Of a DNA stretch of 64,000 nt, positions 1-64,000 are shown piece after piece. The stretch is taken from assembly GCA_019750095.1 (NCBI GenBank), contig JAIEOW010000158.1, positions 1 through 64,000 of the forward strand. Reading direction: 5' to 3'. The first letter of the stretch is position 1. Each line of letters starts with the position of its first letter. This stretch comes from Phycisphaerales bacterium (GTDB lineage: Bacteria; Planctomycetota; Phycisphaerae; Phycisphaerales; UBA1924). The translations under genes were made by a program, and so were the position numbers. The notes beneath the pieces are model-generated. The model saw only the letters and a list, made by a program, of their open reading frames with translations. It was not told where the DNA came from and made no database searches.

Positions 1-504
<504 letters not shown>

Positions 505-521
505 GATTTCCTTAGACTCGG

Positions 522-561
522 GCGGATGGGAATCTTGAGCTTGCTCAAGATCGAAATCCGC
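522..561. other. Inverted repeat downstream of 16S rRNA
   Basis: A perfect 9-bp inverted repeat (ATCTTGAGC at 532-540, GCTCAAGAT at 543-551) sits inside an outer pair GCGGAT (522-527) and ATCCGC (556-561). A long hairpin just past the 16S 3' end suggests an RNase III-type processing stem of the precursor, but the partner sequence upstream of 16S is outside the window, so this is inference. Confidence 0.45.
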
Positions 562-691
562 AGCGGGGTAACCCGCAACGAGTATCGTGAACACGTTCTT
601 GTCTGGCCAACGCTGTAAAGTGTCCCAGAATGCCGCGGCGGCGACGCCCGGACCAGAGATCACCCAACTGTCTTTCTTGATATTCCGACAT

Positions 692-725
692 ACGCCCACG
701 GCTCACGCCGTGGGCGTTGTCATTT
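692..725 (+). terminator. Rho-independent terminator of the 16S transcript
   Basis: A perfect 11-bp stem (ACGCCCACGGC at 692-702, GCCGTGGGCGT at 707-717) with a TCAC loop is followed by TGTCATTTTT. It lies between the 16S gene and the 3' end of the convergent gene at 788-2488. It indicates that the rRNA transcript ends here without a 23S gene. Confidence 0.8.
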
Positions 726-787
726 TTGCTCCGCTTGTCACATTCGATGGCCTCCCGCGCAGAAGACTGCCGAGAACTGGACGCTGC

Positions 788-2488
788 TCATGGCTTGGGT
801 GTTTGAGGCGGCTCCGACGCGGGTGGTGGCGAGTTGTCCTTGCGACTCAGCTCGCCGCGGGTTGGCAGTTGGTTGTTGATCGCGCCCCAGGGTAAGGGGA
901 CGTCGTTGCACCAGATTTCGGCGTCGATCACGCGCGTCGGGTCCATCAGGGCGGTGCGAGCTCGCGGGGATGGGACCAGGACGAAGGTGAGTGTGCGGTC
1001 GGTTTTGTCGGCGAGTTCTTCGGGCGTGAGTTGGATCTCTTGGTTGCTCAGTCCCGTCGTACTTCGGCTGTTGTACAGGCCCGTCTCGATGTAGTGCGTT
1101 GCGATCGGAATCCGATCATCTCCTCGCACAAGAAAGAGGTCGCCGGCGAGACGAGCGTGCGGTTCCGACGCCGAACTCCAGAAGAGCGACGCCAGGACGT
1201 TCTGCGTCGTCACGCCACCGATCGTGTGTGCTGCGCGGTACAGCATGATCGAAACGCTCGGCGTCAGGCGAGCGAGCTCCTTAGGGTCGGTGATCCGGGT
1301 GCCAATGCTCGGGCTTTCGGCGGCGGGCACGATCGTTGTTCCAGCCGAAAACTCCAAAGTTGAGATCGCAAAGACCGCCTGTTCGATTCGAGCCTTCGTC
1401 TCTGGCCTGGATGGTTGAGGCGGACCACGGTGCTTTTTGCCGAGGGTCTGGTTGTCGGTCCTGCCGAGCGCTGCGAACTCGATAAGGTCACTCTCCAGCT
1501 GTGCCGGATCGCGCTGTGGGGGATCGCGGTTCGGCGGGCTGCGCCGCTCAGAGATGCCAGAGCTCGGAGAGTCTGAGATCGCGGCGGCTGCAAAGATCGT
1601 GATGCCCACGCTCGCGGGGCCGGGCTCGCCGTCGACAAGATACTGATCGTAATCAAGGCCGGTCGTACACATCGCTGGATGAAGCGGCCAGATCGACTTC
1701 GTTTCGATCATCGGTCTGGGCGTGGCAGAAAACCGTATTCGATCGCCATCAACCCGCCGTTCGTTGAGCCGCACCTCCGCAAGATATCCCCGAATGGTTA
1801 CGCGGCCTGAGCCCGCCGTGCGATCGATCAACTCCAGCGTCATCGGCAGCGGATCGCCGATCGCGATGCGCTGGCGCACGGCGAACTTGAAGCGGAGCGT
1901 GTTGCGCAAATAGGCCTCGCGCAGCTCTTTGGACGAATCGGGGCGCAGGGCGCGGTCTTCCAGCAGCTTGCCGAGCGCAGGCGACCACGAGCGCGAGAGA
2001 TCGGCCTGGCGACTGAGAAGCGCTCGTTCGAGAGCCGTCCATGATGATGCAGAAAACGTGCCAGCACCGGCGCGTGCGGCGATTTCCGTGGCGACGGCCG
2101 GGCTCGGGCTGTCGTCGGCGTCGAGCAACTTCACCAGCAACCAGTCGGGCGCATAGGCGTACCACTTGCCCGGACCGGTGGCCACCAGCGTGATGGGCAC
2201 GGCAAGGCCGAGCGCCAGCATCGCCGCACCAATGCCGATGAGCGCCGGGCGGCGTGCCCGGCGGCCTTTGCGGATCTGCCCTTTGGCGGCGAGTGCCTTG
2301 CCGCACTCGGGACACACCGCTGATGGCGAAACCGGCCCATGTGATTCTGGAAGTGTTATGCCCGAGAGCTCAAACCCACACCGGCAATGTGGAGCGTCGG
2401 AAACCCGTCGGCCGCGGAGGCCGAGCGCGAGCAGGATGATGCCGGCCAGGACCAGGATCGCAACCAGGATGGTGAAGGCGACGGCCAT
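788..2488 (-). CDS. Zinc-ribbon membrane protein of unknown function
   Basis: A protein of about 566 residues if it starts at 2488, where the N-terminus becomes a hydrophobic segment (residues about 3-24, MAVAFTILVAILVLAG). The longer frame adds an Arg/His-rich leader that looks non-coding. Directly after the first membrane segment comes a zinc ribbon with a CxC pair near residues 35-37 and CPECG near 57-61, then a second hydrophobic segment near 82-104. The rest is a mostly soluble region with no domain I recognise. Short ribbon modules next to membrane anchors are frequent in planctomycete proteins. The stop faces the rRNA terminator. Function unknown. Confidence 0.75.
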   Translation of the reverse strand: MAVAFTILVAILVLAGIILLALGLRGRRVSDAPHCRCGFELSGITLPESHGPVSPSAVCPECGKALAAKGQIRKGRRARRPALIGIGAAMLALGLAVPITLVATGPGKWYAYAPDWLLVKLLDADDSPSPAVATEIAARAGAGTFSASSWTALERALLSRQADLSRSWSPALGKLLEDRALRPDSSKELREAYLRNTLRFKFAVRQRIAIGDPLPMTLELIDRTAGSGRVTIRGYLAEVRLNERRVDGDRIRFSATPRPMIETKSIWPLHPAMCTTGLDYDQYLVDGEPGPASVGITIFAAAAISDSPSSGISERRSPPNRDPPQRDPAQLESDLIEFAALGRTDNQTLGKKHRGPPQPSRPETKARIEQAVFAISTLEFSAGTTIVPAAESPSIGTRITDPKELARLTPSVSIMLYRAAHTIGGVTTQNVLASLFWSSASEPHARLAGDLFLVRGDDRIPIATHYIETGLYNSRSTTGLSNQEIQLTPEELADKTDRTLTFVLVPSPRARTALMDPTRVIDAEIWCNDVPLPWGAINNQLPTRGELSRKDNSPPPASEPPQTPKP

Positions 2489-2670
2489 TGATCCGAATCG
2501 TACAGGATGTGCGGGGTGAGCTCTGCGGGAGGTGGCACGGAGAGAAGTCGCGAGATGGTCGGTGCCGCCTGCCGCGATGGTCGAACGCGTCAAGTACTCC
2601 GCTTACCACACGCCCTTCGGCCTCCACGCGGGCGACATGCAAGGCCGTCCAACATCGCCTCTGATGGTCC

Positions 2671-4470
2671 TCACTCACCAATGACCACACGGCTTCGCTG
2701 CTCGACGGTCTCAATCAGCCGCACACGCATTTCGCGTCGTCTCTCGGTCACCGCCGCTGGGCGTGCGGATGCGACTTCTTCCGCGCGTGGCATGCGAACC
2801 ATCCTCGGCCGGCCGCCCAGTGGCTCGATCGTCAGCGCGTCCACGATGTGCACGTTGGCGTCTCGATCAATCCATAGCGGCACGATGTTGTCCCACGGCA
2901 CGATCGGCACTCTTGCATTGCCCTCGGTGCGGCGTGCGCTGGTGTCCGTCAGTTGGTCCAGCGGGACATAGCCGCGCGACCAGTACGCACCGGTGATCAC
3001 GCGAAGATCTCGGCGTTGCATCGCACGCCACACGAACACCCGCGCCGACCAGCGCGCTTCCGGCGCGGTGTGGATCACGCCGTTGTACGTCGCCCGCGAT
3101 GTCGCCGCCCCGCGGTGCTCGGCCGCCAGAATCAGCAGCGCGGTGCCCGGAGCCAGCGCCGGCGCGATCGCGTTCAACTGCGACGCGACGTGCGCATCCA
3201 GCCGCGCGTTCGTGCGAAACTGCGTCTGCATGCCCATCAGCCCGATGACGCCGGCGATCGAGCATCCGCCCACGATGAACATCGCCGCAGCGCGGATCGG
3301 TGCACGCTCGGCCCAGCCGACTCGGCGTGCCAGGCGAGCGAGCTCACTGCCCGCCGCAGCAATCACGCACGAGACTCCAAGCATCGGCACGTAGAGCGAG
3401 CGCATCTCCACCCCTTGAGCACCCGCCGCGACAAACGGCGTCCACGGCATGATCATCAGCACGATCGCAAGCAAGAACACACCCAAGCCCGCGCCACGCG
3501 CACGCGATTCCGAAGCCGTGGGCCGCGTGGTCTGCTTTCGAGCTTCCTGGATGAGCGCAAGCACGCCAGAGACGCCGATGGCCAGCAGAATGCCGAGGAG
3601 CATGGGCTGCGAGCCGGCCGCCGACAGGCCGTGCTCGATGCTCCCGAGCACCACGTCTCTCCCTCCGTCACCGGCCACCCACTCCCGGATGCCGGAGAAG
3701 ATCGGTCCCAGCACGCCGGAAGAGTTTGCCGTGCGGAGCAAGCTCTCTGAGCCCCCGCGTGCGTCGGGTGGAGCGGTGGTGATGAGCAGCAGCGCATAGA
3801 GGACGCAAGGCAACCCCGCCGCATTTGTGGCCAGAATCGTGCGCCGCACACGCGACTCGCCGCGATCATGCTGCGAGCACGCCCACCACACCACAATCGG
3901 CATACCTGCCAAGCCCGCCGCCGCCGGCTCATAGAAACACGCCGCGGTCAGGCTCAAGAGCGCGATCGTGGCCAGTCCGCCCATCCCGCGGGGAGAATGC
4001 CCGAACCGATGCCCGGCCAGGAGCGCCAGCAACATGAACATCGAGCCAATAGCGTTGCAGCTTGCACTTGACCAGAGGATGGCCTCGCCGAGCAATGGGC
4101 ATGTTCCGGCGAGCAGCACCGCCGCGAATGCAACGCCGCGTGCTGAACCCATCGCCGTGAGCAGGCGATAGAGCAGCCCATACACCGCGGCGTGCACCAG
4201 CGCGAGTTCCAGATGCGCGAGTGCATCAAGCTTCCAGAACAGCGTGTTCACCGTCCAGACGTGCAGAAGGTGCAGAGGCCTCCAGAAATAGGGAAAGCTG
4301 AACCACGGGTGGCGCGACCAATCGAGACCAGCGCGATCGACCGCCCGAAGGGTCGCCCAATAGTCGTCGGAGTGCTTGCCGGTATCACCGATGTACGCGA
4401 ACGTTGCGCCCAGCCAGACCAGGCCGATGAAGACACAGATCCAGCGGATGCGGACACGCGGCAGGGGCAT
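2671..4470 (-). CDS. Polytopic membrane protein, possible GT-C glycosyltransferase
   Basis: About 599 residues from the ATG at 4470. After an Arg-rich start there is one hydrophobic segment, then an acidic exposed loop with HSDDYW, then roughly nine to ten further hydrophobic segments, and a soluble C-terminal domain of about 200 residues. An acidic pair in the first loop followed by many helices is the layout of GT-C glycosyltransferases that use polyprenyl-phosphate sugars, so a sugar-transfer role at the cell membrane is a reasonable guess but not proven. It is followed on the same strand by the zinc-ribbon gene after about 180 bases, so the two may share a transcript. The upstream neighbour is tRNA-Ser. 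Confidence 0.7.
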   Translation of the reverse strand: MPLPRVRIRWICVFIGLVWLGATFAYIGDTGKHSDDYWATLRAVDRAGLDWSRHPWFSFPYFWRPLHLLHVWTVNTLFWKLDALAHLELALVHAAVYGLLYRLLTAMGSARGVAFAAVLLAGTCPLLGEAILWSSASCNAIGSMFMLLALLAGHRFGHSPRGMGGLATIALLSLTAACFYEPAAAGLAGMPIVVWWACSQHDRGESRVRRTILATNAAGLPCVLYALLLITTAPPDARGGSESLLRTANSSGVLGPIFSGIREWVAGDGGRDVVLGSIEHGLSAAGSQPMLLGILLAIGVSGVLALIQEARKQTTRPTASESRARGAGLGVFLLAIVLMIMPWTPFVAAGAQGVEMRSLYVPMLGVSCVIAAAGSELARLARRVGWAERAPIRAAAMFIVGGCSIAGVIGLMGMQTQFRTNARLDAHVASQLNAIAPALAPGTALLILAAEHRGAATSRATYNGVIHTAPEARWSARVFVWRAMQRRDLRVITGAYWSRGYVPLDQLTDTSARRTEGNARVPIVPWDNIVPLWIDRDANVHIVDALTIEPLGGRPRMVRMPRAEEVASARPAAVTERRREMRVRLIETVEQRSRVVIGE

Positions 4471-4547
4471 GAGCCAAGAATACGACTCGGCGGAGTCGTC
4501 CCCGACGCGTCGCATCTGCGAAGCTGAACACGAGGTCTGAAGGCAAG

Positions 4548-4634
4548 CGGTAGGGGAGGGATTCGAACCCTCGGTACCCTATCGGGTACGCCGGTTTTCA
4601 AGACCGGTACTTTCAACCACTCAGTCACCCTACC
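4548..4634 (-). tRNA. tRNA-Ser(UGA)
   Basis: On the minus strand a complete class II tRNA can be folded. The acceptor stem is GGTAGGG/CCCTACC (4628-4634 with 4549-4555) with discriminator G at 4548. The anticodon loop reads CTTGAAA, giving anticodon UGA. A long GC-rich variable arm follows, then a T-arm with GGTTCGAAT-type loop (plus strand ATTCGAACC). The long variable arm and discriminator G fit serine. CCA is not encoded. Confidence 0.93.
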
Positions 4635-4694
4635 GGCAGGGCAGAGGCTAGCCCGGATGGTCTTGGTTTGCGCGTTCGCGGGTCGCTCCGCGTA

Positions 4695-4712
4695 TGCTTG
4701 TTTCAACAACAG
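4695..4712. promoter_or_regulatory. Partial palindrome, putative MarR operator
   Basis: The core TTGTTTCAACAA ends 14 bases before the ATG at 4723. Thirteen of 18 positions match the perfect palindrome at 62860-62877 in front of the pirin gene. If the MarR protein encoded next door binds both, it represses itself and pirin. The position inside the longer ORF also argues that translation begins at 4723, not at 4657. Confidence 0.5.
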
Positions 4713-4722
4713 TCGGCCATTC

Positions 4723-5292
4723 ATGCCCGCACGCCGAGCCTCCAAACCCGCCCCCCGCGCACCCGATCTCCAGCACGAGATCGGGAAGAAGAAGCCCTTC
4801 GACGTTCCCGAGGAAGAGGCCTTTCTCAACCTGCTTCGGACCTGCTCCATCTTCACGACCGAGACCGGGCGGTTCTTCCGCGACTATGGGCTGACAGAGG
4901 CCCAGTACAACGCGCTGCGAATTCTCCGCGGTCACGCGCAGCGCGTTCGCGAAAACCGGTCTGATGTCGGGCCTGACGGCGTCCCGAGCCAGACCATCGG
5001 CGAGCAACTGGTTGCGCAGGTGCCCGATGTCACGCGGCTGGTCGATCGTCTTGTTGATGCAGGGCTCGCCGAGCGTGCGCGCACTGAAGAGGACCGCCGC
5101 CTGGTGATCGTCCGCATCACGCGCGAGGGGCTTGATCTGCTTGCCCGGATCGATCGGCCCATCCTGGAACTCCACCGGCGACAGCTCGGCCACATGACAC
5201 GCGCCGATCTCGCTGAGCTGAACCGTCTGCTCGTGCTGGCTCGGCGGGGGAGCGAGGGCAGCGACCCGGTCACAGATCGCTGCCCGCGCTGA
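4723..5292 (+). CDS. MarR-family transcriptional regulator
   Basis: 189 residues from the ATG at 4723. The central part has the MarR winged-helix order: an N-terminal dimerisation helix with ETGRFFRDYGLTEAQYNALR, a DNA-reading helix region TIGEQLVAQVPDVTRLVDRL and a wing RTEEDRRLVIVRIT. MarR proteins are dimeric repressors that usually release DNA on binding small aromatic or oxidant ligands. The longer frame from 4657 lacks family similarity and contains the operator-like site, so I reject that start. The gene ends 8 bases before the 3' end of the convergent terminase gene. The likely targets are its own promoter and pirin at 62127-62837, inferred from the shared palindrome. Confidence 0.88.
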   Translation: MPARRASKPAPRAPDLQHEIGKKKPFDVPEEEAFLNLLRTCSIFTTETGRFFRDYGLTEAQYNALRILRGHAQRVRENRSDVGPDGVPSQTIGEQLVAQVPDVTRLVDRLVDAGLAERARTEEDRRLVIVRITREGLDLLARIDRPILELHRRQLGHMTRADLAELNRLLVLARRGSEGSDPVTDRCPR

Positions 5293-5300
5293 CAGAAGCA

Positions 5301-7070
5301 TCAATACGTCGTCCATCCCGTCTTGCCGCGGCGCAGCAGGTTGATGATCATGTACCGCAGCGCATCGCACGCGTGATCAACGCCCTCGGTCTTCAGCGGG
5401 ATGAGCGTCTGCTTGTCGTGCTCGGGATAGCGGTAGCGGTGCATGCACTCGATCAGCCGAGTGCAGCGCTCGTGGATAAAGAGCTTGGGCGTGGGATCGG
5501 TGCCTCCGGCTCGCGGGTCAAAGGCCGGATCGAGCAGGTCGCGCACGGCGTTCACGCCAGAGTCGATCGTGCCGCCCTTGGCCCGCACGACAAAGCTCGC
5601 CTTGCGCAGCACCGTCGCGTTGGACTCGCCGGTCTGTTCATCCACGCTGTTGCCCGCGGGGTCGATGGCGACCCATGACAGCGCGGTGTCGGGTTCGACT
5701 CTCGCCAGCGGCTCGGCGTCCGCATTTAGCCAGCCCCGCAGCACGCCCACGTGATCGCTCAGCTTCAGCCCGGCCTTGCAGTGCTCGCGGATCACCACCA
5801 CGCGCTTGTCGCGCGTCACGCCGGCGAGCAGCACCACGCCCTCGGCACGAAAGCCGAAGTCCATCCCGGCGATTAGTTGCACGAAGGGCCCGAGCCGAGC
5901 GCCGTCGCCCTGCAGATCGTCATCCCCAACGACATGCCGCGCTGACTCGAACTCCGGATACACGCTGTCATCGCGTCGCGGACGCAGGCAGAGCATCTCG
6001 GCCTCCCAGGTGGCTCTGCCGACGCGCGACTTCATGCGGATCGCATCGTCGATGGTGATGTGTCCGAATGCGCCATCGCCGGTGCCTGCCGGCTTGCCGT
6101 CGCTGGAGAGCCGTTCCAGCTTGGCTCGCCCTGCACATTCCGGGGCGAGCGCGCATGTGGTGCACACGTGCTTGTTGCCGCAGTGCTCCAGCGCGTCCAG
6201 CACGCCCCAGCGGAAGATTGGCGGCGTGGGCAAGATCGCGTGGGCTTCTGTCCCATCCTGCGATGCAGCGTCCGTCGGGGCGACCTGCGCCGAACTGCTC
6301 GGCGTCTCTTGAGAGGTCGCTCGCGTCAGGAGATGCATCCCCGCGAGTTTCCACATCAATCCGAAAGGGCGATGCATCGTCGAGAGCGCATCGACGCTTC
6401 CTTTGATCTCATCTCCCCATGGTCCTTTGAGCTTGATCGATCGGGTCGTGAGCTGCACCGCCTCCCACAGTTCGGCATCAAACAGGTCCACCTCGTCGCA
6501 CCGCACTTTCTGGACGCGCGTGCCGCGGACGGAGGTCTGGCTTGCCGCCAGCACCTCGGCCGCCGCGCCGCCGCGACCCTCCACGCGGTCGCGCGTGATG
6601 ACAAAGTCGCAGATCGCGGCGACCCGCGGCATCTGCGCGAAGCGGTGCAGGTGTTCCTGCATCCGCCGACTCTGATCCAGCGAGCCTCCGAGCAGACGGA
6701 TCTGCACCCCTGGCTTGAAGATCAGCTCCAGAAGCGTCACAAGCGCGCCAAGAAACGTCTTGCCCCCGCCACGATTGGCCCACACCACGCAGTCTGGCGA
6801 CCGCCCCGCAAACCGACCTTGCGTGCCCTCAAAGAACGAGTGCACGACATAGTCAAACGGTGCAGCGTGCCCCGGCACCAGCGGCGCACGCAGCACGTGA
6901 ACGCCCAGATGTTCCACGATCCACACGTGCAGCGCGTCGGGCGACTGCGGCGGCGTGATCTCGTCGATGCTCGGATCAACACGCTCCGGCGGCGTGCTGT
7001 TGACTGGTGTGTGTGATGCTCCATCCGTGGTGCTCTTGCGCGATCGGCGCGTGCTGGATTTGCGTGCCAT
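5301..7070 (-). CDS. Phage terminase large-subunit-like ATPase/nuclease
   Basis: 589 residues, with a strong ribosome site GGAGGGGGAG before the ATG at 7070. The ATPase half has Walker A NRGGGKT (residues 99-105) and Walker B VRCDEVD (189-195). The second half has the RNase H-like nuclease pattern: MDFGF with Asp near 404 and DHACDALRY with Asp near 565 and 569. Between the two lies a four-Cys cluster, C-x5-C-x2-C-x5-C at residues 297, 303, 306 and 312, which suggests a bound metal or Fe-S centre. Terminase large subunits cut and pump phage DNA into procapsids, but no portal, capsid or tail gene is present here. It is the last gene of a three-gene minus-strand set that starts at 9316. Confidence 0.88.
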   Translation of the reverse strand: MARKSSTRRSRKSTTDGASHTPVNSTPPERVDPSIDEITPPQSPDALHVWIVEHLGVHVLRAPLVPGHAAPFDYVVHSFFEGTQGRFAGRSPDCVVWANRGGGKTFLGALVTLLELIFKPGVQIRLLGGSLDQSRRMQEHLHRFAQMPRVAAICDFVITRDRVEGRGGAAAEVLAASQTSVRGTRVQKVRCDEVDLFDAELWEAVQLTTRSIKLKGPWGDEIKGSVDALSTMHRPFGLMWKLAGMHLLTRATSQETPSSSAQVAPTDAASQDGTEAHAILPTPPIFRWGVLDALEHCGNKHVCTTCALAPECAGRAKLERLSSDGKPAGTGDGAFGHITIDDAIRMKSRVGRATWEAEMLCLRPRRDDSVYPEFESARHVVGDDDLQGDGARLGPFVQLIAGMDFGFRAEGVVLLAGVTRDKRVVVIREHCKAGLKLSDHVGVLRGWLNADAEPLARVEPDTALSWVAIDPAGNSVDEQTGESNATVLRKASFVVRAKGGTIDSGVNAVRDLLDPAFDPRAGGTDPTPKLFIHERCTRLIECMHRYRYPEHDKQTLIPLKTEGVDHACDALRYMIINLLRRGKTGWTTY

Positions 7071-7121
7071 CGGTCTCCCCCTCCTGTGGCGATGCGTGCG
7101 AGTGTGTGTTCAACCAGACGA

Positions 7122-8582
7122 TCAAGGCGTCGTGTACGCCCGCGGGCGAACGCTCAGTGAGCGAGCCGCGGTGCGGATCAGCGTGCGGACATCGGCCTCG
7201 GCGATCGCCCGAGTTGCGCGAGACGCACGAGCCCATCTCGCGAGCGCGGCAACCAGTGCGGGCGAGCGAGCGATACGTCTCGTGGCGCGGGCGATGTCCA
7301 CGAGCGACGTGCCCGACAGGCCGCGCTCGGCGAGCGCCGCGAGCAACTGCTGATCGCGCTGCGAGTGCGGGAGCACCCATTCCCGCATGCCCGCACGCAC
7401 AAAGAGCGGACACGCGGCCCCCATGGCAGCGACCGCTTCGGTCCGAGGGGTGAGCGGATCGCGCAAATACGCCGTGACAAGTTCGCCGGCGACACCCTGC
7501 CCACGATGCCTTGGATCGACGATCACACGCGAGATGCACCGCACTCCCGTGCCGCCGGGCGCGGCGTCGTTCAGTCGCTCCGCGGCGCGGCGCAGATCAT
7601 CCGGCGCATGCGAAGGGGGCGTCAGATCGGGCCAGGCAAGCGCTCGCCACGCACCGTTGAGCGTGGGCATGCTGACGGTCAGCACGGCGATGACCGGACC
7701 GCACTCCTGTCGGCGGGCCACGAGCACTCGAGCGATGGTTGCCGGACGACCGCCGCGATAGTGCATGGATGCGAGCGATGTGTAGTCGGCGAGCGAGCCC
7801 TGGGCGATGTGCAGCGCGCCGGGGCCGTCACTCGGCGGGCCTGTTGAGATGGTGCAGTGTCCACCAAGGTCGATCGCGAGGTGAACGTCGGCATGCAGCC
7901 AAGTCCGGACCTGATCGCGTGAGCTTGCGCACACGATCTGCCGCGGGCGCTCATTTGCGCCTGGAGACCGGACCCATCGTGCGAGCGTTGCGCAGACGCC
8001 CTGCGCGGTGGTGTCGTCCAGTCCGGTGCAGAACTCATCGATCGCCAGCAGCGCGGGTGTGCGCGGCGGGTCGGAGAGCGTGGTCGCGCTATGCATGGCG
8101 AGCGCAAGCTGCAGTCGAGCGTGCTCGCCTTCGGAGAGTTCGCAGACGCGTCGGGCGGCGATGCGAGCGTCGGCGAGCCCCGCCGCGCTGAGAGCACGCA
8201 GGGCGGTTTCTACCGGCGGCCCTTCAGGAGTGCCCGGCACAAAGGCGTTGATTACGCGCCGGTGTGCGAGCCTTTGGAGCGCCCGTTGATCGGTTTGGAT
8301 CACGCGCACGCCCTCGCGCTTCGCCCGATGGACCAACGCTTGCAACGCCGTGCTTTTGCCCCCGCCGCTCGGGCCGCTGATGAGCGCGATGCCGGTTGAT
8401 CGGGCCTGAAGCGTGGCGAGCAGTTCGGCGGCGGCGGTGCCCGCCCGCGCCATGCGCTCGGCGCGGTCGCTGATGACATCATCCGTGGTCAGGCCAAAGA
8501 CGCCCAGAGCGCTGAGCGCCTGGGGCGTCCAGTGGTCATTGCATGCCGCGACGGGCGCGCGGCGGCCTCGCTTGTGATCCAT
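7122..8582 (-). CDS. ABC-type ATPase fused to a GNAT domain (COG2401-like)
   Basis: About 486 residues from the ATG at 8582, which has GGGGAGG six bases upstream; an in-frame ATG at 8705, just past the preceding stop, is possible but lacks a ribosome site. The ATPase half carries Walker A GPSGGGKST (about 70-78), an ABC signature LSEGE (about 149-153), Walker B LLAIDE and a D-loop GLDD. The C-terminal half has a GNAT acetyl-CoA motif RGQGVA (about 360-365). This arrangement matches the family 'ABC-type ATPase fused to a predicted acetyltransferase', whose function is unknown. There is no membrane segment, so it is not a transporter. Mu Mom, a DNA-modifying enzyme, also has a GNAT fold, so nucleic-acid modification is a possibility (inference). 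It lies 51 bases upstream of the terminase gene. Confidence 0.82.
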   Translation of the reverse strand: MDHKRGRRAPVAACNDHWTPQALSALGVFGLTTDDVISDRAERMARAGTAAAELLATLQARSTGIALISGPSGGGKSTALQALVHRAKREGVRVIQTDQRALQRLAHRRVINAFVPGTPEGPPVETALRALSAAGLADARIAARRVCELSEGEHARLQLALAMHSATTLSDPPRTPALLAIDEFCTGLDDTTAQGVCATLARWVRSPGANERPRQIVCASSRDQVRTWLHADVHLAIDLGGHCTISTGPPSDGPGALHIAQGSLADYTSLASMHYRGGRPATIARVLVARRQECGPVIAVLTVSMPTLNGAWRALAWPDLTPPSHAPDDLRRAAERLNDAAPGGTGVRCISRVIVDPRHRGQGVAGELVTAYLRDPLTPRTEAVAAMGAACPLFVRAGMREWVLPHSQRDQQLLAALAERGLSGTSLVDIARATRRIARSPALVAALARWARASRATRAIAEADVRTLIRTAARSLSVRPRAYTTP

Positions 8583-8707
8583 CCCCATCCTCCCCTTCTG
8601 CTTCAACCCCAATCGAACCGGAAGATCGTCGTTGGTGGCAAGGCCTCCGGCTTGTGTGCTCACCTGCTGTGAAGCACCCAGGCCAGACGCCTGAGCCACG
8701 GTCATTG

Positions 8708-9316
8708 TCAGTCAGAGTTCTTTGATCGCTTCCATGTCTCTGAGCCGGAGTGCTGCGATGCGCGTTCACTCTTTGGTCCGGGTGTCCAGCGCCGGGTTGC
8801 AGGGCTGGCCTGCTTCGAGGCCTGCATCGCGCCGCGGGCCATCGCGAGCACATTCGCGCGGAGGGTGCGGACAAGGTGCTGGGTCAGCTTAAGCTCCTCG
8901 GCAACGGCGCGGACCGATCGTCCATGCAGCACGCAGAGTGTGGCGACACGAGCCAGACGCGGTTCAAAGGTGGCGACGTTGAGCGCGACAAAGGCGAACT
9001 CGGGTGAGAGGCAGCGCTTGGTCAGCCGAGCGACGCGGCGTTGAACCGAACGCGGCACGATCCCGAGCAAGGCGCTGATCTGCTTGGCGCTTTTGCCCTC
9101 ATCAAAGATTGATCGCAAAAGTGCGGCATCACCATCGGACAGAAATGCGGCGCGTTCGGCGAGTTGGCGGGCTCGGTCGCAGGAGGCCTCAAGGCGCTGA
9201 ATGCCGCGACTTGCTTCCGAGCCGTCGGAGCTCGCCGCAAACCGGCGAGACGGTCCTTGATTTTCGGAATATGATAGGGTATCTTGATGTGATTCCGCCC
9301 GGAATGCGTCGACCAT
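8708..9316 (-). CDS. Double helix-turn-helix protein
   Basis: 202 residues from the ATG at 9316, preceded by AGAAAGGA. Two HTH-like segments are visible, one around GKSAKQISALLGIVPRSVQR and a second around GRSVRAVAEELKLTQHLVRT, which resemble sigma-factor region 4 or phage regulator helices. The C-terminus is basic and low in complexity. It is the first gene of the set that continues into the ABC-GNAT and terminase genes and is divergent from the S24 repressor. It could be an activator of the set or the DNA-recognition partner of the terminase (small terminases also bind DNA through HTH folds); the sequence does not decide. Confidence 0.72.
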   Translation of the reverse strand: MVDAFRAESHQDTLSYSENQGPSRRFAASSDGSEASRGIQRLEASCDRARQLAERAAFLSDGDAALLRSIFDEGKSAKQISALLGIVPRSVQRRVARLTKRCLSPEFAFVALNVATFEPRLARVATLCVLHGRSVRAVAEELKLTQHLVRTLRANVLAMARGAMQASKQASPATRRWTPGPKSERASQHSGSETWKRSKNSD

Positions 9317-9356
9317 GCGAAGTCCTTTCTGGAGAACAATGAGCCCCCACGAGATA

Positions 9357-9427
9357 CGTTCACGCCTATGTGAACGCCCCGCGAGTATACCTTGTTCGGT
9401 ATATGGACGCAATGTGTTCGGTATAAT
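9357..9427. promoter_or_regulatory. Divergent promoter/operator region of the phage-like cassette
   Basis: On the minus strand TTGCGT (9407-9412) and TATACT (9384-9389) are 17 bases apart, a good promoter for the set starting at 9316. The -10 lies in an inverted repeat TATACC/GGTATA (9386-9391 with 9398-9403). The 11-mer TGTTCGGTATA occurs at 9393-9403 and again at 9415-9425, 22 bases on, the second copy overlapping a plus-strand TATAAT (9422-9427) for the repressor. A further inverted repeat CGTTCAC/GTGAACG spans 9357-9376. This resembles a phage repressor operator region. Confidence 0.6.
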
Positions 9428-9511
9428 TCTTCTGGCGCGTATGCGATTTTTGGGACGGGTGTGCCCAGGAATAGCCAAAACAGGGTATATGCATCGCGGG
9501 GAATACCCGCA

Positions 9512-10429
9512 ATGGAGTTTGCTGTGTGTTTGGACCCGAACAGATTCTCGGCCCCACCAGTCGATCAGCGCCTCGGGGCGCGAATTCGGTCATCGCGCAT
9601 TGAGCGCGGGATGAGTTTGCAGCAACTCGCCGACGTGGTCGGGTGCTCGCGATCGCATTTGTGCATGCTTGAAAGTGGAGACCGGGGCGCGGGTGGAGCG
9701 GTGGCGCGTGATCTGCTTGGGCGCATCGAGTCGGCACTTGGCCTTGAGCCGGATGCGCTGTGCGAGCTTGCGCGCTGGGCGGCGACCCCGAGTGAGGTGC
9801 GCGGGGAGGTGGAGCGCTTGCGGACGTCGCAGCGTGCCGCCGCGAATGAGCTGAGGGTCTTCATAGAGGATCTGCGCGGGCAGGTGGGCGGGCTGGATGC
9901 GGCGCATCGCAGCGGGAAGCTACAATCACTCATTGCGCGGCTGGATGAGAACGCGGCGGGTGCCGCACGGCGTGGGAACATCGTGGACGAGCGGCCTCGT
10001 GGCATGGATGGGGCGCTCTTGCCCAGGCAGGTTCCGCTGATCAACTCTGTGGCGGCGGGGTATCCGCGCGAGTTCACCGATCTTGGATATCCCGCGCGCA
10101 CCAGCGAGAGCTATGTGCGAACGCTGGATGTGGATGATCCCGATGCCTTCGCCGCCCGGGTGGTGGGAGACTCGATGCTCCCGGAGTATCGAGAGGGCGA
10201 TGTGGTGGTGTTCTCGCCGAATCGTCCCGTCAAGAACGGGATGGACTGCTTTGTTCGCCTGGAACGCGATCAGGAGACGACGTTCAAGCGGGTTGTGCTC
10301 GAGGGACCGGAGGGAAGCGAGCGGATCCGGCTGGTGGCGTTGAATCCGGCGTATGCCCAGCGCGTGCTGGAACGCGAGGATGTCGCGTTCATGTGCCCGG
10401 CGGTGAGTGTCACGCGGGCGGTGGGCTAG
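9512..10429 (+). CDS. XRE/S24 repressor, LexA/CI-type autoprotease
   Basis: 305 residues from the ATG at 9512. Residues about 20-75 form a Cro/CI-type HTH (MSLQQLADVVGCSRSHLCML). The C-terminal half is a peptidase S24 domain: cleavage-site motif VAAGYP with Ala-Gly near 182-183, catalytic Ser in GDSM near 221 and catalytic Lys in TFKR near 259. Such repressors self-cleave when RecA is activated by DNA damage. It is divergent from the HTH/ABC-GNAT/terminase set and is the natural candidate for its repressor. A small hairpin GCGGG/CCCGC (9496-9510) sits right before the ATG. Its stop shares the palindrome CTAG with the stop of the convergent histidine kinase. Confidence 0.87.
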   Translation: MEFAVCLDPNRFSAPPVDQRLGARIRSSRIERGMSLQQLADVVGCSRSHLCMLESGDRGAGGAVARDLLGRIESALGLEPDALCELARWAATPSEVRGEVERLRTSQRAAANELRVFIEDLRGQVGGLDAAHRSGKLQSLIARLDENAAGAARRGNIVDERPRGMDGALLPRQVPLINSVAAGYPREFTDLGYPARTSESYVRTLDVDDPDAFAARVVGDSMLPEYREGDVVVFSPNRPVKNGMDCFVRLERDQETTFKRVVLEGPEGSERIRLVALNPAYAQRVLEREDVAFMCPAVSVTRAVG

Positions 10430-13404
10430 CGGCCGGTTGTGGGCAAGTGGTTGGCTGTTGCCGGGCCGGCGGCGGAGGTTTCTGCATTCTGTCCGAGCCA
10501 CTTGGCGCAGGTTTCGATGAGCGAGGCGCGGTCGATGGGCTTGACGGAGTAGTCGTTGCAGCCGACGCTGAGGCAGCGGATGCGATCCTCGGGCATGGCG
10601 TGGGCGGTGAGGGCGATGATGGGGATGACTTTGCCGGCGGAGCGGATCCGTCTCGTCAGTTCATAGCCGTCCATGACGGGCATCTGGATGTCGGTGACGA
10701 TCAGGTCATAAGGCCTGTCGGCGCGCGTGGCGACCTCGATCATGTCAAGGGCGTTCTGGCCGTGGCCTGCGACATCGACCGTGGCGCCCGCGCGGCGGAG
10801 AAAGTGGGCGATGAGGCGTTGGTTGTCGATGCCGTCTTCAGCGAGGAGGATCCGGCCTCGGAGCTGGTGTTCGGAGCGGTCCTCTGGCCCCTGATCCGAT
10901 CCGACGATTGCATCGAGTCGATCGATCCACTGGGTGTTTGAGGTTGGAGTCAGGGGCAGGCGGATGCGGAAGGTGGATCCGACTCCGATGGTGGTGGTGA
11001 GGAGGGAGACCTCGCCCCCGATGAGCTCGCTGAGCCGCTTGCTGATGGTGAGCCCCAGGCCGGTGCCCCCGTGGCGTCTGGTGACCGTGGAATCGCTCTG
11101 CACGAAGGGGCTGAAGAGGCGGTCGGCGTCATCGGTTGGAATGCCCGGGCCGGTATCGATCACGTCGATGTTGATTGCCGATCGGCCTGGTTCGGCGGCG
11201 GAATCGACGCCCGCGCGGATGCGCACCGTGCCGGCCTCGGTGAACTTGACGGCATTGCCGACGACGTTCATGAGGATCTGCCGGACGCGGGTCGGATCGG
11301 AGAGAATTGTCGATGGGATGCTGGTGGCGAGTTCGACGATGAGGCAGACGCCCTTGCCCGTGGCCCGTGGCCGCAGGATGCTGGCGACTTCGTGGAGGAG
11401 TCCGACGAGCGAGGTCTCGACGCAATCGACCTGCATCATCTGGGCCTCGATCTTGGAGAGATCGAGGAGATCGTTGATGATCGTGAGCAGGTGCGAACCG
11501 GCGTTGCGCATGGTGTCCAGGGCGTGCAAGCGCTGGTCGGTTTCCAGCGTCGAGACGTCCTCGCGGAGAATGTCGGTGTAGCCGAGGATCGCCGTGAGCG
11601 GCGTGCGGATCTCGTGGCTCATGTTGGCGAGGAACTCGCTCTTGGCCTTGCTGGCGGCCTCGGCCTGGGCGCGGGCGATGTTCAGGGCCTGCGTGCTCTC
11701 GATCTCGGCGGTCACGTCGCTGGCGGTGCCGAAGAGGGCGATGATCCTGCCAGAGTCATCCAGGCGTGCGCGGCCCTCGCCGCGAACATACCGAGCGGCG
11801 GCCCGCGGACTGGAGGTCTTCATCACGAGTGAATAAGGCGTGCCATCGCGGATGGCGGCTTGCACCGCGGCATCGAGCCGGGCCGCGGATTCCGGGTCAT
11901 AATCCGACAGCACTCCGGGATAGTCCGGTGCCCCATCGGTCTCATTGCGTCCGAAGAGCACAAAGAGCTGCCGCGTCCAGGAGACGTTCCCCGTGGCCAG
12001 GTCATAGGACCAGCTTCCGATTCGGCCCACGGACTGCGCCTCTTGCAGCGACTCGGTGACAGACTGCAACTCGCATTGATAGTTCTTGTTCGCGGTCACG
12101 TCCACGTGCACGCCCATGGCACGGAGCGGCTCGCCGTGCGGGTCGCGCTCGGTGACGCGGCCGACGTCGAGGATCCAGGCGTACGAGCCGTCCTTGCGAC
12201 GCATGCGATACTCGGCACGAAACTCGGGCGTGAGACCCTTCATGTGCTGATCGAGCAGGTCCATGGCGTAAGCAAGGTCGCTCGGATGAACGACGCTCTT
12301 CCATTGCTCCAGCGATGGGCTCCATTCACCGGACTGATAGCCGAGCATGGTTTGTGCAACGTCGTTGAAGACGACGTGGCTGGTGACGATGTCCCAGTCC
12401 CAGGTACCCACATTGGCGGAGCGCACAGTGAGGTCCAGCCGCTCGGCCTGCTCGCGGATCGCGGCCCGCTGCAGCACCTGCGCCGTGATGTCGGTGATGA
12501 TCCCGCGGAGCATGACGGGCTTGCCATCGCTCATCTCGACCGTCACCACGTCCTCAACCCAGGCGACACCCCCGTCGGCGCGGAGCATGCGGTAGTGCAG
12601 CCGGTGGGTGCGGCCCGCTTTGGTCTCGTGAGCACATTGTTCAACAACGCGGGCGCGGTCTTCGGGATGGATCGTATTCGGCCAGAATCCCGGGGTGTAC
12701 CAGTCGCGCAGGTCGTAACCGAGCTTGGCCGCCTGGTCGGAGATGAACGTGAACCGATTGCTCGCCGGATCAAACTCCCAGACGATGACGTCGGCATCTT
12801 CGATGATGGTCCGAAGTCGGCGTTCGTTCTCGATGGTGCGCTGCTCGGCGAGCTTGCGATCGGTGACATCGACCGCCACCCCGCGCACGATCGTGCGACC
12901 GTCGATCCGCTCCGGTTCGGAGACATAGTCGCTGATCTGCACGACCGCGCCCGCGGCGTCGATCATACGATAGTTCAATCGATGGGCGCGACCGGCCTGA
13001 ATCTCGCCGAGGCATTGGCAGGTTGTGGCTTCGCGATCCTCCGGGTGCAGCAGTGTGTCCCAGAATCCTGGCTGCAGCCAGCGATCACGGGGATAGCCCA
13101 GCCGCTGATCCTCGAATGAAACGTATCGGAAGCGATCTTCCTCGACGCAGAACTCCCAGGCGAAGACGCCGGTCCCTTCGACGATGCTCTGCAGCCGCGA
13201 GTTGGACTCGCTCAACGCGTTCTGAGTACGGAGGTGCTCGCGGCCCGAGCGTCGAAGCCGGCGATACATGACCATGCAAACCACGGCGGCGATCGCGGCG
13301 GACGTGATGCCAACAACACCAAGAATGTCTGCCGAAGTCAGTCCGAGCCGCGTCGGACGCGCTAGCGTGATCGGCCGCTGTATGGTGCAGACGAACCCGG
13401 ACAT
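10426..13404 (-). CDS. Hybrid sensor histidine kinase with four PAS domains
   Basis: 992 residues; the ATG at 13404 follows GGAG. A single membrane segment near residues 22-46 is followed by four PAS/PAC units (about 60-185, 190-315, 325-445 and 460-580), each with the PAC-type HPED/HPSD and YRM.R.DG signatures except the last, which is degenerate. Then come a HisKA domain with phospho-acceptor His in SHEIRTP, an HATPase domain with DTGPGI and GTGLGL, and a C-terminal receiver with phospho-Asp in VTDIQMPVMDG. The protein should autophosphorylate and pass phosphate to its own receiver; no Hpt or response-regulator gene is adjacent. The signal sensed is unknown. Confidence 0.93.
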   Translation of the reverse strand: MSGFVCTIQRPITLARPTRLGLTSADILGVVGITSAAIAAVVCMVMYRRLRRSGREHLRTQNALSESNSRLQSIVEGTGVFAWEFCVEEDRFRYVSFEDQRLGYPRDRWLQPGFWDTLLHPEDREATTCQCLGEIQAGRAHRLNYRMIDAAGAVVQISDYVSEPERIDGRTIVRGVAVDVTDRKLAEQRTIENERRLRTIIEDADVIVWEFDPASNRFTFISDQAAKLGYDLRDWYTPGFWPNTIHPEDRARVVEQCAHETKAGRTHRLHYRMLRADGGVAWVEDVVTVEMSDGKPVMLRGIITDITAQVLQRAAIREQAERLDLTVRSANVGTWDWDIVTSHVVFNDVAQTMLGYQSGEWSPSLEQWKSVVHPSDLAYAMDLLDQHMKGLTPEFRAEYRMRRKDGSYAWILDVGRVTERDPHGEPLRAMGVHVDVTANKNYQCELQSVTESLQEAQSVGRIGSWSYDLATGNVSWTRQLFVLFGRNETDGAPDYPGVLSDYDPESAARLDAAVQAAIRDGTPYSLVMKTSSPRAAARYVRGEGRARLDDSGRIIALFGTASDVTAEIESTQALNIARAQAEAASKAKSEFLANMSHEIRTPLTAILGYTDILREDVSTLETDQRLHALDTMRNAGSHLLTIINDLLDLSKIEAQMMQVDCVETSLVGLLHEVASILRPRATGKGVCLIVELATSIPSTILSDPTRVRQILMNVVGNAVKFTEAGTVRIRAGVDSAAEPGRSAINIDVIDTGPGIPTDDADRLFSPFVQSDSTVTRRHGGTGLGLTISKRLSELIGGEVSLLTTTIGVGSTFRIRLPLTPTSNTQWIDRLDAIVGSDQGPEDRSEHQLRGRILLAEDGIDNQRLIAHFLRRAGATVDVAGHGQNALDMIEVATRADRPYDLIVTDIQMPVMDGYELTRRIRSAGKVIPIIALTAHAMPEDRIRCLSVGCNDYSVKPIDRASLIETCAKWLGQNAETSAAGPATANHLPTTGR

Positions 13405-13569
13405 AGTTCTCCAGAGAAGCCGACGGGGACACGGCGACTTGGCGGGAGACTATCTGTCTTTGGGCTGGGCAAAAACGTGGAAATCGTTCAAATGAATGTT
13501 TTTCATGGTTTAGACGGATGTTTGGGTCGGATTTCCCCCAAACGCATTGGCCGTCCGTGGCCATTATAG

Positions 13570-15438
13570 TCAACATCCGACAAACCATGCGTTCAGGAAT
13601 GCGAAAATATCGGCGGCATCAATCGTCCCGGAGGCGTTGAAGTCGGCGACGGGCTGGACGTCAAACCAGGCGTTCAGGAACTCGAAGATGTCCAGAGCCG
13701 TGAGGGCGGTATCGCCGTTGAAGTCTGCTGAGCAGTCGGGGATGCCGGCGGGCTGTTCGCGCTCGGGGATGTGGTCCCACGCCGGGCCCTCGTGCAGGAG
13801 CGGGTCAAAGTTGGTTCGGCTGTAGGACATGGTCATGAAGCGCATGGGCCCAAGGTTTGAAAAGGGCTGATCGGGGGCGAGGCGGAGGCGGGCGCTCGCC
13901 GGGTCGCGGTCGAGTGTGCGGGGGCCGAGATCGGTGAGGGCCTGGATGAACCCGTCGCCAATCTGGAGCGACTTGACCTCCTGCACAGCGGGCAACAGCA
14001 AGCTGTTATCAAGCTGCAGGCGGGGTGAGCCGGGGATGATGGACAGTTGATGGATCGTGGGTGAGCCAGCGATGGCGATGATGAACTTGCCGCTAGAAGA
14101 GGGATCGGGGATGACCGATCCGTCGCCGAGGGCGGGCACTCCGGTGGGCAGTGGTTCATCGATCGCGGAGGCGAGGTCATAGGGCAGGCGGATCAGCCGA
14201 CGGTTGGTGGGGGTGAGAACGACGACCTCGTCGAGTGTGTCGTCAAAGGCGATGGAGGATGGAGCAGCGGCGAGGGTGCGCGAGGCGACGCGGACCGGGC
14301 GCCCCGAGACGTCGTATCGGCGGAGGTTGGTGCCATCGCAGACGAAGAGATCGCCGAAGCGATTGAAGGCGATGGGGAGGCGGCCGACCGGAAAGTCGAG
14401 GATGGGGTCTTGCGTGCCATCGGCGAGATTGACGAGGTAGACGCGATTGACGCGGGCGCCGACGTTGTTGATGACTTCGCAGACGATGGCCGCGCTTCCG
14501 CCGTCGGGGTGGAGCGCGGCGCTCAGGGCGGGGCTGGCGGCGTCGAGATTGAAGCTGACCTGCTGGGGCTGGAGATCGTGAGCGAGGGCGACGGCTTTGG
14601 AAATGCTGATGGTGTTCGGGTTGGTGGTGGTGGGCGGGCCCCAAAGGGTGAAGTTGGAGCGGATGACGAACATCTCACTGATGTACCGGCGCGTGGTTGA
14701 GCCGACGCCGTAGTCCAGCATGCGCATGCGTGTGGCGGATTCGGTTCTGGCGGCGTTGGTGAAGAAGGTCTCCATCTGCACGCGGGTGATGTTGGTGGAG
14801 AATGGGGATTGGACGAGGTCGTCACCGTCGGCGGTGGCGGGGTCGCGGAGGTGGAGACGGGTGCTGGCGGGGTTGCAGAAGTCCTGAATGCCGCGGAGAG
14901 TGACGCAATGCCCGCCGTTGCGGACGTAATAGGGAGCGGACGGGGCATTGAACTCCTGGTGGTATCCGAAGCAGACGTTGACGAGGCCGTTGGTGGCGAC
15001 CTGGGTGTAGATGTGGAATGGGAGGATGGTGCCATAGGTGTGGCTTGCGGTGAACTTACCGAGGCCGAAGGCGAAGAGATAGGTTCTGAGCCCGTCGAGG
15101 CCTTTTTGGCCGTTGGTGCCGCCGCCGGAGAGGGTGACGTCCATGAGGTTGCCCATGACCTCGACGCGTGTAGAGACGGGGGTGTGGCGGGCCTGGTCCT
15201 GCCAGTTGACGGGTCCGGCGACGCCCATGACGAAGGGGAAACCGCTATTGGCGATGTAGCCCATCCAGTTGGTGGCGCTGGTGGGGACGCAGTGGACGGA
15301 TCCGCCGCCCTGCGGGAGGCCGTCGCGGACCTGATCAAAGTCGGGGACGCCGTTGCGGTAGAGGGAGCACTGAGCGCCGGCAGCGGCGGCCAGGGTCAGC
15401 GGGGCGAGGAAGGACGCGAGCAAGCAGAACGAACGCAT
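13570..15438 (-). CDS. Secreted GC-dockerin protein, possible C39-like peptidase domain
   Basis: 622 residues from the ATG at 15438, where a signal peptide begins (MRSFCLLASFLAPL, ending near AAGAQC). The N-terminal third contains HCVPTSATNWMGYIANSG and, further on, GGHCVTLRGIQD; a Cys in the first and a His in the second resemble C39-type papain-fold peptidases, though I am not certain. The middle looks like a beta-propeller (repeated short beta units). The C-terminus has two dockerin-like repeats, opening with a Cys before SADFNG and ending FLNAWFVGC. It should be exported and held by its C-terminal tag. Divergent from the sigma factor gene, with about 147 bases between starts. Confidence 0.8.
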   Translation of the reverse strand: MRSFCLLASFLAPLTLAAAAGAQCSLYRNGVPDFDQVRDGLPQGGGSVHCVPTSATNWMGYIANSGFPFVMGVAGPVNWQDQARHTPVSTRVEVMGNLMDVTLSGGGTNGQKGLDGLRTYLFAFGLGKFTASHTYGTILPFHIYTQVATNGLVNVCFGYHQEFNAPSAPYYVRNGGHCVTLRGIQDFCNPASTRLHLRDPATADGDDLVQSPFSTNITRVQMETFFTNAARTESATRMRMLDYGVGSTTRRYISEMFVIRSNFTLWGPPTTTNPNTISISKAVALAHDLQPQQVSFNLDAASPALSAALHPDGGSAAIVCEVINNVGARVNRVYLVNLADGTQDPILDFPVGRLPIAFNRFGDLFVCDGTNLRRYDVSGRPVRVASRTLAAAPSSIAFDDTLDEVVVLTPTNRRLIRLPYDLASAIDEPLPTGVPALGDGSVIPDPSSSGKFIIAIAGSPTIHQLSIIPGSPRLQLDNSLLLPAVQEVKSLQIGDGFIQALTDLGPRTLDRDPASARLRLAPDQPFSNLGPMRFMTMSYSRTNFDPLLHEGPAWDHIPEREQPAGIPDCSADFNGDTALTALDIFEFLNAWFDVQPVADFNASGTIDAADIFAFLNAWFVGC

Positions 15439-15585
15439 GGCGGGGGCTCCGAAACGACGACGGGTGCGGCGGTGCCATAAACTCAAGGCACGTCTCTGAG
15501 ATGTGCGGACAGGTCGCCCGGGGTGGCCAGAGAATTCTGATACTCTCGGATGTGGGTTCGAGCCCATGGGGGTTTAGGAGGTTCT

Positions 15586-16314
15586 TTGGGTGAGCAACCA
15601 CACAACTCGGCGTCGGGTGAACCAGTCGTGCCGATCCCGGACCCGTCCAATGTGACACGGATCCTCGAGGCGGCGAGCGCGGGGGATAAAGATGCCTCGG
15701 CGAAGCTGTTGCCCCTGGTGTATGACGAGCTTCGGCGGATGGCCGCGGGGCTGATGTCGCGTGAGAAGGCGGGGCTGACGCTCCAGCCGACGGCGCTGGT
15801 GCACGAGGCGTATCTGCGGCTGCTGGGCAATCAGGCGACGAGTTGGCAGAATCGGGCGCACTTCTTTGGGGCCGCGGCGCTGGCGATGCGGCGGATCCTG
15901 ATCGACCGGGCGCGGCACGTGAAGGCGACGCGTCCGGCGCAGATCGCGAGCTTTGACGAGCAGGGCACCACGGGTGTGCTTGACGACGGGTCGGGGATGA
16001 TCGGTGGCGGGGCAGGAGGAGCGGGGGGGCGGGCGAGCGATTCGGCGGTTGCACCGACGGATGCGGACGATCTCATCTATCTCGACGAGGCGATGCGCGA
16101 GTTGCATGCGCGGGATGATCGCCAGCACGACGTGGTGATGTTGCGGTACTTTGCGGGATTGACGATCGAGCAGACGGCCGAGGCGCTGGGGGTGTCGATC
16201 AGCACGGTGAAGAACGAGTGGATGTACGCGCGGGCGTGGCTGATGCACCAGATCGACAAGCGTCGCGTAGCCGACGGGCTGCCGCCGAGATCTTCCGGCG
16301 GAAAGAAGGGCTGA
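15586..16314 (+). CDS. ECF-type RNA polymerase sigma factor (Sigma70_ECF, PF07638 type)
   Basis: About 242 residues. Region 2 is seen in LLPLVYDELRRMAAG and LVHEAYLRLL, with an Asn/Trp-rich stretch before FFGAAALAMRRILIDRARH; region 4 has VVMLRYFAGLTIEQTAEALG and ISTVKNEW. A Gly-rich linker joins them. AGGAGG at 15576-15581 lies just before a TTG at 15586; the in-frame ATG at 15550 would place that ribosome site inside the gene, so I prefer TTG although the spacing is short. The kinase gene follows 7 bases after the stop. In planctomycetes such sigma/kinase pairs are thought to act together, with phosphorylation replacing an anti-sigma factor (known for related ECF groups, inferred here). Confidence 0.9.
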   Translation: MGEQPHNSASGEPVVPIPDPSNVTRILEAASAGDKDASAKLLPLVYDELRRMAAGLMSREKAGLTLQPTALVHEAYLRLLGNQATSWQNRAHFFGAAALAMRRILIDRARHVKATRPAQIASFDEQGTTGVLDDGSGMIGGGAGGAGGRASDSAVAPTDADDLIYLDEAMRELHARDDRQHDVVMLRYFAGLTIEQTAEALGVSISTVKNEWMYARAWLMHQIDKRRVADGLPPRSSGGKKG

Positions 16315-16321
16315 AGATCGC

Positions 16322-19300
16322 ATGTCCGACCGGGTGGATCCAGTGCGAGCGCTGTTCGATTCGGTGATCGGGCTTGATGAGGCCCAGCGGCGTCGCGTGC
16401 TGGACTCTCGGCGATCAGTCGAGCCTGAGACGGTGGGCGAGGTCGAGGCGCTGCTCGGGTTCTGCGACCAGTCGGGCGTGCTTGATGAGTCGCCGGTGGA
16501 ACTGGGGGCGCGGCTGGATCTGGAGGTGGGGCAGATCGAAGAGCCGTCCGCCGCGATTTCGCCGGGAACGCGCGTCGGTGCGTACGAGATCGTGCGATTG
16601 ATCGGCATGGGCGGGATGGGCGTGGTGTATGAGGCGATGCAGGAGATGCCGAGGCGCCGCGTCGCGCTCAAGCTGGTGCGCTCGGAGGTGGGCTCGCGCG
16701 CGCTCATGCGGCGGTTTGAGCACGAGGCGGCGGCGCTCGCGCTGCTCCAGCACCCGGGCATTGCGCAGGTCTATCAGGCGGGGACCGCGATGGTGGATGG
16801 CAAGTCCCGCGGGTATATCGCGATGGAGCTCGCGTTCGGCAAGCCGATCACCACGCACGCTCGGAGCGCACACCTGCCGCTGCGGCAGATTCTTGAGGTT
16901 ACGGCCGACGTGTGCGACGCGGTGCAGCATGCGCACCAGCGCGGCGTGATCCACCGCGATCTGAAGCCGGGGAACATCATCGTCTCGGACTCGGGCGAAC
17001 CGAAGGTGCTGGACTTCGGCATCGCGCGGCTGACGGGTGAGAACGCGATGATGACGCTCTCCACCAGCGTCGGACAGATCGTCGGCACGCTCGGATACAT
17101 GAGCCCGGAGCAGGCGCTCGGTGATCCGTCGAAGATCGATACGCGCACGGATGTGTATGCGCTGGGCGTGATCCTGTATGAGATGATCTGCGGCAAGCGC
17201 CCGATCGGCGAGAACGCGACCAGCGTGACGCAGGCCCTCAGCTCACTGAGCAACGAGTCGCCGGCCGCTCCGAGCGTGAGCGTGCCCGAGTGCAGGGGTG
17301 ATATCGATGTGATCGTGCTCCGCGCTCTGGAGAAGAATCCGGAACGCCGGTATCAATCGCCGGGAGAGCTGGCGGAGGACATTCGTCGCCACCTGAAGGG
17401 TCAGGCGATTGAGGCGCGGCGTGATTCGACGGCTTATGTGCTCAGCCGCCAGCTCAAGCGGTATCGAGCCCTGGTCATCGTCGGTGCCGCGGCGATGGTT
17501 GCGGTGGCGGGGTTTGGGGTGTACGCGTGGCGGCAATCGGTGCACGCGCGCGGGCTTGCGGCGCGGCTGGAGCGCGAGCTGTCGGTCAGCCGCGTGGAAC
17601 GGGGGCGCTTGCAACTGGTCGCCGGTCAGCCGGTGGCCGCGGAGCTTGGGCTGTGGACGGAGTGGCTGCCGAATTCCGAGTTGAAGAGTGCGCAGTGGGC
17701 GCTGCGCGAGCTGTCGGCCCGCACGGGCTTTGGTGCGGGCTGGGCTCAGACAAGCCCGGGATACATCGATATCGCGAGCCATCGAAGCGGGGCGAGTGCG
17801 ACGTGGTTCAGCATCCTCGCCGAGAGAACGGGCGAGCTGTACCGGCTTGATCCGGACCCGGCGCTGCGCGGGCCGAAGTGGACAATGAAGCTCGATCGCG
17901 GGGTTCAGGGGCTGGCGATCAGCGATGATGGTCGGCGGATCGTGGCGTTGGTGCAAGGCGACGTGGTGGTCATCGATGCGGCAACGGGAGAGGTGATGTC
18001 CAAGCCGCCGATCAAGTTGCAGGCATCCCGGACCGTCCGGGCGGGTTTCGCGCTCAGCGGCGACGGCGAGGTCATTCATGGGTGGGCCAGTCGTGATGAG
18101 ATCGCGGCGTGGTCGCTCGCCGACGGGCGCGAGCTGGCGCGGGCGAGCATGCCCATGGCGCAGTATCAGGCGATGACCCGCAGTCCGGATGGGAAAGTGG
18201 TGGTCGCGCTCGGGGGCGGCGACGAAGCAAGCGCGTTCGAGGCGCGGACGCTGAAGCCCATCGGACGGTTTGAGGTGCCCGCGGGTGCGCGTGCCGCGGC
18301 GTTCATCGGCGATGGTTCGCGCCTCATCGTCGGGGCAAACAAGGTGGCGGCGGTGGTCGATCCGGCGGAGTGGAAGACGGTGGCACGCTTTGAGGTGGGG
18401 TCGCAGGCGACGATGTGCCGAACGCTTGATGAGCGGCGGGTGCTGCTGATGTGCACGGGCGGCCCGATGATCCTCGACGTGGAGCGCGGGGTGGAGTGGT
18501 CGGTTCCATTCAGCGATTCGCCGAGCCAGTCGGTCGCCCCGGGGCCGCTGCCGGGGACGCTCATGTGCGTGCCCAATCTGCGGTCGGTCCGATTGCTCTG
18601 GCCAGAGGCGAGTGATGCCCAGCGCGTGATCGGACAGCTCGGGCGGCCCACGATCGCGCGGCTGGCGGTGAGCCCGGACGACCGGCTGGTCGTGGTCTGG
18701 AGCGGAACGAAGGTGGCGATCCTGCGCACCGACGGGCCGGATGCCGCCTCATCGGGGTTTGAGATTCCAAGGCGCTCGCCGGGCGCGCGATGGTGTGCGT
18801 TCAGCCCGGACGGCAAGCTGCTCGGCGTGCTCAGCGAGGGGCTGAAGCTCGTCCTGCATTCCACCGAAGATTGGTCGGTGCGAGGAGAGATCAGGCCAAA
18901 GGCCGGGAGCAACACGTTCCTCTTCACGCCCGACGGCACGCACGTGATCGTCGGCGGAATCGACGGCACCGTGTCGCGGTTCGTCGTTGCGACCGGCGAG
19001 CCCGCCGGGAGCGTGGAGAGCGACAAAGCGACGATGACGCCGATGGGATTTGTGGATGATGGTCAAACCCTTGTGGTCTCGGCGAAGTCGGAACGACCCA
19101 TGGGCTGGCAACTGCTCCGACTCGACGCACGGACGTTGGAGGTGCGATCGCGTGTGACCCAGAACTCGGGCACGATCCGCGGCGCGCTTGATCGCGTCGG
19201 TGGGCGCGTGATCACGATGGAGGGGCCGCGGCTGCGCGTGCTTGGGGCGAGCGACGGCGTCGAGCGAGCGATGTTCACGGGGCTCGGCCCAAGCCAGCGC

Positions 19301-19756
19301 TCGCTGGATGTGAGTGCGGATGGGCGCGTGGTATTCGCAAGCAGCGCCGAGGGCCTCTCTGTGTATGACATCGAGCGTGCCGCGCCAGTGTTTCAGCTTC
19401 CCACCGATTCGGCGGACCCGCTGATGGCGGTCGCGCCGCTTCACAAACGAGAAGGCGTGGTGATGGTGTTTCGTGGCGGGCGCGTGGTGAGTTTTGACTT
19501 TCAGGCGCTCGATCAGCGACTTGCAGATGCCTCTCAGTTGATGGTGAATCAGCTCGCCGACCGAGCGGGAACGATCCCGGATTTCGCGGCGTTCTCAGCT
19601 TGGGGCGCACGAGTGAAGAACGATCCGGAGTGGACGCTGAAAAGGCCCGCGTCCGCACCGAGCACGACGGCGAACGCATCTGAAGCCGTAGAGAACCCAT
19701 CGACGCGGCTTCCGGAAGGTCGGGCGACTGAGCCGGAGCCGATCTCAGAGCGATAG
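16322..19756 (+). CDS. Membrane Ser/Thr protein kinase with beta-propeller sensor
   Basis: 1144 residues. A Hanks-type kinase fills residues about 87-360: glycine loop IGMGGMGVVYEA, ATP-binding Lys near 117 (VALKLV), catalytic loop HRDLKPGN at 211-218, DFG at 231-233, SPEQ near 260. The single membrane segment is near 382-402 (ALVIVGAAAMVAVAG). About 700 residues outside form repeated short beta units with motifs such as SPDGK and SDDGR, typical of WD40/PQQ-like propellers. The C-terminal 50 residues are low complexity. It is translated from the same transcript as the ECF sigma factor. Probable role: sensing an extracytoplasmic signal and phosphorylating the sigma factor or a partner. Confidence 0.92.
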   Translation: MSDRVDPVRALFDSVIGLDEAQRRRVLDSRRSVEPETVGEVEALLGFCDQSGVLDESPVELGARLDLEVGQIEEPSAAISPGTRVGAYEIVRLIGMGGMGVVYEAMQEMPRRRVALKLVRSEVGSRALMRRFEHEAAALALLQHPGIAQVYQAGTAMVDGKSRGYIAMELAFGKPITTHARSAHLPLRQILEVTADVCDAVQHAHQRGVIHRDLKPGNIIVSDSGEPKVLDFGIARLTGENAMMTLSTSVGQIVGTLGYMSPEQALGDPSKIDTRTDVYALGVILYEMICGKRPIGENATSVTQALSSLSNESPAAPSVSVPECRGDIDVIVLRALEKNPERRYQSPGELAEDIRRHLKGQAIEARRDSTAYVLSRQLKRYRALVIVGAAAMVAVAGFGVYAWRQSVHARGLAARLERELSVSRVERGRLQLVAGQPVAAELGLWTEWLPNSELKSAQWALRELSARTGFGAGWAQTSPGYIDIASHRSGASATWFSILAERTGELYRLDPDPALRGPKWTMKLDRGVQGLAISDDGRRIVALVQGDVVVIDAATGEVMSKPPIKLQASRTVRAGFALSGDGEVIHGWASRDEIAAWSLADGRELARASMPMAQYQAMTRSPDGKVVVALGGGDEASAFEARTLKPIGRFEVPAGARAAAFIGDGSRLIVGANKVAAVVDPAEWKTVARFEVGSQATMCRTLDERRVLLMCTGGPMILDVERGVEWSVPFSDSPSQSVAPGPLPGTLMCVPNLRSVRLLWPEASDAQRVIGQLGRPTIARLAVSPDDRLVVVWSGTKVAILRTDGPDAASSGFEIPRRSPGARWCAFSPDGKLLGVLSEGLKLVLHSTEDWSVRGEIRPKAGSNTFLFTPDGTHVIVGGIDGTVSRFVVATGEPAGSVESDKATMTPMGFVDDGQTLVVSAKSERPMGWQLLRLDARTLEVRSRVTQNSGTIRGALDRVGGRVITMEGPRLRVLGASDGVERAMFTGLGPSQRSLDVSADGRVVFASSAEGLSVYDIERAAPVFQLPTDSADPLMAVAPLHKREGVVMVFRGGRVVSFDFQALDQRLADASQLMVNQLADRAGTIPDFAAFSAWGARVKNDPEWTLKRPASAPSTTANASEAVENPSTRLPEGRATEPEPISER

Positions 19757-19975
19757 AAGACTGCGGGGAGGCGGGTTCCGGTTGCTCCCCAGATGTGGCG
19801 ATCAAATCGCCATCAGGCGGAAAAAAGTGGCCAGGGTTGGCTTCTTGTTCGCATGTCTGTTCGGGTGCGCGAACATTGGGAAAGACTGCGGCCTAGAACG
19901 CGGCAGGATTCTTGCGATCGCGACGATTTCTTCGGGGTTTTCGTCCAAGTGTCGTGCTAGATTGGAGATATGACT

Positions 19976-21265
19976 ATGGACTCCCAGACGACTAAGGACA
20001 TGGGACGGTCTTTGACACGCGGCACGAATCCGGACCTGGGCGCAAAGCCACTCTCGCCGACCGAGCGGGTTGCGACGATTGAAGTCGCGCGGCGCGTGCG
20101 GCTCGATCTGCGAGCGCTGCTTGATGCGCTCCCGGAACGAGACCGCGGGGCGAGCGCGATGTCGCGTGCGCTCGGGATCGACCGCAATACCTGTCAACGT
20201 CTTGTCGCGGCGACCGCTCGGGGGGACGCCGATGAGCGGACTTTGGTTCAACTTCCTGGAATTCAGGGTTTGCGACAGTTCATCAACGCCGCCCGTGAAC
20301 GGGTGCGCGGAGACGGGCTTGCCGACATGGCGACCTCGGCGACGCACAGCGTCGATCGTCTGGAAGCGCTGATCGAGAAGCTCGCGGGCAGCCAGCGGCG
20401 CCTCCGCCAGCGTCTGGAAGCCAGTGTGGATCTGAGCATCGGCGAATCGGCGGCGCCATCGGACGATCTTGCGGCACGCAAGGCGCTCTTCCGCGCCGCC
20501 GCCGCGGTCGTCGGACGATGGTCCGAGTCTCAGGTCACGCTGTCGATGATTCGCCCAGCCAAGGGCGATCCGTCGCGGACCGAGTCGCTCATCGTGCGCG
20601 GGCACGTCGGGCATGTCTCGCGTTCCTCGGCGGTGCCGCTGGAAATCGGGTTTGCCGTGGACCCCCGGCTGAACTGCGGAACACGCAGCGGCGAGAACGA
20701 GTCTCCGCTGCTGGAGGCGTTCTGCTCCAGGCCCACGCCGCAGATTTCGAGTCGGACGGTGGATGGTCGTCGCGTTCATGCGATCGATCCGGCGGAGACG
20801 GCTCGCGTCGGGCCGTGCGACATTGTTCTGATGGACGCTCTGCGGAGCGACATGCACCCCGCGACGCGACGGCCCGCGCTGGGGGAGGTCTGGTCGCTGG
20901 TGACCTTCCCGGTGCAGAAGTTCGTGTTTGATGTGTACGTGCATCGAGATATCGACGAGCTTTGCAGTGCATCCATCGAGCAGCACCTGTGGAGTCCGCA
21001 GATCATGATGCAGGGCTTCTGGCGATGGTCCACGAGGTTTCCGGGTGGGCCCAAGCTGGGCGTGCTCGGGCAGGGAATCTCTGCGGCCCAGACGAGCGCG
21101 TACGCGCGGCACGCGGAGCTGACGCGGCACTGCTTCGACCTCGTCGGCTGGGAAGCCAACGAGTTTGTCGGCTATCGCTGCGAGGTGGCGTTCCCGTCGT
21201 GGCGGGCCGGGTTCTGCATGCTCTTTGACTTTGCCGGGCACGAGATGCCGCAGAATGGCGGTTGA
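19976..21265 (+). CDS. Unknown protein with a possible N-terminal HTH
   Basis: 429 residues from the ATG at 19976; GGAG at 19964-19967 is 8 bases upstream, while the in-frame ATG at 19970 is too close. Residues about 40-75 (RDRGASAMSRALGIDRNTCQRL) look like a helix-turn-helix. A helical stretch follows and then a soluble alpha/beta region of about 270 residues in which I recognise no family. No signal peptide or membrane segment. It lies 219 bases after the kinase gene, in the same orientation, but the gap holds no clear terminator, so co-transcription is open. A cytoplasmic DNA-binding regulator is the simplest reading; confidence in function is low. Confidence 0.7.
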   Translation: MDSQTTKDMGRSLTRGTNPDLGAKPLSPTERVATIEVARRVRLDLRALLDALPERDRGASAMSRALGIDRNTCQRLVAATARGDADERTLVQLPGIQGLRQFINAARERVRGDGLADMATSATHSVDRLEALIEKLAGSQRRLRQRLEASVDLSIGESAAPSDDLAARKALFRAAAAVVGRWSESQVTLSMIRPAKGDPSRTESLIVRGHVGHVSRSSAVPLEIGFAVDPRLNCGTRSGENESPLLEAFCSRPTPQISSRTVDGRRVHAIDPAETARVGPCDIVLMDALRSDMHPATRRPALGEVWSLVTFPVQKFVFDVYVHRDIDELCSASIEQHLWSPQIMMQGFWRWSTRFPGGPKLGVLGQGISAAQTSAYARHAELTRHCFDLVGWEANEFVGYRCEVAFPSWRAGFCMLFDFAGHEMPQNGG

Positions 21266-21286
21266 TTCGTTGAACGGCATGCCGGT

Positions 21287-22222
21287 TCAGCAGCGAGCGA
21301 ACCAGAGGTTCAGAAAGATGAACAGGTCGGTGGTGGAGATACTGCTGAAGGTGTCCATGTTCGCTGCCGGGCTGCTGGAGAACCACGCGTTGAGATAATC
21401 AAAGAGGTCGAACAGATCAACCCCGTCAAGCCCGTTGAAGTCGGCCTGGCACGGCGGGAGGGTGATCAGGGTGCAGGTGGTTGAGCGCCGAAAGCGGTGC
21501 ATGCCCGACCCGCCGACGAAGCCCGCGCCGGGAAAGTTCACGACCGCTTCAAATCGCAGCTCGACGGTGTGCTCGTTGCCCGCGTCAAGGTCGTTGGCTG
21601 GGATGACGACCGACGTCGCGGTATTGGGGAGCGAAGCGGAGTAAACCGTGAAACCGCTGGCATCTCGCACCTCAAGGCTGGTGGTTGCCAGCGTGGCTCC
21701 CGCGGGTAGGGTTGCGCTGTTGAAGGTGAGCGTGATGGGGTCATAGGAACGCACGCCCGCGGTGATCGTGGTGTAGGTTCCTGAAAGGAACCGCGGCACG
21801 AGCGTGGGCCAGAGCAGCGTGGTCGGGCCGCTGAAGTTCGCGCTGCGGTTGCCCAGCGTGCCGCCGGCGACACTGAACTGGTAGTTGCCGGCTGGAAAGT
21901 CTGTGCGCACGGCGGACTCGGTAGCATAGGTGCCGCTGACAAACTCGTAGGTCAGCCCTCCGTCGAGGTCGATCAGCTCACGCTGCGGAAACGCCGTGCT
22001 GGCGGTGGGGCGAACAAAGGCCTGGAGTGCGTCGAACTCGTTGTCGGAGGTCAGCTGGCTGAAAAACGCGTAGTTCTGCAGCACAGGCGGCGTGGTGGCG
22101 CCGGTCTGTTGATACCGGATCTGATAGCCGAGCTCCACCGTCTGGATGACGCCGAGCGCCGAGCCATGACAGGCCAGCGCGGCCCCGACAAGAGCGATCC
22201 GCCGACCACAACACATCAGCAT
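21287..22222 (-). CDS. Secreted GC-dockerin protein of unknown function
   Basis: 311 residues from the ATG at 22222 with GGAG seven bases upstream. Signal peptide at residues about 1-23 (RRIALVGAALACHGSALG). The body is beta-rich with no catalytic motif I recognise. The C-terminus keeps the two-repeat dockerin layout: Cys before QADFNG, a first FDYLNAWF unit, then a diverged second unit lacking the usual Asp-rich loop (NMDTFSSISTTDLF) and ending LNLWFARC. The final Cys is kept while Gly is replaced by Arg, which helps define which positions of the tag matter. First in a run of similar minus-strand genes, 186 bases after its upstream neighbour and across a terminator. Confidence 0.78.
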   Translation of the reverse strand: MLMCCGRRIALVGAALACHGSALGVIQTVELGYQIRYQQTGATTPPVLQNYAFFSQLTSDNEFDALQAFVRPTASTAFPQRELIDLDGGLTYEFVSGTYATESAVRTDFPAGNYQFSVAGGTLGNRSANFSGPTTLLWPTLVPRFLSGTYTTITAGVRSYDPITLTFNSATLPAGATLATTSLEVRDASGFTVYSASLPNTATSVVIPANDLDAGNEHTVELRFEAVVNFPGAGFVGGSGMHRFRRSTTCTLITLPPCQADFNGLDGVDLFDLFDYLNAWFSSSPAANMDTFSSISTTDLFIFLNLWFARC

Positions 22223-22286
22223 GAGCACGCTCCGGGATGAATCATGTGCGAACAGGAGACAGGGGTGTTTCGTGGGGGAAAAGAAC

Positions 22287-22321
22287 AACCCCTCCGAACC
22301 GATTCATCGGTCGAAGGGGTT
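22287..22321 (-). terminator. Terminator downstream of the astacin gene
   Basis: An imperfect hairpin with outer arms AACCCCT and AGGGGTT and inner arms ACCGAT and ATCGGT. On the minus strand it is followed by TTGTTCTTTT. It ends the transcript of the gene at 22409-23707 and separates it from the next gene. Confidence 0.65.
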
Positions 22322-22408
22322 GAGTTGCAACAACGAGCGGGTTTGTGTGAACTTAGAGGAGTTCGCCGTTTGTTTTAGAGGCGATGGCCTCGGGGAGCGA
22401 GCCGAAAT

Positions 22409-23707
22409 TCAGCAGCCGGCGAACCAGGCGTTGAGGAACGAGAAGATGTCCTGAACGGTCACGCCGCCGAGGCCGTCGAAGTCGGAGGTGGGGTTGCCGG
22501 CGAACCAGGCGTTGAGGAACGAGAAGATGTCCTGAACGTTGAGACCGCCGGTGCCGTTGAAGTCGACCGGGCAGGGTACAGAAAGGTTGAGGGTGTAGCT
22601 TCCTCCCCAGGGCTGAGTGCGTGTGACCCAGACAAAGAAGGGGCCCGGGCCGAAGCTTCCCGAGATGCTGGCGGTGGCACCGGGGCCGCCCGCGGTGAAG
22701 GGGGCGGAAGACAAGAAAATGCCGGTAGAGCTTTGCAGATGCATCGTGGCGTTGCCGAGGGCCCAGATGCCGGGTGCCGTCGCGCTGATGTTCACCGTGG
22801 TGTTGACGGGGACGAGGAAGAAATCCTCATCGAGAAGTTTCAGCTCGGTGGGCGTGTTTGCGGCGAGCCTGATGGCGGTCGGGCGGGTGTCGTTGGGTTC
22901 AAGGGCATCGTCGATCGGCAGGCCGTAACGGCTGGAGAGGCCGTCTTTGTCGCCTTGACTCATGTAGCTGAAGTTGCCCATCAGGCTTTGGAAGGCCGCG
23001 AAGGCGGGAGTGGCCTGAATTGTTGGTTGGCCGTTGATGCTGCAGTCGGTTGGTCCGTAGTGCATGATGGACTCGAAGTCATACGGGCCGACCGGTCCTG
23101 CGTCGGGCCAAATCGCGAGGTTGATGAAGCAGGCCTGAGAGGTGTTGGCGAAGTTGACGGTGACGTAGGTGTCCCGATCGGTGCGGTTCTGCTCGTGCCA
23201 ACAGCCGAGGGCGTGCATGATTTCGTGGATGACGGTGTAGCGGAAGTCCCAGTTGAAGAGGTTGATGTTCTGGCGGACGCCGGTGCGACCGATCGACGAA
23301 CTGTTTCCGCCGCTGTTCCGCGCGTAGATGTACGCCGTCTCGGTGGTGCGCGGGACGAACGTCAGGTTGGCAACGGTCTGGAGTTCGTCCATGGCGATCC
23401 GGAAGCGATCACGATTGATCTGTGTCACCTCGGGGTCGAACTCATAGGGAACGATCCCGCCTGGCCAGAGGTTGGGCGTCCACGCGCCGCGATTGCGAAC
23501 GGGGAGCGTAAACTCATTGGCGGTGCATGGCACCCTGGGGGCGGCTTTGACATCCGGCCAGAGCGGGTGCGGGGGATAGTGCGCAGACTCGACCGGTCGG
23601 TGTTCCTCTGAGAGCCCGAAGGCGGGGGACGCGGCCACAGGAAGCAACGCGATCACCGCGAGGCTGGCGAGGGGCGGGTTCATCTGCGAGCGAATGGGCG
23701 TGTGCAT
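22409..23707 (-). CDS. Secreted astacin-type (M12A) metalloprotease with GC-dockerin
   Basis: 432 residues; ATG at 23707 with AGGAGTT six bases before it. Signal peptide near residues 9-31 (ASLAVIALLPVAASPAFG). The zinc site HEIMHALGCWHEQNRTDRD (from residue 161) is the long astacin motif HExxHxxGxxHExxRxDR, and SIMHYG supplies the Met-turn. A pre-peptidase C-terminal-type beta domain (LKLLDEDFFLVPV... region) follows, then two clear dockerin-like repeats ending FLNAWFAGC. Astacins are extracellular zinc endopeptidases; the C-terminal tag suggests cell-surface attachment. It lies 101 bases after the start of the neighbouring reprolysin-like gene's stop region and has its own ribosome site. 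Confidence 0.92.
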   Translation of the reverse strand: MHTPIRSQMNPPLASLAVIALLPVAASPAFGLSEEHRPVESAHYPPHPLWPDVKAAPRVPCTANEFTLPVRNRGAWTPNLWPGGIVPYEFDPEVTQINRDRFRIAMDELQTVANLTFVPRTTETAYIYARNSGGNSSSIGRTGVRQNINLFNWDFRYTVIHEIMHALGCWHEQNRTDRDTYVTVNFANTSQACFINLAIWPDAGPVGPYDFESIMHYGPTDCSINGQPTIQATPAFAAFQSLMGNFSYMSQGDKDGLSSRYGLPIDDALEPNDTRPTAIRLAANTPTELKLLDEDFFLVPVNTTVNISATAPGIWALGNATMHLQSSTGIFLSSAPFTAGGPGATASISGSFGPGPFFVWVTRTQPWGGSYTLNLSVPCPVDFNGTGGLNVQDIFSFLNAWFAGNPTSDFDGLGGVTVQDIFSFLNAWFAGC

Positions 23708-23808
23708 GGTGATAACTCCTGAAAGATGAGGCACTGACAAAGGTGGGCGGCGAGGGAGCAGGCGATGGCAGGACGTGAGATTTGCACCGGGCTCAGTGCC
23801 TGGGCGCC

Positions 23809-26493
23809 CTAGCACCCGGCGAACCAGGCGTTCAGAAAGGAGAAGACGTCCTGTACGGTCAGGCCGCCCATGCCGTCGAAGTCTGCCGACATGGTTCCGG
23901 CGAACCAGGCGTTGAGAAAGTCGAAGATGTCGGTGATGGTCACACCTCCATCGAAGTTGAAATCGCTTGCGCAGCGTGGGGAGCGGGCGATGAGGGAGCC
24001 ATCGAGCACGCGGCGGGTGAGGCCTGTGCCCGCTGGCCCGTCGACGCGAGCGATGATGCCCGAGTTGCCGCCGACTTGGAAGTAGTCGATGCGGATGGGA
24101 TAGGCTCCGGCCCTGAGCCCGACCCTGCCGGTGCGTTCGAGCATGTCGTGCACCCCGTTGTTGTTCACGATCAGCTGGTTGTTCAGGAAGAGCAACGAAC
24201 CATCGCCGGATTCAGTGGAGAAGGTGTAGACGCCGTCGGCGGGGCAGATGAACCAGCCCGTGAAGGATGCGCCGAAGTCGAACGGGCGGATGGCGAGCGT
24301 CGTCAGCCCGAGAGGTGCGGGGAAATCCACCGCGGTGATGGGTGCCGAGAAGAACGGCGTGAGCGCGGCGAACGACGGGACCACCGACGGAGCGTCCGGC
24401 GGGACGAAGTACTCGGCGGTGAGGTTCGTGAACGCGGACGCAGGGATGACCTGCTTGGCGATGCCACTGTCATCGGGACCTTGAAAGCGAACGATGAGCC
24501 CGCCGGAGCTAAAGACAACACCGTGCGCGTACTCGACCCGGAATGCATAGTTGCCGGGAGCCAGCGTGATCGTGCCGGAGCGTTCGGTCATGCTCTGCGG
24601 GAAGTCGTTGAACACGACGGGGATCGAGTCGATAAAGAGCGCCGAGCCGGAACTGGACTCGGTGAAGAAGGTCCAGGTGCCCCCAACAGGAATGCTGAGC
24701 GTGCCGGTGAAGCGGGCGGCGACGGAGGTACTGCGTCCGGAGTTGACGACGTTGGTAGACGTGGCGGGGTAGTTGATGTCGGCGACCTGGGCTGAGGCGT
24801 ACGGCGTGAGCGGGCCGAAATCTGGAAGCTGCCCACTGCCTGCCCCGCCGAGGCGATAGACATCGAGGTTGAGCCCCGGGGCGGTGTTGCCGGGGGGCGT
24901 GGAGGGCAGGATTGAAACTACCACTTCCACGCGAACGGTCCCGTTGGTGCTGCGGCCGCTTGTGTCCCGGGCGAGGTACAAAAAGGAGTCGGTGCCAGAG
25001 AATGTGGGGCCGGGGGTGTACCGCAGCAGATCGCGCCCGCCGGGGCCAGCACCGACGACGCGGCTGATGGTGCCCCCGTTGGTGGTGGTGGCGGAGAAGT
25101 TGCCGATCGTCAGGGCTTCGCAGTTGGGGTCGAAGTCGTTGGCGAGCACGTCAATGTCAATTGGTGCGTTCTGAATCGTGAGAACGATATCTGTAACTGC
25201 ACCGGGACTGGCCGGGGTTGAGGCACCGTTCACGGTGTCCAAACACGGAGACGTGTTCGCGGCGTCGAGCATGACAGGGATGCTGCCGGAGCTGAATCGG
25301 ACGAAGTTGCTTGTGCATCCGTTGATGGTTGCGCACATGATGGAGCAATCGAAGTCGCCGTTGCAGTGATTGGCCCCGAAGTTGTGCCCGATCTCGTGCG
25401 CGATGAGTGCGGCGCGCAACTGAAAGTTGGAACTGAAGCGGGCAACGGAGACGGCATAGCCCCCGTCGAGGTCGCAGATCCCATTGCCATCGAATGCGAG
25501 TCCGATGATGCCACCCTGAACGGTGACGCCAGACATGAGGTGAGCCAGATCGCGGGCGACGCCCGCCTGCGTGGTGCGCCACTCGGTGGCAAACGTGTCG
25601 AGACGGTCGCCAATGGTGGGGGCGTTTGTGTAGACGACGTTCGTGGCCCGGACGATTTGTGTTGGGATGACAATCGTCGTGCGGATGTCGCGCTCGTAGA
25701 TCAGGCGCACGGCGTTCATGAGACTCTCCACGTCGCTGACGACGGCCGCGGAGGATGAGCCAAGACTCGTGAAGTACTCGAAGTCCGAATCGACGGCGAT
25801 CTCGCAACGGCGCAGGCACTGGGGCCCGCGAGGTGCGAAGGATCCGGCACGAGCGACACGCTCGGCGAGCACGGACCTTTCGATCGCCCCGCCGCATTGA
25901 GTGTCGGTGGGCTGCACGGCGTCAGCGGGGTAGACGATGTGGGTGTCGGCGTCGGCGGCTGGGTCAATCTCCCGAGCGGGCTGCACGTACCACGCGGACC
26001 CGTCTTCGAGCAGGATCATCGCACGAACGCCCGGGGCGCTTGACGATTCAACGAACGAGATGGCCGCGCTGACGGCTCGGAGTTCGCCGCCACCAGCCCC
26101 AGCCGGCAAGGCCGCCGTGGAGCGATACGTTGCGGATTCGGGAGGCGCAACGTCCACCAGGCCGGTCTCGCGATGCTCGATGAGCCGGAAGTTCCCGGTG
26201 CGGATTGGGTGCGGCGTGAGCACGAACGTGATCGGCGCGCCTTCGATGGGCACGGTGAGCTGCAAGGTGGCGCGAGCGTCTTGGACATCGATCGACACCG
26301 TTCTGACGCGGCCCGCATCGAGTGAACCGGCAAGATCCAGCGAGCGAGTCGCCACAGGCGTGGAGCGGACCGGGTTGGTCTTGACCGCACCGGGCTCGGC
26401 CCACCAGCCGCGATCGACGGCAAGGGCGGACGCCGTGAAACAAAGAACGTTCGTGGCGATCAACGCGACCGTGCGGCGGGATGGGAACAGCAT
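23809..26493 (-). CDS. Secreted reprolysin-like (M12B) metalloprotease with PA14 and GC-dockerin
   Basis: 894 residues; ATG at 26493 preceded by GAGG. Signal peptide to about residue 26 (VALIATNVLCFTASALA). The zinc site HEIGHNFGANH is at about 366-376, followed by CSIMCAT as Met-turn, the ADAM/reprolysin pattern. Next come a cadherin-like segment with IDVLANDFDPNCEAL, two PA14-like modules (each with FTESSSGSALFID or FSTESGDGSLLFL and a GxYxxRxxY strand), and two dockerin-like repeats ending FLNAWFAGC. PA14 modules often bind carbohydrate. Together with the astacin next door it suggests surface-bound protein or glycoprotein breakdown. Confidence 0.92.
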   Translation of the reverse strand: MLFPSRRTVALIATNVLCFTASALAVDRGWWAEPGAVKTNPVRSTPVATRSLDLAGSLDAGRVRTVSIDVQDARATLQLTVPIEGAPITFVLTPHPIRTGNFRLIEHRETGLVDVAPPESATYRSTAALPAGAGGGELRAVSAAISFVESSSAPGVRAMILLEDGSAWYVQPAREIDPAADADTHIVYPADAVQPTDTQCGGAIERSVLAERVARAGSFAPRGPQCLRRCEIAVDSDFEYFTSLGSSSAAVVSDVESLMNAVRLIYERDIRTTIVIPTQIVRATNVVYTNAPTIGDRLDTFATEWRTTQAGVARDLAHLMSGVTVQGGIIGLAFDGNGICDLDGGYAVSVARFSSNFQLRAALIAHEIGHNFGANHCNGDFDCSIMCATINGCTSNFVRFSSGSIPVMLDAANTSPCLDTVNGASTPASPGAVTDIVLTIQNAPIDIDVLANDFDPNCEALTIGNFSATTTNGGTISRVVGAGPGGRDLLRYTPGPTFSGTDSFLYLARDTSGRSTNGTVRVEVVVSILPSTPPGNTAPGLNLDVYRLGGAGSGQLPDFGPLTPYASAQVADINYPATSTNVVNSGRSTSVAARFTGTLSIPVGGTWTFFTESSSGSALFIDSIPVVFNDFPQSMTERSGTITLAPGNYAFRVEYAHGVVFSSGGLIVRFQGPDDSGIAKQVIPASAFTNLTAEYFVPPDAPSVVPSFAALTPFFSAPITAVDFPAPLGLTTLAIRPFDFGASFTGWFICPADGVYTFSTESGDGSLLFLNNQLIVNNNGVHDMLERTGRVGLRAGAYPIRIDYFQVGGNSGIIARVDGPAGTGLTRRVLDGSLIARSPRCASDFNFDGGVTITDIFDFLNAWFAGTMSADFDGMGGLTVQDVFSFLNAWFAGC

Positions 26494-26655
26494 TCGGAAA
26501 CCTCTGGGAGAGCCCACTTTTTGACCTCTATCGCGGCACCCGAAGAGCGCCTGAGACCGCGATCCCGAAGGGAAAAGCCCGCCCGATTCCATGAGAATCG
26601 AACTTGGCGGGGTCGATGTGTTGTCGCGATGCTGAATGCGAAGATCAGTCGTCCA

Positions 26656-27780
26656 TCAGCACCCAGCGAACCAGGCGTTGAGATAGTCGAAGAGGTCCTC
26701 GACGGTCAGGCCGCCCACGCCGTTGAAGTCCGCCGACGTGTTTCCTGCGAACCACGCGTTGAGATAGTCGAAGATGTCGTTGAGGGTCACGCCTTCGACG
26801 CCGTTGAAGTCTGCGCGGCACGGCGGCAAGGCGGGGCTCGCGAAGCGGAAGCCGGTGGCGCTGTCCTCGCTCAGCGGAGGGGCCGGGAACGAATCCTCCG
26901 GAAGAATCCCGAACGTGGGTACCGCAAAGAACGTCCCACCGGCAATGAACCTGTTGTTCAGTCCGCCGAGCGTGCTGGTGTCCTGGAGCCACTCCTGGAC
27001 GTTGCCATTCATATCGAACGCACCATAGAAGCTGCTGTTCAGGCAAGAACCGACGGTCGTGACGTTCCCGTTCTGCCCGTTCCAGTCGGCACCTCTCTGC
27101 CAGTTGACGGTCGTGGCGCTCGGGTTGGCGATATCGCCGGTCGCTGTCGCCGTCCCGACGATCGGAAAGTCGTTGCTCTGCGTGGCGAACTTCCAGAAGT
27201 TGTCGGTGTCGCCGCCCTGACTGGCGGGTTGGTGGAGGGCGGCCTTGTACCACTCGTTCCGAGTAGGAAGGAAGACCTGGTTGGGATTCGAGAGGTCGCG
27301 CGTGATCGCGGTCACGGTGTTGCCGTTCAGGGTATAGGCGCCGCTCTCGGTGCTGCCCGAGCCCTGCCCGTTGGTCAGCCAGTTGGCCATGCGGAGCGCG
27401 TCGAGAGAGCTCACGAAGTTCACGGGCTTGTTGCCCATGTTGGGCCTGACGGTGTACGTGAACGAGCCAGTCGTGCCCGAGCGGGTAATGCCGCCGCGAG
27501 GGTCTGTGCCCATATTGGCGTTGAAGAGTCCCCTGGGATCGCTCGCAGCGACGGCGTTCAAGAACGCGGCGTACTGCGCGTTGGTGACCTCAAAGGCGCC
27601 GATGCGATACTCGTACGCGACCGCGCCGAGCGGGCCGGAAGTCGGGTTGCCCGGGTCGCCCGCGTTGCCGGCGTTGCCGACGGTGCGAAACTCGATAGCG
27701 ACCTGCGCCGAGGCGACAGATGCACCCAAGCCGGTGAAGGCCGCGCATGCGACCACGCTGAAGATGGACTTCGAAACCAT
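26656..27780 (-). CDS. Secreted formylglycine-enzyme-like (SUMF1) protein with GC-dockerin
   Basis: 374 residues; ATG at 27780 with GGAGAAC six bases upstream. Signal peptide to about residue 25 (SVVACAAFTGLGASVASAQ). The body follows the FGE-sulfatase fold: YEYRIGAFEVTNAQYAAFLN near the start, PTRNEWYKAA in the middle, and GAFDMNGNVQEW with an IAGGTFFA strand near the end. Two dockerin-like repeats follow, ending YLNAWFAGC. True formylglycine-generating enzymes oxidise a Cys in sulfatases; members with anchoring tags probably have other roles, so I do not assign the reaction. Downstream partner genes are the metalloproteases. Confidence 0.87.
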   Translation of the reverse strand: MVSKSIFSVVACAAFTGLGASVASAQVAIEFRTVGNAGNAGDPGNPTSGPLGAVAYEYRIGAFEVTNAQYAAFLNAVAASDPRGLFNANMGTDPRGGITRSGTTGSFTYTVRPNMGNKPVNFVSSLDALRMANWLTNGQGSGSTESGAYTLNGNTVTAITRDLSNPNQVFLPTRNEWYKAALHQPASQGGDTDNFWKFATQSNDFPIVGTATATGDIANPSATTVNWQRGADWNGQNGNVTTVGSCLNSSFYGAFDMNGNVQEWLQDTSTLGGLNNRFIAGGTFFAVPTFGILPEDSFPAPPLSEDSATGFRFASPALPPCRADFNGVEGVTLNDIFDYLNAWFAGNTSADFNGVGGLTVEDLFDYLNAWFAGC

Positions 27781-28089
27781 GATGTTCTCCTTGCGCCTAT
27801 GACCGCAACGGGTCACGGCGAGACTGTGATGTCATCTGGAAGACGGTGACTTCGGACTGCTACAGATGTCGGCAGTGCGAGCGCGCTTTGCGATTTCTCT
27901 GGAGAAGTCGCAAGTCTGTGCGCGACGCAGCAATTCAAGCGTCAAAAGTCCTGTCTCGGCAATAGTGGACGATTTTCGCGTGTGCCGATAAACACAAACG
28001 GCCCCGGAGCGATCCGGGGCCGTCGTGTTGGAGATGGTGATAGAAGAACCGACACCGAGACGCATCGCGCCAAAGAGGCGATCAGCGAC
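27781..28089. other. Intergenic region with terminator
   Basis: About 310 bases between two minus-strand genes. It contains the terminator at 27998-28023 for the upstream gene and, closer to 27780, the leader of the formylglycine-like gene. I see no further gene, no repeat and no convincing -35/-10 pair. Confidence 0.6.
27998..28023 (-). terminator. Terminator of the lamin-tail gene
   Basis: A perfect 11-bp stem (ACGGCCCCGGA and TCCGGGGCCGT) with a GCGA tetraloop; AACAC/GTGTT extend it outward. On the minus strand TTTGTGTTTAT follows. It lies 66 bases past the stop of the gene at 28090-30795. Confidence 0.82.
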
Positions 28090-30795
28090 TCAGCAGCCAG
28101 CGAACCAAGCATTCAGGAAGGCGAAGATGTCCTGGACGTTCACGCCGTCGCCATCGAGGTCGGCGGAGGGACTGGAGGCGAACCACGCGTTGAGGTATTG
28201 GAAGATGTCCTGAACGTTGACGCCGCCCACGCCGTCGAAGTTGGCCTTGCAGCAGGTCGTCGGATTGCCCACGGGGCCGCAGGCGGTGCCGGTGCCCTGG
28301 AACGCGCCTGAGCACGCGGCGGCGGTGACGATGGAGCAAGTGGTGCCAACGCAGCACGCGCCGGTGGCGGGGGGGAGCACGCAGGTGTTCGCGGGGCTAG
28401 CGCTGTTACGCGGGAAGTTCAAGGGAAGGACGAGGGTGATGTCGAGCGCCGACTGGTTGCGATCGAGGCACCCGTTGTCGCCGCGGAGGCCGACGAGGGT
28501 GTTGTCGCCGTTACTCGCCGCGGCGAGCCCTTCGAAGCAGGAAGACGCCGAGCCATAACCGACGAGATCAACCACAGACGCCGCGGCACAGTTGGAGGCG
28601 ATCGGGGTGGTGCTGTTGACGAGGGCGATCTTGCCGAACTGGTTATCCATGCCGAAGGGCGGAGTCGCGGTGAAGTCCGGCGTGGGAATCAGACCGCCGG
28701 TGGTGCCCGAGGGGCCGACCTGGATCAGGCGATACTGACCGGCACCGATGGTGCCGGAGAGGTTGACCTGCTTGGAGCCGTTGAAGGTGCTCAGCGCCGG
28801 GCCGTCGGCATATTGCAGCGACCAGCCGGTGAGATCGATGGGGCTGGCGGTGCGGTTGAAGATCTCGACGAAGTCAGCAACGAACGCGGCGGCCGCGGCG
28901 TTGCCGTTGGAGTTCTGACCGGCAAAGAACTGGCTGATGACCACCGGCGCGCTCGACGGGGTGCAGTTGCCAACGCCGACCGAGAGCTGCGAGACGTCAT
29001 TCTGGCCCTGCACATCGGTGACGGTGATGGGGATGGTCTTGAAGCCAGCCGAGACATTGGCGGGGACGTTGTAGGTGAATGCGTAGGTGTTGCCGCCGGT
29101 GTTGTTCAGGGTCTGAGTCGCCGACCCGCCGAGGGTGCTGAGATTGGCGCGGACCTGGATGCCGGTGGAGCCGGTGCCGGGGGTGACGTTCACCGTGAAG
29201 GTGATCGGCGAGCCGGGGCAGAGCAGCGCGACATCGCTGGAGGCGTAGCCAGCGAGGAACCCGCCCGCCGAGCGGTTGCGGGGACTCGGCGTCCCGGCGA
29301 TGAAGTCATTGAAGTTCTGGTTGGTGTCGGTGTTGCCCGAGCCGGTGCGGATCGCTGCGGTGTTGTTGGCGAGTGTCGGCGCGGGAGCGGCACCCTCGAA
29401 GCAGATGGTATTGAGCCCGTAGCCAGCGAGGTCTTCGACGTTGGCGTCGTTGCAGTTGGTGCCGATGAGGGCCTGCGAGCGGACGAGCGCGACGCGGCCG
29501 CCCTGGTTGCCGATGCCGCCCACTCCCGGGAGTGTGGAGAAGTCGGGCGTGGGGATGTCTGAGCCGGTGTTGCCCGCGTCCTTGAAACGGACGAGGATGC
29601 GCTGGCCGGGCTTGATCACGCCATTGAGCAGCACGCGATCATTCGGATCGTTGAATCCGTCGAACGCGATCGGTCCGGCGTATTGCACGGACCAGCCGTC
29701 GAGATTCACGGTCTGGTTCGAGCGGTTGAACAGTTCGACGTAGTCGGCGTTGAGCGGAGCGATGGGCGGCCCGAGGTTGGACCCGCCGCCGTAGATCTGG
29801 CTGATCACGACCTGCGCCGCGCTCGACCCGCCGCAGGCGACGGCGGTGACGCTGGTCGATGCGTTGCCGGTGCGGAGCTGGGCATCGGTCACGGTGACGG
29901 GGATGGACTTGGGCCCGGCGGACTGCGCGCCGACCGTGGCAGTCGCGGTGAAGATGTTGTCCCCGGCGAGGGCGTCGGGGGCGACGCCGTTGTCCAGCAG
30001 CGTGATCGTCGATCCGCCGAGGGAGGCGAGATTCGCGTTCACAGCGAGGCCCGTCGAGTCGGGGTTGAGCCCCTGGGTCACGGATGCGGAGATGACAAAC
30101 TGGCCACCGCTGGTGCAAACCGCCGCGGGCTCGGCGGCGGGATTCACGATCGGGTTCGTGGGCTGGGGCGCGATGCCCGAGACCGTGACCAGGTCCAGAC
30201 GCCACCCGCCAGTGGAGCTGGAGGCAAACGTCGCGCCATCCGCGGCGGCGACATACTGCCCGGTGCCGGAGTCCACCACCGCGGTGAGACGGAAGCGAAA
30301 GTTCGGGTTGTTGTTCACGCCGGCGATGGCGGAGAGATCGACCGTCTGGGTGAGTGCCCAGCTATCGCCAAAGGCGTAGCTCAGCACGCCGTTGCTCGGG
30401 AGCCCGGTGGTGACGAAGTTCGTGCCGTCGATGGAGTAGGAGAACTGGGTGAATCGGCTGGCCGAGTTGGAGTGGCGCTGGTCCCACGTGACGGTGACGG
30501 TGTTGAACCCAAGGGTGGAGACGTTGAACTGCGCCCCCTGCGTGCCGCTGGGAGACGCGGCGGAGAACTGCTGCAGGCGCATGGACTGGTTGTTGACGAC
30601 GGCGTCGTTGGGGCTGCCGCCATCAAAGAGTTGGGTGAGCCCGCCGAGGACGCTGGAGGTCCCGATGCCGTTGTCAGAGTTCAGAGAAGGGGTGACGCCG
30701 TTGAAGGACCATCGCGCGATCTGCGATTGGCCGAGTGACGCGCCGGAGCACGCGAGGACGACGACGCACGAGGTGAGGGTGTGCCAGAAACGCAT
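28090..30795 (-). CDS. Secreted lamin-tail-domain protein with GC-dockerin
   Basis: 901 residues; ATG at 30795 with AAGGAGAT seven bases upstream. Signal peptide to about residue 22 (SCVVVLACSGASLGQ). After an N-terminal beta domain, two lamin-tail domains (LTD) are recognisable from QVVISQIYGGGS/YVELFNRSNQTVNL and PVVISQFFAGQNS/FVEIFNRTASPIDL, separated by Ig-like segments. A Cys-rich stretch (TGACCVGTTCSIV) precedes two dockerin-like repeats that end FLNAWFAGC. Bacterial LTD proteins are extracellular and often accompany nucleases or phosphatases, but no catalytic domain is visible here, so a structural or adhesive role is likelier. Confidence 0.88.
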   Translation of the reverse strand: MRFWHTLTSCVVVLACSGASLGQSQIARWSFNGVTPSLNSDNGIGTSSVLGGLTQLFDGGSPNDAVVNNQSMRLQQFSAASPSGTQGAQFNVSTLGFNTVTVTWDQRHSNSASRFTQFSYSIDGTNFVTTGLPSNGVLSYAFGDSWALTQTVDLSAIAGVNNNPNFRFRLTAVVDSGTGQYVAAADGATFASSSTGGWRLDLVTVSGIAPQPTNPIVNPAAEPAAVCTSGGQFVISASVTQGLNPDSTGLAVNANLASLGGSTITLLDNGVAPDALAGDNIFTATATVGAQSAGPKSIPVTVTDAQLRTGNASTSVTAVACGGSSAAQVVISQIYGGGSNLGPPIAPLNADYVELFNRSNQTVNLDGWSVQYAGPIAFDGFNDPNDRVLLNGVIKPGQRILVRFKDAGNTGSDIPTPDFSTLPGVGGIGNQGGRVALVRSQALIGTNCNDANVEDLAGYGLNTICFEGAAPAPTLANNTAAIRTGSGNTDTNQNFNDFIAGTPSPRNRSAGGFLAGYASSDVALLCPGSPITFTVNVTPGTGSTGIQVRANLSTLGGSATQTLNNTGGNTYAFTYNVPANVSAGFKTIPITVTDVQGQNDVSQLSVGVGNCTPSSAPVVISQFFAGQNSNGNAAAAAFVADFVEIFNRTASPIDLTGWSLQYADGPALSTFNGSKQVNLSGTIGAGQYRLIQVGPSGTTGGLIPTPDFTATPPFGMDNQFGKIALVNSTTPIASNCAAASVVDLVGYGSASSCFEGLAAASNGDNTLVGLRGDNGCLDRNQSALDITLVLPLNFPRNSASPANTCVLPPATGACCVGTTCSIVTAAACSGAFQGTGTACGPVGNPTTCCKANFDGVGGVNVQDIFQYLNAWFASSPSADLDGDGVNVQDIFAFLNAWFAGC

Positions 30796-30934
30796 CCGAA
30801 GATCTCCTTGGAACAAACCAATGCCAGGAACGAACCAACCCGATCACCGCGACACGCTGTCGCGCACCGATCCCCGTTCAAACCACGTCAGACCGAGCAA
30901 GCTGGACCCCGACCGACCCCGAGGGGCTCTTGGC

Positions 30935-31906
30935 TCAGAACGGCAGGCCCGTGCGGGAGAGCCACCCGCCGAAGACCTTGGGTTCCAGCTCGTCATACAC
31001 GATCGTGCTGATGCCCTGGATGATGCCGGGGCGGAAGCCAAACTCGCCGTCGCCGTTCTTGTCGCGGAACGTGCTCACATGGCCGTCGGCGAAGACGATC
31101 TGTCCGACGTTGCGATCGTGCCCGGCACGGAAGCTGAAGCCCCCCTTGCCGTGAACGGGTCCAAAGTCCGTGTAGTTCTGTCGGCCCCAGACCGAGCCCT
31201 GGCCGGGCAGAAATCCGCTCACCGGCCCATCGCCGGTAGCTCGCGCGCCGACATACGAGACGCCCTCGAGCGTGAACACCGCGTCGCCATCGGTGGGCTT
31301 GGAGGTGCCGTCGCCAAACAGCGGTACTTTGTCCGTACTGCTCGCCGCCCCGATGATGTCGGCCTTCAGCGGACCCACGACATACCGGATGTCCTTCATG
31401 TCGGGCGCGAGCGACGGCGTGTTGGCCTTGGGCGCGGTATACGCCATGAACCACGACTGGCAGTAGTTTGAGTTGTACCCGTCGGTGATCAACTGCCGCA
31501 GCTCGGCCTGCGTAAACGCACGGTCCGAGGGCTGCACGCGGGCAGGATTCAGGTTCTTGCTCACACGCCCAGGGCTGGACGGGCAGAGCACCTTGCCGGG
31601 ATCAATCGCGCCGGAGTTCTTGTAGTCGGCGACCCAGCCCACCTCATCCAGCGCGCCATACCCGCTCTTGCGCCGGTTATCGAATGGACCAGACGACAGA
31701 AACGACCGGGCATCGTTGGAATACGCCAGAGACGCCACCCCAAGCTGCCGGAGATTCGACGAGCACGCCGCGGTGCGCCCCGCCTCGCGGGCCGAGCCGA
31801 GCGCGGGCAGCAGCAAAGAGATCAACACCGCAATGATGGCAATGACCACCAGCAGCTCAATCAGGGTGAATGCACGTCGTCCGACGCGCGATGGACGAAT
31901 GGCCAT
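30935..31906 (-). CDS. Type II pseudopilin-like protein (prepilin N-terminal motif)
   Basis: 323 residues if started at the ATG at 31906 ([19 protein letters not shown]); the longer frame from 31945 adds a hydrophobic leader not typical of prepilins. The basic leader, the cleavage site before [16 protein letters not shown] and the following hydrophobic helix are the class III prepilin signature processed by a PilD-type peptidase. The C-terminal part ends with a [12 protein letters not shown] motif (H-x-G-type strand) common in planctomycete DUF1559-like pseudopilins. No assembly ATPase or peptidase gene is nearby. Divergent from the phytase-like gene. Confidence 0.87.
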
Positions 31907-32139
31907 GATGCCGCCCAAAGAGAAGAACCCGATCTGGCGGCTCACTGCCGCCCAGATGCGTGAGGGGCAAGACTATGAAGACGTGCTTCATGCCTCGACA
32001 TTTGTAAATATGAAGATCATGCAAAGGAAGACACTTCTGTCGTGAAACGTCACGACGATTGCCCCTTCACCACGCGCCTGCTGTGTCAAGGTTGTGTAAA
32101 GACAGGGGATCGATCCCGGCATTCGCCTACGTTCCGTCC

Positions 32140-33402
32140 ATGACCACATTGAAGTGCCGAGGGTTGATTTCGAGTCGCAAGGCCACCCGCTTAGCGAGCC
32201 TTTGCGCGTGCGCGGCCATCGCAAACTCGGCACTCGCGATCGACCTCGTCGGCACCGCCCTCGTCCCCGCCGACGCACTCGACAAGTCCGGACTCACCAA
32301 CACCATCGGCGACCGCATCCCGCACAACCGCCTCGGCTCATTCGGCTCGGCAATCGATTTCACGGGCAAGGACGATCTCTACATCGCCGCCGACGATCGC
32401 GGCCCGGGCGACGGCGCCACCGCGTTCCGCCCGCGCACCCAAACCTTTCGAATCCTCATCCGCCCCGGCTCGACCCAGCCCGTGAGCATTGATCTGATCG
32501 CCACCACCCTGCTCACCGACGAACGCGGCGGCGATCTCTGGGGCTATACCGGCGGCTACGACCCGCGCGACCAGACATGCGGCGTGCGATTCGACGCCGA
32601 GGGACTTCGTGTCAGCCCGCGGGGAACCTGGTACATCTCCGACGAATACGGCCCATGGATCGATGAGTTTGACTCCACCGGCAAACGCATCCGCCGCTTC
32701 GACGTGCCACCAATCTTCGGCGTGAAGAACCCCGGCACGCCCGAAGAAGAGCTGCCCCCCGCCAACACCGCCGGCCGCCAGCCCAATCGCGGGTTTGAGG
32801 GCCTCGCACTCACGCCCGACGGCCGAACGCTGGTGGCGATCCTGCAAAGCCCGCTGATCCAGGACGACGCGCTCTCGGATAAGAACGAGCGCGTCGGGAT
32901 GAACATCCGCATGCTCGCGATCGACATCCAGAGCGGCAAGACGCGCCAGCATGTCTACCAGCTCTCATCAGCGCGAAATGGCGTGAACGAAATCCTCGCC
33001 GTGAGCGACTCGACCTTCATCGTGCTCGAACGCGACGGCAAAGAGGGCGACAAAGCCCGCCACCGATCCCTGTATCTGATCGATCTCGCCGGCGCGACCG
33101 ATGTCAGCACCATCGCCGCACTCCCCGGCGGCGCACTGCCCGAAACCATCCGTCCTGTGCGCAAGCGCGAGCTGCTGAACTTCATGGACCCCAAGTTTGG
33201 ACTCGTCGGTAGCCAGATGCCCGAAAAGATCGAAGGCCTGACCTTCGGCCCAAACCTCTTTGGCGGCCGACGCTCGCTGGTGGTGACGAGCGACAACGAC
33301 TTTCGCATCGAACAGCCGACGCGGGTGTGGGTGTTTGCGGTGGGGGCTGATGAACTTATGCTTGAAACGAGCGAGGCTGGCGGAAAGGTGCCGCAGCGGT
33401 AG
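32140..33402 (+). CDS. Secreted phytase-like esterase domain protein
   Basis: 420 residues from the ATG at 32140. Signal peptide near residues 12-34 (RLASLCACAAIANSALA). The rest fits the 'esterase-like activity of phytase' family (PF13449): GSAIDFTGKDDLYIAADDRG near the start, CGVRFDAEGLRVSPRGTWYISDEYG in the middle, NRGFEGLALTPDGRTL and EKIEGLTFGPN near the end, which mark blades of a beta-propeller. Members have been linked to phosphate-ester release, though evidence for the reaction is limited. No sorting tag is visible at the C-terminus, so it is probably periplasmic or released. Ordinary codon use. Confidence 0.85.
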   Translation: MTTLKCRGLISSRKATRLASLCACAAIANSALAIDLVGTALVPADALDKSGLTNTIGDRIPHNRLGSFGSAIDFTGKDDLYIAADDRGPGDGATAFRPRTQTFRILIRPGSTQPVSIDLIATTLLTDERGGDLWGYTGGYDPRDQTCGVRFDAEGLRVSPRGTWYISDEYGPWIDEFDSTGKRIRRFDVPPIFGVKNPGTPEEELPPANTAGRQPNRGFEGLALTPDGRTLVAILQSPLIQDDALSDKNERVGMNIRMLAIDIQSGKTRQHVYQLSSARNGVNEILAVSDSTFIVLERDGKEGDKARHRSLYLIDLAGATDVSTIAALPGGALPETIRPVRKRELLNFMDPKFGLVGSQMPEKIEGLTFGPNLFGGRRSLVVTSDNDFRIEQPTRVWVFAVGADELMLETSEAGGKVPQR

Positions 33403-33640
33403 CTTCACTTTGCATGGCTTTGCAGGGCAACCAAACTGTCGAAAGCGTGCTCAGTTGGGCGGGAGACAGGCGGTTCTGAGAGGAATATCGGGCCTCGCGG
33501 TCCTTAAGCCACACGACTGGTAAGGTCTTGCAAAGTTATCCAATCGTCCCTTGCGGCGTCACAACTGCGAGGTACTCTGCGTATATGGGGAGAGACTGTC
33601 GGGCCTTGACGTGCTCCGGTCTTTATAGGGGTTCTTGTTT

Positions 33641-34753
33641 ATGGCATTGCGGACGACTTTGTGCGCCTTCAGCGCTGCGACAGTCCTTCTTGGGAACATC
33701 GCCCATGCTGATATCGATCCGGATACCGGCATCGACTTTGTTCGCGTTGGCGCGCCGGGCAATGCGGCGTACATGGGGTCGGGCATTCCGGGCGACCTGA
33801 GCATTGGGCGTGGGGCGGTGGGGTATGAGTATCGCATCGGGCGGACGGAGGTGACCACGGCGCAGTGGGTTGAGTTCTTCAACGCCGCGTTTGATCGTCC
33901 AGCGAACGATCGGCTGCCGCATCTGATCCCGCCAGATGTTTGGGGCGCGGGGAATGCCACGCCCACCACGCCCGGTGGTCGGCGATGGAGCGTGCCGGCG
34001 GGAAACGAGAACCGTTTGGTCGGCAACATCAGTTGGCGGATGGCCGCGATGTACTGCAACTGGCTGCACAATGGCAAGGGGTTGGGGCGGGAAGCGTTTC
34101 TGAGTGGTGCGTACGACGTCAGCACCTTTGGCTTTACAGGCCCTGCGAACAACATCTTTACTGATCAGGCAGCACGTTCGCCGGGGGCGCGGTACTTCAT
34201 CCCGACGTATGACGAGTGGCTGAAGGCCGCCCATTACGACCCTAACAAGAACGGCCCGGGTCAGGACGGGTGGTGGCGGTATTCGATCACAAGCGACACG
34301 TACCCGATATATGGGCCGCCCGGGCTCTTCGCTCCCGATGGACGGCCGACGCAGGTCAACGCCAACACAGGCGATGCACTCTCAGCACTGGAAGTGCCGC
34401 TCGGGGCGTATCCAAACGTGCAAAGTCCGTGGGGGCTCTTGGATGTGGCGGGGGGGACAAATGAGTGGACCGAGAGCATCAGGACAACAGTGGGCGGCAC
34501 GCGCTACCGACTGTTCGATGGATCATCGTTCTTGGACGTGTGGTCGCAGCAAGCATCATCACCCGACTCCATCCACCTCAGAGGTGACGAGTACCCAGAC
34601 TTTTCTTTCGCTCAGTATGGCTTTCGTATTGCCGCTGTTGTTCCATCACCAAGCGCAGGCGCACTCGTGATCGCGTTGATCATGTGGCGCTCGCATAGAC
34701 ATCGAGGAGGATCCACGTGTCAACGCTCAGAAGTTACGTACTCGCGCTCTTGA
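33641..34753 (+). CDS. Formylglycine-enzyme-like protein with PEP-CTERM-like tail
   Basis: 370 residues from the ATG at 33641. Signal peptide to about residue 23. The FGE-like body shows YEYRIGRTEVTTAQWVEFFN, NISWRMAAMYCNWLHNG, FIPTYDEWLKAAHYDP and WGLLDVAGGTNEWTES. Near the end VPSPSAGALVIALIMWRSHRHRG is a PEP-CTERM-like signal (short motif, hydrophobic helix, basic cluster), but 14 more residues follow, because the frame runs 37 bases into the next gene. PEP-CTERM tails are recognised by exosortase-type enzymes; none is in the window. Close in kind to the protein at 26656-27780 but with a different sorting tag. Confidence 0.85.
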   Translation: MALRTTLCAFSAATVLLGNIAHADIDPDTGIDFVRVGAPGNAAYMGSGIPGDLSIGRGAVGYEYRIGRTEVTTAQWVEFFNAAFDRPANDRLPHLIPPDVWGAGNATPTTPGGRRWSVPAGNENRLVGNISWRMAAMYCNWLHNGKGLGREAFLSGAYDVSTFGFTGPANNIFTDQAARSPGARYFIPTYDEWLKAAHYDPNKNGPGQDGWWRYSITSDTYPIYGPPGLFAPDGRPTQVNANTGDALSALEVPLGAYPNVQSPWGLLDVAGGTNEWTESIRTTVGGTRYRLFDGSSFLDVWSQQASSPDSIHLRGDEYPDFSFAQYGFRIAAVVPSPSAGALVIALIMWRSHRHRGGSTCQRSEVTYSRS

Positions 34754-37446
34754 CCCCGCTGCTGTGTGGTCAGTTGGCGATCGCCCAGGTCGTCGAAGTT
34801 CGACGTCTCGACAGGTTCGGCAACTTTATCTCCAGCACGCAGCACCCTGCGAACACGCCAATCTCGATCAACGCGTTCGGATTCCCGGATGGCCAATGGC
34901 TGCACATCTACAACACCGGCGACCCGAACAATCCCGCAAACGGTATCGGAGCCGTGACCATGACCGGCGTGCCCAATGGTGCGCTGAACATCGTGGTTGC
35001 AGGTGCGGCGCAGTCCATTCCGATCGACTCAGGAATCGTTGGGCTGGAAGAAGCATGCTTCAACTTCGGTGGACTTCAGTATGCGCAAGGCATCTTCCCG
35101 GGACAGGTGCGGTTCTTTGGCCGAGTCTCTGGTAGCACCACCGGCGCCATCACCTGTGGCACCGTCGAACGGGTTGAGGCCAACTTCGATATTGGCGGCA
35201 TCCATGCGACAGTGGGCATGCCCTATACGAACACCGTGACGCAGCGACAGGCTTTTCTTGCGATCAATCGCGTGCTTGCAGGCCGAGCGATCACCGGCGA
35301 GATTCGAGCGGACTCTGGCGACATCTTTCTCGTCGCCGTACGTGGCGCGGGATTGACTGACGGCAACCCGCTCAACGACGGCATCCTCGCGGACATCCTC
35401 GCGCCCGAAGGCCAGATCACGCAGATCTATACAATGGGGCAGATCGGTTCAGAGTCCGGCTCCACCATCACGCGCCGCAACATTGTGGCGAAGCAAGGGC
35501 TGACGTTTCTGCGTGCCGTGGACGTTGCGAGCGTGACCAACGTGGACACGGCCCCCGCGGGCGGGACTGCGTTGAACGTGCCGTTTCGCGCGGTGATTTC
35601 GACGGGCGATGCCAGCACCGTCGGGCTTGGCGACGAGCAAAAGCCAAGAGATCGAGCGACCTGGAAGCTGGAGACACAGGGAGACTTCGATGGCGACATC
35701 ACGCTGCAGAACCTGACGGCAAGTCGATACCTGTCTCAGGCCGGTTCATCGCGCGACTGGGGCATCCGAATCGGCGGTTCGATGAAGGGTCGCGTGACGA
35801 TCCGAGATGGCGTGCTGATCGCGAACATCCGGGCAGCGCACTTTGAGCAGCCGATCGAGATTGGAACGCTGCTCAAGGGCGGGATCATCGCGCGGACAGG
35901 ATCGGTGCCGAGCATCAGCGTCGGCTTCAGTCCATTACCCAGCGCGCAACAGAACGGGTTTGTGGGCTCGATCTGTTCGCCCGGGCTGGACCCGGACGAT
36001 CCAACGACAGGCGTGACATGTGATGGCTCGTTCAGCGAGGCCGATTCGGTGATTCGCGTCGCGGGTTCGATCGGAGAGCTTCGCATTTCAAGCATGAACA
36101 TGGGCATGAGCAAACAGTTTTGGCCTCGCATCGAGGCCCCGGCCATCGGCTCGCTCACGATCGGGGTCGATGCGTCGGGGTCACAAGTCGGCTTCATGCG
36201 CAATGGCGTTGTGTGGTCAGGACTCCTTGAAACTGGTCCATCTGGAAACGATCCGACGAACGACTACTCCAGCATCGGCACGATCAACATTTCGTGCATC
36301 AGCAACGATTGCGAGTTGTTTGTGAAGGACTTCACCACGTTCGAGATTCGACGCGATCTCTCGGGCCGTGTCTTCATGCCTCGCATTGAGACCTCGGCCA
36401 CACTCCGCGTCGGCGAGTCGATGACGATATCCGGCGACTGCGCTCCGGAAATCGCATCGCGAAACTTCACGCTCGCTCCGAACGTGCTCGAAGTCTCTCC
36501 AAGGCGTGGTGCGGCCTCGGGCATCAACCGGATCACGATCGCCGAACCGCTGGGGCTGCGTGGGCAGATCATCATCAATGCCGACAACACCCAGACGACA
36601 AGTCCGTGGAGTGGCGAGGTCGTCATGCCTGTGCCCGATCCGCTGACCGGATTGAACGTGGAAAGGACGTTTGTGACGACCGCGGCACCGCCGTTCCGGG
36701 CACCGCACTATGCAATCTCTTCTGCGCTGCTTGGTGGCGGCGCGATCGGAGAAGTGCCCTTCCACATCTACGAGGCCGATTGTGTGCCCCCACATCGCGT
36801 GCGGTTGACGGATCCGCCAACACTCTCGGAGACAGAGAACTTCGTCCCGCCGAGCGCCTTTGAAAGCGGACAAACATGCAATGCTGCCGTTCCAGTGAAG
36901 CTTCGCTTTTATGGGCCGGTCGCGCTGAATCCCGAGAATCCGTTCGTCATCAGGGCATCACCGCCTGCCGGAAACCTGGTCTGTGGACAGCCGTTTACCG
37001 ATATTCTGCAATCGATCTTTCTTGTGCGTCCCCCCGGCTCGCACCCCGAGGTTGATGCTCGGACAATCGGCTTCTCACGCTCACTCGCGTGCTCAACGAT
37101 CGGCGATGGCAAGTTCGCGATTGGCGAGTTCGAGTTCAATCCGGATTTCACCACGGTACTGAGCGTGCCCCGGGAGAGCTCAACCGGGGTTCCCGCCATC
37201 TTCTTCGACGTGTGCGAAACGGGCGTTGAGGATCGAACGTTTTACTTCCGCGTGAGTTCCGCAGTCAACAACTGCATCGATCCGGGCAACTTCGACGGCA
37301 TGAACGGGATCAATGTCGCCGACATCTTCGACTTCCTGAACGCTTGGTTTGCCAGCTTGCCCTCGGCGGACATTGATGGTAGCGGGACCGTCGCCGTGGC
37401 GGACATCTTCGCCTTCCTCAACGAGTGGTTCGACGGCTGCGCCTGA
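34717..37446 (+). CDS. Large secreted protein with terminal dockerin-like repeats
   Basis: 909 residues; GTG start at 34717 with GAGGAGG six bases upstream, inside the last codons of the preceding gene, so translation of the two is probably coupled. Signal peptide to about residue 24 (LALLTPLLCGQLAIAQ). The long middle part is made of short beta repeats that could form a beta-helix; residues I can name as catalytic are absent. The C-terminus has two dockerin-like repeats (NCIDPGNFDG onward) but ends FDGCA, one Ala past the usual final Cys. A strong terminator follows. Confidence 0.85.
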   Translation: MSTLRSYVLALLTPLLCGQLAIAQVVEVRRLDRFGNFISSTQHPANTPISINAFGFPDGQWLHIYNTGDPNNPANGIGAVTMTGVPNGALNIVVAGAAQSIPIDSGIVGLEEACFNFGGLQYAQGIFPGQVRFFGRVSGSTTGAITCGTVERVEANFDIGGIHATVGMPYTNTVTQRQAFLAINRVLAGRAITGEIRADSGDIFLVAVRGAGLTDGNPLNDGILADILAPEGQITQIYTMGQIGSESGSTITRRNIVAKQGLTFLRAVDVASVTNVDTAPAGGTALNVPFRAVISTGDASTVGLGDEQKPRDRATWKLETQGDFDGDITLQNLTASRYLSQAGSSRDWGIRIGGSMKGRVTIRDGVLIANIRAAHFEQPIEIGTLLKGGIIARTGSVPSISVGFSPLPSAQQNGFVGSICSPGLDPDDPTTGVTCDGSFSEADSVIRVAGSIGELRISSMNMGMSKQFWPRIEAPAIGSLTIGVDASGSQVGFMRNGVVWSGLLETGPSGNDPTNDYSSIGTINISCISNDCELFVKDFTTFEIRRDLSGRVFMPRIETSATLRVGESMTISGDCAPEIASRNFTLAPNVLEVSPRRGAASGINRITIAEPLGLRGQIIINADNTQTTSPWSGEVVMPVPDPLTGLNVERTFVTTAAPPFRAPHYAISSALLGGGAIGEVPFHIYEADCVPPHRVRLTDPPTLSETENFVPPSAFESGQTCNAAVPVKLRFYGPVALNPENPFVIRASPPAGNLVCGQPFTDILQSIFLVRPPGSHPEVDARTIGFSRSLACSTIGDGKFAIGEFEFNPDFTTVLSVPRESSTGVPAIFFDVCETGVEDRTFYFRVSSAVNNCIDPGNFDGMNGINVADIFDFLNAWFASLPSADIDGSGTVAVADIFAFLNEWFDGCA

Positions 37447-37481
37447 GCCAGCTTGCCACACCAGGTCCTTTATGAACACAT

Positions 37482-37522
37482 GCCCCCGACCCAACTTCAA
37501 ACCGAAGGGTCGGGGGCTTTTC
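37482..37522 (+). terminator. Strong Rho-independent terminator
   Basis: A perfect 11-bp stem (GCCCCCGACCC at 37482-37492, GGGTCGGGGGC at 37507-37517) with a 14-base loop, followed by TTTTCT. It closes the plus-strand pair ending at 37446 and faces the 3' end of the convergent kinase gene. Confidence 0.85.
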
Positions 37523-37545
37523 TATTCGGGGAAACAGTCACCGCC

Positions 37546-39000
37546 TCACGCCGCCCGCAGCACCAGCATCACCACATTGAACACCACGCTGATCACCAGC
37601 ATCACGATCAGCGTCAGGAACAGCTTCTTGCTCACCATCGGACGCTCGCGGCTCTTATCGAGCGGGATCGCCGCGGTTGGGGCGGCGGCCTCGGCTTTGG
37701 CCAGGCTCGCCATATCCAAGCCGCCCAGCTCCTTGTGCGCGATCGGCGGGTTCTTCTTCTCGCGCACCGCGCGCAGGTCGGCCAGCAGGTCGCCGCAGTT
37801 CTGATACCGATCGCGCGGCGCCTTGGCCATCATCATCTCGATGACCTCGCTGATCCCCGCGCTCAGCTTCGGGTTCACGTGATCGGGCGCCACCAGCTCG
37901 GCCTTCAGATGCTTGTGCATCACCGCGCTCGGGTTCTTGCCGTCAAACGGCACGCTCCCCGTCACCATGTGATACAGCGTTGCGCCCAGCGAGTACAGAT
38001 CGCTCGGCGGGCCGATGTCCTTCTCGCCGCGGATCTGCTCGGGTGAGATGTAATACGGCGTGCCGAACGCCTTGCCCGCCTCCGCCTCCGCCGCCTCCTT
38101 GTCGCTCATCGCCCGCGCAAGGCCCATGTCCGCGAGCTTGGCCACGCCCTCCTTGCTCAGCATGATGTTCTTGGGCTTCACGTCCCGGTGGATCAAGCCC
38201 TTGGCGTGCGCGTGCTGCAGGGCCTCGGCCACCTGCGAGATGATGTCGATCGCATCGATCTCGTTGTACCGCTTGTGCTTGACGATGTCGTCATACACCG
38301 TGCGCCCCGCCACATACTCCATCACAAAGTAGTGGTAATCGCCCGCCTGACCAACGTCATACGCCTGCACGATGTTCGGATGGTTCAGCGCGGCCGCCGC
38401 TCGGCCCTCGGCGTAAAAACGCTCGATGAACTGCGGGTTGTTCGTGAACTTCCTGGGCAGCACCTTGATCGCCACCTCGCGATCCAGCGAAAGCTGCCGA
38501 GCTTTGAACACCGTCGCCATCGCCCCCTTGCCAAGCTCGCCCAGGATCTTGTACCCCGGGATCTGCTGCCCGCTGCGCTCGGCCTCGGCTTGTGCACGGA
38601 TGCGCTCAAGCTGCCGCTTGGTGATGAAGTCATTCTCCACCAGCAGCATCGGCAAGCTCTTGCTGTTGCCGTCGGATGAGAGCGACCGCACCTGCTCAAG
38701 GCACGCCTGCACTTCTTCGGGGGTCGCCAGACCCTGATCAACGACAATCTTGCCGATGATCGTGTCGACGTTGGTCCCGCCCTTGGTCTTGCCCGCGGCG
38801 TTCTGGCCCCCAAGCCCTCCCAACCCGCCCAGCCCCAGCCCGTTCTCCCGTTCCGGCTCGCGCGCCGGCTTGGCGGGCGCGGGGCGCACCGCCGGCTCGT
38901 CGGGTTCCAGTTGCAGGTCCGGGCGTTCAACGTCCGCCCGCGCCTTGGAATCCATCGGCGACGTCTCGCTCAGATCGGTCTTGCGGGTTTGTTCGCTCAT
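37546..39000 (-). CDS. Ser/Thr protein kinase with C-terminal membrane anchor
   Basis: 484 residues from the ATG at 39000. Residues about 1-75 are Pro/Glu/Gly-rich and disordered. A helical segment (VDTIIGKIVVDQGLATPEEVQACL) resembles the module that precedes many planctomycete kinases and T2SS-E proteins. The kinase runs from about 147: glycine loop LGELGKGAMATVF, Lys near 179, HRDVKPKN at 271-278, and DMG at 291-293 in place of DFG. SPEQIRG and the Arg-containing C-lobe helix are present. A single hydrophobic segment at the very end (LFLTLIVMLVISVVFNVVML) anchors it with the kinase in the cytoplasm and almost nothing outside, so its signal must be cytoplasmic or membrane-borne. Confidence 0.92.
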   Translation of the reverse strand: MSEQTRKTDLSETSPMDSKARADVERPDLQLEPDEPAVRPAPAKPAREPERENGLGLGGLGGLGGQNAAGKTKGGTNVDTIIGKIVVDQGLATPEEVQACLEQVRSLSSDGNSKSLPMLLVENDFITKRQLERIRAQAEAERSGQQIPGYKILGELGKGAMATVFKARQLSLDREVAIKVLPRKFTNNPQFIERFYAEGRAAAALNHPNIVQAYDVGQAGDYHYFVMEYVAGRTVYDDIVKHKRYNEIDAIDIISQVAEALQHAHAKGLIHRDVKPKNIMLSKEGVAKLADMGLARAMSDKEAAEAEAGKAFGTPYYISPEQIRGEKDIGPPSDLYSLGATLYHMVTGSVPFDGKNPSAVMHKHLKAELVAPDHVNPKLSAGISEVIEMMMAKAPRDRYQNCGDLLADLRAVREKKNPPIAHKELGGLDMASLAKAEAAAPTAAIPLDKSRERPMVSKKLFLTLIVMLVISVVFNVVMLVLRAA

Positions 39001-39211
39001 AACGGTCGCCAAACGCTCCCACACCACCCGAGATCACCTCTCGGGGGGCATCCACCCCGCCGATCGCTCGCGGCGGGCCTCAGACACATCCAACCATCGG
39101 CACCATCTTCAGATGGCGTCCACCAAGACTGTGGAACAGTAAAGTGTACGGTCCACTGGCTACGCGTGTTTCGATTCCATCTGGCTCGGGTTTTTACTCT
39201 TCTGAGGCGTT

Positions 39212-40996
39212 ATGCGGACCTCTTCATCCTCCATCACTCTTCCCGACGCCGTTGACGTCATCATCGCCGGTGCCGGTCACAACGGCTTGGTCTGTGCCGC
39301 CATCCTCGCTGGGCAGGGGAAAAAGGTCCTCGTCTGCGAGGCGAGCGACGCCGTCGGCGGAGCGTGTCGCACCGAGCGTCCCTTCGCCAAAGCCCCCGGT
39401 GTCGGGTGTTCCACCGGTGCGTATCTCCTGGGACCGATGCCGCCGGAAGTGCTCGATGCCACCGGACTCCGCAGCAAGGTGCGGCTGATCCCCCGCCGAC
39501 CCCATGGGTTTTTCTTGCTGCCTCAATCCGACATTCAATCCGAGGCCCGGGCGCAAGCCCGGGCACCTTTGGCGTCGGGCACGGCCGTGCGCGCGCACAC
39601 GCCGGACATGCCCGGGCTTGCGCCCGCGCCTCTGATGAGACCAGTTGCCTTCGGCATCCCCGGCGGCCTCACGCATCTTGCGCCGCAGGATCGTGCTGCG
39701 CTCGATGATCTCGACGTCGTGCTCGCCGCGATCCGCGATGACCTCGCCCCGCTCTGGCTGCAAGACGCCATTCCGCTTGAAGAGTCCATCGACTTCATCC
39801 GCAACACGCCCGCCCCTTCGCGCGTTGGCGGCACCATCCGCGACCTCTATCGCCTGCTCGCCCTCGGCGCTTCGGGCGACGCCTATCCCTCGGGCGCACT
39901 GCGGGATTTTCTGGAGTGCTTCTCGTTTGCGTCAGAGTTCGTCAAAGCCGTCGTCGCCACCGACGGCTTCGTCGGCTCCTCCCGCGGCTACGCCGATCCG
40001 GGCTCGGGAATGAACTTTCTGCTGCACAACATGCTCCGTCTGCCCGCGGGCGATGGACCGACGACCGCCCAGCCGCTGGGCAGTTGGCAGCTCGTCGAAG
40101 GCGGCATGGGCGCGATCACGCGCGGGCTTGCTGAGTGTGTGCAAGACGCGGGCGGGCTGATCCTCACCGGTGCCCGCGTGACCGAAGCCCATCCCGGCCC
40201 GTCGAGCATGCGAGCCGTGGAGATCGAGGGCGTCGGCTCGGTCAGAGCCCGCGCCCTGGTCATCGCCACCGACCCGCGCAGCGCGCTCGACATGCTCTCC
40301 GGCGAGGCCCGCATGCGACTGGAGCAGGTCATCGCCCCGATCGGCGATCATCTGGGCACATCGCTCAAGATCAACCTTGCGCTCAAACGCCTTCCCAGCG
40401 TCGTCGGCACGCGCGAGCTGCAAGCCATCGCCCCGAGCGCTCACCCGCTTGCCGGCACCGTGCACATCCTGCCGACGGTCGACACCATGGCCCGCCTGGA
40501 GCGCGCCCGCCGTCGCGCAACGATCGACGGCCACGTGCCCGACGCGTTTGACGCGATGATCGACGTCTACACCCACACCGCCGTGGATCCGTCGCTGATG
40601 GATGCCCAGGGTCGCCACGCGATGTCGCTGTTTGTGCAGTGGGTGCCGAGCACCTTGTCCGCGCTCGCCGCGGAGGAGTTTGCCCATTCACTTATTGATG
40701 GCCCGGTGGCTCAGGTCCTGCCCGATCTGCCGGAACTGATCGAAGACATGCTGGTCCTGGCCCCGCGTGGGATCGAAGGCCGCTTCGGGATCCGCGGCGG
40801 GCACATCCATCATGTGGATAACGGGTGGACGATGAACCGCCGCCTGCCCGCGCGCTCACCTATTCAGGGTATTTACCTTGCCGGAGCCGGGGCACACCCT
40901 GGCGGATCGGTGGTCGGGGCGGCGGGACTGATCGCCGCGAAGCTGATTCTGAGCGACTTTCCCGCATTTGCATCCGCCGACACGCGTCCTGCGTAA
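39212..40996 (+). CDS. Phytoene-desaturase-like FAD oxidoreductase with a translated palindromic repeat
   Basis: 594 residues. The N-terminus has the FAD-binding dinucleotide fold VIIAGAGHNGLVCAAILA and the following VGGACRTE, as in phytoene desaturase/PYROXD2-type enzymes. The central part and the C-terminal GIYLAGAGAHPGGSVVGAAG complete the family pattern, so it probably oxidises a polyisoprenoid or carotenoid-like substrate. Residues about 108-143 are encoded by a 107-bp palindromic element (39534-39640) that also occurs at 51187-51293 outside genes; the frame is open through it. The inserted segment is Ala/Arg/Pro-rich and unlike the flanks. Whether the enzyme is still active is unknown. 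Confidence 0.88.
   Translation: MRTSSSSITLPDAVDVIIAGAGHNGLVCAAILAGQGKKVLVCEASDAVGGACRTERPFAKAPGVGCSTGAYLLGPMPPEVLDATGLRSKVRLIPRRPHGFFLLPQSDIQSEARAQARAPLASGTAVRAHTPDMPGLAPAPLMRPVAFGIPGGLTHLAPQDRAALDDLDVVLAAIRDDLAPLWLQDAIPLEESIDFIRNTPAPSRVGGTIRDLYRLLALGASGDAYPSGALRDFLECFSFASEFVKAVVATDGFVGSSRGYADPGSGMNFLLHNMLRLPAGDGPTTAQPLGSWQLVEGGMGAITRGLAECVQDAGGLILTGARVTEAHPGPSSMRAVEIEGVGSVRARALVIATDPRSALDMLSGEARMRLEQVIAPIGDHLGTSLKINLALKRLPSVVGTRELQAIAPSAHPLAGTVHILPTVDTMARLERARRRATIDGHVPDAFDAMIDVYTHTAVDPSLMDAQGRHAMSLFVQWVPSTLSALAAEEFAHSLIDGPVAQVLPDLPELIEDMLVLAPRGIEGRFGIRGGHIHHVDNGWTMNRRLPARSPIQGIYLAGAGAHPGGSVVGAAGLIAAKLILSDFPAFASADTRPA
39534..39640. repeat. 107-bp palindromic element, copy A (inside a gene)
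   Basis: The left arm starts TTCAATCCGAGGCCCGGGCG and the right arm ends GCCTCTGATGAGA; they are near-perfect reverse complements over about 30 bases, with a variable 40-base centre. Copy B at 51187-51293 is the same length and alignable without gaps. It is read in frame in the oxidoreductase gene and contributes about 36 residues. Confidence 0.85.
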
Positions 40997-41167
40997 GGAG
41001 AGCTTGACTCGGCTCTGTTTGGGGCGAAAATTGGCAGAACCTTCGTGGGGTGTGCAGACAAAGCACGAACACGAAAGGAAATGAACGATTTTCGGTCGCA
41101 ATCGCGGCAAAATCAGCCGTGCTGCGGGTCAGGATTCGTACCATCGCGTGAAGGATCGCCGATGCGT

Positions 41168-41254
41168 GGGGGGTGGGCAGGGGTCGGGTATGGGGTGAAG
41201 CGCGGTCCGCAGGGGTGATCGGGGGCCTGCGGGGGTGGGTTTGAGGGGTGGGTG
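41168..41254 (+). other. G-run cluster upstream of a pseudopilin gene
   Basis: In a gene-free stretch (40997-41365) the plus strand has runs of 3-6 G separated by 1-4 bases: GGGGGG, GGG, GGGG, GGG, GGGG within 41168-41195, and a second cluster GGGG, GGGGG, GGGGG, GGG, GGGG, GGG at 41212-41250. Both satisfy the usual G-quadruplex pattern. The cluster ends about 110 bases before the ATG of the pseudopilin. Nothing else recognisable lies in this gap. Confidence 0.55.
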
Positions 41255-41365
41255 GAACATGCGCACGGCGGCGCATGGTGATTGAGCGTGGCCACCGTTC
41301 TGGTGGAGGTGCGGTTTGGAATGGTCGGACGATTGTCGCCTTGTTTGCGTTTCGGAGCCCAACTC

Positions 41366-42412
41366 ATGTCCACATCAACCCAGTTCCGTCGTCTTGCTCG
41401 TCCCGCCGCTGGTTTCACCCTGATCGAGCTGCTGGTGGTGATCGCGATCATCGCGCTGCTTGTGGGCATCCTGCTGCCGGCACTGGGCAAGGCCCGTGCG
41501 GCGGCCCAGAGCGTCAAGAGCTTGGCGAACCTGCGGTCGATGGGGCAGATGCAGGCGACGTACTCGGCGGAGACGAAAGACAGCTTCATCAATCCATTTG
41601 ACAATCTTCCAGCCCAAGGTGGAGCAAGCCGCGCAAATTTCTGGTGCAACGTGATTCCGCCGAACAGCATGAATGACCCGAATCCGCTCCCATGGCGATT
41701 CGACATTTCTGGCTGGGCGAGTGAGATGTTCTCACCGCACGCGGCGAGCTTGTTGATCAACTTTCACGCGAGTTCATCCTCTGATCTTGGTTCTGATGTA
41801 CAGTTCGCGCCTGCGGATACCCTTGTGATCCAGCGATCGAAGGAGTTTTTCGTGCAGCTTCGGGCTCAAGGGGTTGATACCGGCATTTGGGATGGATCTT
41901 ATTGGTTCTCCCCGACCTTGTGGCTGAGCCCTACCCGCTATTCTTCCGCATTCCGGGTCCAGCTTAACGCAACGCCAGCGGATGGACTTACCTACCTAAG
42001 GCGAAATCGCGTTGACAATGTGACTTTCCCGAGCGCAAAAGTTCTCGCCTGGGAGCGAATGGACTTCTCAAAGTCAAAGAAGCAAACGACGCTCACGGGT
42101 GGTAGTACACTCAGCGGCCCTCCAACGTGGAACAATCCTGGTGCCGAGCCCCGGTTCGTGCTCGTCGACGGGAGCGTAGATCAAGTCAAAATGAGTAAGT
42201 TGTACACACTTTCTCAATCTATGGACCAGAAGACACGAGATCAGTTCACTCCGTCGGGAATCTGGAATGTGACTGCGGACGCCCTGGCATTCTACTCTAT
42301 GGAGAACGATGGTCTGCAGAACGGCGTCACAGCGACCTCGGTTGGCGGTGCTTTTCCCGCACATTTCTGGTCGACACGCTTTGGCGTCAATGGTCGAGAT
42401 ATCAACCGCTAG
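41366..42412 (+). CDS. Type II pseudopilin-like protein
   Basis: 348 residues; ATG at 41366 with GGAG nine bases upstream. The leader MSTSTQFRRLARPAAG is followed by the prepilin cleavage site and [18 protein letters not shown]. The helix continues into LPALGKARAAAQSVKSLANLRSMGQ. The C-terminal domain is beta-rich and has a VLVDGSVDQVKMSKL strand in place of the usual H-containing motif. From about 41580 the DNA is visibly less GC-rich than the prepilin part, which suggests a different history for the C-terminal half. A small membrane protein gene follows 16 bases later. Confidence 0.87.
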   Translation: MSTSTQFRRLARPAAGFTLIELLVVIAIIALLVGILLPALGKARAAAQSVKSLANLRSMGQMQATYSAETKDSFINPFDNLPAQGGASRANFWCNVIPPNSMNDPNPLPWRFDISGWASEMFSPHAASLLINFHASSSSDLGSDVQFAPADTLVIQRSKEFFVQLRAQGVDTGIWDGSYWFSPTLWLSPTRYSSAFRVQLNATPADGLTYLRRNRVDNVTFPSAKVLAWERMDFSKSKKQTTLTGGSTLSGPPTWNNPGAEPRFVLVDGSVDQVKMSKLYTLSQSMDQKTRDQFTPSGIWNVTADALAFYSMENDGLQNGVTATSVGGAFPAHFWSTRFGVNGRDINR

Positions 42413-42428
42413 TCTTGGGTAGACGTTC

Positions 42429-42665
42429 ATGGCGCGTAACATTAAACAAAAGCATTTGCTGCTGGGCGGCTTAGCGGCAGTTCTGACACTCGCGGCACTG
42501 GTACTTTGGTTCAGAGATTCCCTGTTCAGCAGCCGCGGGGCGCAGGCCGGTAACTCTCTTGATCCTGCTATTGCCGAAGGTGTCGAGAAACAATATGCGA
42601 ACCCCCCGCCCGAGCCGGTGGTTGAGCAAGACCTTCCCAAGGGTCGTGGAAAACTGCCCGGATAG
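42429..42665 (+). CDS. Small single-span membrane protein
   Basis: 78 residues. A Lys/Arg-rich start is followed by one hydrophobic segment at about 10-29 (LLLGGLAAVLTLAALVLWF) and a polar, Pro-rich tail. It begins 16 bases after the pseudopilin stop, so the two are very likely co-transcribed and may work together. I do not recognise a family. Small membrane proteins of this shape follow pseudopilin genes in other planctomycetes (recollection, not checked). Confidence 0.7.
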   Translation: MARNIKQKHLLLGGLAAVLTLAALVLWFRDSLFSSRGAQAGNSLDPAIAEGVEKQYANPPPEPVVEQDLPKGRGKLPG

Positions 42666-42924
42666 CCGATCGCATGGCGATGGCCACCTGCCCGTGCACA
42701 GCACTACGCCAAATCAGCGGTATTGGGTGCGAAAGCTAGATTGTTGACCGAGATCGCTAACTCTCCCCAGTACTGGCGGGAGATTGTCATAGTCGACAGA
42801 GTTTGCTATTACTCTATTCGAATCATGCAAGTTGGCGAAGCCGATGATTTGTCGACCGCGTAGAGCTACGTGGCAGTCGTACGAGGATGTTCATTTCTCG
42901 GTGCTGGACACCAAGGAGGCAGAA

Positions 42925-44783
42925 GTGTTTTCTTATGCTCTTCGGATCATCGGCGTTTTGGTTGTCGTCTGCGTCAGCGGAACGCCGCTCTTCGCGCAAT
43001 CTCGCAATGTCTCAAACGTTGCAAACCCAATCGCGATTGTTGGTCAGAGTGTGCCTGGTGTTCCTGGTGCAACTTTTCAGGCATTCGAGAAGCCACGTGT
43101 GTCAGCGAATGGCATGGTCGTGTTCTGGGCGACGTGGTGCGTTTCGGGAACTGGCATTTTCGCTTGGACCCAAGCTTCGGGGCTTCGTCTGGTTGTTGCC
43201 GAAGGGCAGATCGCACCGGGTTTTTCGAGCACGTTTCGGTCATTCTCCGTAGAACCAACCGTAAATGGTAGCGGTATCATTTGTTTCCGAGCCAGTCTCG
43301 ACGATGGGCCGAGCGGAATCTGGTTCGCTAATACTGCGAACAATCCCGCGACACTCACGGCGGTTGTAAGTGATGGTCAAGTGGCGGGAAGTGGGGCGAT
43401 ACTTGACAATATTTTTAGCTTGTCGACCAGTGCGGTAGGCATCAATAACGTATCCACTATCCTGTTCACCGCGCCGACCACCATCAATGGAACGACCGCA
43501 ATCACGCTTTGGCGCCGTAATGCTTCAACCGGAAATCTTACCTCACTTTATAGAGACGGTGATCCTGCGCCGAACCCGCCTTCTGGGCTGTTGACCGCAG
43601 AGAGGGGAAGGCTGATTGGATTTGGTCTAAACGGACTCGATCAGGTGATGGTGGCGCAGTCTATTTATGTCACGTATTCTCAGTTTGGGATAGTCTTCGA
43701 TGGTCAATATGACGAAATCCTTCGCGGGGTGGGGAATCCGAACTCTATCGTTTACTGTTCTGGGCTGGATGGCGGGTTTCTGGAGATCCCTCCGTACCTG
43801 TCTTCGAGTGGTGGAGTCGGCTACTTTCGACGAGTCATAATTATGAACCCGCCCTCAGCATTTAACCATCGTGATGAGTGTCTACTGTCGTCGTTTGGTG
43901 CCATCGCGGTTGAGGGTGCAAGTGCTCCGGGAACTTTTCCGGGGGTATCTTCGGGTCGCGCACCCAGGGACCAGGTCCCAACAATTCTTGGTCGCATCCG
44001 GTCGTTAATGGTTTGGAAGGAACTGTTGTAGCTCGAACTTACAGCATCCCATCTTTGAACATTGTGGGAAGCGGTGTTTGGCACTGGCTGCCGCCCAAAC
44101 CACAGCAGGGGTTGTTTTTTAGTGGAGACACGGCTTTTCAGTCAACCGGCCAATATCGTTTCGCGCTGTTCGGTTGGCCGACCACGAACTCCTTCGATCT
44201 GGCGAGCATCCCACTTGAACTGAATGATTCGAGTCATATCGTTGTGCTGGCTCCAACGTGCTTGCTGCAATCGGACGATGTTTGTGAAGACGCGGCAATG
44301 GGGCTGTACTTTGCGGATCAAACTACTCAGAGAATTGCCAGGATTCGGTTGGGGGTTCGGAACGACACTGTTGTTGTGCAATCTCAACAGTACCGGGTCA
44401 CGAACGTGATCTTCGGGTGGAACCATCAGACACCTTTTGAAAGGCTGGTCCCGCATAGTTCCGAAAGTGGACTGAGCGCCTTGTCTGCGAGCGGGCGGAC
44501 CGCATGGATTATGGAGCTGGAGAACACATCCACCGGTGCGACGTCTAGTGGAGTGTTTACCTATGAGCGAGGACTTCCCACACCGCCAACTGGCGGCGAC
44601 GGAACACGCGTACGAAATCCGAACGGATTTCACGGTAGGTTGATTTTTGCAGTCAACCCCCAACCTTGGTATTTGCTTACGGTAACACGGAATCTCGGGC
44701 TCGCTGCTTGCCGCTTCCACAATCTTGCTGTACATTCAATAATCCCCCCCGCGTTCTGCGGCGAGGGGCAAGCGAGGTACGAC
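42925..44783 (+). pseudogene. Frameshifted secreted NxxGxVxF-repeat protein
   Basis: A GTG at 42925 has AAGGAGG five bases before it and opens a signal peptide (FSYALRIIGVLVVVCVSGTPLFAQ). The product shows repeats of the form DGQ/PG...F..P.vNg.G...F (for example RVSANGMVVFWATW and TVNGSGIICFRASL), as in DUF7453-type proteins. This frame stops at 44031. The continuation of the same repeat (SHPVVNGLEGTVVARTY) is in another frame from about 43950-44010 and runs open to the next gene. A one- or two-base indel near 43945-43985 explains it; a sequencing error cannot be excluded. The region is less GC-rich than its surroundings. The 3' limit given is the start of the next gene; the true former end is not visible. 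Confidence 0.7.
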
Positions 44784-45728
44784 ATGCTGACTCCCCTGTT
44801 CCGGTTTTCCCGGCGATGTGGTCGTGGATGGGCTCAAGCCCGTCCGTCCCGAGGCGGCTTCACGCTCATTGAGCTGCTCGTGGTCATCGCCATCATCGCT
44901 CTGCTCGTGGGCATCCTGCTCCCGGCGATCGGGAAGGCCCGCAAGGCGAGCTGGAAGGCAATCTCGCTGAGCAACATCCGGCAGATCACCGCCGCGATGT
45001 ACACGTACCGGGATCAGTACAAGCAGTATCTGCCCGTGACGCTCACGTATTCCCCCCGCGGGTCGGCCCCATCGACCCCCGGTCAGCGGGCGGCGGGCTG
45101 GGCAACGTGGCAGTATGGCGGGAAGAACAACGACCAGTACTGGGTCAGTGCGTACGGCGGCGTGTTTGACATCGAAGCTGCCGACCGACCGCTGAACCCG
45201 TTCATCACCGAGAACCTGCTGGAAGCCCCGCCTGCGCCCGCTCGGCTTGGGCCGACGGACCCGGTGCGCAAGACCCTGCAGTTGCCGGTGTTCAAAGATC
45301 CGGCCGACAAGGTGAGCTATCAGCGCAGCGCGACGTTCAGCACCAATCCGACCGAGTCGCCGATCTCGTGCTATGACGACGTCGGCACGTCGTATCAGTA
45401 TCAGGCCAAGTGGTTTGACCGGATCTATCCGGGCGGGATCAGCGACTTTGACCGGGCGTTTCAGTTCGGCACCGAGCGTCTGCGGCTGGGGGATCAGTTC
45501 CAGCCGTCGCGGCTGGTCTGGCTGAACGATCAGTTCGCCGACGTGGTGGTGAACAACACCAGCACGCGCTTCCAGCTTCGCAACGGCTATGGCGACATCA
45601 ATCGGTCGGTCATGGCGTTCATGGACGGGCACGCGAGCTACACCAAGGTTCGGCCGGGGGCGAACGCCGAGGCGTTCACCAACGGCGATTACACGATGGT
45701 GTTTGAGGATCTGCGGATTCCGCGCTGA
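44784..45728 (+). CDS. Type II pseudopilin-like protein
   Basis: 314 residues from the ATG at 44784; the open frame extends much further upstream only because it runs into the broken gene. The leader MLTPLFRFSRRCGRGWAQAR is basic and precedes [20 protein letters not shown], the prepilin signature, followed by LPAIGKARKASWKAISLSNI. The C-terminal part has the planctomycete pseudopilin ending with MAFMDGHASYTKV. GC content is high again, matching the genome. A terminator follows. Confidence 0.88.
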   Translation: MLTPLFRFSRRCGRGWAQARPSRGGFTLIELLVVIAIIALLVGILLPAIGKARKASWKAISLSNIRQITAAMYTYRDQYKQYLPVTLTYSPRGSAPSTPGQRAAGWATWQYGGKNNDQYWVSAYGGVFDIEAADRPLNPFITENLLEAPPAPARLGPTDPVRKTLQLPVFKDPADKVSYQRSATFSTNPTESPISCYDDVGTSYQYQAKWFDRIYPGGISDFDRAFQFGTERLRLGDQFQPSRLVWLNDQFADVVVNNTSTRFQLRNGYGDINRSVMAFMDGHASYTKVRPGANAEAFTNGDYTMVFEDLRIPR

Positions 45729-45751
45729 GTTCGGTGGACGAATGAAGTACG

Positions 45752-45779
45752 AACCCCAGCCAAACGGCTGGGGTTTTTC
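45752..45779 (+). terminator. Terminator after the third pseudopilin gene
   Basis: A perfect 10-bp stem (AACCCCAGCC at 45752-45761, GGCTGGGGTT at 45766-45775) with a 4-base loop, followed by TTTCG. It lies 23 bases after the stop at 45728. Confidence 0.85.
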
Positions 45780-45946
45780 GTTCCGGGATGAGGGAGATCG
45801 GTGGACAAGGGCTCACCGCCCTGAAGTGTCCGATTCCGCTACTATGTCCCCCAGCGCGAGCGGCGGTTTGCTCGCAGTTTGTTGGGTATCGAGGGTTGGT
45901 GGTGGGTTGACGGGAACGAGCGGCCGAGTCTCTGGCTGGCTTCCAC

Positions 45947-47866
45947 ATGCTTGTTACACAAAAGCGTCCGCGCGATCTTCATTGGTACCACGCCGGGCCG
46001 TTGCTGTTTGGGGATTGGGGAACGAGTCGGCTGTATGTGCTTGGGCTGGCGTTCTACTACACGGGGCATGCCTCGCCGTGGTATCTGGTGGCGATGTCGG
46101 CGATCATGATCGTGGTCGCGTGGGCGTATTCGATCATCTGCCGGTGTTTTCCTGAGGGCGGCGGGGTGTACACGGCGGCGCGGCAGCTCTCGCCCACGCT
46201 GAGCGTGATCGGGGCGACGCTGCTGCTGTGCGATTACATCGTGACGGCGGCACTCTCGGCGGTGGAGGGGTTCAACTACTTTGGCGTGCCGCATGGGTGG
46301 GTGGTGTGGCTGAGCGTGGGCTCGATGCTGGTGATCGGGGTGATCAACTGGCTGGGTGCGAAGAACGCGGGGCGGTTTGCGCTCTTGATCGCGCTGGCGT
46401 CGATCGTGCTGTCGCTGGTGATCGCGGTGCTGTGCATCCCGATGGTGCTGGAGGGGGTCAAGACGGTGTCGTCGGGGCACTCGTCGATCTCCAATCCGTG
46501 GGATCGGTGGGAGAACTTGGTGCGGGTGATTCTGGCCCTTTCGGGGCTGGAAGCGGTCGCGAACATGACCGGGCTGATGAAGCAGCCGGTGGCGAAGACG
46601 TCTCGACGGACGATCTTCCCGGTGCTGATCGAGGTGGTGATTCTGAACCTGATCTTCGGGCTGGCGATCAATGCGCTGCCGGACCTGAAGCCGGTGGACA
46701 TGCCGCACTATGTGATGTATGAGAAGGGCCAGAACACGCTCGGGCCGGAGGGGACGGCCCAGGCCTTCAAACCGGATCAGATTCCGCACGAAGTGAAGGA
46801 GTATCGGGACACGGCGATGCGCCAGCTCGCGACGCACTCTGCGACGCAGATCACCGGGGACGTTCGGACGGGCCAGATCTTCGGAGTGGTGACGGGGATC
46901 ATCTTCGGGCTGCTCCTGCTCAGCGCGGTGAACACGGCGATCATGGCGATGGTCAGCGTGAAGTACTCGATGAGTTCGGATGCGGAGCTGCCGGGGGTGT
47001 TCAGGAAGTTGAACTACTCCGGCGTGCCGTGGGTGGGATTGATCGTGGCGTGCATCTTGCCCGCCGGGCTGCTCATGATTAGTTCCGACGCGAAGTTCCT
47101 TGCGGAGCTGTACGCGATCGGCGTGGTGGGGGCGATCGCGATCAACGTGCTGTCGTGCGCGTACAACCGCGAGCTGGAGATCAAGCGCTGGGAGCGGATG
47201 GGGATGTGGGCGCTGGGCATCTTCATGGCCCTGGTGTTCTTGACGATCGTGTATGCGAAGATCAACGCGGCGATCTTTGCGGCGGTGATGGTCGGGGCGG
47301 TGCTGACGGCGCGGTTCCTGGTGCACCAGCGGTCGAAGCTGAAGGCGATGGCGCTGCCCTCACCCATGCCCGAGCACGGGTGGCTGGCGGAGCTGAAGGC
47401 CGAGCCGCTGCCGATCGATCCGGCGAGGCCGAAGATCATGCTGGCGGCGCGTGGGCGTGGGCAGGCGGAGTTTGCGGTGGACCTTGCGCGGCGTCGCAAC
47501 GGGACGTTGTTTGTGATCTACGTCCGCACGCTGCGGATCATGGACCTGGCACCGGGCGCGGTGCCGCAGGTTGAGGATGATCCGCAGGCCCTTGAGAGTC
47601 TTGGCGCGGTGGTGGCGCTGGCTCGGCGGTATCGGGTGCCGGTGGTGCCGGTGTATGTGTGCGCGACGAACGTGGCCGAGGAGATTCTGGATTACACCGT
47701 GACGTTCGGCTGCGACACACTGATCATGGGCAAGACGCACCGGCGTGCGTTCGCGCGGGCGCTCGAAGGCGACGTCATTCAGCAGGTGGTGAATCTGCTG
47801 CCGAGCGAGGTGGCGCTGATCACGCGTGATTCGAGCCCGCATCCGATGGGGCCGGAGCCGGCGTGA
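45947..47866 (+). CDS. APC-family permease fused to a universal-stress-like domain
   Basis: 639 residues. About twelve hydrophobic segments fill residues 15-455 in the amino acid/polyamine permease pattern, with GDWGTSRLYVLGLAFYYTG near the start and an extended loop (about 225-300) between helices. After SKLKAMALPSPMPEHGW a soluble domain of about 150 residues begins: KIMLAARGRGQAEFAVDLA, a GTLFVIYVRTL strand and TFGCDTLIMGKTHRRAFARAL near the end, resembling UspA folds that bind ATP. In such fusions the Usp part may gate transport according to energy state (inference). The substrate is not evident. No clear ribosome site precedes the ATG. Confidence 0.88.
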   Translation: MLVTQKRPRDLHWYHAGPLLFGDWGTSRLYVLGLAFYYTGHASPWYLVAMSAIMIVVAWAYSIICRCFPEGGGVYTAARQLSPTLSVIGATLLLCDYIVTAALSAVEGFNYFGVPHGWVVWLSVGSMLVIGVINWLGAKNAGRFALLIALASIVLSLVIAVLCIPMVLEGVKTVSSGHSSISNPWDRWENLVRVILALSGLEAVANMTGLMKQPVAKTSRRTIFPVLIEVVILNLIFGLAINALPDLKPVDMPHYVMYEKGQNTLGPEGTAQAFKPDQIPHEVKEYRDTAMRQLATHSATQITGDVRTGQIFGVVTGIIFGLLLLSAVNTAIMAMVSVKYSMSSDAELPGVFRKLNYSGVPWVGLIVACILPAGLLMISSDAKFLAELYAIGVVGAIAINVLSCAYNRELEIKRWERMGMWALGIFMALVFLTIVYAKINAAIFAAVMVGAVLTARFLVHQRSKLKAMALPSPMPEHGWLAELKAEPLPIDPARPKIMLAARGRGQAEFAVDLARRRNGTLFVIYVRTLRIMDLAPGAVPQVEDDPQALESLGAVVALARRYRVPVVPVYVCATNVAEEILDYTVTFGCDTLIMGKTHRRAFARALEGDVIQQVVNLLPSEVALITRDSSPHPMGPEPA

Positions 47867-47937
47867 TTCGAGATGACGCGTTATGGGGTGACGCGGTGAA
47901 CCGGTGAAGCTGTGATGGGGCGATTGGTGGCAGCCGT

Positions 47938-48156
47938 CTTCGCACGGAGTGCGCACGATCGTTGCCGGTGGTGCCGCGAGCGCAGCGAGCAAGCCACCGG
48001 AGAGGGCAGGTCATTCTCGCCCGTCTGAGGGCGAACTGGTTCGATTCGCCGATGCATTCGTCCGCCCTCAGACGGGCGGAAGGCCTGCGGAGGGCATCTT
48101 ACCGGCGGCTGGCTGCGCTGCGCCGCCGGCAACAATCGTGCGCACTCCGTGCGAAG
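47938..48156. repeat. 219-bp nested palindromic repeat, copy 1
   Basis: The outer arms (47938-47968 and 48126-48156, starting CTTCGCACGGAGTGCGCACG) match as reverse complements at 30 of 31 positions. Inside lie CGCCCGTCTGAGGGCG at 48018-48033 and its reverse complement at 48063-48078. Parts of the same modules recur at 61868-62034. It fills nearly all of the gap between the permease and the gene at 48178. Confidence 0.85.
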
Positions 48157-48177
48157 AGGGGTGGCCGCGTCACCGCG

Positions 48178-48693
48178 TCACTCCTCATCCGCTTCCATAT
48201 CCCCCAGCGGGCGAAACGCCTGCTCATACGCGAGCAGGGCGATGGCGGCGCGGTGGATGGTGTCGGGCGAGGCGAGCGTGCGCGGGTCGATGGGCAGAGC
48301 GGTGCGGAAGGTGTAGAGCTTCTGCGGGTCGCGGAAGTGTTCGAAGCCCCAGCGGCCTTCGCCCATCTTCAGGCCCGGATAGCCGAGGTCGAGGAGTTCT
48401 TCTTCGACGAGTTCGTCGATCTTGTCGCCGGTGTGAACGAGGTCGGCCTCGATGGATTGGCTCAGCCAGCGGTGTTCGGTGACCAGCGCGACGAAGAGCT
48501 TGCCCTCATCGATGAAGACGCGAAACTCGGCGGGCTCGGCGCTGGCAAGGGCGTCGCAGCGGAGCATCGAGCCATCGACGCGGATCGTGCCGAAGACGCC
48601 GGCGGCTTCGGCCTTGGCGGCAACACCCCGCAGCAGGGCGGCGAGATCAGCGGACGCGTTGGGCTGGTGTTTTGCTTGGTTTTCGGTCGCCAT
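48178..48693 (-). CDS. Unknown cytoplasmic protein
   Basis: 171 residues, acidic, with no signal peptide or membrane segment. The N-terminal 35 residues are Ala-rich and helical; a beta-alpha region (GTIRVDGSMLRCDALA, FRVFIDEGKLFVALVT) and EELLDLGYPGLKMGEGRWGF follow. I recognise no family. Codon use and composition match the neighbours, and the opposite-strand ORF through it is low-complexity, so this frame is probably real. Its stop lies 22 bases from the end of the palindromic repeat. Confidence 0.7.
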   Translation of the reverse strand: MATENQAKHQPNASADLAALLRGVAAKAEAAGVFGTIRVDGSMLRCDALASAEPAEFRVFIDEGKLFVALVTEHRWLSQSIEADLVHTGDKIDELVEEELLDLGYPGLKMGEGRWGFEHFRDPQKLYTFRTALPIDPRTLASPDTIHRAAIALLAYEQAFRPLGDMEADEE

Positions 48694-48800
48694 TGGGGCG
48701 CAACGGTATGCCGATCGCGGGTCGTGACTGGCGAGGAACGGGCTGAAAGCGCAGAGGCTTGGCGCGGATCAGAGGCGAGCGTGAGAGGATCGTCACGGGA

Positions 48801-50453
48801 TCATGGCCGCTGCGGCGTGGCGACGTCCGCGGGCTCGCCGCGGCGGATGGCCCATTCCAGAAGCGCCGCGTCGTCGGGGGTGATCTGGCCGTCGAGGTTC
48901 ACGTCGCGCGGCGTGGCGAGCTGCTCGTACAGATCGTCGATCCCGAGTTGGCCGTCACCGGTGAGATCGAACGCCGAGCCGTTGGCAAGAAGCAGCAGCG
49001 ACTGATCCGTGCTGGGTGGCAGCAGGAAGCGATAGGCGTCGGGCAGGCGGCTTGCCCACGCGGCTTCGTTGTGCTGCTGGCCCAGGCCGATGACGTGCTT
49101 CAGGTTGTTCTCGAGCACGAACGCACCGCCCGCGGAGCCGGCGCGTTGCGGGTCGAGCAGGTTGTCGCGGAGGTTGAACGTGGGCCAATAGTTGTCGTTC
49201 GCCGCGCCGGCATCGCCGGAGTCGATGTAGAGAATGATCGGGCGTTTGGCCTGCATGCGAACGCGGTCATAGAAGCCGGAGGTGAAGACGCTCCACGCGC
49301 CGCTGAACGCACCGATCCGGCCGAAGGTGGTGGAATAGTCCCAGCCCATGTACAGCGAGACTTGTCCGCCCATCGATGAGCCGATGGCGATCGTGTCGTC
49401 TGGTCCAGTGAGCGTGCGATAGCGCGAGTTGATCAGGGGCATGAGTTCTTCACGCAGGAATCGCACGTAGTTCGCGGCGTTGCCGCCGGCGTCGGGGGCC
49501 GAGTAGTCGCTCAGGCGGTTTGGCCCGTTGTCGACGCCGACGAGGATGGCCTCGCGCATCTGGCCCTGGCGAATGAGCGAGCCCGCGGCGGTGTGGGCGT
49601 TCCACGTGCCGAAGGGGCCGGATTCAAAGACGTTCTGCCCGTCGTGCAGATACACGACGGGATATCGGCGTGTGGGGTGCTGGTCGTACCCGCGCGGCAG
49701 GATAACGCGATACTCACGCCACTCGCGCTGGCTGTTCTCAAAGAGGAACTGAGATTGGATCGCCGGGAGCGCGCCGGGGTTGTAATCGCGTCGCCAGTCG
49801 GTGATCGCCGGTGCTGGCGCATAACTGAAGACCTGGCCATCCTGCACGAAGATGCCGTCGAGAGAAGTGCTGTAGTTGCCGGCGGCCGGGTCGCGGCTAG
49901 ATCCACTGGTGAAGTAGAACTCGATCGGCTTCTGTCCCGCGCCGACGCCCAGGGCGATCCAGCGTTGCTCGCTCTGCGAGCGTCCTTGGCCGATGGGTTG
50001 CATGGGCGCGGCGATGAACGGGCCCGGGGTCGGGCTTAATGTGCGCCACATGAGCGTGGGTGGGGCAAAGCTGGAGTTGACGAGGATCGCCTTGGTCAGC
50101 GGCGCGGGTGAGGCGGGCGTGCTGGCGTTGAACGGGCCGGAGATGCTGACCTGATTGGTCGTGTCGCCCAAACGCCCCGGGCCGTCATCGCGCCGGATGA
50201 AGCGGTAGGAATAGCTGATGCCGGCGGGGATGCGGATCGTCGTTCGCCAGATGGGCCAATCGGTGGGCTCGAGTTTGATCGCTTTGCGCACGTCGCTTGC
50301 GCCCAGTTCGGGCACGTCGCCCAGAACGAAGACAGATTGGCCGACGGTGGTCTGGTTGTAGTTGATCTGAAACGTGACATCCTGCTGCGCCGATGCCGCG
50401 GCGGGAGCGAGGGCGAGCATGGCGAGCATTCGGGCGAGGAGCGGGCGGATCAT
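48801..50453 (-). CDS. Secreted esterase (enterochelin-esterase-like) with CBM20-like and dockerin domains
   Basis: 550 residues from the ATG at 50453. Signal peptide to about residue 22 (LLARMLAMLALAPAAASAQ). The N-terminal domain VTFQINYNQTTVGQSVFVLG to YSYRFIRRDD resembles starch-binding CBM20. The catalytic domain has YPVVYLHDGQNVF and a nucleophile elbow GSSMGG, as in Fes/esterase D-type alpha/beta hydrolases. The C-terminus has two classical EF-hand-like dockerin repeats (DLTGDGQLGIDDLYEQL and DVNLDGQITPDDAALLEW) but lacks the FLNAWFxGC ending seen elsewhere. Likely an extracellular carbohydrate-ester or phenolic-ester hydrolase. It follows the lipoprotein gene by 61 bases. Confidence 0.87.
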   Translation of the reverse strand: MIRPLLARMLAMLALAPAAASAQQDVTFQINYNQTTVGQSVFVLGDVPELGASDVRKAIKLEPTDWPIWRTTIRIPAGISYSYRFIRRDDGPGRLGDTTNQVSISGPFNASTPASPAPLTKAILVNSSFAPPTLMWRTLSPTPGPFIAAPMQPIGQGRSQSEQRWIALGVGAGQKPIEFYFTSGSSRDPAAGNYSTSLDGIFVQDGQVFSYAPAPAITDWRRDYNPGALPAIQSQFLFENSQREWREYRVILPRGYDQHPTRRYPVVYLHDGQNVFESGPFGTWNAHTAAGSLIRQGQMREAILVGVDNGPNRLSDYSAPDAGGNAANYVRFLREELMPLINSRYRTLTGPDDTIAIGSSMGGQVSLYMGWDYSTTFGRIGAFSGAWSVFTSGFYDRVRMQAKRPIILYIDSGDAGAANDNYWPTFNLRDNLLDPQRAGSAGGAFVLENNLKHVIGLGQQHNEAAWASRLPDAYRFLLPPSTDQSLLLLANGSAFDLTGDGQLGIDDLYEQLATPRDVNLDGQITPDDAALLEWAIRRGEPADVATPQRP

Positions 50454-50514
50454 GGGGACCACAAGCATGCCACACGGACGGACAAACTCAAGTCCCGGGG
50501 CTGGTCGAGCCGCA

Positions 50515-51165
50515 CTATTGCGGGGTGTTGGCGGCGGATGCGGATGGTGCGGACGCCGCGGGCTGGGTTTCCAGTCGTGTCGCGATGCGGCGGGCGAGCC
50601 ATGCCGCGAGTTCCGAATCCTGGCGGATCGGCACGGCATAGATGCTGAGGCCGCGGGCATCGAGTGCGGGATCGCGGGAATAGGTGCTGTTCAGCACCCC
50701 CAATGTGTTCAGCCGCCAGCCGGGCACGTTAACCCGCTGCAGCGTGGCGCCGACGGCCATGTTGACGTTGCCGTTGAATGACCGCAGATCGGTTGCGGGG
50801 GTTGAGCTGTCGCTGGGAACATATTCGATGCGCACCACGCGCTGGGCACGGTGCACGGCGTCGTTAACTTCGTCCTCGATGGACGATTGCTCCCGATCCC
50901 AAGGCGTGGCGAGTCCGCCCGAACCCTTGGGCAGCGTGGTGATCACGCCGAGCTGGGCATCGACGCGATCGAGCACAAACCCGAGATCGCGCAGCTCTTC
51001 GCGGGCCGCGTCAAAGGCCGCGGGGTATTGACCGGCGGCGAAGCTGACGGGCGCGTGGGCGACATCGGCCGTGTCGCCGGAGCGGGCGGCGGTGCTTGAC
51101 GATCGTGCGCACCCGGACAGAGCGATGAGCACCACGATGCCGAGAGTGAGTGTGCGGCTGGTCAT
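50515..51165 (-). CDS. Lipoprotein of unknown function
   Basis: 216 residues from the ATG at 51165 (MTSRTLTLGIVVLIALSGC); LIALSGC is a lipobox with Cys at about 19. The longer frame is created by reading through the palindromic repeat at 51187-51293 and is not real. The mature part has AAFDAAREELRDLGFVLDRVDAQLGVITT, a pattern seen in outer-membrane-associated lipoproteins of planctomycetes, and a later region NMAVGATLQRVNVPGWRL. Function unknown. Same strand as the esterase and the decarboxylase. Confidence 0.8.
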   Translation of the reverse strand: MTSRTLTLGIVVLIALSGCARSSSTAARSGDTADVAHAPVSFAAGQYPAAFDAAREELRDLGFVLDRVDAQLGVITTLPKGSGGLATPWDREQSSIEDEVNDAVHRAQRVVRIEYVPSDSSTPATDLRSFNGNVNMAVGATLQRVNVPGWRLNTLGVLNSTYSRDPALDARGLSIYAVPIRQDSELAAWLARRIATRLETQPAASAPSASAANTPQ

Positions 51166-51186
51166 GTGCCACAGCATATCGCCCGC

Positions 51187-51293
51187 TTCAATCCGAGGCC
51201 CGGGCGCGAGCCCGGGCACCGTGGGCGCACGATGGGCGTTCGACGCACCCGATGTCCGTAGTGCCAGGGCTTGCGCCCAAGCCTCGGATTGAG
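51187..51293. repeat. 107-bp palindromic element, copy B (intergenic)
   Basis: The left arm begins TTCAATCCGAGGCCCGGGCG and the right arm ends GCCTCGGATTGAG, near-perfect reverse complements. It has the same length and end sequences as copy A at 39534-39640, with a different centre. It starts 21 bases upstream of the lipoprotein ATG and its last base touches the stop codon of the decarboxylase. Confidence 0.85.
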
Positions 51294-52760
<1,467 letters not shown>

Positions 52761-52787
52761 GCTCGGAGCGTACGGCTCCGTGCGGGC

Positions 52788-54341
52788 TCAGCAGCCATTG
52801 AACCATGCGGACAGGAAGGTGAAGATGTCCGTCGGATCGATCAATCCGTTGCGGTCGATGTCGGTGGTGGGAAACTGGGCGAACCAGTGGTTGAGGAAGT
52901 CGAAGATGTCCTCGACCGAGAGCACGCCGTCGCGATCAAAGTCGGGGCTGCAAGGCAGCGTGGCAATCGCGGCGAGCACGCCCCGCATGGCATTGACGCG
53001 GCCATAGCCGAAGACGGGATCGACGCCCGGCGCGCCCAGATCGTCCGAGGTGCCAAGAAGAATGTTCCGCACCTGTTGGGCGGACATCGCCGGGTTGATT
53101 CCCCAGATGAGTGCCGCGACACCGGCGGCCATGGGCGTCGACATCGACGTGCCCGATTGGTAGGAATAGCCGTTGAGTCCGCCGAGGTTGTCGTCGCACG
53201 TTGTCAGAATGTTGTCGGCGGGGGCAACGATGTCGAGCTCAACACCTGTTGTCGCCCCGGCCCAGCCCGCGTCGGTTTGAGACGAGCCGCCAACGGCGAT
53301 GACTTTTTCCCAGCGGGCCGGGAAGCCGATTGCGTTTCCGGGGGTGTTGCCGACGCTGCCAAACAGAAGGACATTGCTGTTGGACAGATAGGCAACCGCG
53401 GTGGCCATCGGCCCGTTTTCCGTGGACGAGCCCCAACTGATGCTCATGGAGCAGATCTGGGCACCGTTATCGACGGCCCAGGTGAGTCCGTTGGCGCACG
53501 TGGATTGTGCTCCGAACTGAATCGTTGCCAGCGTCTTGACCGGCATGATGCGGATGTTGGGTCCCACGCCCGAGCCCCCGGTGGCGTTGTTCCAGCGCGA
53601 GCCGGCGATGCCGGCGCAGTAGGTGCCGTGAGAAACGTTGGCGTTGTCATCGGTTGCGTTGGGATCAACGCTGGTGAAGTTTCGACCCGGGACCATCACG
53701 CCCGCGAAGTCGGGATGGCTCTGACTCACGCCGGTATCGATGATCGCAATCGTGACGGGAGAGAGCGGCGTGACGATTTCCCACGCGCCCACGGCTTCGA
53801 TGTCGGCGCCGAGGCTTCCGGCTGTGCCGTCGATGACTTGACCGGTGTTTCGAAGGTGCCACTGCTGGGCAAAGAGCGGATCGTTCACAACCGTGCCCGT
53901 GGCGTCGCCGCTCGGGTCGAGCTCGACGTGATCGAAGAGGTCGCTCATCGCCGAGAGTTCGGCGGCGAACGCGTTCACGTCGGTCCCAGCGGGCACAAAG
54001 ATCGTGGCGAATCGATCCATCCCAAGTTCCGCAGCGAGTGCGGCGTTGCGCGGGGGCGGATCAAAGGTGGGCACGATTCCTGAAGCGTTCCACTTGTTGA
54101 GCACGGACGTCCATGACGAGGATGTCGAGGAGTGCTTCGCGGCGAGTCGCTTCAAGACGTCTACAGAAGTGCAGCGCACGATCACGCGATCGGTCATGAA
54201 GCCGTTACGAGCGATCGGAACAGTGGCAGAGGTCGGTGTGACCACCTGACCCGAGGAACTCGCGTGCGAGAACCCGGTACACCCCACCGCTACGCCTGCG
54301 GTGATATGGAGGAGCGCCGCAAGGGCGCAGGACATCATCAT
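52788..54341 (-). CDS. Secreted subtilisin-like protease (S8) with GC-dockerin
   Basis: 517 residues from the first ATG of an ATG-ATG-ATG run at 54335-54341. A hydrophobic signal (SCALAALLHITAGVAVGC) contains a possible lipobox-like Cys. An inhibitor-type propeptide region precedes the catalytic domain, whose triad is Asp near 202 (IIDTGVSQSHPD), His near 238 (SHGTYCAGI) and Ser near 399 (GTSMSTPMAAG). Two dockerin-like repeats end the protein (CSPDFDRDG to FLSAWFNGC). Extracellular serine protease, probably retained at the surface by the tag. First gene of a possible minus-strand set reaching to 48801. Confidence 0.92.
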   Translation of the reverse strand: MMMSCALAALLHITAGVAVGCTGFSHASSSGQVVTPTSATVPIARNGFMTDRVIVRCTSVDVLKRLAAKHSSTSSSWTSVLNKWNASGIVPTFDPPPRNAALAAELGMDRFATIFVPAGTDVNAFAAELSAMSDLFDHVELDPSGDATGTVVNDPLFAQQWHLRNTGQVIDGTAGSLGADIEAVGAWEIVTPLSPVTIAIIDTGVSQSHPDFAGVMVPGRNFTSVDPNATDDNANVSHGTYCAGIAGSRWNNATGGSGVGPNIRIMPVKTLATIQFGAQSTCANGLTWAVDNGAQICSMSISWGSSTENGPMATAVAYLSNSNVLLFGSVGNTPGNAIGFPARWEKVIAVGGSSQTDAGWAGATTGVELDIVAPADNILTTCDDNLGGLNGYSYQSGTSMSTPMAAGVAALIWGINPAMSAQQVRNILLGTSDDLGAPGVDPVFGYGRVNAMRGVLAAIATLPCSPDFDRDGVLSVEDIFDFLNHWFAQFPTTDIDRNGLIDPTDIFTFLSAWFNGC

Positions 54342-54758
54342 GGGTAGACCACACTCTCTCCTCGGCTCGGCTGACGCCCAGCTTGGGTAGCCCAGACTAC
54401 CAGACGTGGGGCCGGGCCGCAAGAGCGTACAGGCAAAGAGGTCAATATTGGCCGATTTGGTTGTTTTGCCCGATTCGGCAATCCCCCTAATGTGGTGGAT
54501 GATAAGGGTGTGGATGTGAACGAAGCATAAATCTGTCCAAAATTGCGACCAGGGGCTTGAAACAGGACCGAGAATACGTCAGACTAGGGACAGAGGCCGT
54601 CGCGTTTGCGGCGGTGTGCGAGGAGAGATTCTTTCCAGAGTGATTGCGCTTCCGAATTCGTGACCTGCGGGCGATGTCCGCGTGTTTCGATTTGGCCGCG
54701 TTGATCAAGTGGGAATGTTCAGGATCCGGCCGAACCGGACCTATGGAGGAGAGAGAGA
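54342..54758. other. Divergent intergenic region
   Basis: 417 bases between the divergent subtilase and PEP-CTERM genes. It is less GC-rich than the genes around it, as expected of a promoter region, but I find no confident -35/-10 pair, repeat or RNA gene. The only clear signal is the purine-rich ribosome site GGAGGAGAGAGAG just before 54759. Confidence 0.5.
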
Positions 54759-55514
54759 ATGCGTACGAGTGCTTTGTTGGCTGTTGTGGGTCTCGCCGTT
54801 GCGGCCTCGGCTGCATCTGCGGACGTGATCGCCCGCATCGAAGTGATCGCGAACAACGCGTTGACCAATCAGGAGATTGGCCGTGGCGTTTGGACCGCTC
54901 CGGTGGACCCGAGCCTGCCCGGCGGCGGGTTGAGCTGGGGCACCCTGACCGGCGAGAACGACGCCGCGATCGATATCGGCGGCGGCACGAAGGTTCACGG
55001 GATCGACTTCGGTTGGATCTGGGATCCGATCGTGACCGCGAACTTCAACGTCTCTTCCGGCCCGGTCAACACGACCTTCACCGTGAACTCGGCGTTCCTC
55101 AGCTTCCCGACGATTCCCGGTGCGGTGGCGAAGGCCTCGGCGTTCATCGGTGTGACCGACTCGGCGACGTTCGGCGATATTGGCTCGGTGACCCTCTCCG
55201 GTCTCCAGGCCGGCGGCAACGCCTTCAGCGCTCGTTACAACAACAACACCCAGACGTTCGTCAACCTGATCTCCGGCGGCACCGTCGGCGTGGGTCCGGG
55301 CGGCTCGGCGGCCTTCACGGGTCAGAACGCGGCGTTCCCGTTCTATGAGACGATCCCCGTCGCGGCGGACGACATGCAGTCGCAGTTCCGCTTCTCCCTG
55401 TCGCGCTTCGATCGCGCCAGCGGCACGAGCTTCTTCGAGATCGTTCCGGCCCCGGGCACCGCCGCGGTCCTTGGTCTCGGCGGTCTGCTCGCCGCCCGTC
55501 GTCGTCGCGCCTGA
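54759..55514 (+). CDS. Secreted PEP-CTERM-like protein
   Basis: 251 residues; ribosome site GGAGGAGAG before the ATG. Signal peptide to about residue 21 (LLAVVGLAVAASAASA). The body is Gly/Asn/Thr-rich and beta-like with no catalytic motif. The C-terminus VPAPGTAAVLGLGGLLAARRRRA is a PEP-CTERM variant: V-P-A-P motif, hydrophobic segment and Arg cluster. Such tails are cut by exosortase-type enzymes and keep proteins in the envelope or matrix. It is followed 101 bases later by a gene with the same architecture. Confidence 0.87.
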   Translation: MRTSALLAVVGLAVAASAASADVIARIEVIANNALTNQEIGRGVWTAPVDPSLPGGGLSWGTLTGENDAAIDIGGGTKVHGIDFGWIWDPIVTANFNVSSGPVNTTFTVNSAFLSFPTIPGAVAKASAFIGVTDSATFGDIGSVTLSGLQAGGNAFSARYNNNTQTFVNLISGGTVGVGPGGSAAFTGQNAAFPFYETIPVAADDMQSQFRFSLSRFDRASGTSFFEIVPAPGTAAVLGLGGLLAARRRRA

Positions 55515-55615
55515 GCTCTTGCTCGGTCACGTCTGTTGGCATCCGTCCTTTGTCAGTATGACCCGAGTCGTGCGTCCGGACCTGTGTCGGGCGCATGAAT
55601 AGGAGTTTCAGGAAC

Positions 55616-56401
55616 ATGAACACACGCAAGTTGGTGAGTTGGGCGCTCGTCGCGTCCGCAGCGGCCGTTGGGGTTGCTGCGGATCGTGCGACCGCCGTCA
55701 CCACGGCTTCAGATCCATACGTTCAGGTCCGGGCGACGTCCGGATCCTTGAGCGGCCTCTACAACGTTCCGATCGGCGATGTCTTCGTTTTCACCGATGT
55801 CGATCAGGACATCTTCTTCTGGCAGGCACCCTCGGCGGTGCCGATCCTTGACGGCTCCACCGTCGTGGCGACGCTGGTGAGCATGACCGTGCTCGCCGGG
55901 CGCAACACGCTGCCCAGCGGCGAGGTGCGCTACGGCATCGACATCGACTATCAGGTCGTTGCCGGTTCGGGCGGCGTCGGCTCGCTGCCGACCACGTTCG
56001 AGCTCTTCTCCCCCACGCTGTTCTTCGACGCCATTCTGAACGCGACTGCCCTTACCAGCGGTACGTTCGGCGGCACCGATCAGAACAACGATGGCATCAC
56101 GCTCACCCCGGGTCTGCCGGGCGGCTTTGCGTACACCACCACGTACGGAGCGTCGACGTTCCAGAGTCTCTTTGACTCGCCGTTGAGCAATGTCTCTGGT
56201 GGTTCGGTCGGTGTCGGCGGACCGGCGAACCCGTTGTTCCTGCCCATCGGCTCGGCGTCCAGCATGCAGGCGAAGCTCAAGTTCACCGTGACCGCCGGCG
56301 ATTCGGCCGGTGGCACGTCGACCTACAGCATCGCTCCGGCTCCTGGAGCCGCGGCTCTGCTGGGTCTGGGCGGCCTGCTCGTGGGCCGTCGTCGTCGCTG
56401 A
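55616..56401 (+). CDS. Secreted PEP-CTERM-like protein
   Basis: 261 residues from the ATG at 55616, with AGGAG ten bases upstream; an ATG at 55595 in the same frame would put that site inside the gene. Signal peptide to about residue 26 (VSWALVASAAAVGVAADRATA). Beta-rich body without recognisable catalytic residues. The C-terminus APAPGAAALLGLGGLLVGRRRR closely resembles that of the previous protein, pointing to the same sorting machinery. The two bodies share only low similarity by eye. A terminator follows. Confidence 0.87.
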   Translation: MNTRKLVSWALVASAAAVGVAADRATAVTTASDPYVQVRATSGSLSGLYNVPIGDVFVFTDVDQDIFFWQAPSAVPILDGSTVVATLVSMTVLAGRNTLPSGEVRYGIDIDYQVVAGSGGVGSLPTTFELFSPTLFFDAILNATALTSGTFGGTDQNNDGITLTPGLPGGFAYTTTYGASTFQSLFDSPLSNVSGGSVGVGGPANPLFLPIGSASSMQAKLKFTVTAGDSAGGTSTYSIAPAPGAAALLGLGGLLVGRRRR

Positions 56402-56434
56402 TTGGTTTCGACTCCATTCTCCGCATCCTCGCAG

Positions 56435-56467
56435 CCCGCTCAGGTCACTGAGCGGGTTGTTTGTTTT
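56435..56467 (+). terminator. Terminator after the PEP-CTERM gene pair
   Basis: A perfect 9-bp stem (CCCGCTCAG at 56435-56443, CTGAGCGGG at 56448-56456) with a GTCA loop is followed by TTGTTTGTTTT. It lies 34 bases past the stop at 56401. Confidence 0.85.
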
Positions 56468-56619
56468 CGGCTCGGTGCGCTGGTATGCCGGTGTACATCG
56501 GCCAGTACCCAAGACCGAACGCGGAGCTTCGGAGAGAGCGGAGTTGCGCGGAGGAGAGCACTGATGCGATTGGACGCGATGCTCGCGCTGGTGTCTGTGA
56601 TTTCTGTGTGAGCGTGGTC

Positions 56620-57795
56620 TCAGCGACCGCTGCGAAGTGCGGAGGCGTCGGCGACGATGCGGACGGGGATGGCGTGCTCGGCGACTCCGCCGCCGATGAT
56701 GTCGCGGATGCGGACCTTGAGGTTGTACTCACCGACGGTGAGGGCTTTGGGCAGGTCGAGGCGTTGCACGAGGTAGAAGTCGCGTCGCTGAGATCGCGAC
56801 GCGTCTTTGATGATGACTTCGGGGACGACGAACTGCTCGCTGCCGTCGGCGTCGAGGTGGAGCGTGACGGATTGGGCGAGTTCTACGGACCAGCCGTGGT
56901 CGGCACCGGCGGAGTCGGGGATGGTCGCCGCGGCGTGGGCGAAGTTGCGGGGCTCGGTGTAGAGGATCACCGCGTTGGTGCGGCCGGCGAGAAAAGCGGT
57001 GGTGGCGACGGGGGTGTACCGGCCGAAGGCCTCGACGCGGGTGCACAGCAGGGCGCGGGCGATGGTGAGCGACTCGGGCGGAGGAGCGGGCTGGAGGCGT
57101 TCGCCAAAGTCCTTGAGCACGCGGGCGACGGCTTCGGGTTCGCCGGCGGCGACGCTTGGGTCTTCGTCGGCGGCTTTGAGGACGGCGCGGATGGCGTCGA
57201 GTGATCGGCGTTGGTCGGGCGTGACGGATTTCTCGATGGCGCTCAGCGACTCCTTGGCCGCGCTGGGGGCGATGGCGTTGAGCGCGAGGAGTGGGATGGC
57301 GGCTTTGATCGGCTCGCGGGCCGCACCGATCTCGGGGCGGAGCAGATCGGCGAGGGCCTTGGCGGCGTCCTGTTGACGCTGGATGAGTGTGCGGGTGTCG
57401 GCGGGCGCGGGAACAGGTGCGGGTGTCGGTGTGGCGACGGTTGCGGCGGGAGCGGTGGCGGGTTCGATGGGACGCTGCGGAGCGGCCGATCGCGGTGCGC
57501 GTCGGGCGCTTGGGCCTGATGGCGCGGGCTGCGGAGCGGCGTCGGGCGCGGGAGCGTCGTCGGCGGAGTTGGGCTTTTGCTCAAAGAGCGATTGCAGGTC
57601 GAGTGCGGCCTGGTTCAGTTCGTCATTGCGAGACTTGGGCGTTTGCTTGGGGATCGGGCGGAGGAGCTTGCTGCCATCGGGCTCGGGAAGATCGCCTGGT
57701 TTGCCTTTGCTGGCGCATCCACTCGCGGCGAGCAATGCCGCGAGCGTGATGGGTACGGCGAGGGAAGAAGTGTGTCGGAACGCGCGATGGGACAT
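56620..57795 (-). CDS. Lipoprotein of unknown function
   Basis: 391 residues from the ATG at 57795. A signal peptide with lipobox LLAASGC places the lipidated Cys near 27. A long Pro/Ala-rich linker (to about 135) is followed by a helical region and a C-terminal beta region with NAVILYTEPRNFAHAAA, WSVELAQSVTLHLDADG and FYLVQRLDLPKALTVGEYNLKVRIRD, which looks like an immunoglobulin-type fold. Anchored in the outer or cytoplasmic membrane facing the periplasm. The function is unknown. It follows holA on the same strand after 184 bases. Confidence 0.82.
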   Translation of the reverse strand: MSHRAFRHTSSLAVPITLAALLAASGCASKGKPGDLPEPDGSKLLRPIPKQTPKSRNDELNQAALDLQSLFEQKPNSADDAPAPDAAPQPAPSGPSARRAPRSAAPQRPIEPATAPAATVATPTPAPVPAPADTRTLIQRQQDAAKALADLLRPEIGAAREPIKAAIPLLALNAIAPSAAKESLSAIEKSVTPDQRRSLDAIRAVLKAADEDPSVAAGEPEAVARVLKDFGERLQPAPPPESLTIARALLCTRVEAFGRYTPVATTAFLAGRTNAVILYTEPRNFAHAAATIPDSAGADHGWSVELAQSVTLHLDADGSEQFVVPEVIIKDASRSQRRDFYLVQRLDLPKALTVGEYNLKVRIRDIIGGGVAEHAIPVRIVADASALRSGR

Positions 57796-57979
57796 CTTGG
57801 GCCTCCGGCCACAGTGAGAGCTTGCTGGCGCATCCATGCCAGTCGGCAGTGGGCATCGGCTTGATGGGGCGAGAAACTTGGGGGATCGGTCGAGGAAGTG
57901 CGGAGCGGGCCTGAGCATGGGCGCACGCATGAGAGAAACACGCTGGGGACCAGCGTGCCACCCAAGTGTCAGGTGAGAA

Positions 57980-59098
57980 TCAGCGGCGGGGGTTGATCGT
58001 GCCGGCGAAGCGGACCGTGAGCGTTTCGAGATTGCGGACCGGGTCGCCGAGGCCGGACTTGTTGGCCTGATCGGTGTTCACGGCGGCGGCGAGGAGCTTG
58101 GCGGCCTGGGTTGGGCCGGCGTTCTTGGCGCCCTGGGCGATGGCGGCGATCACCTGGTCGCGGGCTGGGCCGCGGGTGAAGATCTTGAGGTCGTTCTCGT
58201 ATTGCCGGGTGGAGAGGCCGGCCTGCTGGGCGCGGGCGGCGGTGTGGATCTTTCGGGCGGCGTCGATATAGGCCCAGCCGATGGGCGTCGGGTCCTGGCG
58301 AGAGATGGTGAGCAGCTCGTCGAGCTGGTGCAGCGTGGCGGCGGGATCGCCGGAGAGCAAAGCGTCCTGAATGACGAAGAAGCTCTCCTGGCGGGTGACG
58401 CCGACCATGGACTCGATGAGTTCGGGGGTGATTGGTGCGCCGTTGCCACCGGCGGCCATGGCGAGCTTTTGCAACTCGGTGTCGATGCGGCCGAGTTCGG
58501 TGCCGACGGCTTCGAGGAGCATGCTGGCGGCTTGCTCATCGATCGGAGCATTGTGGCGAACCTTGGCCCGGCCCATGGCCCAACGCAGGGCTTTGTCGAA
58601 GGTGGGTGGATCGCAATCGATGATCGCGCCTTGGCCCGCGGGCAGGGCTTCGACGGCTTTGTCGAGTTTGCCGGGCCGCCATGTGGAAGCACGGAGGACG
58701 AGCACGGCGGACTCGGAGGGGTCGGCGGCATAGCCCTCCAAGAGTTGTCGTGGTGTCTGAGGAGTTGGGGCTCGGCGTGCGCCTTTGGCGGGCTTTGGCG
58801 CGGGTGGCGCGTCGTCCTCGTCGGCTTTGAGCAAGAGGTCGGTGTTGTCGACGAGGATGATTTTGTGTTGGCGCATGAGCCCGAAGGAGCGAGCTTCATC
58901 GAGGATGTCGGCGATGATGCGCGGGCCCTGGGTGCCGTCGAATCGGATGGTGTCGATGCCGTCTTTGCCGTGGGCGGCGATGAGGGCTTCGCGGAGGACG
59001 CGGAGGTGCTCGTCCTGGAGGAAGCGATCCTTGCCGTGGAGGATGAGGATGCGGGAGGCGGCGGAGACGGGGGTGGATGGAGTGGGGGCTTTGGCCAC
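57980..59098 (-). CDS. holA: DNA polymerase III subunit delta
   Basis: 372 residues. The N-terminal domain starts ILILHGKDRFLQDEHLRVL, the delta-type nucleotide-fold opening, with FDGTQGPRIIADILDEARSF and KIILVDNTDLLL typical of the family; an Ala/Pro-rich insertion interrupts it near 95-115. The C-terminal collar domain includes LGRIDTELQKLAMAA and VTRQESFFVIQDALLSGDPAATLHQLDELL. Delta is the clamp-loader subunit that opens the beta sliding clamp. Length is near the usual 330-350. Its closest neighbours have no replication role. Confidence 0.9.
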   Translation of the reverse strand: MAKAPTPSTPVSAASRILILHGKDRFLQDEHLRVLREALIAAHGKDGIDTIRFDGTQGPRIIADILDEARSFGLMRQHKIILVDNTDLLLKADEDDAPPAPKPAKGARRAPTPQTPRQLLEGYAADPSESAVLVLRASTWRPGKLDKAVEALPAGQGAIIDCDPPTFDKALRWAMGRAKVRHNAPIDEQAASMLLEAVGTELGRIDTELQKLAMAAGGNGAPITPELIESMVGVTRQESFFVIQDALLSGDPAATLHQLDELLTISRQDPTPIGWAYIDAARKIHTAARAQQAGLSTRQYENDLKIFTRGPARDQVIAAIAQGAKNAGPTQAAKLLAAAVNTDQANKSGLGDPVRNLETLTVRFAGTINPRR

Positions 59099-59138
59099 AT
59101 GGGAGGGTATGGGGTTGGGTGGCGTTGGTGTGTGAGAT

Positions 59139-59229
59139 CACGCCTTCGGCGTGGGGTGATTTGTGGGGCGTGTTCCGGGCGTGGCGCTGCGCTTCACGCC
59201 CGGCTACTGACGAGCACGCCTTCGGCGTG
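59139..59229. repeat. Short palindromic repeat unit
   Basis: The palindromic 15-mer CACGCCTTCGGCGTG occurs at 59139-59153 and again at 59215-59229. Between them CCGGGCGTG (59175-59183) and CACGCCCGG (59195-59203) form another hairpin. Flanking TGAGATC occurs at both ends (59133-59139 and 59235-59241). It fills the gap between divergent holA and the FHA kinase gene. Confidence 0.75.
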
Positions 59230-59315
59230 AGAACTGAGATCGCCCGGTTCGGCGAATCGGAGTGATCTTGGCCGAGTCACCCGAGGCCGCGGCTGTGGAT
59301 TCCTATGGTTAGAAC

Positions 59316-61058
59316 GTGCTGATCCTGACTGTACTGCAAGGCCCGGACAAGGGCCGCAAGTTTGAGTTGACCTCGCAGTTGCCGCAGCTCATCGGGCGGT
59401 CGAGCGAGGCGTTGCCGATTGCGGATACGACGGTGAGTCGGCGGCATGCGGAGCTGACGCCGGATGATGGCAAGTGGTACATCCGCGACTTGAACAGCCA
59501 GAACGGGACGTGGGTGAACGGAGTGCGGATCAGCGGGCGGCAGATGCTCAAGCCGGGTGATCAGGTGCGCACGGGTTCGACGCTGTTTGTGTTCGGGCAG
59601 GCGGATGAGCGTGATGAGCTGGATCTGGTGCGGGTGTTGCGTCAGGACCAGATGGACGCGACGGTGGAGCGGACACTGGCGAGCAATGACGATTCGGTGA
59701 TTCTGGCGGAGCCGGAGCCGCGGAACGCTGCGGTGCATCACTTGCAGGTGATCTATCGCCTGACGGCGCTCACGAGCACGCAGACGAATCGGGAGGACCT
59801 GCTGCGCGCGGTGATGGAGCTTGTGTTCAACGAGCTGAAGCCGGAGCGCGGGTTCATCATGATGACGGCGCCTCAGCAGGCCGAGGCGGGGAGCGGGGGC
59901 GTGGATGGGCGGGAGTGGTTTCCGGCGGTGGTGAAGCACAAGACGCCGCCGGCGGATAGGAAGGACGCGCGGATCCATATCTCGCGGACGATTCTGAATC
60001 ATGCGTTGAAGCAGGGCGAGGGTGTGCTCAGCAGCAACGCGATGAGCGACCCGCGGTTTGCCAAGGGCGACAGCGTGCAGCAGTTTGCGATTCGCTCGGC
60101 GTTGTGCTCGCCGATCGAGTTTGGCGATCGGCGGTTCGGGGCGATCTATGTGGATAGCTCGATCGCGAACTACACGTTCACGCAGGAGCAGCTCGCGCTG
60201 TTGAACGCGATCGCGCGGCACACGGGGCTGGCGCTCGCCAATGCCGAGGCGTATGCGAAGAAGCTGCAGACCGAGCGGCTGGCGGCGATGGGCGAGACGG
60301 TGGCGGTGCTGAGCCACTCGATCAAGAACATCCTTCAAGGGCTGCGTGGTGGGGCGGATGTGGTAGAGATGGGGCTGAAGAAGGAAGACCTGAAGATCTC
60401 GCGCGGCGGGTGGACGATCCTGAAGCGGAACATCGATCGGATCATGGCGCTGACGCTGAACATGCTGGCGTATTCGAGGCCGCGGACGCCGGAGTATGAG
60501 CTGACGCGGATCGGGGATCTGCTGGAAGAGTGTGCGGCGTTGCTTGCGGATCAGTGTCAGGCGAAGGAAGTGGCGTTGATCGTGGACGCCGAGAGCGAGA
60601 TGGTTCCGGTGATGCTGGACCCGCATCTGATGCATCAGGCGGTGGTGAATCTGCTTGTGAATGCGGTGGAGGCGGTGCAGCCGAAGGTGGGGGCGGTGAC
60701 GGTGCGGGCGAGCTATGTCGCGGTGCCGGACAAGTCGATGGCGCTCGGTGGCCCGGCGGCTGGCAAGCCGGTGGTGAGGATCGATGTGATTGATAACGGG
60801 CCGGGCATCGCGCGGGATCGGCATGCGCAGATCTTTGAGCCGTTTCAATCGACCAAGGGCATTCGCGGCACGGGCCTGGGTCTCACGGTGACCAAGCGGC
60901 TCGTGGAAGAGCATCGCGGAAAGGTGCTGCTGAGCAGCGAGCCGAATCGGGGGGCGACGTTCACGATTGTGATACCGGCGGAGACGACGCGGACGCTGGA
61001 TCCGAGCGCGACGGCGGCGACGAAGCCGCAGGCGTCGGACCCGCTCAGAGGCGGCTAA
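59316..61058 (+). CDS. FHA-GAF sensor histidine kinase
   Basis: 580 residues; GTG start at 59316 (an upstream ATG at 59305 is out of frame). Residues about 1-95 are an FHA domain (IGRSSEALPIADTTVSRRHA and NSQNGTWVNG), a phosphothreonine reader. A GAF domain covers about 145-310. The histidine kinase core has phospho-acceptor His 334 in LSHSIKNIL, N-box VVNLLVNAVEAV, DNGPGI and GTGLGLTVTK. No membrane segment: the protein is cytoplasmic. An FHA module on a histidine kinase suggests input from Ser/Thr kinase signalling, which is well represented in this window. No response regulator is adjacent. Confidence 0.92.
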   Translation: MLILTVLQGPDKGRKFELTSQLPQLIGRSSEALPIADTTVSRRHAELTPDDGKWYIRDLNSQNGTWVNGVRISGRQMLKPGDQVRTGSTLFVFGQADERDELDLVRVLRQDQMDATVERTLASNDDSVILAEPEPRNAAVHHLQVIYRLTALTSTQTNREDLLRAVMELVFNELKPERGFIMMTAPQQAEAGSGGVDGREWFPAVVKHKTPPADRKDARIHISRTILNHALKQGEGVLSSNAMSDPRFAKGDSVQQFAIRSALCSPIEFGDRRFGAIYVDSSIANYTFTQEQLALLNAIARHTGLALANAEAYAKKLQTERLAAMGETVAVLSHSIKNILQGLRGGADVVEMGLKKEDLKISRGGWTILKRNIDRIMALTLNMLAYSRPRTPEYELTRIGDLLEECAALLADQCQAKEVALIVDAESEMVPVMLDPHLMHQAVVNLLVNAVEAVQPKVGAVTVRASYVAVPDKSMALGGPAAGKPVVRIDVIDNGPGIARDRHAQIFEPFQSTKGIRGTGLGLTVTKRLVEEHRGKVLLSSEPNRGATFTIVIPAETTRTLDPSATAATKPQASDPLRGG

Positions 61059-61105
61059 GCTGCGCGTGTGCAAGCGGGGAGTGTTGTTTCCAAAGTACAG
61101 AACGC

Positions 61106-61825
61106 ATGAGCACGTCGACACCAACAGGAACACGAAACGCGGGCGCGTCGACGCAGAATGGCCGAGGCCCGGTGGGACGAGCGGACCATGCAGGGGGGGG
61201 CGGCTCGCACCGCGTAAGCGCTCGGAAGGCGTTCTTCCGTGAGTTTCTGCGCAACCCGACGGGGATGGCGGCGGTTGCGCCCAGTTCGCGCGGGCTGGCC
61301 AAACGCATGCTCGAAGGGCTCGACTTTGGCACGATGAGTTCGGTGATTGAGTTCGGGCCGGGCACGGGCGTGTTTACCGAGCAGATCGAGCGATCAATCC
61401 CGCGCGGGTGGCTGGAGATCGAGGGTGGCAAGGGCAAGGTGGTGACGATCGATCTGAATCCGCGCATGGTGGAGATTGTGCGTGCGAACCATCCACGCCT
61501 GACGGTGCGTGAGGGGAGTGCGGCCGATGTGGAGGCGATCGCGCGGCGCGAGGGGATCGAGCCGGGAACGGTGGACGCGGTGATCAGCGGGCTGGGGTTC
61601 GCGTCGTTTCCGCCGGAGCTGATCACGAGCGTGCTGGAGGCGACGCACCGGGTGCTGAAGCCGGGCGGAGTGTTCCGCACGTTCACGTATCACGTGAGCT
61701 TTGTGAAGTCGCAGGCGTATCAGTTTCGGAGCGAGGCGCGGCGGGTGTTTGGCGGGTTTCAGTCCAGCCGCGTGGTGTGGCTGAATGTGCCGCCGGCGTT
61801 TGTGTATACGTGCAGGAAGGCGTGA
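61106..61825 (+). CDS. SAM-dependent methyltransferase, phospholipid N-methyltransferase type
   Basis: 239 residues. After a disordered basic leader comes FFREFLRNPTGMAAVAPSSRGLAKRM, the opening seen in PmtA-like phospholipid methyltransferases. SAM motif I is VIEFGPGTGVFT, followed by VVTIDLNPRMVEIV and DAVISGLGFASFP; VLKPGGVFRTFTYHV is motif post-III. Related enzymes methylate phosphatidylethanolamine, but closely related sequences methylate other lipids, so the substrate is left open. It begins 47 bases after the kinase gene and may be co-transcribed. Confidence 0.85.
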   Translation: MSTSTPTGTRNAGASTQNGRGPVGRADHAGGGGSHRVSARKAFFREFLRNPTGMAAVAPSSRGLAKRMLEGLDFGTMSSVIEFGPGTGVFTEQIERSIPRGWLEIEGGKGKVVTIDLNPRMVEIVRANHPRLTVREGSAADVEAIARREGIEPGTVDAVISGLGFASFPPELITSVLEATHRVLKPGGVFRTFTYHVSFVKSQAYQFRSEARRVFGGFQSSRVVWLNVPPAFVYTCRKA

Positions 61826-61867
61826 TGGCTGGGGTGGGTGAGGGTGATTGCTGAGAGTGGATTTCGC

Positions 61868-62034
61868 CGCCCGTCTGTGGGCGGACCGGGTCGCTCCGAA
61901 GGCGATCGACGTCCGCCCTCAGACGGGCGGAAGAAGAAGCCGGGTGAACAAAAGTACGATCTGCCGCTGACCGGTGGCTTGCTCGCTTTGCTCGCCGCGC
62001 CACCGGCAACCACTCGTGCGCACTGCCGTGCGAA
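61868..62034. repeat. Nested palindromic repeat, copy 2 (truncated)
   Basis: CGCCCGTCTGTGGGCG at 61868-61883 and CGCCCTCAGACGGGCG at 61914-61929 are the inner modules of the repeat at 47938-48156. The region 61971-62034, starting CCGGTGGCTTGCTCGC and ending GCGCACTGCCGTGCGAA, is the reverse complement of that repeat's left outer arm and its extension. The other outer arm is missing. The remaining bases to 62126 hold nothing I recognise. Confidence 0.8.
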
Positions 62035-62126
62035 TACCTTCGAGCCATTTGCTTTGCGGGGGCCGTGGCGACTCGGCTGGCGTTGTCGGCTCATCGTCTC
62101 TCCGCAAAGGTCAAGCGGAGTTTGCA

Positions 62127-62837
62127 TCAGCTCAGATCAAAGACCAGAAGCTCGGCGGGCTCGCTCGCGTCGGTTGGGGCGGAGAGGGTGAAGGTGCGCT
62201 CGTCGCTGATCGCTGCGCCGTCGCCCTGGCTCAGCGGCTGGTTGTTGATGGCGACTTGGCCACGGGCGACCTGGATGTAGGCGTGACGGCTCTGGGCGAG
62301 ATCGATGGAGAGCGACTTGCCGGGCTGGAGGCGCGCGATGGAGATGCGGGCGTCCTGGCCGATGCGCACAGAGCCGGAGTCGCCGCTTGGCGAGGCGACG
62401 AGCTGGAGCGAAGCGGGCGCGGCGGGGGGTGTGAAGGGCTTCTGCTCATAGCTGGGCGCGGTGTTGCGCTCGGTGGGGGTGATCCAGATCTGGATGAGGT
62501 GGACGGGCTCGGTCTTGGAGGCGTTGTACTCGGCGTGGGTGATGCCGGTGCCGGCGGTCATGCGCTGGACTTCGCCGGGGCGGAGGAGTTGTTCGTGGCC
62601 GAGCGAGTCGCGGTGGGCGAGCGTGCCGGAGAGGACGTAGGTGATGATCTCCATGTTGTCGTGGGGGTGCTCGCCGAAGCCGCGGCCGGGGGCGACGGTG
62701 TCTTCGTTGATGACGCGGAGTGAGCGGAAGCTCATGTGCTTTGGGTCGTAGTAGCGGGCGAAGGAGAAGGTGTGGCGAGCGAAAAGCCAGCCGTGGTCGA
62801 CGTGGCCGCGGGTGCTGGAGGGGCGGATGGCGATCAT
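62127..62837 (-). CDS. Pirin-family protein
   Basis: 236 residues; ATG at 62837 with AAGGAGC a few bases upstream. Pirin marks: HVDHGWLFARHTFSF near the start, the metal-binding GFGEHPHDNMEIITYVLSG in the N-terminal cupin, and GTGITHAEYN. The second cupin is less conserved. Bacterial pirins of this type (YhhW-like) can act as quercetin 2,3-dioxygenases, opening flavonols in the cytoplasm; the metal site is intact. The perfect palindrome upstream and the similar site at the MarR gene suggest control by that regulator, in keeping with an aromatic or electrophile inducer. Confidence 0.9.
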   Translation of the reverse strand: MIAIRPSSTRGHVDHGWLFARHTFSFARYYDPKHMSFRSLRVINEDTVAPGRGFGEHPHDNMEIITYVLSGTLAHRDSLGHEQLLRPGEVQRMTAGTGITHAEYNASKTEPVHLIQIWITPTERNTAPSYEQKPFTPPAAPASLQLVASPSGDSGSVRIGQDARISIARLQPGKSLSIDLAQSRHAYIQVARGQVAINNQPLSQGDGAAISDERTFTLSAPTDASEPAELLVFDLS

Positions 62838-62859
62838 GGGGGCTCCTTTCGGGGGCAGG

Positions 62860-62877
62860 TACTTGTTTAAACAAGTA
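62860..62877. promoter_or_regulatory. Perfect palindrome, putative MarR operator of pirin
   Basis: TACTTGTTTAAACAAGTA is an 18-bp perfect palindrome 22 bases upstream of the pirin ATG. On the minus strand a TATACT (62874-62879) overlaps its edge and could be the -10 of the pirin promoter, so binding there would block transcription. It matches the site at 4695-4712 at 13 of 18 positions. Confidence 0.6.
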
Positions 62878-62987
62878 TATCTACGCCGCACCGTTTGGCG
62901 CGGTTCGTGGGGCTGGCGATGAAATGATGGGGATGCGAACGCTGCTCGAAAACGAGTGGTTTGAGGGCGAAACGCGGGCGATTGGGC

Positions 62988-64000
62988 TTAGGGCGCGGCG
63001 GGCGGCTTCTCGGTGGCTGGATCGGGCTCCGGGTTGCGCCAGACGAACTGCGGATTGGTGCTGGTGAGCGTGCCGACGAGTTCCACGGCGGGTGGGCCTT
63101 CGGTCCAGATGGTGGATTTCATGGCGACCATGTCGGGGATGCCGACACCCGAGAGGAAGTAGGGGAGGCGATCGGTGGCGCGCATGCCTTTGAGGCCGGT
63201 GCCGCCGATGAGGGCGACGAGGATGTCGGCGTTCTTGGTGGTGTGGCGGTGGAGTTGGAGGCAGGCGTAGTCATCACCCCTGATCGCGCGGCCCTTGGCG
63301 GCGAAGACGCCGCTGTTCACGCTCATGGGTGCGTCAGTGAGAAGCGCACGCGCGGCGGCGTTGGTGTCGAGGTTGCCGTAGAGGATGACATTCCCTAGGG
63401 GCGCGTCGGAGTGGCGATGATCCCTATGAAGGAGATAGCTGGCGTCCGGGAGTACTTGGGCCATGCCGTTGCCGCGATACCACCATTGCTCGGCGTCGAA
63501 GCGGGCTTTGGCGTATGACCAGGCGTTCTCTTCTGCGGAACCGGTTGTGCCGTAGACGAGCATGAAGCGATTGTTGAAGGCGTTCTTCAATGAGCCGGTG
63601 GACAGATGGTCGGTGGAGCCCGGCATGTGCTGCGGCGCGGGTTGAGCGAGCGTGTGCTTTGCAAACATCTCGAAGATCGGCGGCCAATCGACGCAGGATG
63701 CGCCGGTGTGCGGGGGAGATTTCTCGGGTGCGGGGAGATCCCACCAGTGGCCGGCGCCGGGCTGTTCGTGATAGCCGAAGGGGATGTTGCGCGTGGTCAG
63801 TTCGTCACGGGCGCGGCGGGCTTCGGAAACGGGGACGTTGTCGTCGGCGTCGCCGTGGAGGATGTAGATGCCGCGATCTTTGAGTCGGTCGAGTTTGGCG
63901 ATGGTGTCGCTGGCGGCTGCGGCGTCTTTGAAGACTTGCATGAGCCGATCGTCGCCGAGTGTGCTCGTGCTGCCGCGGGCGGCGGCGTAAGTCTGGAAGC
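62988..64000 (-). CDS. S9-type prolyl oligopeptidase-like protein, C-terminal part
   Basis: The frame stays open to the window edge (the residues before the first in-window ATG read YAAARGSTSTLGDDRL), so the N-terminal part lies beyond 64000. The visible 337 residues begin in the alpha/beta-hydrolase domain: LKDRGIYILHGDADDNVPVSEARRARDEL contains the likely catalytic Asp, and YHEQPGAGHWWD the catalytic His. The nucleophile Ser would be upstream. The C-terminal extension of about 200 residues (from NNRFMLVYGTTGSAEENAWSYAKARF) is longer than in classical prolyl oligopeptidases. Probably an exported or periplasmic peptidase; the signal peptide is not in view. Confidence 0.8.
   Translation of the reverse strand, partial: FQTYAAARGSTSTLGDDRLMQVFKDAAAASDTIAKLDRLKDRGIYILHGDADDNVPVSEARRARDELTTRNIPFGYHEQPGAGHWWDLPAPEKSPPHTGASCVDWPPIFEMFAKHTLAQPAPQHMPGSTDHLSTGSLKNAFNNRFMLVYGTTGSAEENAWSYAKARFDAEQWWYRGNGMAQVLPDASYLLHRDHRHSDAPLGNVILYGNLDTNAAARALLTDAPMSVNSGVFAAKGRAIRGDDYACLQLHRHTTKNADILVALIGGTGLKGMRATDRLPYFLSGVGIPDMVAMKSTIWTEGPPAVELVGTLTSTNPQFVWRNPEPDPATEKPPAAP

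Follow-up and report, generated by a model that had tools for sequence, protein, structure and literature searches.

Four genes were found at positions 5301-10429 of the window (the whole 64-kb stretch of DNA analysed): an S24 repressor, a double-HTH protein, an ABC ATPase-GNAT fusion and a terminase large subunit (TerL). Profile searches and motif reading confirmed this part of the first-pass annotation, which had been made from the sequence alone. The window cassette is a short form of a longer arrangement, in which a divergent S24 gene faces an operon of HTH, ABC, GNAT, ParB, TerS and TerL genes in that order.

Table 1. Features of the cassette in the window; the starts of the S24, HTH and ABC-GNAT genes are the probable ones.
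Feature	Position	Strand	Evidence
S24 (LexA/CI-like) repressor, HTH_3 and Peptidase_S24	9512..10429	+	Pfam PF00717 1.9e-18; phrog_4 8.6e-29
Operator-like copy 1, TATACCGAACA	9393..9403	-	exact-match search of assembly
Operator-like copy 2, TATACCGAACA, 22 bp from copy 1	9415..9425	-	exact-match search of assembly
Double-HTH protein, 202 aa, sigma-region-4-like, first gene of the operon	8708..9316	-	Pfam/NCBIfam
ABC ATPase-GNAT fusion, 488 aa (ABC ~7842-8519, GNAT ~7122-7850)	7122..8588	-	Pfam and motifs
Terminase large subunit TerL, 589 aa, ATPase and RNase H-like nuclease	5301..7070	-	phrog_2 1.6e-13; motifs

The S24 reading frame opens at 9392, and since this position directly adjoins the operator-like repeat, the true start probably lies later, at the ATG at 9512 or 9611. 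The protein has the motifs AAGY, GDSM and TFKR, and its HTH domain and Ala-Gly cleavage site, together with the Ser and Lys of the catalytic pair, place it among the self-cleaving S24 proteins of the LexA/CI type; the self-cleavage motifs were intact in 18-19 of the 19 S24 sequences. The repeat TATACCGAACA occurs at exactly two places in the 4.19-Mb assembly, both at the S24/HTH switch, while its reversed control occurs nowhere. The pair is a putative operator of the S24 repressor, and no dispersed capsid genes share it, the exact repeat being absent elsewhere in the assembly.

The HTH reading frame (8708-9478, minus strand) matched Sigma70_r4_2 of Pfam at 6e-6; its most likely start, preceded by an A/G-rich ribosome site, is 9316. 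Its structural model (mean pLDDT 84.3) matched mainly sigma factors in the PDB, none of them at E <= 0.001, and profile comparison returned sigma factors and other HTH proteins. The ABC-GNAT reading frame (7122-8705, minus strand) matched ABC_tran at 1.1e-5 and Acetyltransf_1 at 2.1e-4 in Pfam, and its start, again behind an A/G-rich ribosome site, is most likely at 8588. The motifs GPSGGGKST, LSEGE, AIDEF and CISRVIVDPRHRGQGVA were found in it; the GNAT half was modelled with a pLDDT of 91.4 and matched by phrog_886. The COG2401-like ABC-GNAT proteins are marked by an ABC ATPase that is fused to a GNAT domain or lies next to one, in a phage packaging context, and the window protein belongs with them.

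The window TerL carries the motifs NRGGGKT, RCDE, MDFG, DPAG, DHACDALRY and CTTCALAPEC, with a Cys cluster between ATPase and nuclease, and its predicted Walker A/B ATPase and its RNase H-like nuclease, recognisable by three Asp motifs, are those of tailed-phage TerLs. The Walker A, Walker B, DFG, DP[A/S]G and DH..DALR patterns were present in 41 of 41 TerLs including the window copy, so the ATPase and nuclease motifs are intact as first described. Against Pfam Terminase_6N the protein stayed below the cut-off (0.077), and the profile of its family (A2) matched solved TerLs, with 5oea at 2.4e-13. Two cyanovirin constructs at ~1e-5 in the same match list were read as chance. The ribosome site of TerL is strong (AGGAGGGGGAG).

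The same genes stand together in phages. ParB-ABC-GNAT-TerS-TerL opens the packaging operon of phages nickie and RHph_N1_10, with annotated portal and capsid genes coming next, and the gene order of phage SSU5 matches, its TerL being followed by a pair of unnamed genes and then by a capsid gene. The arrangement shared with phages of the SSU5, nickie and RHph type is ParB-ABC-GNAT-(small)-DNA-binding or unnamed protein-TerL on a single strand. The best phage matches of an f35 ABC-GNAT protein had 32-36% identity, and the SSU5 TerL shared 26% identity with a protein from f5. Phage annotation treats the GNAT as a subunit of an ABC system and gives the name MK0520. The window's own TerL and ABC-GNAT had no match at 1e-5 in INPHARED (tblastn), where relatives from other families were matched. 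Unlike in phages, where portal, scaffold and capsid genes follow, none was recognised after the cassette, and the planctomycete block is controlled by an S24/HTH pair that distinguishes it from phage packaging operons. Because the same order occurs in real phages, a phage-packaging origin of the cassette is supported.

Among 198 genomes of the class, TerL was present in 103, GNAT in 126 and both in 94 (Fisher odds ratio 20.6, p 5e-18, for genomes that are not independent), and TerL was adjoined by ABC and GNAT in 32 of the 40 neighbourhoods examined. GNAT occurred without this TerL in 32 of 126 genomes and TerL without GNAT in 9 of 103, some of which may be explained by assembly gaps. A one-off insertion was rejected on the TerL and GNAT counts. 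Complete genomes of strains ZRK32 and ZRK34 are among the hits. For 38 genomes the RpoB and TerL trees had 22 of 35 splits in common (200 shuffles: mean 0.3, maximum 4) and the distances gave a Mantel r of 0.78, so that TerL is endogenised and vertically inherited. The dN/dS values were 0.04-0.36 in 37 measurable comparisons, 32 of them below 0.25, and 9 further comparisons were saturated. The recurrence and purifying selection that the first-pass annotation had proposed as checks were therefore both found, the block extending across families and genera, mostly without recognised capsid genes.

That annotation had seen no portal, capsid, protease, tail or lysis gene near the cassette, and none of these families was matched in PHROGs by the 10 other window proteins scanned, the remainder of the 64-kb window being read as an ORF list only. 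An ECF-sigma-like protein at 15628-16314 matched a TerS family of PHROGs at 4.7e-4 through its HTH. A whole-genome profile search of the window genome found none of PF04860, PF05065, phrog_145 and phrog_212, an absence that is not absolute in an assembly 93% complete and in 202 contigs. Genes for caudoviricete-like particles (capsid, portal, tail) are among the criteria for a gene transfer agent (GTA) such as RcGTA, BaGTA or BhGTA (PMC9662315), as is the packaging and delivery of random host DNA; because no portal or capsid hit of these four families was obtained, the window cassette was not filed as a GTA. In a non-exhaustive search, 67 of the 103 TerL genomes had none of the four families, while 12 combined some portal gene with some capsid gene. 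Portal and capsid hits were no commoner with TerL (21/103 and 27/103) than without it (29/95 and 31/95), and no searched portal family was common to the carriers. Eight genomes in 1-2 contigs with both TerL and GNAT gave no capsid hit and one portal hit below cut-off (G167). Narrow portal and capsid profiles matched 0 of 80 cellular loci but also 0 of 51 viral loci, and have little weight.

Particle genes were found in families f9 and f8. At the f9 locus L216 the array is followed by a portal (phrog_145 7.9e-32) and a capsid gene (PF13252 6.4e-16), a capsid that phrog_212 itself missed. In f8, a sister family, the loci L402 and L405 have a divergent ParB-ABC-GNAT-TerS-like-TerL array, and a portal with an S78 protease (L191) and a PF05065 capsid (L195) are placed apart from it, so that this family has part of the particle genes of a GTA. 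For f1, the family of the window cassette, 8 of 11 genomes had a weak TerS or none, and no full ParB was found, so any f1 packaging would probably not be sequence-specific.

We consider the cassette very probably a domesticated phage-derived module. Of the options first listed, a domesticated module of phage-packaging origin was borne out by phage gene order, descent and selection, while the satellite found no positive evidence. The reading we favour, at somewhat less than an even chance, is a DNA-packaging module whose particle parts are supplied in trans or are unrecognised. Induction, DNA modification and packaging by the cassette are proposed steps of this reading. The ParB-ABC-GNAT-TerS-TerL front end would have been captured long ago by planctomycete chromosomes and then vertically inherited. 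The S24 repressor would occupy the paired operator and keep the operon off until DNA damage leads to its self-cleavage, as the conserved cleavage site, Ser and Lys suggest. ABC-GNAT would then place a predicted acyl mark on DNA bases, and TerL would cut the DNA and pump it into a portal and capsid encoded elsewhere, as in GTAs. Like RcGTA, BaGTA and BhGTA, the module is phage-derived, endogenised and vertically inherited, with TerL under purifying selection, and the separate capsid genes of f8 are GTA-like; unlike GTAs, most carriers gave no capsid or portal hit, and the cassette adds ABC-GNAT, ParB and its own S24 switch. The persistence of ABC-GNAT in 32 genomes without this TerL speaks against packaging in trans, as do the lack of portal and capsid hits in the window genome and most carriers, the confinement of the exact repeat to the switch and the weak or missing TerS of f1.

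Terminases are usually taken as phage or GTA markers. A TerL selected class-wide without a recognisable capsid would point to hidden planctomycete gene transfer or to a new cellular use of the motor, and viral genes for marking, cutting and pumping DNA, inherited largely without recognised head genes, hint at a use such as moving genes among cells or controlling foreign DNA. The cassette would also offer a genetic handle on the role of the phage ABC-GNAT pair beside the terminase. Going further, ABC-GNAT and TerL may form a class-wide cellular machine that marks and then cuts or moves DNA under an SOS-type switch, mostly capsid-less, with the f8 GTA as a surviving or re-armed form, which we hold possible but unlikely.

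The main rival to packaging is a modification-linked defence built from phage parts, in which ABC-GNAT would mark self DNA, TerL would cut unmarked DNA and S24 would restrain the system; we rate it as unlikely, though worth weighing. The excess of GNAT without TerL over TerL without GNAT is the asymmetry expected of restriction-modification, and TerL is retained where TerS is lost. The ABC half matched PADLOC mad8 (6.8e-9) and mad3 (9.6e-9), but these matches are limited to the ATPase region, TerL matches nothing in PADLOC, and HTH and S24 match PADLOC-DB 2023 through HTH domains only, so that the cassette is not among the known anti-phage defences there. On the viral contig L362, TerL, ABC-GNAT, a small protein and an N6-methylase-like protein stand in one row. 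The GNAT model aligned to Mu Mom (8bv8) with Z 12.1 over 158 residues at rmsd 5.3, the longest alignment among the best 50 matches, with viral Mom S4TTR0 at rank 4; generic GNATs tie in Z, and a Mom assignment was not made from the fold. The GNAT fold and phage context are those of Mu Mom, whose family acylates adenine in DNA, whereas the window GNAT is coupled to an ABC ATPase and an acyl modification is predicted. Against defence, the block heads the packaging operon in phages and is kept together with capsid genes in f8 genomes. The cassette is also vertically inherited and near single copy, unlike most defence systems.

Acyl modification of a DNA base by an ABC-coupled GNAT had been predicted earlier by the authors of PMC7824862, as that paper states; the ABC-GNAT pair itself is thus already known. 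The matches listed in our literature search included no planctomycete capsid-less chromosomal terminase cassette, though the link to terminase may have been described before. Iyer et al. 2013 NAR is presumably ref. 136 of PMC7824862. PMC7947584 mentions, in the planctomycete Zavarzinella formosa, a prophage predicted to be intact whose TerL is near that of RcGTA; it is a different thing from the cassette.

A cassette that repackages host DNA into the capsids of infecting or resident phages would accord with intact TerL motifs in genomes mostly lacking a recognised portal or capsid, and a portal and a capsid gene occur together in 12 of the 103 carriers. TerL must, however, fit the portal of its helper phage, and the carriers share no searched portal family; with TerL vertically inherited, and much of f1 lacking TerS, which is the part that usually does the redirecting, we regard such hijacking as improbable. 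Slightly more doubtful still is a DNA-damage-induced system of DNA processing or cell fate without packaging, in which TerL would be a chromosomal nuclease and translocase. The intact S24 self-cleavage motifs and the dispensable TerS of f1 fit it, and TerL adjoins dnaA (named by eye) at the f19 loci L062 and L063. Yet TerL's motor motifs are just as conserved as its nuclease motifs; we know of no TerL acting in this way without packaging, and its pumping is to our knowledge known only with a portal. A prophage remnant in decay would account for the lack of portal, capsid, tail and lysis genes, but is scarcely credible and was rejected on class-wide vertical descent, intact motifs and dN/dS well below 1 across genera.

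In the neighbourhoods read by eye no integrase was recognised and no sign of a mobile satellite was seen. At one locus (L057) an IS110-like transposase, named by eye, lies between ABC-GNAT and TerL.

All four genes of the cassette proposed in the first-pass annotation proved to be real, and an A/G-rich ribosome site was seen before each of TerL (terminase large subunit), ABC-GNAT (ABC ATPase-acetyltransferase fusion) and the double-HTH protein (HTH). The window contig (C197) belongs to an assembly (genome G000) of 4.19 Mb in 202 contigs, 93% complete. Since the gap between ABC-GNAT and TerL is 51 bases, the three minus-strand genes can be read as a single putative operon with TerL at its end. 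Portal, capsid and tail families were absent from the 10 other window proteins scanned, in agreement with the earlier claim that no capsid genes neighbour the cassette. One ECF-sigma-like window protein gave a match to the terminase small subunit (TerS) family (4.7e-4) through its HTH. A tRNA-Ser (tga) at 4547-4634 adjoins a MarR-type gene at the left cassette edge.

Coordinates of the cassette genes in the window
Feature	Position	Strand	Remark
TerL	5301-7070	-	last gene of presumed operon
ABC-GNAT	7122-8588	-	between HTH and TerL
Double-HTH protein	8708-9316	-	
S24 repressor	ends 10429	+	divergent from the other three

TerL relatives (E <= 1e-5) were detected in 103 of the 198 sampled genomes of the class Phycisphaerae, including 11/11 of the window's family f1. 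Neighbourhoods of up to 20 kb were fetched for 40 of the TerL-carrying genomes; ABC and GNAT lay within 9 kb of TerL in 32 of them, and the block recurs across the class. Of the 40, 18 have a divergent S24, 20 a TerS-like gene and 14 a full-length match to the ParB domain (E below 1e-60); in 5 others the ParB match is weak. The complete gene order is S24<- ->HTH-ABC-GNAT-ParB-TerS-TerL. ABC and GNAT are joined in a single frame in the window and in 5 of the 32 loci, and occupy separate frames in the remainder. ParB was Pfam-confirmed in one protein (PF02195, 5.8e-7), a second scoring just 0.061, while TerS was named from position and sequence character because Pfam gave no match to the TerS-like genes. 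Eight TerL loci had no nearby ABC-GNAT (L048, L061, L062, L063, L066, L068, L069 and L071), and gene-by-gene examination of L062, L063, L066, L068 and L071 recognised no phage-like neighbour. L048 consists of S24, HTH, TerS and TerL, and its genome (G066) is without a GNAT match. In family f19, GNAT was located 30-34 kb off on the same contig in G035, G042 and G049, and on a different contig in G028; the lone TerL of f19 loci L062 and L063 adjoins dnaA (named by eye from the gene start).

Between S24 and HTH, two exact copies of TATACCGAACA were found 22 bp apart. These are the only ones in the whole G000 assembly, where the reversed control pattern has no copy. A looser form, TACCNWWCA, picked by eye from the same 19 S24-HTH regions in which it was counted, occurred 17 times and in 13 of the 19; the remaining sequence of the loci would predict 0.09 occurrences, and 300 shuffles averaged 0.61 (maximum 3). 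It is missing from six regions: L051 and L054, which come from the same taxonomic order, and four that belong to other families. We infer that the paired repeat is an operator. As TATACCGAACA is confined to this region in a search for exact copies in G000 alone, this cassette may be the repressor's sole target.

The cassette has largely descended with its hosts' RpoB tree, which was built from 38 of 41 cassette genomes (left out were G066, G164 and G058, the last having a fragment only). The TerL tree had 22 of 35 splits in common with it (200 label shuffles: mean 0.30, maximum 4), and those of GNAT, ABC and HTH, drawn from the 31-32 genomes having these genes beside TerL, had 16/29, 13/29 and 10/28. 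Mantel r against RpoB was 0.78 for TerL, 0.65 for GNAT, 0.48 for ABC and 0.52 for HTH (each p 0.001). When genes of related species were compared, dN/dS was measurable in 37 of 46 cases (9 saturated); values ranged from 0.04 to 0.36, with 32 below 0.25, which bears out purifying selection. Loose TerL patterns (Walker A, Walker B, DFG, DP[A/S]G, DH..DALR) were satisfied in 41/41, the ABC patterns were retained in 32-33 of 33, and the GNAT pattern was satisfied in 29/33. The S24 cleavage site and Lys were present in 18/19, and Ser in 19/19. Some flanking genes recur among loci of f1, f2 and f5 (in no more than 7 loci and 3 families), so the chromosomal position is also partly old.

The evidence points strongly to the cassette having originated by domestication of a phage packaging module. 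ParB-(ParB)-ABC-(small)-GNAT is present in phages Cyrano, SSU5, nickie and RHph_N1_10. In nickie and RHph_N1_10 the next gene encodes a DNA-binding or unnamed protein, and TerL, portal and major capsid come after it; in SSU5 (order pieced from both ends of the linear record) the array continues with a DNA-binding protein and TerL, then two genes without names and a putative capsid. The ABC-GNAT of family f35 matched 229 phage records (E <= 0.01), 11 of them across at least 80% of its length. Among 51 IMG/VR loci with GNAT, the same stretch has ABC in 48 and a TerL match, mostly weak, in 33, so ABC-GNAT accompanies terminase in viruses also. Several IMG/VR contigs (including L031, L033 and L088) hold a main TerL and, interspersed with ParB genes, further shorter genes that match the TerL profile. 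Viral contig L362, perhaps archaeal at a guess, encodes at 8872-11785, in order, TerL, ABC-GNAT, a small protein that matched no family but by eye contains a PD-(D/E)xK-like segment, and an N6-methylase-like protein (PF02384, 4.5e-8).

Across the phylum, the GNAT profile matched 65 of 392 genomes; 36 of the 65 lie outside the class, where terminases of other kinds often adjoin ABC-GNAT. A PF03354-type terminase lies beside it in f48 loci L170 and L173 (2 tested of 8), and a divergent one in 5/5 fetched f46 loci (L178-L181, L185). L182 (f61) and L183 (f35) combine ABC-GNAT and ParB with S24 and a weak match to HTH; L183 additionally has an HTH protein, and one of its frames contains a TerL nuclease domain. 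When named genomes were scanned, 264 relatives emerged; by title, the best 80 of these comprise 79 planctomycetes and one Vicinamibacteraceae, and within flanks of up to 6 kb they show the exact seven-gene order in 23, TerL in 47 and ParB in 76.

Portal (PF04860, phrog_145) and capsid (PF05065, phrog_212) profiles were run over the same 198 class genomes. The 103 TerL genomes had portal in 21, capsid in 27, both in 12 and neither in 67, and the 95 genomes lacking TerL had portal in 29 and capsid in 31; therefore the cassette is not associated with capsid genes of the families searched. The search is not exhaustive, as the f9 capsid (PF13252) was missed by phrog_212. G000 matched none of the four profiles. 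In f9 the array leads directly into a portal (phrog_145; G005, G015), in L216 followed by the PF13252 capsid, and a host-like gene about 10 kb past TerL closes the region (by eye). Tail genes were not recognised by eye in L216 and L219 and the region is short for a prophage; it may be a prophage or a gene transfer agent (GTA). Also by eye, in these two loci (genus g33) small membrane proteins, after the capsid in L216, precede a host HypE-like gene; one in L216 (1017-1229) is holin-like, and a 330-aa gene past the portal is glycosyltransferase-like, both without Pfam match.

DNA packaging with parts in trans is ranked first among the candidate functions, at somewhat under even probability. The arrangements in f8 and phages speak for packaging. 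Portal and capsid matches occur together in 22 f8 genomes; in 20 of them a portal and a capsid match are separated by 11-47 kb or lie on separate contigs, and in G073 and G097 they are side by side. From L189-L193, L195, L402, L404 and L405, an S78 prohead protease was found after the portal (L191), a PF05065 capsid with a GT2-type gene close by (L195), and terminase loci ordered ParB-ABC-GNAT-TerS-like-TerL (L402, L405) or ABC-GNAT-TerS-like with TerL about 2.5 kb beyond (L404). L401 resembles an ordinary prophage cluster. phrog_2, a broad TerL family also matched in 11/14 controls, was matched in 19/22 f8 genomes (two weak). These separate portal/protease, capsid and terminase loci could represent a dispersed, undescribed planctomycete GTA. 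L404 also has a head-completion-like gene just below cut-off (PF05521, 5.4e-5).

In f1, full ParB was found in none of 10 loci examined (4 weak remnants) and TerS in 2. In a genome-wide search with a TerS profile, G090 and G096 each had a clear copy adjacent and G113 a partial copy; matches in G000, G185 and G189 were weak and lay elsewhere (frames of 255-610 aa), and G003, G013, G032, G046 and G119 had none. TerL in f1 is still under selection. These losses make sequence-specific packaging in f1 less likely and leave room for random packaging or a non-packaging use; PMC7947584 describes RcGTA TerS as binding DNA non-specifically.

A modification-linked defence, ranked second, is rather unlikely. 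GNAT was matched in 126/198 class genomes: with TerL in 94 and alone in 32, TerL alone in 9 and neither in 63, counts in which single losses are uncertain, many genomes being draft, and related genomes are not independent. GNAT alone being common and TerL alone rare is the asymmetry expected of a modification-restriction pair, but f8 and the phages favour packaging instead. ABC-GNAT is retained in families f7 and f18, which lack this TerL; in f18 locus L209 a small holin-like membrane protein (9265-9516; by eye, no Pfam match) follows ABC-GNAT. The GNAT model (mean pLDDT 91.4) had tRNA(Met) cytidine acetyltransferase 2zpa as best Foldseek PDB match (E 6.7e-5, TM 0.39 by query length); the next matches were small-molecule acetyltransferases. 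Against Mu Mom 8bv8 it gave Z 12.1 over 158 residues (the longest of 50 rows) at rmsd 5.3, with generic GNATs at 11.3-12.7, and a Mom ranked fourth among viral models. The predicted fold is compatible with a nucleic-acid substrate but is no proof of one. The HTH model weakly resembles sigma factors.

Follow-up and report, generated by a model that had tools for sequence, protein, structure and literature searches.

An inverted pair of REP sequences located in frame within an oxidoreductase gene of a Phycisphaerales bacterium

REPINs and RAYTs were described by Bertels and Rainey (2011; PMC3116915). Di Nocera et al. (2013; PMC3733652) report that REPs of the GTAG and CGTC types, single or as dimers, are present in the open reading frames (ORFs) of many proteins and species, that they are most numerous within ORFs in O. 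terrae (Verrucomicrobia, PVC) and R. conorii, and that REP families exist in Planctomycetes, including R. baltica. The authors already propose that REPs within ORFs are tolerated in linkers or loops. In planctomycetes, class 3 TnpA-Y1 proteins are associated with structures that have a CnGA foot (PMC6006769), and the classic case of in-frame insertion is provided by the Rickettsia palindromic elements (RPEs; see the review PMC10969869). As for REP-RAYT systems in the Phycisphaerae, no paper was found in our partial coverage of the literature.

The element described here is encoded in the genome of a Phycisphaerales bacterium (referred to as G000), a draft assembly of 4.19 Mb in 202 contigs. 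The window, i.e., the whole stretch of DNA that was analysed, is 64,000 nucleotides long and contains the following features.

39212..40996, + strand: FAD-dependent oxidoreductase gene (Amino_oxidase / CrtI-CrtO-like), 594 aa, in which the element makes up residues 108-143
39525..39533, + strand: TCAATCCGA, the REP head repeated directly upstream of the element, codons L-P-Q-S-D, read directly
39535..39639, no strand assigned: REPIN in the oxidoreductase gene, an inverted REP pair, 105 bp arm to arm, in frame
39535..39566, + strand: left REP arm, identical to the genome consensus TCAATCCGAG-GCCCGGGC-GCAA-GCCCGGGC-AC; reads (I)QSEARAQARA
39545..39564, + strand: left REP stem of 8 bp with a GCAA loop, read directly; its pairs covary over 121 arms
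39567..39607, no strand assigned: spacer between the two REPs, which differs from copy to copy (33 REPINs listed)
39608..39639, - strand: right REP arm, inverted, with 6 mismatches to the consensus; MPGLAPAPLM on the gene strand
51188..51292, no strand assigned: the other REPIN of the window, located between genes, with the gene calls on its two sides 2 bp and 11 bp away

The initial annotation had placed a palindromic repeat at 39534-39640, residues 108-143 of the oxidoreductase, and had pointed to an intergenic copy of the same length and layout. Both observations hold, and the two REPINs of the window each measure 105 bp arm to arm. The repeat matches far exceed chance; the self inverted repeat of the in-gene element has E=2e-16, and other copies in the genome have E=5e-15 and 1e-13. 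The REP unit consists of the consensus given above plus a weakly conserved tail, and its layout is of the REPIN type, namely a CnGA foot followed by an 8-bp covarying stem with a GCAA or GCGA loop. The foot is CCGA or CAGA (ATC[C/A]GAG-stem) in G000 and CAGA in the sister species, G001. Over the 121 arms, 95.7% of the stem pair cells are paired, versus 90.4 +- 0.5% when the partners are dealt out randomly, and C-G/T-A/G-T exchanges occur at stem positions 3 and 4. The stem is kept through pairing, not through sequence, as is typical of REPs and REPINs.

The interior of the element displays no such conservation among the 33 REPINs listed, and the 20 bp upstream of the arms show no consensus that would indicate a MITE-like target-site signal. 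The suggestion that 107 bp plus one duplicated base would give exactly 36 codons could not be upheld; no target duplication is demonstrable, and the boundaries of the element are uncertain because the outer 3-4 nucleotides of the right head depart from the consensus. The copy of TCAATCCGA at 39525..39533 is possibly a target-like or tandem head. The same head is doubled in tandem directly 5' of some other elements (locus L079 at about 2542-2568, L063 and L110), and such tandem heads are possibly a mark of target choice or of tandem insertion.

The initial annotation had made its reading depend on the element being present elsewhere in the genome, and this is the case. A degenerate pattern for the arm has 121 matches in the whole genome, and the reversed control pattern has 0. 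Of the 82 sites sampled from these matches (the loci fetched), 42 are inverted pairs, which measure 86-206 bp, and the other 40 have a single arm; the pairs have their heads outward, which is the arrangement that defines a REPIN. Most of the sites (67 of the 82) are intergenic, another 10 overlap the end of a gene and five are inside ORFs and in frame. This is the picture of a REP, i.e., a dispersed, mainly intergenic, many-copy short GC-rich hairpin. The coding share of the window is 88%, and since only five of the 82 sites are in genes despite a coding density of 0.88, the copies are strongly depleted from genes. These five copies were recognised by their open frame, and so, frame-breaking insertions would escape the census and the statement that all in-gene copies are in frame is partly true by construction. 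For the same reason, odds of (1/3)^7 that the frame is kept were calculated but do not count as evidence here.

Some sites at or near gene ends display other patterns. REPs overlap the 3' ends of genes at L113:2106-2215, L059:2504-2622, L186:1996-2027 and L088:1795-1898, where the final codons and the stop appear to come from the REP. The gene for an Ada-like O6-methylguanine methyltransferase (contig C161, L067:2472-2514) has a REP in its first codons (MFATPSEARAQARAP...). The true start of this gene may be downstream of the REP, and with the start uncertain it was left out of the in-gene count. A REPIN at C183:54502-54594 had a codon score that suggested an in-gene position; it is in fact intergenic, with a lipoprotein-like gene on one side and a HIT-like gene on the other. 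Sites on contigs C113, C182, C143 and C192 had one coding flank only or an overlapping frame and were judged to be intergenic, the C113 site being between a chorismate synthase gene and a HAD gene.

The oxidoreductase matches Pfam family PF01593 (E=9e-12), and it matches the CrtO-like model NF045689 with E=2.5e-26, yet far below the cut-off of that model. As the initial annotation stated, the frame stays open through the element and about 36 residues would be added; the 594-aa ORF has coding-type codon usage on both sides of the element in the same frame (scores +22.8 and +41.1). The FAD-binding and C-terminal motifs that are conserved in the family are intact in a comparison with 20 homologues. 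Against the orthologue in G002 (UBA4658, same genus), dN/dS is 0.15 for the N-terminal part and 0.28 for the C-terminal part, values that cover the whole divergence and not just the time after insertion.

The segment is absent from all 20 homologues; it forms an extra block that follows a strand with LLP at its end and precedes one that starts with RPVAFG. In 19 of the 20 homologues, which have 26-43% identity, a tight beta-hairpin turn of 3-5 residues is present at this position. In the closest orthologue, from G002 (70% identity), this turn is longer by 13-15 residues of unrelated sequence; relative to G002, the net gain amounts to no more than 21 codons. Therefore, of the expectation that alignment would reveal a clean insertion, the absence of the peptide from homologues was borne out and the cleanness was not; judging from the alignment, the REPIN may have been inserted in a tight turn or have taken the place of a linker. 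The G002 residues do not resemble a relic of the REP (971 of 1000 shuffles score as high), and the idea that the linkers of G002 and G001 are decayed REPs was dropped, their similarity not being above that of shuffles. In an AlphaFold model, strands are predicted at residues 99-103 and 143-146, with pLDDT <50 at 123-139. A scan of GTDB contigs for homologues returned only UBA4658 and one unrelated match, and one structure search by sequence returned only distant flavoenzymes.

The oxidoreductase is not the only gene with such a segment. In G000, an ABC transporter has an in-frame REP directly before the H-loop that reads SEARAQARAP; in RsmH (gene rsmH) the REP reads VPGLAPGPLIA, and in a membrane protein VPGLAPAPRIE. 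The fifth case, a chorismate-binding enzyme in which the REP reads IRGPGASPGT, is less clear, with a gappy alignment around the site. Alignments indicate that homologues of RsmH and of the ABC transporter from outside the genus do not have the segment. At the ABC transporter, membrane-protein and oxidoreductase sites, genus-mates have other residues and variable lengths, and so, the REPs seem to be placed where loops already vary. The sister species G001 has two further in-frame copies, both of which read NRGPGASPGT; one is in a protein that we call TolC-like from a reading of its sequence, not from a family match, and the other is in a 716-aa protein that has no Pfam match. Thus, in-frame insertion has occurred in unrelated protein genes, five in G000 and two in G001, and no insertion site is shared between the species compared.

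A likely mobiliser is encoded in the same genome. There are eight Y1_Tnp matches, and one of them, a 157-aa RAYT-like ORF at C169:1938-2408, lies between near-identical 104-bp REPINs at 1795-1898 and 2424-2527, at distances of about 40 bp on the upstream side and 16 bp on the downstream side. Such a position between copies of the repeat would be expected of a cognate RAYT gene. The protein has NHVH and WT motifs, and it has relatives in G001 and G002 at 47-48% identity. In the tyrosine motif the C169 copy ends in YVLNQ, one residue short of Y----Q, and the relatives have YVLHEQ or YVLNQQ. Among the relatives scanned, only the G000 copy is flanked by this REP. From this linkage, the C169 transposase is likely to be the enzyme that moves the REPINs.

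Other Y1 transposase genes of G000 (C201:46019-47086, C171:44413 and C196:9958) are each surrounded by their own distinct palindromes, for example GCAGCCCTTCGGGCTGCG around the C201 pair, which suggests that several REP families with cognate transposases are present in one genome. The window itself has a second palindromic family at the intergenic positions 47931-48163 and 61971-62010, with the core GCCGGTGGC...GCTCGC...GCCACCGGC, and a similar palindrome is downstream of the IS200-like gene at C196:9958-10296. Homologues of the C169 transposase are also present in open frames of 1271-1529 aa in other genomes (G031:C23, G032:C7, G004:C2 and G035:C60; loci L237, L238, L242 and L253). The length of these frames may be due to chance in GC-rich DNA, or they may represent more transposase domains in host proteins.

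Compared with the systems listed at the outset, the element shares with REPINs and RAYTs (PMC3116915) the inverted REP doublets, the high copy number, the mainly intergenic position and the presence of these repeats on both sides of a Y1 transposase gene. However, its foot is CnGA and not a GTAG-type tetranucleotide, its spacer is unconserved among copies and some of the copies are in genes. It resembles the intragenic GTAG and CGTC REPs (PMC3733652) by being within ORFs, and differs from those super-families in its foot (CCGA or CAGA) and in its host group. The foot agrees with that of the class 3 TnpA-Y1 proteins (PMC6006769), which are likewise planctomycete and have NHVH and W[TA] motifs, a CnGA foot before the hairpin and high-copy repeats. 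The C169 protein falls one residue short of the Y----Q that its relatives keep. Classical MITEs differ from the element, which has neither a demonstrable target-site duplication nor a conserved interior. The initial annotation had drawn a parallel to the RPEs and knew of no planctomycete example. The second statement has to be corrected, since REPs in planctomycetes and in-frame REPs in genes, including those of Verrucomicrobia (PVC), were published in 2013 (PMC3733652). In-frame REPs in genes are thus known, if little studied; the present case adds a member to this kind that has a different foot and host group. The parallel itself stands for what the element does, i.e., a palindromic element of about 100 bp is in frame in unrelated proteins. 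It does not extend to membership: the RPEs have another sequence and foot (CGTC in RPE-4/6), a far larger share of copies in genes and a conserved frame and peptide, whereas the element has five of 82 sites in genes, another copy layout and a transposase gene flanked by the repeat.

We consider it very probable that a selfish REPIN is tolerated here as a loop insert in a predicted surface turn, its translation being predicted from the open frame. A Y1 (HUH) REP-associated transposase would spread non-autonomous inverted REP pairs through the genome, and one pair would have inserted in the beta-hairpin turn of a CrtI/CrtO-like FAD oxidoreductase. The gene would have stayed open for two reasons: the net change in length was divisible by three and, by chance, the GC-rich element has no stop in that frame. 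In the predicted product, about 36 residues make up a loop of low complexity, which is presumably tolerated by the fold, and insertions that break genes would be removed by purifying selection. A different view, suggested by the initial annotation, is that the palindrome was built to be readable and spreads as a peptide-coding module, as in Rickettsia. This would fit with the in-frame copies, which are present in seven genes from two species, and with the observation, from direct reading, that the GC-rich consensus arms are free of stops in five of six frames. However, the 42 REPINs are open in 0.51 of their frames versus 0.57 +- 0.02 for their dinucleotide shuffles, i.e., not more often, the majority of copies lie between genes, and those in genes are spread over three frames (SEARAQARAP, VPGLAPGP and IRGPGASPGT), and therefore, there is no conserved peptide. 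The similar peptide read from the other strand of the intergenic copy is given automatically by the inverted-repeat layout. This view is largely refuted, and we regard it as highly improbable.

The host might also make use of the inserts, either as REP-coded Gly/Ala/Pro linkers or as mRNA hairpins that alter activity or expression and are kept by selection. The affected genes include conserved and presumably expressed ones such as rsmH and the ABC transporter gene, and the frames used yield residues that are small and flexible, the Cys-rich and the Arg/Lys-Pro frames being avoided. Yet the use of three of six frames in seven sites is not significant (chance 0.14-0.24), no site is common to the species compared and genus-mates have unrelated residues in the same loops, all of which makes selection for use very improbable. 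That the oxidoreductase is a recent pseudogene is, in our opinion, very unlikely. Long open frames are indeed common at high GC, where stops are few and many ORFs overlap, but the 594 codons are intact, including the family-conserved motifs, the codon usage is of the coding type on both sides and dN/dS against G002 is low, though over the whole divergence. A broader proposal would be that the CnGA-footed REP family repeatedly supplies linkers to conserved proteins (the oxidoreductase, ABC transporter, RsmH, chorismate-binding enzyme and TolC-like protein). We find this unlikely; if true, new protein loops would repeatedly arise from the REP in the Phycisphaerales, and it would be more than a tolerated passenger. 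With a selfish, tolerated REPIN as the preferred explanation, a planctomycete genus and its likely transposase join the short list of bacteria in which REPs enter coding sequence, and the matched congeneric genes with and without the insert (RsmH, ABC transporter and oxidoreductase) make the neutrality of the insert testable.

A separate observation concerns leucyl-tRNA synthetase (LeuRS). The only LeuRS match in the genome (C169:33307-36987, - strand; loci L089 and L262) has a whole REP-associated tyrosine transposase domain in frame in the editing domain, where it is flanked by GRSEGA and TTRPDT. The match to NCBIfam NF047646 has 81.5 bits, which is over the cut-off. No paper on a transposase domain in LeuRS was found, and this case looks more novel than the in-gene REPIN. 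LeuRS proteins that carry the transposase are present in 14 of 400 genomes of the order, in nine genera among the better genomes, all of the same family; G001 and most others are without it. In the four compared (G000, G002, G010 and G014), the insert is at the same site and the HUH motif and the Tyr of the Y..NP motif are kept.

Finally, at the ends of several large genes in the window, repeats are present in pairs with a distance of about 81 bp and code for a C-terminal motif that is dockerin-like (DIFxFLNAWFAG type).

13569-13693, 21286-21410, 22397-22569, 23797-23969, 26644-26816, 28078-28247, 37282-37440 and 52787-52948: dockerin-like paired repeats
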